A stretch of DNA of 29,941 nt from a virus. The first letter of the stretch is position 1. Each line of letters opens with the position of its first letter. The notes beneath the pieces are model-generated. The model was given only the letters and a program-made list of their open reading frames with translations, searched no databases and had not been told where the DNA came from. Below, piece after piece: positions 1 to 29,941 of this stretch. The stretch lies in IMG/VR virus record IMGVR_UViG_3300028844_000646, positions 1-29,941 of that record; one strand, written 5' to 3'. Made by a program: the position numbers and the translations under genes.

Positions 1-39
1 CTGTTCCATTGCCTCAATTTTCTTATCTGTTTCGGCCAT
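1..39 (-). CDS. 22: Prohead scaffold protein gp22, N-terminal fragment (by position)
   Basis: Only the first 13 codons lie in the window; they read MAETDKKIEAMEQ and the gene runs off the left edge. The start is supported by a GGGAG ribosome site just upstream (plus-strand ctccc near 46-50) and by a late promoter box at 90-97. The assignment rests on synteny: in T4-like phages the scaffold gene 22 follows the prohead protease gene 21, and gp22 forms the internal core around which the capsid assembles before gp21 degrades it. The short charged sequence fits a helical scaffold protein but is far too short to prove it. Another small prohead-core gene is the alternative. Confidence 0.55.
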   Translation of the reverse strand, partial: MAETDKKIEAMEQ

Positions 40-89
40 TGAAATCTCCCTTATAAAAATAAACGTTTATTTTTTGTTTCGTTATAGGA

Positions 90-97
90 TATTTATA
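90..97 (-). promoter_or_regulatory. T4-type late promoter upstream of gene 22
   Basis: An exact TATAAATA box on the minus strand (TATTTATA on plus). It lies about 50 bases before the gene 22 start and just before the end of gene 21. T4 late transcription uses this box with a phage sigma factor and the sliding clamp, so the scaffold gene can be transcribed apart from the upstream operon. Confidence 0.75.
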
Positions 98-100
98 AGA

Positions 101-745
101 TTAAAGTTTTTGAAGAAAGTTTTTAAAGATATTAGCTTTCTTTTCTTCAAGTTCTCTACGTCTTGTCTTATAAATCTCCATTTTCCATGCACTAACATCT
201 TTCTCTGTTAATACACCATTATCCCATACCCACTCTTTACCTTCCATAATACCTTCTACGAAAGCGTCTGGAGCAGACGGGTCTGCTACAATATCAGCAG
301 CGGTTGCGATGTAAAAGTCATCTGATACAACGTTCATGCCACCTTTTTGTACTAACGAACCCATACCACGAGAAGATACACCCAATTGTGCGCCCTCATC
401 AATAAGACCTTTTACAATCTTACCATACGGTGTGTTCATTATTTTTGCTTCGCCAATAAAATTGTTACCATCTGGATAGAGTTTCGTAATCATGTGTGAT
501 ACTCTTTCTAGGTTAACTGTTGGTCCGTCAGGGTGTCCTAACTCGCCAAACGCTCTTTTCTTATTAACAAATTCTTGGTTATATCTTTTTACTTCATTCA
601 TAAGTACATCTTTTGGATATACTCTTCCATTTCTATTTTTTATTTCGCTTTGTAAAAAGATTCCTTTAATCTTGTAGTCTTTTTTACCGTTAGTTTCTTC
701 TATAAGATACTCGGCGTTGTTTATTTCTTCGGAAATTAGTTTCAT
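101..745 (-). CDS. 21: Prohead core scaffold protein and protease gp21
   Basis: This is the maturation protease of the T4-like prohead. It digests the internal core and trims capsid proteins before DNA packaging. At 214 residues it matches T4 gp21 (about 212). The fold belongs to the herpesvirus-assemblin-like serine protease group. The conserved block GELGHPDGPTVNLERVSHMI (residues 67-86) holds the putative catalytic His71. GVSSRG (122-127) holds the putative nucleophilic serine. DIVADPSAPDAFVEG near residue 152 is also typical. The C-terminus is a charged helix. The start has an AGAGAG ribosome site and a late promoter 24 bases upstream. It sits between the small prohead genes and gene 22, as in T4. 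Confidence 0.93.
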   Translation of the reverse strand: MKLISEEINNAEYLIEETNGKKDYKIKGIFLQSEIKNRNGRVYPKDVLMNEVKRYNQEFVNKKRAFGELGHPDGPTVNLERVSHMITKLYPDGNNFIGEAKIMNTPYGKIVKGLIDEGAQLGVSSRGMGSLVQKGGMNVVSDDFYIATAADIVADPSAPDAFVEGIMEGKEWVWDNGVLTEKDVSAWKMEIYKTRRRELEEKKANIFKNFLQKL

Positions 746-769
746 AAATTTTTCTCTCTTTGTAGTATA

Positions 770-777
770 TATTTATA
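770..777 (-). promoter_or_regulatory. T4-type late promoter for gene 21
   Basis: An exact TATAAATA box on the minus strand, 24 bases before the gene 21 start codon and just after the stop of the preceding small gene. It lies inside an AGTATA...TATACT inverted repeat (764-779), which probably reflects A+T-rich composition. Confidence 0.78.
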
Positions 778-784
778 CTTTTTT

Positions 785-1177
785 TTATCTAAACTCGACA
801 ATAATCGTGTAATTATCACCTCTTGCGAAATTCTTTGTTGAGACTAAAACATCGCCTGTAGGTGTTCCAGCATTGTTTGGAATATTATTACCATCTGTTC
901 TAAAGTCCATAAAACCGTTACCAGATAAGAATAACGCAGTCGCATTGATTGTTCCATCCCAAATAAACTCTACTCCTGACTTACTATCTGATGTATTGAT
1001 TGAGTAATATACTCTCGCTATTGTTCGGTTTCCATCTTCTGACATAAAAGTTAATTCAGAAGCGTCCACTTTTTTTACTAAAGTTTCACCAGTTCCATCA
1101 GAGAAATTTGTAAGTTTCGCTACAAATTTGACACCTGATGTGTCTGATATTGTTTGTGTTGTTACTATGTCAGCCAT
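785..1177 (-). CDS. Small hypothetical protein of the prohead region, 130 aa
   Basis: I do not recognise a characterised family. The 130-residue protein begins MADIVTTQTISD and alternates short hydrophobic and polar stretches (VKFVAKLTNF, ARVYYSIN, YTIIVEFR). This suggests an all-beta structural protein. It has no signal peptide, membrane segment or cysteine. Its start codon overlaps the stop of the upstream 119-aa gene by one base (TAATG), so translation is probably coupled. It is the last of five small genes between portal gene 20 and protease gene 21, where T4 has only genes 67 and 68. Its place in a late virion operon makes a minor virion or prohead component likely, but that is inference. 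Confidence 0.6.
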   Translation of the reverse strand: MADIVTTQTISDTSGVKFVAKLTNFSDGTGETLVKKVDASELTFMSEDGNRTIARVYYSINTSDSKSGVEFIWDGTINATALFLSGNGFMDFRTDGNNIPNNAGTPTGDVLVSTKNFARGDNYTIIVEFR

Positions 1178-1536
1178 TAGTTTGTATATCCTGATTCTTT
1201 TTGTGCCTCTATTACTACATTATAACTTGTAACATCAGAGTCGCTTGTTAGTAAAATATCACCTATTACATCTTTAATTCTATCTTCAGTAGGTTTAAGT
1301 CCGTAATTACCACGTCCTTCTAACTCTACTTTCTTTTCTTTATCATTCTTAAAAAATACTGTACACTTACCAGTACCTAATATTTCATAATGTATATCTG
1401 CGATTGCGACCTTTGGTTCACTTGAAGCATTGTTAGACGCTTCAACATCTACTAAAGTCTGATCAATTTCATTTCCAATACCATTTGCTTTAACTATAAT
1501 ATTAAAATCATTATCAGTTAGTTTAGTCGCATTCAT
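1177..1536 (-). CDS. Small hypothetical protein of the prohead region, 119 aa
   Basis: A 119-residue protein beginning MNATKLTDNDFNI, with no family I can name. The middle holds beta-like segments (KVAIADIHYEIL, KCTVFFKND) and a lysine/glutamate-rich turn, then GRGNYGLKPTEDRI. The second half (DVIGDILLTSDSDVTSYNVV) resembles a small beta domain of the kind found in phage head or tail decoration proteins. It follows the upstream small gene by six bases and overlaps the next by one base, so all are probably translated from one late message. The ribosome site is weak (AAGAA). Function is unknown; a minor structural role is inferred from context only. Confidence 0.6.
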   Translation of the reverse strand: MNATKLTDNDFNIIVKANGIGNEIDQTLVDVEASNNASSEPKVAIADIHYEILGTGKCTVFFKNDKEKKVELEGRGNYGLKPTEDRIKDVIGDILLTSDSDVTSYNVVIEAQKESGYTN

Positions 1537-1542
1537 AATTTC

Positions 1543-1779
1543 TTATTGAGCATCGTAATAAGTTTTTGATAACTCACCACTCTCTTGTGTTTGTCCTGTT
1601 TTTCTACATCTAATATAAGTTTGTACTGTATCACTAGTTCCTGGTTTAGTATATGTTCTTATACCACCAGAGATAACTGAGTTAGCACCATCAGCAGAAT
1701 CAGGATATGTGTTAGTTGCCGTAGCACTATTTTCATATTGCCATATACTGTTTGATCCTGGAACTGTTACCCACGCCAT
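1543..1779 (-). CDS. Small hypothetical virion-region protein, 78 aa
   Basis: The likely product is 78 residues starting MAWVTVPGSNSIWQYEN. A longer form beginning seven codons upstream (MKNWENN) is possible. The internal ATG is preferred because it has a GGGAG ribosome site (1786-1790) at ideal spacing and begins directly after the preceding stop codon. The sequence is rich in Ser, Thr, Gly and Tyr (SVISGGIRTYTKPGTSDTVQ), typical of small beta-rich virion components. The opening resembles, from memory, short conserved proteins of marine T4-like phages of unknown function. Context is the prohead operon. No catalytic residues are visible. Confidence 0.6.
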   Translation of the reverse strand: MAWVTVPGSNSIWQYENSATATNTYPDSADGANSVISGGIRTYTKPGTSDTVQTYIRCRKTGQTQESGELSKTYYDAQ

Positions 1780-1780
1780 G

Positions 1781-2020
1781 TTATTCTCCCAATTTTTCAA
1801 TTACTTCTTCGTCAAAGTAATCTTCTATTTGTTTTACTTCTATTCTATGTATAGCAGCAACTTCTTTAATTGCGCTTTCAAATCTTTCAACAACATTGCC
1901 TTTAGCTTCTTCATAGAAACTAAAGACATCTTTAATTGCGTCTTTCATAATAGGCGAAAGACTATTGTAAGTTTTTGAATCTACTAAAAGATTCTCTTTA
2001 ACTATTTGACTCACCTGCAT
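1781..2020 (-). CDS. Small helical protein of the prohead operon, 79 aa
   Basis: A short acidic protein that reads as almost entirely helical (SPIMKDAIKDVFSFYEEAKG, then a C-terminal acidic amphipathic helix ending EEVIEKLGE). Three in-frame starts are close together: TTG at 2029, ATG at 2026 and ATG at 2020. The last lies nine bases after an AGGAG site and is preferred. The coding start overlaps the end of the upstream 116-aa gene. In T4 the place after the portal gene holds small internal core genes 67 and 68, and a short acidic helical protein fits that group. I see no diagnostic motif, so the core role is inferred. Confidence 0.55.
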   Translation of the reverse strand: MQVSQIVKENLLVDSKTYNSLSPIMKDAIKDVFSFYEEAKGNVVERFESAIKEVAAIHRIEVKQIEDYFDEEVIEKLGE

Positions 2021-2348
2021 TGACATCAACTCCTACCATGGTATCTGCTGTACCATCTTGTGTTAAGTCAAGTTCAGCTTGACCATCTTTAACATCATTC
2101 ATAGTCTGCACTTGTCCATCTGGTGTAAAAGTTCCTATATCAGCTACTTCTGGTTTAGGGTCACTGTGTGCTTCTGCTTCAGGTATTGGATTATTTGTAT
2201 TATTAAACAAATTACTTGCCATATCTTTTCTATGATTATCTAACGTTGATCCAACTTTAACTCTCAAAGCATCTTTAAATGCTTCACCAGCACCAGCGTT
2301 GTCGCCTGCCGCAAGTTTATCAACGAAACTTTTTACTTCTTCACTCAT
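1998..2348 (-). CDS. Putative prohead core protein (gp67/gp68-like)
   Basis: Directly downstream of portal gene 20 and overlapping its stop by one base. The first half of this 116-residue protein (SFVDKLAAGDNAGAGEAF, KVGSTLDNHRKDMASNLF) has the pattern of T4-like internal core proteins: a helix, an Ala-rich stretch with a conserved Phe, then a basic segment ending in ASxLF. The second half is acidic and disordered-looking (DPKPEVADIGTFTPDGQVQ). In T4, gp67 and gp68 are core proteins that shape the prohead and are cleaved by gp21. The assignment combines position, composition and remembered similarity to marine-phage homologues; it cannot be assigned to 67 or 68 specifically. Confidence 0.6.
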   Translation of the reverse strand: MSEEVKSFVDKLAAGDNAGAGEAFKDALRVKVGSTLDNHRKDMASNLFNNTNNPIPEAEAHSDPKPEVADIGTFTPDGQVQTMNDVKDGQAELDLTQDGTADTMVGVDVNAGESNS

Positions 2349-3874
2349 TATTTTTTCTCCTCATTTTGTATATTTGTCATGGGATTTTGAATAATACCAT
2401 CATCAATTTCTTGTTTGATCTGATTATCCATTTCTTCCATTTCTCTGTTACTTTGTTTTAAAACATTTTTTCTTATGTATTGTACAGAATAAAACTTACC
2501 AACATAATCTCTCATCTCATTTGCCAACGCTAGTCTTTCTCTTTGAAGTTCTGCGTTTTTAAGTTCAGCAAAGTGTCCATCTTGTATGAAGTCATACTGT
2601 ATACAATCTTTGACTATGTGCCAGTCTTGTTCGCTAATAACACCTTTTAACACTAACTGTGTTCTCATAATATCATTAAACAATTCTGTAAATTTCTTTC
2701 TTAATCTTTGAACAAATTTAGTAAATTTTAATTCATCTCTAGTAATTTCTGAGGCTCGCCCCATGTTAAATCCTTGAGAAGCTTCTAATCTACTAACAGG
2801 AACATTTAGAGAACGATATAGTTTCGCTCTAAAATATTCAACATCAGTCATCTCACCTAGATTTTGACCTCCAGGTAAAGTTGTTATGTCAGTGCCTCTT
2901 CCACCTTCTCTACTTGGTAACCAAAAGTCTTCAAGCATTGACATGTAATTTCGATCATCTCTGATCTCACCTGTGTTGGCGTCATATACTAATTTATTTC
3001 TATATCTCGCCATTACGTCTCTTAAATATTGTTCAGCTTTTACTTTAGGTAAATTACCAACGTCTATTTTAAAGATACGTCTTTCAGGTGCTCTTGCTAT
3101 TCTATAAATGACCACTGCGTCTTCAATCATTCTTAATTGATTAACAGGTTTAATCGCTTTGTGTAAGTATGATAGAACCATGTTTTTGTTTTGGTCTATA
3201 ACACCTGACGCACAAAATGCGATAGTATCAGGCGCTATCTTAATACCACCAGTACCTGTAGTTCCTGTTACACCTCTTTCATTGAATAAAAAGTATTCAA
3301 TATATTCATCAACAACTGCTAGACTATTCATAGCAGATGGACTAGGAACATCAGGTCTTTTCTTTCTGACTTCTCTAATCTTTTTAATCTTTCTAGGGTC
3401 AATGTATTTTAATTCAACTATACCTGCCTTAGGGTTATCTCTATCAATAATCTTTTGATAGAATACACGACCATCAACATACCATCTTCTAAAGATATCA
3501 TGGCCTTTTGTATTGAAGTTCATTAATCTTAAAACTTCTTGGAATTCGTCTTCTATTTTTCTTTGGATTTCTCTTCCGTAAGGTAGATCATTAAAGATAA
3601 CTCTCACGGCGTCTTTCAATTCATTCGCAACAATTGCTTCATTAACAATATCTTCAATCGCCATATCACACTCTGGGTGAATTGCGATCTCTCTATATCT
3701 ACGAATTAAGTCTTGCTCTGTTTTCGCAGTTCCTTCCATGTCCAAATATGAACCAAAGTGACCTCCTGCTGCTACGGTTTGTGTTCCATCATCAGCCTGA
3801 TTGGTTGTAAAACTTTGTTTAGGATCTGCTTTCTTTGTTAGCTTTGTAATACTAAAGCCGAATAGTTCTGCCAT
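2348..3874 (-). CDS. 20: Portal vertex protein gp20
   Basis: The 508-residue product matches the T4-like portal protein in length (T4 about 524) and in conserved blocks. These include ATHPECDMAIEDIVNEAIV-like residues 46-65, a KYIDPRKIKKIREVRKK block (156-172), RAPERRIFKIDVGNLPK (260-276) and SRLEASQGFNMGRASEITRDE near residues 359-379. Twelve copies form the ring at one capsid vertex through which DNA is packaged and to which the neck attaches. It also nucleates prohead assembly. The AAGGA ribosome site and late promoter at 3899-3906 support the start. It lies between tube gene 19 and the prohead-core genes, as in T4. Confidence 0.95.
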   Translation of the reverse strand: MAELFGFSITKLTKKADPKQSFTTNQADDGTQTVAAGGHFGSYLDMEGTAKTEQDLIRRYREIAIHPECDMAIEDIVNEAIVANELKDAVRVIFNDLPYGREIQRKIEDEFQEVLRLMNFNTKGHDIFRRWYVDGRVFYQKIIDRDNPKAGIVELKYIDPRKIKKIREVRKKRPDVPSPSAMNSLAVVDEYIEYFLFNERGVTGTTGTGGIKIAPDTIAFCASGVIDQNKNMVLSYLHKAIKPVNQLRMIEDAVVIYRIARAPERRIFKIDVGNLPKVKAEQYLRDVMARYRNKLVYDANTGEIRDDRNYMSMLEDFWLPSREGGRGTDITTLPGGQNLGEMTDVEYFRAKLYRSLNVPVSRLEASQGFNMGRASEITRDELKFTKFVQRLRKKFTELFNDIMRTQLVLKGVISEQDWHIVKDCIQYDFIQDGHFAELKNAELQRERLALANEMRDYVGKFYSVQYIRKNVLKQSNREMEEMDNQIKQEIDDGIIQNPMTNIQNEEKK

Positions 3875-3898
3875 AATTTATATTTCCTTTACTAAAAA

Positions 3899-3906
3899 TA
3901 TTTATA
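3899..3906 (-). promoter_or_regulatory. T4-type late promoter for gene 20
   Basis: An exact TATAAATA box on the minus strand, 24 bases before the portal start. It follows the GC-rich hairpin at 3908-3924 by a single base, so termination of the tail operon and re-initiation for the head operon are packed together. Confidence 0.78.
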
Positions 3907-3907
3907 A

Positions 3908-3924
3908 GGGCGCTTAGAGCGCCC
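3908..3924 (-). terminator. GC-rich hairpin, probable terminator after gene 19
   Basis: A perfect 7-bp inverted repeat GGGCGCT/AGCGCCC with a three-base loop. On the minus strand it is followed by TTATAAATATTTTT. It lies 16 bases after the stop of tail-tube gene 19. The stem is conspicuous in this A+T-rich genome and has the geometry of an intrinsic terminator, although the U-tract is interrupted by A residues. Confidence 0.65.
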
Positions 3925-3939
3925 CTATATCAATCTTTA

Positions 3940-4467
3940 TTAGGTTGTTGTGTTACTCTCAAAATACTGATATGAGAACGACACTTCAAACGTTTCAATC
4001 TGATCAACAGTTTCGTAGTCCAATCCAATCCCACCAACTGAAGTAGGGAAAGCCCCTCTCAATGTGTAAGATTTGATCGTATTACCGTTTCTATCTAAAT
4101 GATCTAGGAACGCATCAACTTGATAGTCAACTGGGTTAGTTAAACCTTCGTTGTCAGTCATATTGTTAATACCGTTCTGCCATCTTTCAAACGCATTCTT
4201 TAGTCTGAAATTTGTATCATTATAAACAGTTACTGTCCATGGTGCTATTGTTCTATCTCCAGCAATCTTAATATCTCTACCTCTAAATTTAACGTCTATG
4301 TTTCCTACTTCCATAGCCGGTAATTGAGTAGCTCTACATAAGAAAGCCATATCTTCTATTTCTCCACCAACACTTGCATAGCCAGGAAAAGGTAAAGTTA
4401 CCTTAAACTGATTGGCTCTAGCGCCACCGCCTGCAAGTTTAGCTTTGAAGTCATTAATGTTTGCCAT
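3940..4467 (-). CDS. 19: Tail tube protein gp19
   Basis: The subunit of the inner tail tube through which DNA passes. At 175 residues it is close to T4 gp19 (163). It has the features of marine T4-like tube proteins: MANINDFKAKL at the start, a glycine turn, then ANQFKVTLPFPG (residues 18-29). LCRATQLPAMEVGNIDVKF (43-61), RTIAPWTVTVYND (72-84) and a beta-rich C-terminus ending FEVSFSYQYFESNTTT follow. A strong AGAGGAG ribosome site precedes the ATG. It follows sheath gene 18 by 17 bases, so sheath and tube are probably co-transcribed, and the hairpin at 3908-3924 closes the unit. Confidence 0.95.
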   Translation of the reverse strand: MANINDFKAKLAGGGARANQFKVTLPFPGYASVGGEIEDMAFLCRATQLPAMEVGNIDVKFRGRDIKIAGDRTIAPWTVTVYNDTNFRLKNAFERWQNGINNMTDNEGLTNPVDYQVDAFLDHLDRNGNTIKSYTLRGAFPTSVGGIGLDYETVDQIETFEVSFSYQYFESNTTT

Positions 4468-4484
4468 TTTCTATTTCTCCTCTA

Positions 4485-6419
4485 CTAACCTGCTACTTCG
4501 TCAAACGAAACGCCGGTTCTTGTTGCAACGAAAGATAATGTGATAAAGTTGATACTTCTAGCTGGTTTAACATATATCTCAGCTATAAATTCATTTCTAT
4601 CAATTACTTCGCCTGTGTTGTTAGTTTCATCACATACTACTTGGAAGTCTGTGATACCTCTTCTGCCTTGTACTTCTCTTAGGAAAGGCTCAACGATATT
4701 TCTAAAGTTCGCTCTTGTGAATTCATCATTGAATTCAAACAATTGGAATTTAGAAGCAGTTGAAATTGCCTTCTCTAATACAATAAACAATCTTCTTACG
4801 TTTATTCTATCAAAAGCACTTGGAGTTGTTAGACCTGTCTTATCGCCAAACAAGATTGTACCTTGACCTGGGAACGTAGCAACTGGGTTGATACGTGCTG
4901 GGTAAAGTTGATCTCTTTGAGCTTTAGTAGGGTTGAACGCTAATTTAACAGCGCCTCTAACAATACCTCTGTTGAAACCAGCTGGTGAAAACCAACTATC
5001 TGCAACAGTATCTGTTCTCGCAGAAAGACCTGCCATATCACCGTTTAATGGAACAAATCTGTATACGTCAGAATATCTATCGTATTGGTATTTGTATCCA
5101 CTATCAAAAACAACATATGAAGATGATCTGATTGCATTGAAGAATCCGATTACATTTGTCATTTGTGTATTTGAGTTAGTGATATTTACTACATCTGATC
5201 TTTGTGGTGAAGCAAATACAACAGCGTCTTTTCTAGTCTCTGCAATAGTGATTAGATTATCAACGTGTGCTGTACTTGAAGAAGGTCCAGCCATAATTAA
5301 ACCAACATCAACTGTTTCAGCATCTTGGAATTTCTCGTATGCTATTTTTAGTTGACCATCAGTTACTGCTGATCCTGCTGCGCCACCTGTTAAAGCTTCA
5401 AGTGTAGGTACATTTACTGCTGTAAAAGTTGTTCCAGTAGCGGCTGTTCCCCAATTAGTACCTGCAGTATTGTGGTCCATCCAATAAATCTGTGATGATT
5501 TATTAAATATTACATCTGCGTAATAATTGTTATCGCCTTGTGGAGTTTTTGCGTCACTCGCTTTAGACATATTAGAAAAAGATTCTATAACTCTTCCTGG
5601 TTCGCCTGTAATTACGCCATCTTGGTCAACAACTACTACATGGATTTCATCTCCTGAACCGCCTCTTTCGGCTGTCCAAGCTGAAGTTCCAGGAGCGCTA
5701 TCAACTGAATCGTAATATCTCCATCTTCTTTTGATTTTACTATCGTCTGCAACTGCTCTCTTTAAGCCGCCAGCACCTCTAGGGTGTTGAACGAACTCTA
5801 AAGTTTCGCCTGATCCAGCAATAGCTGTTACTCTATAAAAGTCTCCGTCATCATAGTCGTCTGTACTTGCTGTTGTAGAAAACTGAATAATATCTCCAAC
5901 ATTAAATACGTCTGATTCGTCAGTTGTAACAATAGTATCTCCTACTGCTGCACTTGAGTCATCAACTAATGAAGTTGAGATTGATTCGTAAGCTGTTGCA
6001 GATGGACAAGTTGATACTTGTAAACTGTTTCCATGTGCGCCAGCAGTTCTAGCAGCAAAAGATCCGACTGAACCTTGACCTGTAGAGTAGTTATTTTGGT
6101 AGTCATCAGTATTTTTTATTAAAACACCTGTTCCAGATGTTGAAGCATTTAATACTGAAGTATTTTGGGCTCGTACTACACGCAAAGCATTACTATATTG
6201 TAAGAAGTTAGCAGCTGTAAAAAATGTCTCAAAGTTAGTTGAGTCAGGTTTTCCAAACGTATCTACTAATTCTTGTTCACTAGAGATTGAAACAATCTCA
6301 TCAATTGGACCTTTAGCAAAAGAACCCGCAACTGCACCAATACTTGTTGATACTGCTGGAATTATGTTTGTTAGGTCTCTTTCTTGTACGAGAACACCTG
6401 GTGATACTTGAAATGCCAT
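4485..6419 (-). CDS. 18: Contractile tail sheath protein gp18
   Basis: The sheath subunit, which polymerises around the tube and contracts to drive it through the host envelope. At 644 residues it is near T4 gp18 (659). The opening MAFQVSPGVLVQERDLTNII is the conserved sheath N-terminus. The C-terminal third has the family signature: FNRGIVRGAVKLAFNPTKAQ, ARINPVATFPGQGTILFGDK, the INVRRLFIVLEKAI helix and FIAEIYVKPARSINFITLSF. The middle (about residues 130-340) is the variable, surface-exposed insertion. It has a strong AGGAG site and a long leader of roughly 80 bases from the late promoter at 6504-6511, containing a small hairpin. Confidence 0.96.
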   Translation of the reverse strand: MAFQVSPGVLVQERDLTNIIPAVSTSIGAVAGSFAKGPIDEIVSISSEQELVDTFGKPDSTNFETFFTAANFLQYSNALRVVRAQNTSVLNASTSGTGVLIKNTDDYQNNYSTGQGSVGSFAARTAGAHGNSLQVSTCPSATAYESISTSLVDDSSAAVGDTIVTTDESDVFNVGDIIQFSTTASTDDYDDGDFYRVTAIAGSGETLEFVQHPRGAGGLKRAVADDSKIKRRWRYYDSVDSAPGTSAWTAERGGSGDEIHVVVVDQDGVITGEPGRVIESFSNMSKASDAKTPQGDNNYYADVIFNKSSQIYWMDHNTAGTNWGTAATGTTFTAVNVPTLEALTGGAAGSAVTDGQLKIAYEKFQDAETVDVGLIMAGPSSSTAHVDNLITIAETRKDAVVFASPQRSDVVNITNSNTQMTNVIGFFNAIRSSSYVVFDSGYKYQYDRYSDVYRFVPLNGDMAGLSARTDTVADSWFSPAGFNRGIVRGAVKLAFNPTKAQRDQLYPARINPVATFPGQGTILFGDKTGLTTPSAFDRINVRRLFIVLEKAISTASKFQLFEFNDEFTRANFRNIVEPFLREVQGRRGITDFQVVCDETNNTGEVIDRNEFIAEIYVKPARSINFITLSFVATRTGVSFDEVAG

Positions 6420-6458
6420 TGGTTAATTCTCCTCTTTAAATTTAGTTTTATCAAAATT

Positions 6459-6474
6459 CGTAAGTTTTCTTACG
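6459..6474 (-). other. Small hairpin in the leader of gene 18 mRNA
   Basis: CGTAAG, a four-base loop (AAAA on the minus strand) and CTTACG form a perfect 6-bp stem. It lies between the late promoter at 6504-6511 and the sheath start at 6419, so it would be in the 5' untranslated RNA. It could protect the message end or act as a weak terminator for read-through from gene 17. The stem is short, so chance is possible. Confidence 0.35.
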
Positions 6475-6503
6475 TCCATAGTCAAACATTTTATCATTAG
6501 AGA

Positions 6504-6511
6504 TATTTATA
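6504..6511 (-). promoter_or_regulatory. T4-type late promoter for gene 18
   Basis: An exact TATAAATA box on the minus strand in the 109-base gap between genes 17 and 18, the longest gap in the structural module. Predicted transcription starts near 6498, giving the sheath message a leader of roughly 80 bases. Confidence 0.78.
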
Positions 6512-6528
6512 ATAGTCTTAATTTACGG

Positions 6529-8178
6529 TTATTGACCCTTTCGGGATACAGGAAACCATCTAGTTCCATATTCATCTATGGATTCTTCATCTGTGACATC
6601 ATCAATTCCATTATCTACAAATCCAAATGGCGCCATGTCTTGTTCTAACAATTTTTGTTGTTCTTCATACATCTGGTTTCTGATGTTTGAATCTGATAAT
6701 TCTTTAAAGTAAGGTTGATTAGATAACCACCCAAATATAACTAAACACATAATTAAGTCATCATTACAACCTTCTTCTGCCTGCCATGAGTTACCTCTAC
6801 GTGAAAAAGTGGACATTTCTTCAATTATGTTAAAGTCATTAACTAATATCTTGTCACCCTCCACAAGCGTCTTAAAATTCGCACAACCGACCTTTTTTAT
6901 CTGCTTTGTCATTCTTACCCCTAGTGATGTACCTCGACCTGAGAACATCGCTCCAAGTATTTGGCCCGCCCTACCCTTTTGAGTAGTCATCAATATATTA
7001 GGATATTCTAACTCATAATGCATCGCTTCTGATATAGATTGACCTAAGTCATTGACTTCAACTAATACATGTGCTTCATTATACGCCTTACAAGTTTGAG
7101 CAACTACGTTAGGAAATACGAATGGTTTGATTTCATTATTTTTGTAAGTCGCAACTACTTCATATAATATTTTACCACTGTCTGATTTAGTTACGTCCAT
7201 TATAATAAACGCAGAATAATCTTTACCTGTACCTCTGGCTACATCAACACACGCAACATACAATCTATCTTTTTCAGGTTTCTTAAACATTCTCAAGCCA
7301 CCTTTAGATTGTATTGCGTCTATATAAACTGTGTTCTTAATTTTCGCTGGTGAGATAAGAGTATCGACTGAACCTAAGAACTCACACTCAAACTCTTGTG
7401 AGAATTGTTCCTCACTAGTATTTCTAATTGTCTTCTCTTTCCATTCCTGATCTCTACCTGGTACTTCTGACCAATGTACGTCAATAGGTATATAATCGTT
7501 TTTCTTACTAATAGCATCTGTCCATATCTTATAAAACTGATTCATACCATGAGGTGTAGATACTATAATTAATTTTGTTTTTGTACCTGAAGATATAGTA
7601 GGATAAACTGAACTAAAGAATTGTTCTGATATATTCGCTGGTACGAAAGCAAACTCATCAAGGAATATTATATTAAAAGAACCACCCCGAATTGCTGAAG
7701 ATGAAGTAGCCGCAGCGACTATGGTTGATTTGTTTTCTAATTCAATATTACCTTTGTTCCAATTGATTACACCTTGTTGCATCCATTTAGGTAAGTTTTC
7801 ATAAGCAAGTTGTAGTCTTCCTAATATATCTCTCGCAGTAGATGATTTGTTTGCTAGTATCGCTATGTTTGAGTTAGGATTAAACAAAGCATAATGTAAT
7901 AGATAAGAAATTGTTGTTGTTGATTTACCAGACTGTCTAGGTAACTTACAAATTGTAAATCTATTATTGTGTATTGTTTCTACAATCTTTTTTTGAAAGC
8001 CATACATCTTAAAAGGTACAAGACCCTCATCAAGTGATACGATACGAACATAGTTTTCCATAAAGTATAATGGGTCGCCAGCACACTTTTGATATTCAAC
8101 AACTTCTTCTTTAGAAAATTCAACAGGAGTATTGACTTTCTTAAGGTTAGGATTACCTAAGTATGCGTTTTCAGACAT
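6529..8178 (-). CDS. 17: Terminase large subunit gp17 (packaging ATPase and nuclease)
   Basis: The DNA-packaging motor, which pumps DNA through the portal and cuts the concatemer. The 549 residues (T4 gp17 is 610) hold both domains. The ATPase has Walker A PRQSGKST (80-87), Walker B IIFLDEF (170-176, Asp174/Glu175) and coupling motif STPHG (207-211). The RNase H-like nuclease has three acidic positions: Asp312 in CVDVARG, Glu374 in LVEVND and Asp473/474 in GCNDDLIM. Gene 16 ends two bases before this gene, and its last codons carry the AAGGA ribosome site, so small and large subunits are coupled. The long N-terminal extension of T4 gp17 is partly missing, a common difference in marine relatives. 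Confidence 0.97.
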   Translation of the reverse strand: MSENAYLGNPNLKKVNTPVEFSKEEVVEYQKCAGDPLYFMENYVRIVSLDEGLVPFKMYGFQKKIVETIHNNRFTICKLPRQSGKSTTTISYLLHYALFNPNSNIAILANKSSTARDILGRLQLAYENLPKWMQQGVINWNKGNIELENKSTIVAAATSSSAIRGGSFNIIFLDEFAFVPANISEQFFSSVYPTISSGTKTKLIIVSTPHGMNQFYKIWTDAISKKNDYIPIDVHWSEVPGRDQEWKEKTIRNTSEEQFSQEFECEFLGSVDTLISPAKIKNTVYIDAIQSKGGLRMFKKPEKDRLYVACVDVARGTGKDYSAFIIMDVTKSDSGKILYEVVATYKNNEIKPFVFPNVVAQTCKAYNEAHVLVEVNDLGQSISEAMHYELEYPNILMTTQKGRAGQILGAMFSGRGTSLGVRMTKQIKKVGCANFKTLVEGDKILVNDFNIIEEMSTFSRRGNSWQAEEGCNDDLIMCLVIFGWLSNQPYFKELSDSNIRNQMYEEQQKLLEQDMAPFGFVDNGIDDVTDEESIDEYGTRWFPVSRKGQ

Positions 8179-8180
8179 TT

Positions 8181-8666
8181 CTAATCCTTTTTAGGTGTGA
8201 CGTTTTCAAACTTATCGTTTTCTTTTTTACGTTCAACATTTGTTTCAACAGTATTCTTACTTAACATCTTTTGTAACTCTGCTGTTGATCCTACGAACAA
8301 AGCGTTTTTAATATTCGCATTCGCTGTTTTTGGAACTTCTTTTAAATCTTTAAGTTTTTTTTGTAAGTCTTGTAATTTATCTACTGTTTGTCCTACTTGT
8401 CCTATCAATTGACCAGCAACTTCGTAAGCTCTTGGATGCTGTCCTTCTCTCGCAATATCTAGTATGCCTTCTATTGCTTCTTGTCCTCTTTCAATTAGAT
8501 TGTAATAGTTTTCTCTACTATATTTGTAATCATTATCCACATCTTCTTTGTTCTTATCTTCAACTCTTGGAACAGGTGGCTTAATTTCTTGTTTAACAAT
8601 TTGTTTGGTAGGTTCAGGAGTATCGATTCCTAAAATCTCATTTACCTTATCTTCTAGTTTTGTCAT
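8181..8666 (-). CDS. 16: Terminase small subunit gp16
   Basis: Recognises phage DNA and stimulates the gp17 ATPase during packaging. The assignment rests on position directly before gene 17, length (161 residues; T4 gp16 is 164) and the opening EDKVNEILGIDTPEPTK, typical of marine T4-like gp16. The central part (about residues 48-110) is predicted coiled coil: SRENYYNLIERGQEAIEGIL followed by a QVGQTVDKLQDLQKKLKDLK stretch. This agrees with the oligomerising helical core of small terminases. Both ends are charged and disordered-looking. No good ribosome site is visible; the gene starts 15 bases after gene 15 within an AT-only leader. Confidence 0.85.
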   Translation of the reverse strand: MTKLEDKVNEILGIDTPEPTKQIVKQEIKPPVPRVEDKNKEDVDNDYKYSRENYYNLIERGQEAIEGILDIAREGQHPRAYEVAGQLIGQVGQTVDKLQDLQKKLKDLKEVPKTANANIKNALFVGSTAELQKMLSKNTVETNVERKKENDKFENVTPKKD

Positions 8667-8681
8667 AATATAATATATATG

Positions 8682-9482
8682 TTATTCGTCCACTCCGGTC
8701 TTTGGATTATAGCTCTTACCATCAGTGAATGATGTTATTGATGTAGTAAATCCGAAATCATCATCAGCGTTAGCAGATGTTGGATTAGGAATTACGATAA
8801 TTCTTTCTTCTCTACTTGCCTCTGGCAAATCTGTATGTAGATCAGCTTGTACTTTTTTAATAACTCCTGAGTTAGTCATAGGACCAAATAGATATGTTTT
8901 AGCAACAAAACTTAATGTGTATATTACCGCTCTACGAGTTGTATAATCACCATTATAACTGTCTTCATAGTTTACACCATTTAATATAATTGGAACGTCT
9001 CTCTTAATATCTAACTCGGGTATAGCAACAACTGTTACTGTATAGTCTGGTTGAAAGAAAGGAAGTATTTGTTCTACTATTTGTAATCCACTTTCAGCAG
9101 TTGCTGTAAATATATTCAAAGTATATGATATGTCATAAGGAACAGGCGTGTAATTGAAGTCCATTACTTTACCATCTTTACCTGTCTTAACAGTTTTGTA
9201 TTTTTGTATTCTTGTTAATTTACGAGAGGCGTCATAGTTGATACCTGATATCTCAAAACTCATTCTTGGTAATGTGATAGCAAATTCTCTCCTATCTAAA
9301 TCTGGTTGTTGATCTAGTCTCGTTAAAAACTTTTCTTTTGGAGCATATGCTAATGGAACTGAAATAGATTGAACAGTTTTCCCAGTAGAGTCTTTATGCT
9401 TAATTTGTATTTTGTTAAACAATTGACCAAAGGCCACTGTCATTCTTCGCATCGATTCATTATAAAAATATTGTCCAAACAT
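8682..9482 (-). CDS. 15: Tail completion and sheath stabiliser protein gp15
   Basis: Forms the terminator ring on top of the contractile tail and joins it to the neck. The 266 residues match T4 gp15 (272). The opening MFGQYFYNESMRRMTVAFGQ corresponds to the conserved start of T4 gp15, and a VPLAYAPKEKFLTRLDQQPD block (42-61) follows. ITLPRMSFEISGINYD and a beta-rich middle with PVPYDISYTLNIFT are also diagnostic. Its start overlaps the gene 14 stop by one base. The ribosome site GGAGGAGG is provided by the codons for the last glycines of gp14, so translation of 14 and 15 is coupled. Confidence 0.93.
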   Translation of the reverse strand: MFGQYFYNESMRRMTVAFGQLFNKIQIKHKDSTGKTVQSISVPLAYAPKEKFLTRLDQQPDLDRREFAITLPRMSFEISGINYDASRKLTRIQKYKTVKTGKDGKVMDFNYTPVPYDISYTLNIFTATAESGLQIVEQILPFFQPDYTVTVVAIPELDIKRDVPIILNGVNYEDSYNGDYTTRRAVIYTLSFVAKTYLFGPMTNSGVIKKVQADLHTDLPEASREERIIVIPNPTSANADDDFGFTTSITSFTDGKSYNPKTGVDE

Positions 9483-10777
9483 TAAAATCCTCCTCCATCT
9501 GGATCACCAAACGGATTACGTTCTGTGAAATCTAGTATATCATCTTGTGTTGAAGCAGTATCAAAACCTGCCTCTTTATCTAAATCTAAATTATCAGCAT
9601 ATGCTTGTTGTTCTTGTATAGAATAATCTTCATTGATAAAGTAATATTCTTCTCCGTCACCACTGTCGTTTTCTAATTGTAAAGATCCTTCAGCGTCAAG
9701 GTTTTCTGATATTGTAATTGTAGGAACTGTTCCATCATAACTTGAACCATCTACGTTTATATTAATACTTGTCACTACACCATCGGTAAGCGTAGCAGTA
9801 GCAGCTGCTGTTACAGCGCCACCAGGAGGAGTAACCACAACACTCGTAATACCACCAATACCTGTAAGAGTTGGTAATACAATTGATGTTAATTTACCAT
9901 TTGTTAATCCAAGAGAAGTAACTTTTAATTCTTGTGGTTGGAATGCTGGATTTAAATAGTTTATTGTAATTTCTGGTGCTGATCCATAACCACGACCAGG
10001 ATTAGTTATTGTTAATGCTGTTAGTGTTCCAGCAATAGATGTTCCTGTTACTGTAGCTGTTTCAGATGGTATCGTTGGTGCCGATATAGTTAAAGTCGGC
10101 GCTGTTTTAAATCCTTCTCCACCAGCAAGAATAGGTATGCTACTAATAGCGTCATTACTTACTACGGGTGTTCCTAGTTGAAGACCAAATGTTCCACTCT
10201 CTAATGATGTTTGATGTAGAGCTTGATCTAATGAGTATGCCTCTTGTGACATATCAATATCTTCAACACCTGTATTTAATTCCTGACTTGAATATTCCCA
10301 ACGAGTGCATTTTAATTTATAAACTGGTAATTGTCCTAATTGAAAGAACGGCTCTTGATCTTGCACGAATTGTATTTCAAAGAAACTATCCATTAATGGG
10401 AAGTAAATAATATCTCCCTCATTAGGTCGTCCTTCAACAATCATTGTATGTGCTGAGTCGACTTGATTTTGCCATCTTCTTTTAGATATACAAAATGTCG
10501 TATCTTCTCTAATATCTAAACCAAACTTATTGATAACTTCTTGCTCGCCAGCGAAACCTTCAGTTGTTTCCATATACATTTCAAGTAAATAAGAATCATC
10601 AAACCTACTTAGCGTATCTTCGCCAAGTATTAAATCTCTATTAACTAATGTTCGTGGTAAGTAGTAACAATCGTGACCATAAATTTTAAGGCCTTCGATA
10701 ATTAAATCTTCGTATAGTCTTTTCTCGTTGGAGTTTCCAATGCCGTTTCCTCCTTGAAAATAATGATTAGTTGCCAT
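9482..10777 (-). CDS. 14: Neck protein gp14 with C-terminal repeat extension
   Basis: Part of the collar that seals the filled head and joins the tail. Residues 1-180 are a recognisable gp14 core, beginning MATNHYFQGGNGIGNSNEKR and including the DCYYLPRTLVNRDLILGED block (36-54). At 431 residues it is far longer than T4 gp14 (256). The excess includes three copies of a G-x-[GS]-[FY]-x3-P-x-[IL]-[TS]-[IV] repeat (about 218-233, 260-273 and 343-358). They are separated by Ser/Thr/Gly-rich beta segments. A short acidic tail (EEYYFINEDYSIQEQQAYAD) follows and probably belongs to the original C-terminus. An AGGAT site precedes the ATG. Confidence 0.9.
   Translation of the reverse strand: MATNHYFQGGNGIGNSNEKRLYEDLIIEGLKIYGHDCYYLPRTLVNRDLILGEDTLSRFDDSYLLEMYMETTEGFAGEQEVINKFGLDIREDTTFCISKRRWQNQVDSAHTMIVEGRPNEGDIIYFPLMDSFFEIQFVQDQEPFFQLGQLPVYKLKCTRWEYSSQELNTGVEDIDMSQEAYSLDQALHQTSLESGTFGLQLGTPVVSNDAISSIPILAGGEGFKTAPTLTISAPTIPSETATVTGTSIAGTLTALTITNPGRGYGSAPEITINYLNPAFQPQELKVTSLGLTNGKLTSIVLPTLTGIGGITSVVVTPPGGAVTAAATATLTDGVVTSININVDGSSYDGTVPTITISENLDAEGSLQLENDSGDGEEYYFINEDYSIQEQQAYADNLDLDKEAGFDTASTQDDILDFTERNPFGDPDGGGF
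9701..10132 (-). repeat. G-x-G-Y-x3-P repeat domain inserted in gp14
   Basis: This coding stretch (residues about 216-359) carries three imperfect repeats, GGEGFKTAPTLTIS, PGRGYGSAPEITIN and DGSSYDGTVPTITIS, with Ala/Thr/Val-rich linkers. This repeat type occurs in many phage and bacterial surface proteins and is probably a beta-strand domain. T4 gp14 is too short to contain it. Confidence 0.7.
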
Positions 10778-10781
10778 GGCA

Positions 10782-12023
10782 CTATCCTATCATAAGGGGT
10801 TGTGACATTTCAAATGAGCTTCTAATTTCTTGTTCTAAATTTTGTATATCTGTTAAAGATTCTGAAAAGATTTGTTGACCATTTAATGATACGCCACCTA
10901 ACATAGCAACACCATTAAATTTAGATAAGTTTGCGCCCCATTGTTTCTTAAACAAAGCAGTTACATATCTCTTTAACATTATGTCATTAAAGACATCTGT
11001 ATGCTGTGATGGGTCTAATTTTCTATAACACTCAATAACTAGATATTCTCCAACTAGTAAATCGTTCTTCCAATCCATATCAACATATAATCTATTATCG
11101 TGTTGATTAAATCTCATAGGTTTTTCACCAACAAGTATGTGGTCTAAAAAGTCTAACTGTCTCATAATCATATCGTAATTGACCATTGATCCTGATGAGA
11201 AGTTATATAAATCATTTAATCTCATTTGATATCTAACATCAAATATGTTCATACTACCTTTACTTGAAAACGGAAATATGTTGATTACAGATACAACTGA
11301 TTCAGGACAGATTATATAATTTTGTGCTTCTTTCCATTCTGTTGTAACTTTATTATTAATAGTAACTGAAATATTTGCGTTAGAAGATGGAGCAGTAAAG
11401 AATGTTAAAACTTTATCTGCAACTGTATAACCAAGACCAGCAACTAAATCTATTCCACCTGTTGGAACAGTGTTTCGTATTTTTACTTCAATAACTGCAT
11501 CTGCTGCTGGAGCAGTAACAAATTCAAAAGTTCTTAGGGCAACAATAAAATCGGTTGTTCTAGTTAAAAGTATTCCATCTACTGTAACTGTTAATGCATC
11601 TACGTTATCCGCAGGATTAGTTAATTGAAAAACTTTTGTTGAACCATCGCCTGTAAATGTATTAAGAATATCGTCATCTTCTATGACATTAACTTTTACG
11701 GAATTTAATTCGTCTGCTGAAGTATCTAAAGTAAATACTTTTGTTGAACCATCACCTACAAATGAATTTTTAACTTCAGAAGCTTCTTTAGTTGTCGATT
11801 GACTTACTCTATCGACAGTCATTCTATCGTAATCGGCTTGTGTGTATTGATATTTTAGATATGTTCTTCTAACACCATCAAAGTGATATTGTGCGAAATA
11901 TTGTAATGCTTCATCGATTCTATCTTCAAGTTGGTCGTCATCAACATTGATTTCGATAACAGGTTTCCCCAGTGCTCTTAAAGCATATTGTTTTAATTGT
12001 TCTCTACTTGATGGTATTGGCAT
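10782..12023 (-). CDS. 13: Neck protein gp13 with internal beta-domain insertion
   Basis: The neck protein that, with gp14, completes packaged heads. The N-terminus (MPIPSSREQLKQYALRALGK, then INVDDDQLEDRIDEALQYFA) and the C-terminal half (VVSVINIFPFSSKGSMNIFD, then LYVDMDWKNDLLVGEYLVIE) match T4-like gp13. The protein is 413 residues against 309 in T4. The excess is a block at about 86-226 with two copies of F-[VT]-GDGSTKVF-x-L (88-99 and 123-134), each followed by beta segments. It starts the late neck-to-packaging operon, with a late promoter 22 bases upstream. It ends four bases before gene 14, whose ribosome site lies in its last codons. Confidence 0.9.
   Translation of the reverse strand: MPIPSSREQLKQYALRALGKPVIEINVDDDQLEDRIDEALQYFAQYHFDGVRRTYLKYQYTQADYDRMTVDRVSQSTTKEASEVKNSFVGDGSTKVFTLDTSADELNSVKVNVIEDDDILNTFTGDGSTKVFQLTNPADNVDALTVTVDGILLTRTTDFIVALRTFEFVTAPAADAVIEVKIRNTVPTGGIDLVAGLGYTVADKVLTFFTAPSSNANISVTINNKVTTEWKEAQNYIICPESVVSVINIFPFSSKGSMNIFDVRYQMRLNDLYNFSSGSMVNYDMIMRQLDFLDHILVGEKPMRFNQHDNRLYVDMDWKNDLLVGEYLVIECYRKLDPSQHTDVFNDIMLKRYVTALFKKQWGANLSKFNGVAMLGGVSLNGQQIFSESLTDIQNLEQEIRSSFEMSQPLMIG
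11346..11768 (-). repeat. FxGDGSTKVF beta-repeat insertion in gp13
   Basis: Residues about 86-226 of gp13 hold FVGDGSTKVFTL and FTGDGSTKVFQL 35 residues apart. Two related segments follow, ending FEFVTAPAADAVIEV and LTFFTAPSSNANISV. The GDGST-x-x-F motif is common in phage fibre and decoration proteins. Its presence inside a neck protein suggests a surface-exposed beta domain. Confidence 0.7.
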
Positions 12024-12045
12024 TAGTTCCCTTTAGTTCTATCTA

Positions 12046-12053
12046 TATTTATA
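12046..12053 (-). promoter_or_regulatory. T4-type late promoter for gene 13
   Basis: An exact TATAAATA box on the minus strand, 22 bases before the gene 13 start, in the 72-base gap after the 311-aa structural gene. It separates expression of the neck and packaging operon from the fibre genes. Confidence 0.78.
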
Positions 12054-12095
12054 AGAGAAACAAATGGCAGAATTAACCAAAAAAATATGGATTTT

Positions 12096-13031
12096 CTATG
12101 ATTTATGAATTCTTAAATAGTATGTAGCGGCTGTTACTGCTGATCCATTTGGAAACTCTTGTGCTCTGTAATCGTCTGTATTTACTTCTCTTGTTTGATA
12201 ATTACCAGAACCATTTAAAATTGTATCACCCATACCAGAACCTCTTTCATTACCACTTCCAGATGCTCCTAAATTATAACTTAAAGCGTAACCATCTGCT
12301 GACTCATGAGCAGTTTTCTTTATCCACTCTTGTGCTAAAGATTGAAAAGTTGCTGTAACATATTGTTGTAGATGATTGCTAGAATTAATAAACAAAGGTG
12401 CTTCAAATGATGTATTACTTCCATTAACTCTATACAAATAATAGTTAGTAATAGTTGTAGGTTGATCTAGTGCTTCACCAATCCCACCAGCTGAATACAA
12501 TGATGTATCTGCTCTTGTATCTGTAAATACAGGTGTTGCTGAGACTTGTGTAGAACCTGATACACTACTCGCTGATGATATGTGATATGTTCCAGCTTGT
12601 TGAGTTGTTGTAGTAGCAGCTGTTAATAAATCTATCGCAGGGTGTAAAAATGTATCTTTAATATCTGCCAAAGACATTGCTCTAATGTGATTATTAGTTG
12701 CCGCATAAACAGGCCATGTTGTTCCTGTGTCTGCTGTTGGAGTAGCCGAACTACCAGTTGATGTTATCTTAGCATAGTTAATAGTAACTGTACTTGGTTC
12801 AGCTGTTGACGATTCAGCTGGAAATGCTGTTGTACTTGTACTCATTGCTCCAGCCTGTTTTCTTGTATCTGTAATAGTTCCTAAAGAACCACCTGAAGAT
12901 ACAACTGATAATGCTACACTTGGACTTAATGAATATTGATATACAAATTGATCAATTATAGCATTTATTTCCGCCGTAGTCATCTGTTTTAGATGTCCAC
13001 TATCATATTTTAAAGGTACTCTTACTGCCAT
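12096..13031 (-). CDS. Putative virion structural protein, 311 aa
   Basis: The N-terminus (MAVRVPLKYDSGHLKQMTTA, then EINAIIDQFVYQYSLSPSVA) is a short helical domain. It resembles, from memory, a conserved structural protein of marine T4-like phages. The rest is Ser/Thr/Gly/Ala-rich and beta-like (SVVSSGGSLGTITDTRKQAG and similar), ending ATYYLRIHKS. No catalytic motif, membrane segment or cysteine is visible. The ribosome site is AGGAAG. It lies between the repeat-rich fibre genes and neck gene 13, the place where T4 carries fibritin (wac) and baseplate-pin genes. A neck whisker, collar or fibre-attachment role is possible but only inferred. Confidence 0.65.
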   Translation of the reverse strand: MAVRVPLKYDSGHLKQMTTAEINAIIDQFVYQYSLSPSVALSVVSSGGSLGTITDTRKQAGAMSTSTTAFPAESSTAEPSTVTINYAKITSTGSSATPTADTGTTWPVYAATNNHIRAMSLADIKDTFLHPAIDLLTAATTTTQQAGTYHISSASSVSGSTQVSATPVFTDTRADTSLYSAGGIGEALDQPTTITNYYLYRVNGSNTSFEAPLFINSSNHLQQYVTATFQSLAQEWIKKTAHESADGYALSYNLGASGSGNERGSGMGDTILNGSGNYQTREVNTDDYRAQEFPNGSAVTAATYYLRIHKS

Positions 13032-13055
13032 GATATCTTCCTTCTTAAATTAATA

Positions 13056-14162
13056 TTACGAACTAGCACCAAATATTGTTTTCAAAGCTGTTCCGCTTGA
13101 ATTTTGTATTTGTAATTCTACTGCATTCACACCAAGATTTGTTCTTGCTGTTCCAGCATTTGCTAAGTCACTTAAATTTGCTGTTTTAACCATTTTTAAA
13201 CCTAAAGCCGTTGCTGTTGTAGTAGCAAAGTCGGCGTCATCACCTAGAGCGGCTGCCAATTCATTTAACGTATTTAAAGTGTCTGGCGCTGAATCTGCGA
13301 GAGCAGCTACAGCGGTTGAAACGAAAGCTGTTGTAGCAATCTGTGTTGTATTAGTTCCAGCACTTGCTGTTGGACTAGCAGGTGTTCCCGTAAGTGTAGG
13401 ACTTGCCAAAGGAGCAAATTCATTTACAACATAAGCTGTCGTAGCAATTTTTGTTGAATCATCACCAGCACTCGGTGTAGGTGCTATAGCTGTTCCTGTA
13501 AATGTAGGACTAGCCAAAGGAGCAAATGAAGTATTAACAAAAGCTGTTGTAGCAAGTTGTGTTGTATTTGTTCCAGCACTTGCTGTTGGAGCAGCAGGTG
13601 TTCCAGTAAATGTTGGACTTGCTATTAATGAGTATGCTTGTAAATCTGATACATCTGCCTCAACAATTGTAATTGTGTTTGAAGCTGTGTTAATAGTTTT
13701 GTTTGTTAGTGTATCTGTTGTCGCCTTACCTACTAGTGTGTCAGTAGCCGCTGGCATAGTCAAAAGATTACCACCATCTACTTGATTAAATGAAGCAAGA
13801 ATTGGTGTTGTTAATGTTTTGTTTGTTAGTGTTGATGTTGTTCCAGAGAACAAAGTATCTAATTGTGATAATGTTATCTTACCCTCTGTTCCACCGTCAG
13901 ACGCTATTAATAAGTCTGTAGCAGCGAGTGTTTGACCTGTTAAGTCATTTGCTGTGTCTATATCGAGTGTGGCTGATACTGAACCAAACTCTAGTGCGCT
14001 TGCACCTGAATTTACTTTTAATACTTGACCGGCCGTTCCTATAGATAGTGAAGCGCCAATACCTCCATGAGATAAACCGATAAAGTCTCCTGTTTGATAT
14101 TCTGCTAGACCTGTTACGTCAGATCCACTGAATGTTGCTTTTACTGGTGTTTTAGTTGCCAT
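13056..14162 (-). CDS. Tail fibre-like repeat protein, 368 aa
   Basis: A fibre-type protein built from known phage repeat elements. Residues 181-288 hold three 36-residue tail repeats of the form ASPTFTGTPxAPTxxAGT, each ending in QxATTAFV. Residues 298-312 (TLNELAAALGDDADF) form a module also found in the 1533-aa fibre. Residues 329-345 (NLSDLANAGTARTNLGV) are another frequent fibre motif. The N-terminal 60 residues probably carry the attachment domain. Such proteins are usually trimeric and bind host receptors or connect fibre parts. The C-terminus (QNSSGTALKTIFGASS) is short and may serve another protein as a connector. A GAGGAA ribosome site precedes the start. Confidence 0.75.
   Translation of the reverse strand: MATKTPVKATFSGSDVTGLAEYQTGDFIGLSHGGIGASLSIGTAGQVLKVNSGASALEFGSVSATLDIDTANDLTGQTLAATDLLIASDGGTEGKITLSQLDTLFSGTTSTLTNKTLTTPILASFNQVDGGNLLTMPAATDTLVGKATTDTLTNKTINTASNTITIVEADVSDLQAYSLIASPTFTGTPAAPTASAGTNTTQLATTAFVNTSFAPLASPTFTGTAIAPTPSAGDDSTKIATTAYVVNEFAPLASPTLTGTPASPTASAGTNTTQIATTAFVSTAVAALADSAPDTLNTLNELAAALGDDADFATTTATALGLKMVKTANLSDLANAGTARTNLGVNAVELQIQNSSGTALKTIFGASS
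13299..13622 (-). repeat. Three 108-bp tail-fibre repeats
   Basis: These encode three tandem 36-residue copies starting at residues 181, 217 and 253 of the 368-aa protein. Each has the pattern ASPT[FL]TGT, A-P-T, then [QK][LI]ATTA[FY]V. This is a classical phage tail repeat and a likely recombination substrate. Confidence 0.8.
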
Positions 14163-14184
14163 TTTTTATTCCTCTTTATCTTAT

Positions 14185-15234
14185 TTATCCTATTGCTAAT
14201 GTCGTTACAGCAGTTCCGTCAGCTTTATTAAAAGCTAGATGAAATATTGGTGTTACAACAGAATTCATAAATCCTTGTATTGTACTAAATGTTGTACTAT
14301 TTATTAATGTTATTGTAGTGGCTGAAGCATCAGCTTTAACAAAAGGTATAACCTTTATACCAACACTACCACTTTTATTTACCCATTCTGTGCCATCATA
14401 TACTATTTCATCACCTTCAGTTAAACTTGTGAAAGTTACATCAGAATTACCTGCTAAAGTTGAACTAGGTGTTGCTAATCCTATATCTGTACCATCAAAT
14501 GTTAAAACATCTCCACTTGAAGCGCCTGATTGTAATCCAGGTATTCTTAATGAAGTGATATTAGTATCACCTAAAGTAATTTCATTATTTACATTAATAC
14601 CACTTGCTTGAGCATTATAACCTATACAAGTATTATTATCTCCACCACTTATAGTTTCACCTGCATCCATACCGATACAAGTATTTTGAAAACCAGAAGT
14701 AATAGAATCTCCTGCATCTCTACCTATACCAACATTTGAGTGACCGCCTTGTAAACCCTTTAAAGCTCTTGCACCTAAACTTGTGTTGTTATCACCAGAA
14801 GCAACAGAACCACCTTGAGATTCATAACCAATAGCAGTATTATAATCACCACCTACCCTATCTTGACCTACTTGACTACCAACAAAAGTATTAAAACTAT
14901 GATCACCATCAGTTTGAAGCATTGCATCATGACCTATTGCTACGTTATCATCACCTGCAGTAATTTGAAGTGCAGCTCTATATCCGATACCTATATTTCT
15001 TTGGCCATTAGTAGCCTTATCTCTTAATGCATCAGTACCTATACCTAAACTTTGACCTTCATAAAATACATCAGATAACTCATTTAAGCTATCAGCACCG
15101 CCGAGTTTTTTAACAGTTCCAGCGTCATTTACATAAAACTTTTGTGCCGCTGTATCAATAGCAACTTCCCCACTAGCTAGATCACTAGTAGTGGGAGTTG
15201 AAGTTCCTCGTTTTAATTTTATAACTGTCGTCAC
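14185..15234 (-). CDS. Fibre protein with YadA-head-like repeats, 349 aa
   Basis: The start is GTG, chosen for the AAGGA site six bases upstream and the conserved TTVIKLKRGTSTPTTSDL N-terminus. From about residue 58 to 225 it has degenerate repeats of the form N-x-x-[IV]-G-x-x-A-G-x-x-[IL], such as NGQRNIGIGYRAALQITAGD, DNVAIGHDAMLQTDGD and NTCIGMDAGETISGGD. These resemble the left-handed beta-roll of trimeric autotransporter (YadA) heads. After about residue 240 come short fibre motifs (SGDVLTFDGTDIGLATPS) and a compact beta C-terminus. This architecture suggests a trimeric adhesive fibre; the target is unknown. It lies between the 672-aa and 368-aa fibre genes. Confidence 0.75.
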   Translation of the reverse strand: MTTVIKLKRGTSTPTTSDLASGEVAIDTAAQKFYVNDAGTVKKLGGADSLNELSDVFYEGQSLGIGTDALRDKATNGQRNIGIGYRAALQITAGDDNVAIGHDAMLQTDGDHSFNTFVGSQVGQDRVGGDYNTAIGYESQGGSVASGDNNTSLGARALKGLQGGHSNVGIGRDAGDSITSGFQNTCIGMDAGETISGGDNNTCIGYNAQASGINVNNEITLGDTNITSLRIPGLQSGASSGDVLTFDGTDIGLATPSSTLAGNSDVTFTSLTEGDEIVYDGTEWVNKSGSVGIKVIPFVKADASATTITLINSTTFSTIQGFMNSVVTPIFHLAFNKADGTAVTTLAIG

Positions 15235-15256
15235 AATATTTCCTTTATATTATATA

Positions 15257-17275
15257 TTAGAATGTTCCACCGTCAGTAGCAGTAACCGTTACAACACCTG
15301 AAGTAACTGTAAAGTCATTACTATCAAACGAAGCAACCCCTTTATTACTTGCAGTTGCTAATTCAGCAGCAATAGTAATTGTTCCAGATGATTCTGAAAC
15401 TGTCATACCTTCGCCTTGTGTAAATGTAATTGTGCTACCTAAAGCAGCTGCAGTTGAATTTGATCCATCTGTAACTGTTATTGTAGAATTTGCTAGTTTA
15501 CCATTACTGATTGATCCAGCAAGTTTACCTTCAGCAATTGAACCCGCCAACATATCATTTGTAATACCAGAAGCTTTAACTCTAATAGCGTCACTTGATA
15601 TTTCGATAGAAGCGTCATCTACAGCAACTGCTAATGTATTACCAGTTTTTGTTATTGCGTCTCCACCTGTTATCTGACCAGCACCAGAGAACTGAGCAAG
15701 TGTAATTGCGTCTGTTCCTAATGTAGGTTCGCCATTATGTGTAAATACATAACCGTTATCAGCGTTAGCAGTTCCTTCTTCAACAAATACAAAAGCACCA
15801 CCAGTAATTTCTGAAGCAGCGTCTGCGTCTGGTGTTCTTGTTAGAACATAAGCAGCTGATCCTGAACCAACAGTTGTTACTGTATAGACACCGTTTTGTG
15901 TAGTTGTTGATTGATCTTTTAATAATATTCTGTCGCCAGCTGTTGGAACTTGACCATCAATTGAGAAAGCACCATTTGAACCAGCAGTGATTGTTCCAGC
16001 ACCATTGTTATATGTTCCAGCAACGTTAGCTGTTGTCGCATATCTAACAGAAGCTTTTACATCTAAACCATTAGCAACACTATCAACATATCCTTTAGTA
16101 GCAGCGTCTGTAGCGGCTGTCGGAAGAGAAACACTTGTTATTTTTGATGAATTAACATCTACTGTTCCTGATCCGTTTGGATCCAAAGTGATATTACCGT
16201 TTGAGTCAGTTGATGTAATACTATTACCATTAATCGTAAGATTATCTACAGCAATTTGAGTCATTGCTGCTAAAGCAGTAATTGTGTCTCCAAGTGATAC
16301 ATCTGTTGAACCAATTGTAACACCGTCATTTGCTAGTTTCGCATTAGCAACTGAACCTGTTAGTTTATCACTAGATACTGAAGCGTCAACTAATTGAGAA
16401 CCATTAATAACTTTGTTAGTTAAAGTGTCTGAACTTGAAGCAGTTATGAAAGCTGAAGTCGTGTTACTGTAATTAGCTAAATCATTATCTACAACTAAAT
16501 CAATAGTTCCATCAGAATCTTCGTAAGTTGCTGTAATTAATGTTTCAGTATTACTAGTAAACATCGCACCAGCGATATCTTGTATTCTTTCAGCATTAAC
16601 TGTAACATCTCCAGAAGATACTGTAAAGTCTGTGCCATCAAATGTAGCAATACCTTTATTAGTTTCTGTAGCGTCTTCAGCAGCAATTGATATATTGTTG
16701 TTTGAAACTGTTGTAGTAATACCTTCACCACCAGCGAAAGTTAATGTTTCACCTGTACTAAAGTTATCAGTTGTTGTTCCGTCTGAAATTGTAAATGCAC
16801 CAGAAGCAACAGCAGCAAAGCTTAAGTTACCTGATCCATCAACTTTTAGATATTGTCCATCAGAACCTGCTGTAGCGGGTAATGTTAAACTTACATCAGC
16901 TGAAAGAGCTGCCGGAGACTTTAACAATACTGAATGAGCACCGTTGTTAGTTGCTTCGTTAAATTTAATTCCACCACCAGCAGATGCGTTATTACCTACA
17001 AGTAGTTGATCTATTGCGTTATTTGAATCTGTGATTACAGCAGATGAAGCTGTAAGTGTTCCATGAACATGATTTGCTAGATCAGCAAAATACTTACCAC
17101 CGATAACTTCAACGTTAGCAGCATTGCCACCAGTTTCCGTTCCTGTTCCTATGAAAAGTCTATCACCTAAATTACCCTGAGTACCTGTACCATAAGTATA
17201 GGCCATTTGTCCTTGACCCAAGTTGGCAGGTGCGGCTACTCCAGAGGATCTTAATATTTTTATTACTGTTGCCAT
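15257..17275 (-). CDS. Tail fibre-like structural protein, 672 aa
   Basis: A repeat-rich fibre protein. The N-terminus MATVIKILRSSGVAAPANLG resembles that of the 349-aa fibre and may be a shared attachment module. Two related blocks, TNKGIATFDGTDFTVSSGDV (about residue 208) and SNKGVASFDSNDFTVTSGVV near the C-terminus, are internal duplications. Around residues 390-535 is a domain with AATKGYVDSVANGLDVKASV, TAGDRILLKDQSTTTQNGVY and ITGGAFVFVEEGTANADNGY. This module is frequent in phage tail fibres. The protein ends VTVTATDGGTF. It is probably a distal or connector fibre; no enzymatic motif was found. The 77-aa gene upstream ends 13 bases before it. Confidence 0.75.
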   Translation of the reverse strand: MATVIKILRSSGVAAPANLGQGQMAYTYGTGTQGNLGDRLFIGTGTETGGNAANVEVIGGKYFADLANHVHGTLTASSAVITDSNNAIDQLLVGNNASAGGGIKFNEATNNGAHSVLLKSPAALSADVSLTLPATAGSDGQYLKVDGSGNLSFAAVASGAFTISDGTTTDNFSTGETLTFAGGEGITTTVSNNNISIAAEDATETNKGIATFDGTDFTVSSGDVTVNAERIQDIAGAMFTSNTETLITATYEDSDGTIDLVVDNDLANYSNTTSAFITASSSDTLTNKVINGSQLVDASVSSDKLTGSVANAKLANDGVTIGSTDVSLGDTITALAAMTQIAVDNLTINGNSITSTDSNGNITLDPNGSGTVDVNSSKITSVSLPTAATDAATKGYVDSVANGLDVKASVRYATTANVAGTYNNGAGTITAGSNGAFSIDGQVPTAGDRILLKDQSTTTQNGVYTVTTVGSGSAAYVLTRTPDADAASEITGGAFVFVEEGTANADNGYVFTHNGEPTLGTDAITLAQFSGAGQITGGDAITKTGNTLAVAVDDASIEISSDAIRVKASGITNDMLAGSIAEGKLAGSISNGKLANSTITVTDGSNSTAAALGSTITFTQGEGMTVSESSGTITIAAELATASNKGVASFDSNDFTVTSGVVTVTATDGGTF

Positions 17276-17288
17276 TGTTTATTTTCCT

Positions 17289-17522
17289 TTAAAAGTTACC
17301 ACCGTTAAGGTCTAATTTACCAGTTGTGGTGTTAATTACGTTTCTACTTACAAATTTATTACTAGAAGCGTCATACTGAAGTATGGCGCCGTCTTCTAAA
17401 GAAGTGGCATTCACATCATTTAAGCCGGTTAGAGTAGAAGCTGTTCCAGCACTTGGAACAGTAACAGAGACCTGACTTGGACTTGAATTTGTCGAGTAAA
17501 TCTTTGCTTTATTTTGTGCCAT
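17289..17522 (-). CDS. Small fibre-associated protein, 77 aa
   Basis: A short Ser/Thr-rich protein. The middle (LTGLNDVNATSLEDGAILQY, residues 31-50) is a motif found in many phage fibre and baseplate proteins, where it precedes a YDxxxxKFV strand, as here. The C-terminus ends NGGNF, echoing the DGGTF end of the adjacent 672-aa fibre. It may be a cap, a chaperone-like partner or a detached N-terminal segment of a fibre. Two tandem late promoters (17550-17557 and 17570-17577) precede it, so it starts a transcription unit with the downstream fibres. Specific function unknown. Confidence 0.6.
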   Translation of the reverse strand: MAQNKAKIYSTNSSPSQVSVTVPSAGTASTLTGLNDVNATSLEDGAILQYDASSNKFVSRNVINTTTGKLDLNGGNF

Positions 17523-17549
17523 TTCTGGTCTCCTTCTCTCTTTAATGTA

Positions 17550-17557
17550 TATTTATA
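17550..17557 (-). promoter_or_regulatory. T4-type late promoter (proximal of a tandem pair)
   Basis: An exact TATAAATA box on the minus strand, 27 bases before the 77-aa gene. A second copy lies exactly 20 bp further upstream. Confidence 0.75.
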
Positions 17558-17569
17558 TACAATTAAGTA

Positions 17570-17577
17570 TATTTATA
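17570..17577 (-). promoter_or_regulatory. T4-type late promoter (distal of a tandem pair)
   Basis: A second exact TATAAATA box on the minus strand, 20 bp upstream of the proximal box, in the 73-base gap after the 114-aa gene. The two may raise transcription of the fibre operon. Confidence 0.72.
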
Positions 17578-17595
17578 ATAACTATTTATTAAAGA

Positions 17596-17940
17596 TTAAA
17601 TGGTGACTGATGGCGAAACTGTAATTATTCCTTCGATAACTCTTGTTACAGTATTATCAGATGTCTTTTGTATTTCAACATCAAATACGTATCTCTTAGG
17701 CGCCTCTAAAGCGCTTGTTTGAGTAGTTGAAAGTTTAAGAGTTATGATACCTAAAGTAGGGTCATTGTTGATGGTAGTCGTAAAAGTTGTTCGAGTTCTA
17801 GTGCTAGCATAGCCTTGAGCCATTTTAGCACTCGCAGTAAAACCCGTCAAATCAAACGTTTCTCCAGTATGATCAAATACTGTTACATCTGTTGAGAATG
17901 ATGTTCCTTGATCAATCCTTAGATTTACTGTCGCTGCCAT
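17596..17940 (-). CDS. Small beta-sandwich-like structural protein, 114 aa
   Basis: The 114-residue protein opens MAATVNLRIDQGTSFSTDVT, followed by HTGETFDLTGFTASAKMAQG. The pattern of an aromatic-ended strand, an acidic turn, DLTGxxxxAxM and later paired strands (TLGIITLKLSTTQTSAL, RYVFDVEIQK) resembles the Ig-like N-terminal domains of phage baseplate-upper and accessory virion proteins. It ends VIEGIITVSPSVTI. Its start overlaps the end of the upstream 77-residue gene. A small decoration or adapter protein is plausible but unproven. It lacks cysteines, membrane segments and enzyme motifs. Confidence 0.6.
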   Translation of the reverse strand: MAATVNLRIDQGTSFSTDVTVFDHTGETFDLTGFTASAKMAQGYASTRTRTTFTTTINNDPTLGIITLKLSTTQTSALEAPKRYVFDVEIQKTSDNTVTRVIEGIITVSPSVTI

Positions 17941-18145
17941 TTAATTCTTCTAATCCTTTTTTAATCTTTTCATTATAATGATTAGTAAGAACCTCAATTT
18001 TCTCTAGTTCTACTATGTGTCTAACTTTTGATGATTGCATTTCCATTTTAGCAACAATACTGTTCCTAATATCCATAGGCAAATCACTTGTTTTGTATTC
18101 TTTACCGTCAATTGTCATTGTCTCTTGTTTTACTTCTTGTGTCAT
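17912..18145 (-). CDS. Small helical hypothetical protein, 77 aa
   Basis: The ATG at 18145 is preferred over a GTG two codons upstream, because a GAGG ribosome site sits five bases before it. The product begins MTQEVKQETMTIDGKEYKTS. A TIDGKEY beta hairpin is followed by a long charged helix (MEMQSSKVRHIVELEKIEVL). This pattern resembles, tentatively, the DUF6447-type small proteins common in marine phages, which are of unknown function. It overlaps the next gene by 29 bases. A late promoter at 18177-18184 serves it. A chaperone or adapter for fibre assembly is one possibility, from location only. Confidence 0.6.
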   Translation of the reverse strand: MTQEVKQETMTIDGKEYKTSDLPMDIRNSIVAKMEMQSSKVRHIVELEKIEVLTNHYNEKIKKGLEELNGSDSKSKD

Positions 18146-18176
18146 TATCACCTCACTATGTTGTTTGTTATAAAGT

Positions 18177-18184
18177 TATTTATA
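18177..18184 (-). promoter_or_regulatory. T4-type late promoter after the giant fibre gene
   Basis: An exact TATAAATA box on the minus strand, about 31 bases before the small helical gene starting at 18145. It lies in the 47-base gap after the 1533-residue fibre gene. Confidence 0.75.
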
Positions 18185-18198
18185 CTAGTTGTTAAACC

Positions 18199-21100
18199 CT
18201 ATGTATTATCGGATTTTATCCAACCAGAGCCAGTTATGAATAGTAGTTCAACAGTGGTTCTATTTGTACTTAAAACTAAATTATTAACGTCACCTTGAAT
18301 ATTATTACCACCTCTAGCTATTGTTATATTATTAGTAGCCGCATTTCCACCGATATCTATAAGTTTCACTCGTTGTCCATTAACTGGAGAGCTTGGTAAA
18401 GTAGCTGTTACAACATTACTTGCTGTACTTACTAGATATGCAGTATAGTTTGACGCCGCTACGATAGAAAAATCAGCAGTCTTAATAGTAAGGTCGGTTG
18501 TCATACCTACACCTGCTCCACCTGTTCCTACAGCAATAGTTGATTTGGTTATAGTTGGTATTTGTGCATAAGTTCTAGCACCTTTAAAACCATGGAATAG
18601 ATGTATAGGAGCACCACTACCATTAGCTTGGGCAGTAGCGATTAACTCATTTTCAACTTCAGACCAAATTTGAATACTATTATCAGTATAATATCTAAGA
18701 CTAATCATACCTACTGGATTATTAACACCTATTCTTCTATATCCAGGTATAGTTCCACTGCCAGCTTCAAAGTAACCATCGGTAGCACTACCTGATGTAC
18801 CAGCTGCTGAAGTATTAAAATTATAATCAGGGCCAATAATACTTTCATTAGTTTGATATTGGAATCTATTTGTTAGTAGTTCTTCAGCATTTGAAACACC
18901 TGAAAGATTACCTGTATAATTAGTTCCAAAGAAATCTCCTTGAGCCACAAAACTTAAATTAATATTTATTTGTTCACCTGGGTTAATAGATATACCACTT
19001 TTAATAACTGTATGATCTTCAACACCATTTTTAACACCATCTTCCGAATTATCAAAGTCGTGTGCAACTTCCCAATCAAAATTAGTATTAGTTATAGAAC
19101 CATTAGGGAATGTAGCATTAGACCAAGCACCAAATTGTACTTTAAAAGAATTTACAGATAATGGATTAATTGTTCTACCAATTGTATTTTCAGCACCACC
19201 AGTTTTATCTACTAATTCTAAATGACCGTCACTTAAAAATCTAAGGGATAAAGGTGCATTGTTAGCAACTGAATATTCACTTCCACTATTATAATCAGTA
19301 ACCTCTGTGTTTGTACTATCTCCAAATGTTACAGTACCATCTTTAAAGAAAAATACTGTATTCCAATTTGTTACAACAATCTGGTTTTGATATGTTTGAG
19401 CAGTTTGAGCACCGTCCCAAATACCCATTCGCCACTGTCGATCAGTAGTCATATTAAAGTTATATTCAGAACCTCTTGTTAATTCTTCACCCCAATAAAA
19501 AGGTCCTTGATTCGCTACTGCAGTAGTCGTTGTTGAAACATTAACTGGATCATCAGCATTAGTTCCATATGAAATATACCATTGATTACTTCCAGAAACC
19601 AGTCCAACAGGATTGATTAAAGTAGATGCATCGATACTAACTGTTGTAGAATCAGATTTAGTTAAAACTAAATTAGTCCCAACAACCGCACCACTTGCAA
19701 GTTCAGCACCAGCACTACCACTAACTGTGATAGTTTTAGTTGTTCCTGTTCCACTAGCAGTTACGCCACCACCAACAAAGTTAATTGTTGAGGCCGCTGT
19801 TGCTAATGATGATCCTTCTTCTTGTATAGTAATCGCACTTCCGCCACCACCAGATGAAGCAATTGTTCCATCAGCGGCAATAGTAATATTACTACCTGCC
19901 GTTAAAGCGGCAACAACGTTAGTTGTGTCAGTAACATCAGCACTTGCTTCGATACCATCTAATTTTGTATGATCTGCGTCAGTGAATACGTTTGAATCAG
20001 TGGCCGCTTCAACAGCAGTTCTAATTTCAGCGTCTGTCTGATCAGCTGTAGCACTTGCTTCGATACCATCTAATTTTGTATGATCTGCATCAGTGAATAC
20101 ATTTGAATCAGTGGCCGCTTCGACAGCTGCTCTAATTTCGGCATCCGTTTGATCAGCTGTAGCACTAGCTTCAATAGCGTCTAGTTTAGTATGATCTGCA
20201 TCTGTAAATACATTTGAATCAGAAGCCGCTTCAACAGCAGTTCTAATTTCAGCGTCTGATTGGTCAGCAGTAGCAGCTTGTTCAACTGTTCCTAATTTTG
20301 ATTTTTCAGCGTCTGTAAATTCGTTTGTATCATTTAAAGCCTCATAAGCTGTTTTAATTTGAGTGGCACTTACAACACCAGTTGAACCAACAACAGATGT
20401 AACACCACCAGTAGGTGTTAATAATAATGTGAAGTCTGCCATAGTTCCAGCAGAACCACCGTTATGAATATATGTTTTATTTTGATCTGTTCTAACAACA
20501 ACATCACCTTGACTAGTTGATAAAGCTAATTGAGTAGATTCACTACCAACAGTAAATACATCTGTGATAGCAATTTGAGCAGCAGAAATTTGACCACCAG
20601 CACTAATACTAATATTAGTTCCAGCAGATAGAGCATTTACAACATTTGATGTATCTGTTATATCAGCGCCTGCCTCAATACCATCTAATTTTGTGTGATC
20701 TGCGTCTGTAAATACATTTGAATCCGTAGCAGCCTCAACAGCTGCTCTAATTTCAGCGTCTGATTGATCGGCTGTAGCACTTGCTTCTATAGCATTTAAT
20801 TTTGTGTGATCTGCATCTGTAAATACGTTAGAGTCTGTAGCCGCTTCAACAGCTGCTCTAATTTCGGCATCCGTTTGATCAGCACTAGCATTTGTCTCAA
20901 CAGTTCCTAATTTAACATTATCAGCGTCTGTGAAAGCGTTAGTATTACTCTGAGCTTCATATAAAGCTTTTATTTCTCCACCAGTTAAATCGTCTTTCGC
21001 ATTTGTCTCAACAGTTCCTAATTTAGTATGATCAGCGTCTGTAAATACATTTGAATCTGTGGCTGCTTCAACAGCAGTTCTAACTTCAGCGTTAGTTAAG

Positions 21101-22800
21101 TTTGCTATGGTAATAGTTTTAGTTGCTCCTGTTCCAGAAGCAGTTACACCAGAACCAACAAAGTTAAGTGTTTCGGCTGCTGTTGATAATGATGAACCTT
21201 CTTCTTGTACAGTAATAGCGGCACCACCACCTGAAACTGTAATAGTTTTAGTTGCTCCTGTTCCAGAAGCAGTTACACCAGAACCAACAAAATTAATTGT
21301 AGTTGCAGCTGTTGATAATGATGAACCTTCTTCTTGTATAGTGATTGCAGTTCCACCACTACCAGTTTGATCGGCAACCCAAGCATAGTCTGAACCATTC
21401 CAACTTAATATCTGCCCAGATGAAGCTGATCCTGTATTTAAATGTGTATCAACTCTTGCATCTGTATAATACAAATTAGTGCCTTCTGGTAAATTAGCAG
21501 TTGTAGAAGTTGTTGTATCTAATAAACCAATCCAGTTACCAGCATGAGCAAAATAAGCTTTACCAGTAGCGTGAACATGAGCAAACATACCATGATAAGT
21601 TGTAGCACTTGGTAAATCACCTGAAGTTGCAAACATGTTTTTAAATAGTAATTGACCTGTTGTAGTAATATTATTAGAACCCATATCTAAATCAGAACCT
21701 GTTACAGCAGTAATTGCTCTCGCATCTGTGTAATATAGATTAGTTGTTCCTTCAGCAACTGTGTCTGAATTTCCTTGTGTGTATGTAATAGCACCAGTTG
21801 TAGAGTTATAAGCAATTGAACCACTAGCAGATATTGAACCTCTTGCTCTGGCGTCTGTGTAATATAGATTACTTGAACCTTCAGCAATTTCATCTGAATT
21901 ATCTTTTGTTAAAATTTGTGAGTCAACATATGCTTTAACTGATTGTTGAGATGGAAGTTTAGTAGCACTATCTGATACCATGTTGTCTTCATCTATCAAT
22001 GCATTTGTAATTCTTGCATCTGCTCTGGCATCCGTGTAGTATAAATTTGTTGTTCCCTCAGAAAGATCATCTGTATCTTTTGTTGCTAATTGAGTATTAA
22101 ATCTTGGGTCAAATGTAGAGTTAAAATCACTAGTAGCTAATTTGGTAGCAATACTGTTTGTAATTGTTGTAGAGAAATTAGCGTCATCACCTATTGCTGC
22201 TGCTAATTCATTTAATGTGTCTAATGCGCCTGGTGACGAATCAATTAAAGTATCAATTTTTAATTGTGCTCTTGCGTCTGCTCTAGCATCTGTGTAATAT
22301 AAATTTGTTCCCTCTGCTAAATCAGTGGTAGACTTACCTGAAAGATCAACTGTAAAATTAGATGAATCATAACCATCATTTGTAATAGTTACTGTGTTAC
22401 CACTAACAGATGTCGAAACTCCTGTGCCACCAGCAATTTGTAAAGTTCCACCTAAAGATTGAGTTATTGTTGTAACTGCATCCCCTCTAAATAAAATATT
22501 AGGATTTACTAATTTCGCATTGGTAATTGAACCCGCTAATTGAGTATTTGTAATTGTTCCAACCAATGAACTTGTTGGATAATTAGTAGCGTCTGATAAA
22601 TCAAATGCTGGAGTGGCATCTGTGTCACCTAGACTTAATGTAAGACCACCTAAACTAATAGTAGTGTTTAGTGTTGTTCCATTACCAAAGCCGGTGTAAA
22701 TTTCGTTGAAGTTATCATTAATTTTGATAGCACCTACTCTTAACTCATCTCCTGATGCGTCATTTGCTGCTGATCCAATATTTACGAGTTGTTTTGCCAT
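18199..22800 (-). CDS. Giant tail fibre protein, 1533 aa
   Basis: The largest gene in the window. It starts MAKQLVNIGSAANDASGDEL, then RVGAIKINDNFNEIYTGFGN, a common N-terminal attachment domain of marine T4-like fibres. Five copies of NLYYTDAR lie in the first third. An LNELAAAIGDDANF module matches the 368-aa fibre. Three copies of a domain beginning I-T-[IV]-QEEGSS and containing FVG-x-GVTASGTG follow. Two arrays of 37-residue units (EIRAAVEAATDSNVFTDADH type) lie at about residues 570-715 and 815-960. Unique sequence from about 1000 includes tryptophan-rich beta segments, probably the receptor-binding part. The end (about 1440-1533) resembles a common fibre C-terminal domain, finishing FITGSGWIKSDNT. 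Long-fibre identity is inferred. Confidence 0.82.
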   Translation of the reverse strand: MAKQLVNIGSAANDASGDELRVGAIKINDNFNEIYTGFGNGTTLNTTISLGGLTLSLGDTDATPAFDLSDATNYPTSSLVGTITNTQLAGSITNAKLVNPNILFRGDAVTTITQSLGGTLQIAGGTGVSTSVSGNTVTITNDGYDSSNFTVDLSGKSTTDLAEGTNLYYTDARADARAQLKIDTLIDSSPGALDTLNELAAAIGDDANFSTTITNSIATKLATSDFNSTFDPRFNTQLATKDTDDLSEGTTNLYYTDARADARITNALIDEDNMVSDSATKLPSQQSVKAYVDSQILTKDNSDEIAEGSSNLYYTDARARGSISASGSIAYNSTTGAITYTQGNSDTVAEGTTNLYYTDARAITAVTGSDLDMGSNNITTTGQLLFKNMFATSGDLPSATTYHGMFAHVHATGKAYFAHAGNWIGLLDTTTSTTANLPEGTNLYYTDARVDTHLNTGSASSGQILSWNGSDYAWVADQTGSGGTAITIQEEGSSLSTAATTINFVGSGVTASGTGATKTITVSGGGAAITVQEEGSSLSTAAETLNFVGSGVTASGTGATKTITIANLTNAEVRTAVEAATDSNVFTDADHTKLGTVETNAKDDLTGGEIKALYEAQSNTNAFTDADNVKLGTVETNASADQTDAEIRAAVEAATDSNVFTDADHTKLNAIEASATADQSDAEIRAAVEAATDSNVFTDADHTKLDGIEAGADITDTSNVVNALSAGTNISISAGGQISAAQIAITDVFTVGSESTQLALSTSQGDVVVRTDQNKTYIHNGGSAGTMADFTLLLTPTGGVTSVVGSTGVVSATQIKTAYEALNDTNEFTDAEKSKLGTVEQAATADQSDAEIRTAVEAASDSNVFTDADHTKLDAIEASATADQTDAEIRAAVEAATDSNVFTDADHTKLDGIEASATADQTDAEIRTAVEAATDSNVFTDADHTKLDGIEASADVTDTTNVVAALTAGSNITIAADGTIASSGGGGSAITIQEEGSSLATAASTINFVGGGVTASGTGTTKTITVSGSAGAELASGAVVGTNLVLTKSDSTTVSIDASTLINPVGLVSGSNQWYISYGTNADDPVNVSTTTTAVANQGPFYWGEELTRGSEYNFNMTTDRQWRMGIWDGAQTAQTYQNQIVVTNWNTVFFFKDGTVTFGDSTNTEVTDYNSGSEYSVANNAPLSLRFLSDGHLELVDKTGGAENTIGRTINPLSVNSFKVQFGAWSNATFPNGSITNTNFDWEVAHDFDNSEDGVKNGVEDHTVIKSGISINPGEQININLSFVAQGDFFGTNYTGNLSGVSNAEELLTNRFQYQTNESIIGPDYNFNTSAAGTSGSATDGYFEAGSGTIPGYRRIGVNNPVGMISLRYYTDNSIQIWSEVENELIATAQANGSGAPIHLFHGFKGARTYAQIPTITKSTIAVGTGGAGVGMTTDLTIKTADFSIVAASNYTAYLVSTASNVVTATLPSSPVNGQRVKLIDIGGNAATNNITIARGGNNIQGDVNNLVLSTNRTTVELLFITGSGWIKSDNT
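19926..20345 (-). repeat. 111-bp tandem repeats, second array in the giant fibre
   Basis: Roughly four tandem units of 111 bp, each encoding 37 residues of the type EIRxAVEAATDSNVFTDADH followed by TKLD[GA]IEASATADQ. The period was measured from repeated plus-strand words (cacttgcttc at 19941 and 20052). Copies are near identical and therefore prone to recombination. Confidence 0.8.
20655..21095 (-). repeat. 111-bp tandem repeats, first array in the giant fibre
   Basis: Roughly four units of the same 37-residue repeat as the other array. One is divergent (EIKALYEAQSNTNAFTDADN). The two arrays are separated by about 300 bp coding for a different beta-rich segment. Confidence 0.78.
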
Positions 22801-22820
22801 TTGTGTCTATTCCTTTTGAA

Positions 22821-22828
22821 TATTTATA
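22821..22828 (-). promoter_or_regulatory. T4-type late promoter for the giant fibre gene (proximal)
   Basis: An exact TATAAATA box on the minus strand, 20 bases before the fibre start codon. It is the first of two boxes spaced 21 bp apart. Confidence 0.77.
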
Positions 22829-22841
22829 ATCAATATAGTAT

Positions 22842-22849
22842 TATTTATA
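22842..22849 (-). promoter_or_regulatory. T4-type late promoter for the giant fibre gene (distal)
   Basis: A second TATAAATA box on the minus strand. It overlaps the stop codon region of the 170-aa oxygenase gene and lies 21 bp upstream of the proximal box. Confidence 0.68.
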
Positions 22850-23357
22850 ACAATTTATTGAATGCAATATCATGTATTCCCATATGAAATACTATTCTTT
22901 CTTTACTAGGAGACTTTACTCCATGAGGTTTTTTAGTATTCAATACAACCATCGAATCATATAAAATACTATCATTTTCTATACCATCATCAAAATATAA
23001 TTCACCAGTATTTTCTGTTATAGGTATTACAAAAGAACACTTACTTTTTACGTCTGAATGTAAAGGTAACTCGCCACCTTCTTTTACTTTAAAGAAATTA
23101 CATCTAAATTCTTTAGGTCTTATATTAAACTCATTCCAAATACCTTTTATTAATCTTAATAATTTACGATCAAAATTGTGTATTTCCTGTACATAAAATT
23201 TATTCATATCTTCACCACCGGTAGCATTTTTTACATATTCTGAATATAATTGATTACTGTCTTCCCACTTGTTATTAAAATAATCGTTCCAAAAGTCTTT
23301 ATCTACCTTAAAATCTGTCTCAATAAAAAAGTTTTTATGCCATTTTTTATAAATCAT
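22845..23357 (-). CDS. Putative 2OG-Fe(II) oxygenase, 170 aa
   Basis: The C-terminal half has the cupin-type iron site of prolyl-4-hydroxylase-like or Asp-hydroxylase-like dioxygenases. His100 and Asp102 lie in LPLHSDVK, the distal His145 in KKPHGVK, and Arg154 in ERIVFHMG would hold 2-oxoglutarate. Strands CSFVIPIT and GELYFDD between them complete the pattern. The N-terminal 90 residues are helical and charged. Such enzymes hydroxylate protein side chains or small molecules; the substrate here is unknown. The start overlaps the upstream oxygenase gene by 11 bases with an AGGA site at good spacing. It is the last gene before the giant fibre gene. Confidence 0.7.
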   Translation of the reverse strand: MIYKKWHKNFFIETDFKVDKDFWNDYFNNKWEDSNQLYSEYVKNATGGEDMNKFYVQEIHNFDRKLLRLIKGIWNEFNIRPKEFRCNFFKVKEGGELPLHSDVKSKCSFVIPITENTGELYFDDGIENDSILYDSMVVLNTKKPHGVKSPSKERIVFHMGIHDIAFNKLL

Positions 23358-24147
23358 CTTGTCCTATAAGTGATACAATAATATGAGAACGAGCAGTGGT
23401 GCCTTTGTTCCAAGCACTATGTCGTAATCCTTGATTTAGAAACCAACAAGAACCTGGTTCCATAGTTTGATATACTTTCTTTCCATCAACAACACAATAG
23501 AAACCACAGTCTTTGTTTGTTGTTATAGGAATATGAAATCTTATAGAATAATCTGTATTATAATCTATGTGTTCGGCGATATTAGCGCCTGGTTCCATAA
23601 TCGCTATTCTTGCCCTTGTAGTTTCTGCCTTGAAAGATGTAATGACTTCTTCTAAATATGTTCCTTTTACCCAATCTTTTATTTTATTATAATGTCTTTC
23701 ATCTAATCTACTCTTAGGTATCTTCTTATCATAAACTCTATTTTCTGATTCAGGATTGTATTGACAAAGCGCTACTTGTTTATATGGCGAACCATTGACT
23801 TCATATCTTCCTTTATCATCTTTGACAATGTAGTTTTCAAAAGGTTTAACATAGTTTCTATAATCCCATGCCATTCGTTTATCATTTAGACCTTTTCTAA
23901 ATTCAGATTCTTCTACATCATTATTTTGTAAAAATTTATAGGCATCTTCAATTGTATCGAACTTTAATCCAAATGCTTTTTGTAATTTAGCAGTCTTACC
24001 TCCTACTAGATCACCATATCCATCTTTTGCTTTTAGATCATCTACTTCAACAGGCATTTGTTGAACTACTTTAATAATCTTTTCTACATCAAAAGTTTTA
24101 TCTAACTTTTTAAATGGTGGTAGTTCATGTCTCTTTTTTAATTTCAT
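23347..24147 (-). CDS. Putative Asp/Asn beta-hydroxylase-like 2OG oxygenase, 266 aa
   Basis: The ATG at 24147 is chosen because of an AAGGA site four bases before it; an upstream in-frame start at 24210 lies well inside the preceding gene. The C-terminal domain has the family pattern: ARIAIMEPGANIAEHIDYNT (His193, Asp195), a IRFHIPITTN strand, WFLNQGLRHSAWNKG (His243) and Arg253 in TARSHIIVSL. The product thus appears to have all iron and 2-oxoglutarate ligands. The N-terminal 150 residues include charged helices and KDGYGDLVGGKTAKLQ, possibly a substrate-binding part. Neighbouring genes encode other oxygenases. The substrate is unknown; virion protein or a small molecule are both possible. 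Confidence 0.72.
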   Translation of the reverse strand: MKLKKRHELPPFKKLDKTFDVEKIIKVVQQMPVEVDDLKAKDGYGDLVGGKTAKLQKAFGLKFDTIEDAYKFLQNNDVEESEFRKGLNDKRMAWDYRNYVKPFENYIVKDDKGRYEVNGSPYKQVALCQYNPESENRVYDKKIPKSRLDERHYNKIKDWVKGTYLEEVITSFKAETTRARIAIMEPGANIAEHIDYNTDYSIRFHIPITTNKDCGFYCVVDGKKVYQTMEPGSCWFLNQGLRHSAWNKGTTARSHIIVSLIGQDDL

Positions 24148-24691
24148 ATGTTCCTTTATACTGCCAACAGTTTGGATTCTCTTTACGACATACGGCAACT
24201 TTATCATCACTAAATTGCCAATTTGTATTCGTCTTCTTTCCTATTTCTAAAAATAGTTTCTTCATATACAATCTATTTCTACATCTACTTATAAACGCCT
24301 TTGTATATCCTAAACTCTCTGATATCTTCAATTGATGTTTTATAGTTTCTACCAAATGAGGTCTAACTATATTTCTGCTAGGTCTTCTTAAATAATCATG
24401 TTCCCAATATCTATTTAATATTCTTACTTCACCTTTCTCATAAAATTCAGGTCTGTGCCATACTGAACTAAACCCTAGTATATTATCATCTTTTAATAAG
24501 ACAGTGATACACTCAAAGGCAAACCAATCAATAGATGTATAATCCACTTTTTTAAAATGACCTTGTTCTAAATCATCAAAAGATATTTCTTTTAATTTTT
24601 TTATTATATCAGTTCGTTCTTCAGGTATAAATGTTAATACATCACACTCTGATTTTACGCCATAATTACTTTGACCAGGTGACCACATCAT
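24125..24691 (-). CDS. Possible GNAT-like protein of the oxygenase cluster, about 188 aa
   Basis: No family can be assigned with certainty. The order helix-rich N-terminus, WFAFECITVLLKDDNILGFS, SSVWHRPEF, RILNRYWEHDYLRRPSRN, then a long helix (VETIKHQLKISESLGYTKAF) and ISRCRNRLYMKKLFLEI recalls a GNAT acyltransferase fold. There, a strand reporting on the substrate is followed by an acetyl-CoA-binding helix. A classical Q/RxxGxG/A motif is not obvious. The start is uncertain: ATG at 24691 or 24688 is favoured over 24718, which has no ribosome site. It overlaps the preceding oxygenase gene and the next one. Operon membership suggests that it works with the oxygenases. Confidence 0.45.
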   Translation of the reverse strand: MMWSPGQSNYGVKSECDVLTFIPEERTDIIKKLKEISFDDLEQGHFKKVDYTSIDWFAFECITVLLKDDNILGFSSVWHRPEFYEKGEVRILNRYWEHDYLRRPSRNIVRPHLVETIKHQLKISESLGYTKAFISRCRNRLYMKKLFLEIGKKTNTNWQFSDDKVAVCRKENPNCWQYKGTYEIKKET

Positions 24692-25244
24692 TATAAAACT
24701 CACTATTCTTTTTACCATGCACTAGTAAATGTATTCTTTCTTCATCTGAATTATTTTCAACATAATGTTCATAATGAATATTCAATACAACACTCATACC
24801 AGGCTTATACTTTAACTCTTTATTATTTAACATAAACTTATTACCATCAGGATATGTTATACTTATATTTAATGGTTCTAACCAATTTCGTTCAGGTATA
24901 TCGACATGCTTAGTAATATATCCTTTTGGTTTTATAACTAAAAATCTAACATCATCAATACGAGAATAAGGTAGAGACTCAACAAACTTAATTGTGTTTG
25001 AACATTTTTTACCTATATCTGTTACAAAAGGTTTCTCACCTTTCTTTCTATATTCCCAATGACTGTTTGTTTTGTCTGAACCAAATCCGTATAGTGTGAC
25101 TGCGTGCCAATCTTTGTGACCATCTTCAGGTCTATGTTCTATTAGACTATTTTTTATTTGGTTATATTCTTTTAATATTTCATTAGTCGGAACATCAAAT
25201 CCCATTTCAACCCACTCGACACTACTATTTCTATCAAATTGCAT
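24666..25244 (-). CDS. Putative Asp/Asn beta-hydroxylase-like oxygenase, about 192 aa
   Basis: The C-terminal half has an Asp-hydroxylase-like iron site. DVRFLVIKPKGYITKHVDIP carries His113 and Asp115. Then come LNISITYPDG and the distal histidine in NIHYEHYVENNS (His160), with Arg170 in ERIHLLVHG ten residues later. The same ten-residue spacing occurs in the 266-aa neighbour. The N-terminus has a DWHAVTLYGFG segment typical of such proteins. The ATG at 25244 lies one base after the desaturase stop. A TTG at 25265 with an AGGA site is a real alternative and would add seven residues. The substrate is unknown. Confidence 0.68.
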   Translation of the reverse strand: MQFDRNSSVEWVEMGFDVPTNEILKEYNQIKNSLIEHRPEDGHKDWHAVTLYGFGSDKTNSHWEYRKKGEKPFVTDIGKKCSNTIKFVESLPYSRIDDVRFLVIKPKGYITKHVDIPERNWLEPLNISITYPDGNKFMLNNKELKYKPGMSVVLNIHYEHYVENNSDEERIHLLVHGKKNSEFYNDVVTWSK

Positions 25245-25245
25245 A

Positions 25246-25875
25246 TTATATAAAATATTTTTCAACTACGTATCCTGAAATATCTCCTTTACTTAATCTA
25301 ATCTTTTTAGGATTATTGTGATGAACATTATGAGAACCTTCTCCAGCAGATAGAAAGTTTATAAACTTATTAGTTACTGCTGAACTACCTTTATGACCTA
25401 AGGCATTAAATATACCATAACTTACAAATCCTAATATCAATGGTGATAAAACAAATATAAAAAACACTTTAAAACTTATTAGTAAAGTTATAACTGCTGT
25501 TGTAATATGTAATTTTAACCAATGGTTATGAAAAAACATAACTCTAGGATTCTTAAATAAATCTCTCACATAAGGTCTATCTATTTTTTTGACTTTCCAG
25601 TTATTGAAAAGAACATTCCAAAAACCTTTGTGTGTAGGAGAGTGTGGATCTTTTGGTGTGTCTGAAAATCTATGATGTATTCTATGAGCACCTATCCAAC
25701 TTAATGGTGACCTTGAAAATGCTAACATTGCTAGAAACAATGAAACCACTTCAAATAGTTTAGATGTTTTAAATTGATTGTGAGCAAAGTGTCTATGAAG
25801 ACCTATGGATAGGCCGAACATAGCAATAACTTGATACCAGATGAATCCCATAATGAGCATTACGAAACTGGTCAT
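25246..25875 (-). CDS. Compact membrane fatty-acid desaturase
   Basis: A di-iron membrane desaturase. All three histidine boxes are present: HRHFAH (27-32), HRIHH (64-68) and HNVHH (182-186), plus NALGHK (157-162), the usual extra iron-ligand histidine. Hydrophobic segments at about 3-26, 41-56 and 122-158 fit a membrane protein with the active site facing the cytoplasm. At 209 residues it is shorter than most delta-9 acyl-lipid or acyl-CoA desaturases (about 260-320); the N-terminal membrane helix appears trimmed but every ligand remains. It would insert a double bond into host fatty acids. It sits six bases after the 98-aa gene and is flanked by oxygenase genes. Confidence 0.9.
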   Translation of the reverse strand: MTSFVMLIMGFIWYQVIAMFGLSIGLHRHFAHNQFKTSKLFEVVSLFLAMLAFSRSPLSWIGAHRIHHRFSDTPKDPHSPTHKGFWNVLFNNWKVKKIDRPYVRDLFKNPRVMFFHNHWLKLHITTAVITLLISFKVFFIFVLSPLILGFVSYGIFNALGHKGSSAVTNKFINFLSAGEGSHNVHHNNPKKIRLSKGDISGYVVEKYFI

Positions 25876-25881
25876 TTTTGA

Positions 25882-26178
25882 TTACTCTTGTTCTATAACT
25901 GTTGAGATATTGTTACTATCACAATATGTTTCTCTAGCATCAGCATTCGCATCTAAAGTGTTGTCTGCCAAGTATTCTGCATGATCATCAGAAGTATTAA
26001 AAGTTACAGTCATAGTTTTTTCTAACTGATTTTCTGAAATTTCATTGAAATTATAACTAATAATTTTACCAGCAGTTTTAAATTCTTCGATTTTTGTTAT
26101 TACTTCTGATTGATTAGAAGACCAAAAATCAACTGAAGTTGATGGTCTTGTTTGTATCAATTTGTATGTTATAGCCAT
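25882..26178 (-). CDS. Small hypothetical protein before the desaturase, 98 aa
   Basis: A 98-residue acidic protein opening MAITYKLIQTRPSTSVDFWS. It has an alpha/beta look: two beta segments (ITYKLIQTRP, KTMTVTFNTS) and helices with Asp/Ala-rich turns (NTLDANADARETYCDSN). I recognise no characterised family. The opening resembles, from memory, small conserved proteins of marine T4-like phages. A late promoter at 26197-26204 lies only 18 bases before the ATG and an AAGGAT site between them. It therefore starts a late unit containing the desaturase and the downstream oxygenases. Function unknown. Confidence 0.6.
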   Translation of the reverse strand: MAITYKLIQTRPSTSVDFWSSNQSEVITKIEEFKTAGKIISYNFNEISENQLEKTMTVTFNTSDDHAEYLADNTLDANADARETYCDSNNISTVIEQE

Positions 26179-26196
26179 TGTTTTTATCCTTTCTTA

Positions 26197-26204
26197 TATT
26201 TATA
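26197..26204 (-). promoter_or_regulatory. T4-type late promoter within the oxygenase cluster
   Basis: An exact TATAAATA box on the minus strand, 18 bases before the 98-aa gene and next to the end of the 215-aa oxygenase gene. It splits the cluster into two late units. Confidence 0.75.
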
Positions 26205-26206
26205 CA

Positions 26207-26854
26207 TTATTTACATAGCATATTATTAAATACTGCTTTAATAGATTCTTCACAGCATTTTATATTCATAACTAACATTGTAGTATGTTTAATAGTAGGT
26301 TCATTATCTAATTGACTATCAAAAGAAAATATAGCATGTCTCTTGTTAGTATTTACGAAATATGTATATCCTTCATTAAAAATTAAAGGTTTATCCTCTA
26401 ACATAAAATATAGACTTGGAGGATTACATGTTCTTAATGGAACTAATAATCTCATAAACCTTTGCTCGGCAAATCTATAATTATCTATATGAGGAGGAAA
26501 ATAACCACCCCTATTAAAACTTAAAAAATGTGTTCTACACAACCAAGGTTTAAATGGATCCACTAGTTCCTGAACTTCTTTACTCTTATAATAAACATCT
26601 GTAAGTGTAGTAAAAGAGTCCTCATCATATTTTACATTTTCTTCTTTAGATAATTCATACAGACTATCTAAATCTTTTCCATTAATACTTCCATCTAAAC
26701 TTGTTATGCTAAGTCCATACCTTGGTATATTTTTTCTAGGATTGTATTGAGCAAACTGAAAATCTTTTATTTCTTCAAATAACTTATCTGTATTACAAGA
26801 TATTTTTAGAGGTATGAAATCTCCATATGTAAGTAATTGATTATAATTTATCAT
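26207..26854 (-). CDS. Putative 2OG-Fe(II)/Asp-hydroxylase-like oxygenase, 215 aa
   Basis: The iron site is visible as His122 and Asp124 in GGYFPPHIDNYR and the distal His173 in NTNKRHAIFSF. Between them is a strand (FMRLLVPLRT) and LYFMLEDKPLIFNEGYTYFV, as in Asp-hydroxylase-like and cyanophage-type 2OG oxygenases. The residue that would contact 2-oxoglutarate is less clear; Lys189 or His190 in TIKHTTMLVMN are candidates. The N-terminal half has LCRTHFLSFNRGG directly before the motif. The start overlaps the upstream oxygenase gene by 14 bases. The ribosome site is weak and translation is probably coupled. The substrate is unknown. Confidence 0.65.
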   Translation of the reverse strand: MINYNQLLTYGDFIPLKISCNTDKLFEEIKDFQFAQYNPRKNIPRYGLSITSLDGSINGKDLDSLYELSKEENVKYDEDSFTTLTDVYYKSKEVQELVDPFKPWLCRTHFLSFNRGGYFPPHIDNYRFAEQRFMRLLVPLRTCNPPSLYFMLEDKPLIFNEGYTYFVNTNKRHAIFSFDSQLDNEPTIKHTTMLVMNIKCCEESIKAVFNNMLCK

Positions 26855-27422
26855 TGATCCATTCTTTTTTTAGTTTAGGTGGTGTTACATTCATTGTAAA
26901 TAATTCGTTAGAATATTTATCTTCTCCAATCCAAGGCGCTCCTATACAAATTGTAAGTTTTTCTTCATTAGGAACTAACCCATGTGGATGGCCACCATTT
27001 AAAATATAAGTATTATACGTATTGGGTGCATAAACTTTATCACCATTTTCATCTAAAAAATATAAACTATCTAGTTTACCTGTCAAAGCAAGTCTTAATT
27101 TTTGATGAAACTCTGGTATCTCTATTTGCTGGCAATCTATATGTGTAGGAATATAACTACCTTTCTTTGTTTTTAAAATATGAATTTTACCCTCACTAGA
27201 CATAATAGGTTTTATCTTCTCTTTAAAAACTTTTATTAAGTGTGTGCAGGTATTACCTTCTTCCGTCCATTTAAAGTCTTTATCATATATACTTAATATT
27301 TCACAGTTTCTATATTCATTCCAATACCAACCACTTGAAATAGATTTGATTTCTTTGGTAATTAAATCTATATCTTCTTTTGTTATATTTAAATCTATTG
27401 CCTTGTATGTAAACACGCTCAT
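26841..27422 (-). CDS. Putative 2OG-Fe(II) oxygenase-like protein, 193 aa
   Basis: The iron motif is His94 and Asp96 in SYIPTHIDCQQ, with the distal His147 in NGGHPHGLV. A lysine (Lys155 in NEEKLTICIGA) stands where an arginine usually binds 2-oxoglutarate, so cofactor use is less certain. Strands LRLALTG and DSLYFLDENG lie between, as expected for the fold. The first 80 residues are helical and include GWYWNEYRN. This is the first gene of the minus-strand cluster. A late promoter box ends only five bases before its ATG and no ribosome site is present, so the message may be leaderless. Confidence 0.6.
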   Translation of the reverse strand: MSVFTYKAIDLNITKEDIDLITKEIKSISSGWYWNEYRNCEILSIYDKDFKWTEEGNTCTHLIKVFKEKIKPIMSSEGKIHILKTKKGSYIPTHIDCQQIEIPEFHQKLRLALTGKLDSLYFLDENGDKVYAPNTYNTYILNGGHPHGLVPNEEKLTICIGAPWIGEDKYSNELFTMNVTPPKLKKEWINDKL

Positions 27423-27427
27423 ACTGA

Positions 27428-27435
27428 TATTTATA
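27428..27435 (-). promoter_or_regulatory. T4-type late promoter giving a leaderless start
   Basis: An exact TATAAATA box on the minus strand. With the usual spacing, transcription would begin at 27422, the first base of the 193-aa oxygenase start codon. It points away from the plus-strand late box at 27441. Confidence 0.7.
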
Positions 27436-27440
27436 TGGTC

Positions 27441-27448
27441 TATAAATA
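27441..27448 (+). promoter_or_regulatory. T4-type late promoter, plus strand
   Basis: An exact TATAAATA box on the plus strand, five bases from the minus-strand box. Transcription would start near 27454, giving the plus-strand operon a leader of about 42 bases that includes AGAGG before the start codon. Confidence 0.7.
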
Positions 27449-27459
27449 GTCGTATAACA

Positions 27460-27488
27460 TTGACAATTTGTTAAAAATGTGATATAAT
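27460..27488 (+). promoter_or_regulatory. Consensus sigma-70 promoter with extended -10
   Basis: TTGACA (27460-27465), a 17-base spacer and TATAAT (27483-27488), preceded by TGA at 27480-27482, which supplies the TGn extended -10. Both hexamers are exact consensus. The predicted start is at 27495-27496, so the transcript would begin at the ATG itself. It is likely an early or host-polymerase promoter for the plus-strand operon. Confidence 0.82.
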
Positions 27489-27495
27489 AGAGGAT

Positions 27496-28365
27496 ATGAA
27501 TAAAGTAAATATAGTATGTACTAGTAAGCCTGGTGATGGTCTTTTAAGATATAGTTATGAACACTGTTGCGCCCTAAATTCTCTAGGTGTTGAAACACAA
27601 TTAATCATCATTCCCAATTCAAAACATACTAAAGAAGAATATATAAAATCTATTACAGATCAATATAAGACTTATCAAAATGTGATCTTTGATGATTACA
27701 CTCCTTCTAAAAATGAGATTACTTTAGTCTTAGGTAGAAGTATGGTCACTCTAGCGTATTTGGATAGAAGAAACTATACTGAAAATCAACTATTCACTTT
27801 ACACTTACTCTTTAGAGAAAAACTTATATCTGTGTATTCAGAAAACCATGTGGAACAATATCCTATGGCGTTAGAATACTTTACATCTAAAAGAGTTTAT
27901 GACCTATGTGATTTTGACGTATATCCTAATGGGGTTGGAACACAATACGAAAAGATAATTAACTTTGATGAATACAAACCTATAACAAATGATATACAAT
28001 ACAAATATTTATTTTTAGGAACAAACGAGATATACTATAAAGAGATAGAAAAACATATACACAAATATCCAGATCATGGTATTGTGACTTACAACGAGAA
28101 GTGGATTAATCCAAAGTTAAACAATCTGTTTGCGCCTATTGAAAACATACTAGGTAAATTTGAAACATATGTTTATACAAAACCAAATTTTGATCCAGCG
28201 CCTAGATTGTTTGTTGAGTTTAGATGGTTGAGTAAAAATGTAGATTATGTAAGAGATAAAAACATCAAAGACGGTGGTATGGTATATTGGAATAGACCTC
28301 AACCCACGAAAGAGATATATTTTAACAATATAAATATACTTGTTGAATTAATTAAAAAAATATGA
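27496..28365 (+). CDS. Putative glycosyltransferase-like protein, 289 aa
   Basis: Assigned with moderate confidence. The first strand and loop (VNIVCTSKPGDGLLRYSYEH) followed by LNSLGVETQLIII looks like the start of a GT-B Rossmann fold. NGVGTQYEKI near residue 148 lies in the middle. YLFLGTNEIYYKEIEKH starts a second domain. VYTKPNFDPAPRLFVEFRWL (about 229-248), then VRDKNIKDGGMVYWNR, resembles the C-terminal donor-binding region of such enzymes. No classical EX7E motif could be confirmed. It would transfer a sugar to an unknown acceptor such as a virion protein, DNA base or host glycan. It overlaps the nitroreductase gene by four bases (ATGA). AGAGG lies only two bases before the ATG. Confidence 0.5.
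   Translation: MNKVNIVCTSKPGDGLLRYSYEHCCALNSLGVETQLIIIPNSKHTKEEYIKSITDQYKTYQNVIFDDYTPSKNEITLVLGRSMVTLAYLDRRNYTENQLFTLHLLFREKLISVYSENHVEQYPMALEYFTSKRVYDLCDFDVYPNGVGTQYEKIINFDEYKPITNDIQYKYLFLGTNEIYYKEIEKHIHKYPDHGIVTYNEKWINPKLNNLFAPIENILGKFETYVYTKPNFDPAPRLFVEFRWLSKNVDYVRDKNIKDGGMVYWNRPQPTKEIYFNNINILVELIKKI
28329..28336 (+). promoter_or_regulatory. Possible internal late promoter before the nitroreductase
   Basis: An exact TATAAATA on the plus strand inside the end of the glycosyltransferase-like gene, 25 bases before the nitroreductase start. Spacing is right for a late promoter. Being in an A+T-rich coding sequence, it could be chance. Confidence 0.4.
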
Positions 28366-29078
28366 AAAAAGAATTAGAACATGCTGTAAATATAACTCAA
28401 AGAGCTCAAAGAAATTATGATTTAACTAAAAACATTCCAGATGATGATTTGAAAACTTTGATAAATGTTGCTATCAACTCACCCTCTAAACAAAACGAAA
28501 CACATTTCAAATTAAAAGTATTTACTGATAAAAAAATAATAGAAAAAATACACGAAACTACAAAAAGATTTTCTTTAGTTTCAGAAAAATACATAGATAA
28601 AATGTTTAAAGATAGTGAGAAGGGTTTTTTAAGTAATGATAAGTATAATGTAACCAATTCTCAAATCTTAGCTAATGTTGTTTTTGTATATTGTAAAGAC
28701 GAAGATAATATAAGAGGTGGCACACATAGATTTGCGAAAAAAGATGGAGCGAGTAAATTAGTTTTAGATACATTATTAGAACAAAAATCTTATTCAATGG
28801 GTATATCCACTGGACAATTAACATTATCAGCCGCAATGTTAGGTTATAGAACTGGAATTTGTTCGGCATTTGAAAGTGAGAAACTACAAGAAATAATATC
28901 ATCTGATACGGAACCTAAATTAATTGTAGGTATTGGTTATAATAATGAAAATATGGATAGAAGATTACACCCAACTTTGAAAAATAAAGATGTGCCTGAA
29001 GCATATAGAAACGGTGATGATGAAAGTAATTGGAGATTTCCTTCTTTCGAAAAAAATATAAAGGTAACAATAGATTAA
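28362..29078 (+). CDS. Nitroreductase-family flavoprotein
   Basis: An FMN-dependent oxidoreductase that uses NAD(P)H. The family signature is visible in order: R14AQR17NY near the N-terminus, INSPSKQNETHFKLKVF (about 38-54) for FMN binding, a long dimer helix, GISTGQLTLSAAMLGYRTGI (147-166) and PKLIVGIGYNNENMDRR (185-201). At 238 residues the length is usual. Substrates in this superfamily range from nitro compounds and quinones to flavin and halogenated tyrosine, so none is assigned. It overlaps the upstream gene by four bases and the downstream QueC-like gene by one base (TAATG). All three therefore belong to one message. In a phage it could supply reducing steps for nucleotide or glycan modification. 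Confidence 0.82.
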   Translation: MKKELEHAVNITQRAQRNYDLTKNIPDDDLKTLINVAINSPSKQNETHFKLKVFTDKKIIEKIHETTKRFSLVSEKYIDKMFKDSEKGFLSNDKYNVTNSQILANVVFVYCKDEDNIRGGTHRFAKKDGASKLVLDTLLEQKSYSMGISTGQLTLSAAMLGYRTGICSAFESEKLQEIISSDTEPKLIVGIGYNNENMDRRLHPTLKNKDVPEAYRNGDDESNWRFPSFEKNIKVTID

Positions 29079-29926
29079 TGATTTTAAAATACGGAAACCA
29101 AACAGTAGATTTTTATACTAAAATTCAATCTTTAATAGAGATATCTCCTTATAGAGATAAAGCGCTTAATGATGTTGATTATGATGATAACGGCATACCA
29201 AAACGTGTTGTAGTTTCGTTATCAGGTGGTTGTGATTCAGCCTCGTCTTTTTACTTAACAGCGAAACACTTTCCCGATATAGAAATATATCCGTTAACGT
29301 TAAGAGATCAAAATGCTCCTAAAGACGCTGATGCGGCCATTGAGATATCTAAATTTATGAAGAAACGTTTTCCTCACTCAAAGATTAATGATATAGAAGT
29401 TGGTTCATATAATGATTTAGATATAACAACTTATCATAGAGCACGACAAACAATTAAAAGTAAAGATGAATATAAAACTCTTAACGCAACACAAATGTCA
29501 AAAATTAATTCAATAGATGATCAAAACAATGCTTATATGAAGATGGTAGGTAAACCTTTGAGACTTGATGGTATGACTGCTAATCCACCTAAAGATGTTA
29601 GAATGAGTTTTGCTGATAGAATGAAAAAATATCACCCAACTAGAAACTTTGGACCTTTTGAAGTTGATAGAGTACAAGGAGAAATCAGACGTGATGTACA
29701 TAATAAACCAGAGTTAAAGTACAATGTATATAAACCTTTTCTAAATGTAAATAAAAGATTTGTTGCTGGTGTATTCAAAGAAAATAATTTAATGGACGAC
29801 TTATATCCTATAACGAGATCGTGTGTAGGTGGTGGTAGACAAACAAACAATTTCACGGAATGGTGTTGGCAGTGTTTCTGGTGTTATGAAAAAGATTGGG
29901 CATTTAATGAAGTATCTGATAGTTAG
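29078..29926 (+). CDS. QueC-like PP-loop ATPase (7-cyano-7-deazaguanine synthase-like)
   Basis: The ATG at 29078 overlaps the nitroreductase stop by one base and is preferred to an earlier in-frame start at 29030 inside that gene. VVVSLSGGCDSASSFYL (44-60) is a PP-loop; SGGCDS binds and adenylates the substrate. The C-terminus holds Cys249 in TRSCVGGGR and Cys263, Cys266, Cys269 in EWCWQCFWCYEKDWAF. This resembles the zinc site of QueC, which makes preQ0. The first gap is longer (13 residues instead of about eight). At 282 residues it is larger than QueC (about 225), with an insert around 115-200. preQ0 synthesis for tRNA or phage DNA modification is plausible; a different PP-loop amidation or thiolation cannot be excluded. 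Confidence 0.65.
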   Translation: MILKYGNQTVDFYTKIQSLIEISPYRDKALNDVDYDDNGIPKRVVVSLSGGCDSASSFYLTAKHFPDIEIYPLTLRDQNAPKDADAAIEISKFMKKRFPHSKINDIEVGSYNDLDITTYHRARQTIKSKDEYKTLNATQMSKINSIDDQNNAYMKMVGKPLRLDGMTANPPKDVRMSFADRMKKYHPTRNFGPFEVDRVQGEIRRDVHNKPELKYNVYKPFLNVNKRFVAGVFKENNLMDDLYPITRSCVGGGRQTNNFTEWCWQCFWCYEKDWAFNEVSDS

Positions 29927-29941
29927 TGGCGATAGTAATAC
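29907..29941 (+). CDS. Start of a further gene, possibly an SGNH/GDSL hydrolase (truncated)
   Basis: An ATG at 29907 opens a frame that reads MKYLIVSGDSNT-like to the window end, overlapping the QueC-like gene by 20 bases. A hydrophobic strand followed by GDSN is the block I pattern of SGNH/GDSL esterases and acyl hydrolases, where the serine is the nucleophile. Only 11 full codons are visible and the ribosome site is weak. The gene is consistent with the overlapping operon style, but its family is a guess. Confidence 0.4.
   Translation, partial: MKYLIVSGDSN

Follow-up and report, generated by a model that had tools for sequence, protein, structure and literature searches.

Among the genes that often turn up without explanation in abundant ocean phages are the 2-oxoglutarate (2OG) oxygenases. 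Up to five of them are present in T4-like cyanophages (PMC3037559), and phage S-SCSM1 carries 24 2OG-Fe(II) oxygenases (PMC9602691). A sequence-only reading of the locus studied here was therefore right that such enzymes are known in marine phages, but understated the case by speaking of single genes. In pelagimyophages, the host-recognition cluster is hypervariable, and one proposal is that it changes the surface of the host to keep out co-infecting phages (PMC7029224). A desaturase was reported on a probable pelagiphage scaffold (PMC11480375). As for the enzymes, the Asp/Asn hydroxylase family includes LpxO, and ornithine lipid is the substrate that OlsC hydroxylates (PMC5767591).

In this report we analysed a window of 29,941 nucleotides, the whole of the stretch studied from IMG/VR record IMGVR_UViG_3300028844_000646, which comes from a marine bacteriophage with a probable SAR11 host. 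The region is best read as a late auxiliary enzyme cluster within the host-recognition cluster of a T4-like pelagimyophage. That one marine phage can carry many oxygenases was already known; their arrangement in a conserved cassette, of which we found no description in the open-licence papers searched, seems to be undescribed in that literature.

Enzymes of the late cluster

The five oxygenase ORFs noted earlier are all intact, with the coordinates and sizes first given, on the minus strand between 22845 and 27422. The cluster begins with two accessory oxygenases, g8 (26841..27422, 193 aa; predicted ligands H94, D96 and H147) and the PF05118-type g7 (26207..26854, 215 aa; H122, D124 and H173). 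These are followed on the same strand by g6 (25882..26178), a fast-evolving 98-aa protein (dN/dS 0.41-0.84), and by g5 (25246..25875), a predicted membrane fatty-acid desaturase with His boxes H27/H32, H64/H67/H68 and H182/H185/H186. Then come the core PF05118 oxygenase g4 (24666..25265; H120, D122, H167 and R177 in 199-aa numbering), which has 192 aa if it starts from the ATG at 25244 or 199 aa from a TTG, and the GNAT-fold transferase g3 (24125..24718), whose start codon is uncertain and whose homologues are mostly 172-210 aa long. The last two genes are a second core PF05118 oxygenase, g2 (23347..24147, 266 aa; H193, D195 and H243, with R203 also invariant), and the small core 2OG oxygenase g1 (22845..23357, 170 aa; H100, D102, H145 and R154). 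The original gene list had the five oxygenases, the desaturase and the GNAT-like gene but missed the 98-aa gene.

As had been claimed, a late promoter box precedes the cluster: the T4-type box TATAAATA lies directly before g8 (27428..27435, minus strand). It recurs on that strand in the g7-g6 gap, before the 98-aa gene (26197..26204), and twice before the 1533-aa tail fibre gene (18199..22800, minus strand), once overlapping the end of g1 (22842..22849) and once at 22821..22828. The cluster does adjoin the fibre gene; because the fibre has its own late boxes, a shared operon need not follow, and we judge this gene to be a neighbour outside the cassette.

The HxD...H metal triad is invariant within each of the five oxygenase families. 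The motif alone is weak evidence, since it is present in 5-22% of shuffled versions of these proteins, and we dropped its count as proof; the pattern is absent from all 21 other proteins of the window. Stronger indications come from profiles. Direct Pfam matches to PF05118 are found for g2 (6.7e-14) and g4 (4.4e-14), at 52.5 and 53 bits against a curated cut-off of 22.6. Direct matches are absent for g7, g8 and g1, whose tie to PF05118 is indirect only: 13 of 21 members of the g7 family match (best 1.6e-6) and none of the eight members of the g8 family, g8 matches the g7 profile (3e-6), g1 matches the g8 profile (3e-4), and an iterative search seeded with g7 picks up all five. These profile links tie all five predicted proteins to the Asp/Asn-beta-hydroxylase (PF05118) superfamily. 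The AlphaFold model of g1, the hardest of the five to recognise (pLDDT 88), shows the expected double-stranded beta-helix and matches 2OG prolyl hydroxylases in the PDB (E about 1e-7); for g2, g4, g7 and g8 the fold is backed by sequence profiles only. PDB sequence-profile searches with g4 and g1 gave no significant match, and none of the five matches phrog_61, a common marine-phage 2OG family, at E up to 1. Each is under purifying selection (dN/dS 0.02-0.15 against the nearest relative), and pairwise similarity among them is marginal, in keeping with the proposal of five distinct enzymes and not recent copies. With intact triads, a modelled fold for g1 and profiles for the other four, their assignment as predicted Fe(II)/2OG oxygenases is confirmed.

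The assignments of two further genes also held. The g5 product matches PF00487 (2.3e-12), with its three His boxes invariant in 19 sequences. The AlphaFold model of g3 (pLDDT 84), a protein with no meaningful Pfam match, has GNATs as its top PDB matches (E about 1e-5), which points to a GNAT fold. Phage Mu Mom is among these matches, level with many others, and we rejected a role for g3 in DNA hypermodification. The divergent gene at 27496-28365 (plus strand, an eight-member family), which had been called glycosyltransferase-like, has no glycosyltransferase match in Pfam or the PDB; we rejected that assignment, which leaves the suggested glycosylation after hydroxylation, dependent on this gene, without support.

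A conserved and mobile cassette

The search for the same operon in marine phage genomes was fruitful. Anchored on g4, it returned 57 IMG/VR contigs forming 19 clusters at 90% g4 identity, nearly all of which keep the order desaturase - g4 - GNAT - g2 - g1. Among the 48 contigs with at least 3 kb downstream, g2 is present in 47 and g1 in 46. Lineage by lineage, the distances of g1, g2, g3 and g4 are correlated (Mantel r 0.42-0.77). The desaturase, with which the cassette usually begins, is undetected in some contigs. By contrast with this core (g5-g4-g3-g2-g1), the presence of g7, g8 and additional oxygenases varies among relatives, and g7 and g8 are accessory. Loci of relatives hold further oxygenase families after the cassette, with up to nine oxygenases per locus, and also methyltransferases, radical-SAM genes, a PP-loop gene and a TauD gene that sits inside the cassette. 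The earlier idea of a late cluster is supported, and the conserved neighbourhood suggests a pathway, as was also proposed.

The cassette moves horizontally, because it is absent from the isolate Mosig, whose gp17 (terminase) is 77% identical to that of the window and which has no match to g1, g4 or g8, yet occurs in phages whose portals share no more than 32-34% identity. In two such carriers (L132 and L155), the portals are 34% and 32% identical and g4 is 69% and 58% identical; a terminase search of the carrier contigs told us little for the most part, as these are fragments. A cellular source was considered and rejected. A g7-profile search of genome contigs found seven loci, of which at least one (L086) lies on a short contig whose gene content is that of a pelagimyophage. 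In 385 genomes from the class to which a Rhodobacteraceae MAG bin belongs, that bin alone gave a strong g4 match, with phage-type neighbours on its contig, and eight other genomes gave weak matches only; this small sample says little on other bacteria.

Candidate substrates and rival explanations

Our data show the families to which the enzymes belong, their intact triads, purifying selection, a conserved gene order and the late boxes. Our best explanation, to which we give about even credence, is that these genes represent a late-expressed, mobile biosynthetic or envelope-tailoring cassette in the host-recognition cluster, whose oxygenases act on one shared non-virion substrate. The oxygenases would act in turn on different positions of this substrate, g3 would acylate it, and further steps in relatives may be supplied by TauD, methyltransferase or radical-SAM enzymes. 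The likeliest substrate would be produced during late infection, as either an envelope lipid or glycoconjugate precursor or a small metabolite derived from amino acids. LpxO and OlsC, which are PF05118 enzymes, hydroxylate lipid acyl chains, and PF05118 also spans enzymes acting on proteins and free amino acids. An envelope lipid is among the likeliest candidates because of this LpxO/OlsC membership, the desaturase that usually starts the cassette and the surface alteration proposed for the surrounding cluster. Counting against this explanation, PDB matches from PF05118-type queries include L-proline cis-4-hydroxylase, and the g1 model is closest to protein prolyl hydroxylases. The desaturase, besides being undetected in some contigs, shows the weakest co-inheritance of all members (r 0.08 with g2), which also counts against it. 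The oxygenases could also act on separate substrates, grouped for co-expression only. More tentatively, the locus may belong to an undescribed phage pathway without a cellular counterpart, in which 3-9 clustered 2OG oxygenases, with GNAT, TauD, methyltransferases and radical-SAM enzymes, produce a new multiply hydroxylated metabolite or envelope modification and which moves between distant T4-like marine phages.

The sequence-only reading had offered as possibilities lipid modification, which stays a candidate, and hydroxylation of side chains in the adjacent tail fibre or other virion proteins. The cluster does lie directly before the fibre gene with its late promoter boxes, tail or fibre genes come after the cassette in the window's own lineage, and the modelled fold of g1 resembles protein prolyl hydroxylases. 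We nevertheless consider fibre hydroxylation unlikely, because only a minority of clusters have a tail or fibre gene behind the cassette and two late boxes here serve the fibre separately. In most clusters, the 2.5 kb that follow g1 hold no recognisable structural gene on the contigs that could be tested, and in one lineage (L127-L137) a structural gene (s12) is upstream instead. The virion proteins of the window have no EGF-type Asp/Asn hydroxylation motifs or collagen-like Gly-X-Y runs, the fibre has 0 cysteines and 23 prolines in its 1533 residues, and a desaturase does not fit. Fibre modification was thus abandoned as the main reading.

Similarly improbable is the possibility that the oxygenases are independent hydroxylases of host proteins such as EF-Tu or ribosomal proteins, adjusting translation. 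The best structural matches of the g1 model, human PHD2 and a Pseudomonas prolyl-4-hydroxylase whose structure was determined together with EF-Tu, are compatible with it, but this similarity is moderate (TM 0.5-0.6) and general to the whole superfamily, and tight synteny with GNAT, desaturase and TauD suggests a pathway. Very improbable, in our view, is that these genes mainly consume 2OG or shift nitrogen/energy signalling, as put forward for cyanophage 2OG oxygenases (PMC3037559), since that role would call neither for purifying selection on every one of them nor for a fixed order in which three distinct, conserved enzymes accompany a GNAT and a desaturase. That the clustering is only a build-up of unrelated auxiliary genes in a hypervariable island has a small chance of being correct: the variable oxygenases and the hypervariability of the pelagimyophage host-recognition cluster (PMC7029224) would fit, but the g4-g3-g2-g1 core stays together in 19 clusters, in phages with portals about 33% identical.

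Comparison with known systems

Because its partners are constant, the cassette offers a defined pathway for expression and assay in place of numerous oxygenases without an assigned role, and it could show by what chemistry the most abundant marine bacteria are changed by their phages. Like other members of the PF05118 superfamily, which includes LpxO and OlsC, g2, g4 and most g7-family proteins match its model and have the triad. The differences are that three to five members are clustered here and that g1 and g8 have diverged beyond the reach of any Pfam model. The likeness of g4 to OlsC (18.0 bits) and LpxO (16.6 bits) in NCBIfam is weak (E about 1e-3) and far under the equivalog cut-offs of 450 and 500. 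In the host-recognition cluster of Pelagibacter phage Mosig EXVC030M, the same genomic region carries two Asp_Arg_Hydrox genes together with a desaturase, an N-acetyltransferase and a TauD, including relatives of g7, g5 and, distantly, g2; it differs in having no match to g1, g4 or g8 and in having peroxiredoxin, FMN reductase, aminotransferase and methylase genes in between. Phage lipid desaturases (Roitman et al. 2018, cited in PMC11480375) likewise provide a phage-borne fatty-acid desaturase, and the relevant part of PMC11480375 describes no oxygenase-GNAT cassette. Marine T4-like cyanophages resemble the window in their many diverse 2OG oxygenases per phage, although those of S-SCSM1 belong to PF13640, PF13661, PF13759 and PF05721, whereas those here are PF05118-like. 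What sets the window apart from these multi-oxygenase cyanophages is a conserved cassette in which a GNAT and a desaturase take part.

Five oxygenases and their neighbours

The five different minus-strand genes at 22845-27422 (g1, g2, g4, g7 and g8), previously regarded as putative Fe(II)/2-oxoglutarate (2OG) oxygenases, are indeed 2OG oxygenases. PF05118 is matched by g2 and g4, well over the cut-off, and by 13 of the 21 members of the g7 family, with no match for g7 alone; g8 connects to g7 (BLAST 1e-6, profile 3e-6), g1 connects to g8 (3e-4), and all five turn up in a search that starts from g7. Within each family the metal ligands do not vary (H100/D102/H145 in g1, H193/D195/H243 in g2, H120/D122/H167 in g4, H122/D124/H173 in g7 and H94/D96/H147 in g8), the predicted model of g1 (pLDDT 88.5) resembles 2OG prolyl hydroxylases in the PDB (E about 1e-7), and dN/dS of the five genes against the nearest relative is 0.02-0.15. 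The HxD...H motif by itself is not convincing, because it arises in 5-22% of shuffled sequences.

Two partner genes also proved to be what they had seemed: g5 encodes a membrane desaturase in which none of the three histidine boxes varies, and the predicted model of g3 (pLDDT 84.4) has a GNAT fold, with no meaningful Pfam match. The 98-aa g6 (25882-26178) is fast-evolving. That the divergent gene at 27496-28365 encodes a glycosyltransferase cannot be shown. Its homologue in the cultured Pelagibacter phage Mosig EXVC030M (Mosig_00083, L010:23563-24429) carries a molybdenum cofactor enzyme annotation that seems doubtful; their family has no Pfam or PDB match backing it, and no CxxxCxxC motif was seen in the window protein. 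On the strand opposite to the cassette, a nitroreductase-family gene (28362-29078) is followed by a PP-loop ATPase-like gene (29030-29926) with weak NAD synthase-type matches.

A conserved and probably mobile cassette

Part of the proposed operon is a conserved neighbourhood in phage contigs, the cassette desaturase-g4-g3-g2-g1 recurring in a g4-anchored set of 57 IMG/VR contigs, which fall into 19 clusters at 90% identity. Among the 48 contigs that extend 3 kb or more downstream, g2 is present in 47 and g1 in 46; among the 47 that extend 1.5 kb or more upstream, a desaturase is present in 45. g3 is found in the order string of all clusters, its scripted count being an underestimate because it overlaps g4. 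One group has the order g4-g2-g1-g3, TauD is frequently inserted, and the accessory g7 and g8 are variably present. Evolutionary distances of g1-g4 are correlated (Mantel r 0.42-0.77) and the desaturase is less tightly co-inherited (r 0.08 with g2), which argues that the tight evolutionary unit is g4-g3-g2-g1.

The cassette has probably been exchanged horizontally, because the related Mosig carries relatives of g7, g5 and, distantly, g2, with no match to g1, g4 or g8, while carriers L132 and L155, with portals 34% and 32% identical to that of the window, have g4 at 69% and 58% identity (g1 is apparently missing in L155). The cassette also sits on one contig of a Rhodobacteraceae MAG bin (G001); nine phage portal gene matches on different contigs make this bin look heavily contaminated by T4-like phage contigs.

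Downstream of g1, many other carriers have unannotated families with an invariant HxD...H, u161, u162 and u294 (in carrier L020 at 10308-10793, 10768-11256 and 11237-12121, with no Pfam or PHROG match); profiles link u161 to g2 (5e-7) and u162 to g1 (4e-6). Single loci hold eight or nine oxygenases, TauD included (L128, L145, L153), and relatives may also carry methyltransferases or a PP-loop gene. A Bdellovibrionia contig (L101:7371-13243) contains two PF05118 genes, a 678-aa 2OG-FeII_Oxy-like protein, radical-SAM/SPASM genes and a 358-aa protein, possibly a biosynthetic cluster; it has no match to g1 but shows that a comparable gene mix exists in a cellular genome.

Genomic setting and candidate substrates

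Spanning its 29,941-base virus record, the window encodes, from left to right and all on the minus strand, T4-like virion genes (their position and size being the basis of assignment, with PHROG matches for the two neck/connector genes), tail-fibre-type proteins and the oxygenase cluster. This fits the pelagimyophage host-recognition cluster (HRC), a region beside the neck gene where fibre genes and metabolic genes occur together (PMC7029224). SAR11 is a reasonable candidate host, because the terminase shares 77% identity with its Mosig counterpart.

The sequence-only reading named hydroxylation of fibre or other virion proteins as one possibility, beside lipid modification, the 1533-aa fibre gene (18199-22800) lying next to the cluster; our results argue against fibre hydroxylation. 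The clusters with a recognisable tail or fibre gene in the 2.5 kb that follow g1 are those around L082, L118 and L085 and the mixed L028 cluster (L028 itself has tail genes at its contig end), whereas no testable contig of most other clusters has one, structural genes being identified by similarity to the window and Mosig only, so that divergent fibres could be overlooked; in the L127-L137 lineage, structural gene s12 is instead upstream. Virion proteins of the window have no EGF-type motifs or Gly-X-Y runs, and the fibre gene has late boxes of its own: TATAAATA occurs ahead of g8, ahead of g6 and twice ahead of the fibre gene (14 in the window versus 5.7 expected, a count reached in 1/100 shuffles). 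The box at 27428-27435 stops just 5 bases short of the g8 ATG; the mRNA may have almost no leader, or g8 may in fact start elsewhere.

The recurrent association of several hydroxylases with a single GNAT suggests that they act in succession on one scaffold. We infer that the leading substrate class is an envelope lipid or glycoconjugate, because PF05118 includes lipid hydroxylases (LpxO, and the related OlsC, which hydroxylates acyl chains of ornithine lipid; PMC5767591), the nearest NCBIfam models to g4, both weak, are OlsC and LpxO, and the cassette has a desaturase and lies in an HRC setting. The proline hydroxylases among the PDB matches would point instead to an amino-acid-derived metabolite.

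Relation to known phage oxygenases

We found no description of the cassette in the open-licence literature. An Asp/Asn beta-hydroxylase is among the listed core pelagimyophage proteins (PMC7029224), and PHD-like 2OG oxygenases are common across marine phages (PMC12774648). Cyanophage genomes hold up to 5 2OG oxygenases each (PMC3037559) and S-SCSM1 holds 24 (PMC9602691); marine T4-like phages with multiple 2OG oxygenases are already established.

Follow-up and report, generated by a model that had tools for sequence, protein, structure and literature searches.

Cyanophage desaturases, in the work of Roitman and colleagues, reportedly showed Delta9 activity on C16 chains. Viral desaturases described to date include these cyanophage enzymes (vFAD; Roitman, 2018, as cited in PMC11480375 and PMC7300359), those of sea-ice and cryopeg viruses, which are under purifying selection (PMC7300359), a stearoyl-CoA desaturase from a pelagimyophage (PMC7029224) and a pelagiphage-like scaffold that carries a desaturase along with haem genes (PMC11480375). 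The cyanophage, sea-ice/cryopeg and pelagimyophage enzymes have in common with the gene described here that they are virus-carried, have three histidine boxes and have been proposed to change the fluidity of the host membrane.

The gene (P0001) lies in the window, by which we mean the whole 29,941-nucleotide stretch analyzed, an IMG/VR record that is itself a 29.9-kb fragment. The window is T4-like in gene content and its terminase shares 76% identity with the one in Pelagibacter phage Mosig EXVC030M; judged by its sequence, the virus is a T4-like pelagimyophage, and its host is probably SAR11, a bacterium abundant in the ocean. Among 50,697 phage records the only clear relative of P0001 is Mosig_00080 of that same phage (MT647606.1, QOI69044.1), at 43.6% identity. 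The two proteins share the histidine boxes and a compact size (216 aa in Mosig), and both genes occupy the same place in a pelagimyophage genome, with a PF05118-type oxygenase on one side and the tail-fibre region on the other; in Mosig, however, no gene for a 98-aa protein separates the oxygenase from the desaturase, and the downstream genes (aminotransferase, FMN reductase and peroxiredoxin) are unlike those of the window. No cyanophage record matched P0001 in this search of phage records, and the vFAD enzymes were compared with it by description only.

We consider it likely (probability roughly 0.7) that the product of P0001 is a functional diiron acyl desaturase, membrane-bound and minimal in size, which belongs to the Delta9 (SCD/DesC) class and would be made late in infection. 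This reading rests on a full ligand set, SCD1-like segments from helix 2 onward, purifying selection, a late promoter and a phage-only clade.

Metal ligands and class of the desaturase

The initial annotation had placed a desaturase at 25246-25875 with four histidine motifs intact in only 209 residues; the coordinates prove exact, with the gene on the minus strand (ATG at 25875, stop at 25246) and many stops on the plus strand across the same interval, and the motifs are as stated (Table 1). The Pfam FA_desaturase profile (PF00487) matches the protein with an E value of 2.3e-12 and 47.7 bits (cut-off, 29.7), and since the match spans profile positions 10-225 of 253, the core of the domain is nearly complete despite the short length. 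Scoring above the curated cut-off and carrying all three histidine boxes, P0001 is a member of the FA_desaturase superfamily.

Table 1. Features of the window, in order of position.
Feature	Position	Strand	Basis or remark
TATAAATA sites	90, 770, 3899, 6504, 12046, 17550, 17570, 18177, 22821, 22842, 26197, 27428	(-)	
2OG-oxygenase-like (HxD...H)	22845..23357	(-)	clusters with PF05118 genes
Asp_Arg_Hydrox (PF05118) oxygenase	23347..24210	(-)	Pfam; matches beta-hydroxylase of known structure, 7v4f
197-aa protein, no family	24125..24718	(-)	conserved in cassette (cluster 2, 55 loci)
Asp_Arg_Hydrox (PF05118) oxygenase	24666..25265	(-)	Pfam; overlaps desaturase stop by 20 nt
Desaturase gene P0001, 209 aa	25246..25875	(-)	ORF read, Pfam match, SCD1 profile match
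Histidine box 3, HNVHH (H182, H185, H186)	25318..25332	(-)	three His invariant, 52 sequences
NALGH, the NxxxH site (N157, H161)	25393..25407	(-)	both invariant, 52 sequences
Histidine box 2, HRIHH (H64, H67, H68)	25672..25686	(-)	three His invariant, 52 sequences
Histidine box 1, HRHFAH (H27, H32)	25780..25797	(-)	sequence; H27 and H32 invariant, 52 sequences
98-aa protein, no Pfam match	25882..26178	(-)	directly upstream of desaturase, 6-nt gap
TATAAATA, predicted T4-type late promoter	26197..26204	(-)	19 nt before 98-aa gene
2OG-oxygenase-like (HxD...H), orthologue of Mosig_00081 (53%)	26207..26854	(-)	relatives match PF05118
2OG-oxygenase-like (HxD...H), cluster 14	26841..27422	(-)	motif and clustering only; no Pfam match
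Nitroreductase-family gene	28362..29078	(+)	
PP-loop ATPase resembling NAD synthase or QueC	29030..29926	(+)	follows nitroreductase-family gene

In the SCD1 structures, nine histidines hold the metals. When P0001 is aligned with SCD1, all nine, as well as the Asn of the NxxxH site, have counterparts, and across 52 aligned sequences with identities down to 35% the nine histidines and N157 are invariant, which is far beyond chance. The desaturase family profile matches mouse and human SCD1 (4ymk, 4zyo) at about 1e-14, from the second helix onward and with the boxes in register; SCD1 was the sole structural relative that the family-profile search found. P0001 thereby has the nine histidines, including that of the NxxxH site before box 3, which mark the Delta9 SCD/DesC class. 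The desaturase fold is known in other families to hydroxylate or to take other substrates, and the phage clade is divergent, its bacterial matches within the phage and plasmid collections being 24-36% identical; the fold and metal site might, then, serve a different kind of oxidation, such as hydroxylation or epoxidation, or a substrate other than a fatty acid. We think this unlikely, given a box pattern (HRxHH with DPH, NxxxH, EGxHxxHH) of the SCD/DesC type, the type of the sole structural relatives found.

Two features that looked informative about the substrate were set aside. SCD1 contacts CoA through residues that include an Arg-Asp before box 2, where P0001 has Gly62-Ala63; this difference is not decisive, since the Arg-Asp is missing also from bacterial relatives that carry an acyl-CoA desaturase annotation, and for the same reason we rejected the argument that a protein without the CoA contacts of SCD1 must use a lipid-bound substrate. 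Nor can acyl-chain length be read from Q15 and M19 at the end of the tunnel (Tyr104 and Ala108 in SCD1), since cyanobacterial DesC also has Met at 19. The cyanobacterial DesC-type enzymes (e.g., Aulosira desC1, Chroococcidiopsis) share the boxes with P0001 and are likewise without the SCD1-type Arg-Asp; they differ in being 280-300 aa long with a longer N-terminus, in being only ~30% identical to P0001 and in forming a separate clade.

A short N-terminus shared by the phage family

Enzymes of the Delta9 SCD/DesC class have a four-helix membrane domain in which two of the helices come ahead of box 1. This domain does not have its full counterpart in P0001, in which H27 is preceded by only 26 residues, room for one helix. 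Hydrophobic stretches span residues 1-27 and 119-160, with a weaker one near 35-61, and these segments correspond to SCD1 from its second helix onward; what the phage family lacks, relative to SCD1 and to nearly all bacterial relatives sampled, is the cytosolic N-terminal part and the first helix. Box 2 begins at about residue 58-64 in the phage family but no earlier than residue 88 in almost every cellular relative, leaving the region before it in P0001 some 30 or more residues shorter; the one bacterial exception, as short at its N-terminus, is a Kofleriaceae protein (L050, read from the first start codon).

Such a shortfall is what one would expect of a decayed, truncated and inactive remnant of a longer enzyme. 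We regard this as very improbable: the same length recurs throughout the clade, the complete reading frames of viral relatives are ~206-240 aa long with no internal stops, and every ligand is invariant. Pairwise dN/dS among the desaturases is 0.09-0.28, and hence the gene is under purifying selection. Compactness is a family-wide trait, not decay. The “truncated N-terminus” of the initial annotation was thus correct as to the missing first-helix region, but it is a feature of the whole clade rather than a defect of P0001.

Relatives and phylogeny

Scanning IMG/VR with P0001 gave 43 relatives at 57-88% identity, and an alignment-based scan gave at least 591 encoding stretches, of which the best 80 were retained as loci. 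The tree (52 phage-type and 28 cellular sequences, several of the latter on long branches) was built without named SAR11 or Prochlorococcus desaturases. Within that sampling, the comparison with cyanobacterial and other bacterial desaturases that the initial annotation had proposed gives a phage-only clade: the phage proteins fall on one side of a branch with support of 95/93, present in 92% of bootstrap trees, apart from the cyanobacterial DesC-type and alphaproteobacterial proteins. In 385 alphaproteobacterial genomes the good matches lie in longer frames (at least 239 residues), except for a phage-like contig.

Matches in a Gammaproteobacteria MAG (L048, NZZP01000019.1) and a Rhodobacteraceae bin (L049, FZLS01000007.1) were rejected as signs of a bacterial origin; both contigs carry the phage cassette and are probably phage DNA binned with bacteria. 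Conversely, two “Acinetobacter phage” records were rejected as phage relatives, their neighbor genes pointing to bacterial DNA; in one of them (L003, CAKLQH020000002.1, Acinetobacter phage MD-2021a) the desaturase is surrounded by btuB, baeR, baeS and ydiU, and the record is probably bacterial chromosome. Viral contigs of a second kind (L040-L046, L054, L055, L072) have the desaturase before the oxygenase; a gene for an 814-aa protein stands upstream, and downstream come endolysin-like genes and others. These contigs possibly belong to a different phage group that shares the desaturase gene.

Predicted late transcription

The gene for the 98-aa protein and the desaturase gene form a two-gene unit preceded by TATAAATA, a motif found 14 times in the window (5.7 expected). 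Of the minus-strand copies, 11 are followed in the window by a gene on that strand, and each of these 11 lies 6-85 nt ahead of the start codon, the spacing that T4-type late promoters would have. The kilobase upstream of the desaturase holds the motif on the desaturase strand in 19 of 38 non-redundant loci (the window and Mosig included), and on the opposite strand in 3 of 38. The motif ahead of the unit, 19 nt before its first gene, and the same-strand bias across loci together support late transcription, and the desaturase is probably expressed late, as the initial annotation had supposed. Homologues of the 98-aa protein were found in 39 loci, immediately before the desaturase (position -1) in 30. 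In some loci its gene is on the opposite strand, beside tail-fibre genes.

The neighboring oxygenases

The initial annotation had further described an oxygenase operon, which describes the locus correctly (between 22845 and 27422, five 2OG-oxygenase-like genes share one strand), and had seen in it a hint of a shared oxidative pathway, a suggestion that our results do not carry beyond co-location. A related possibility is that the desaturase and the adjacent oxygenases jointly tailor an envelope lipid, the one desaturating and the others hydroxylating the acyl chains of lipid A or ornithine lipid, and so remodel the cell surface, for example against superinfection. Several observations are in keeping with it: a 2OG oxygenase lies within two genes of the desaturase in 41 of 44 non-redundant loci; oxygenases make up 81 of the 241 genes within three positions of the desaturase vs. 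17 of the 272 at 6-15 positions (the loci being related to one another and the Fisher value only indicative); the upstream oxygenase is orthologous between the window and Mosig (53%); and the oxygenases just downstream across loci match LpxO weakly (9 of 16, best 3e-7) and, also weakly, OlsC. The block, moreover, fits the variable “host recognition cluster” of pelagimyophages (PMC7029224).

Against these stands the reciprocal search, in which a desaturase was nearby in only 9 of the 35 loci that hold relatives of the upstream oxygenase (a lower bound, some flanks being short): all 6 with at least 60% identity to that oxygenase, none of the 5 contigs at 56-57% and few of those under 50%. The oxygenases can therefore do without a desaturase, and an obligatory pair was rejected. 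The window oxygenases themselves score 15-18 bits against the LpxO and OlsC profiles, whose cut-offs are 450-500, and one of them resembles soluble beta-hydroxylases; on these scores they cannot be firmly assigned to the lipid hydroxylases. Joint tailoring of an envelope lipid seems to us, on balance, doubtful. Its extension to the lineage as a whole, in which phage-only minimal desaturases (without the first helix) and adjacent 2-oxoglutarate oxygenases would make up a late envelope-lipid tailoring system that changes the SAR11 surface during infection, is best treated as speculation with a slim chance of being correct.

Proposed role and significance

If P0001 is the late, Delta9-class desaturase that we favor, it would sit in the host inner membrane, where its nine histidines would hold two metal ions. 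Electrons would come from a [2Fe-2S] ferredoxin, either that of the host or one encoded by the phage, as may be the case in two relatives: of the 8 records searched, Mosig and a 109-kb relative have a gene for such a ferredoxin, and none was found in the other 6, most of these 6 being fragments. The enzyme would then activate O2 and introduce a cis double bond into acyl chains of the host, most likely ones bound in lipids, so that the membrane would become more unsaturated ahead of assembly and lysis. Both the Delta9 position and the substrate are guessed from the class to which the protein is assigned; altered membrane fluidity is a reasonable, if putative, effect.

The desaturase of the window is thus real and probably active; it falls in a widespread, phage-only branch of a family that is already well known, and is not a new type of system. 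Viral desaturases, too, are known already, and what is added here is modest: a minimal lineage confined to phages, and its constant position next to oxygenases. The results indicate that membrane desaturation is a common, selected function in pelagimyophage-type genomes. P0001 offers a small, intact enzyme with which to test how marine phages alter the membranes of their hosts, and its lineage, the shortest compared here, could reveal whether SCD-type desaturases can do without their first membrane helix.
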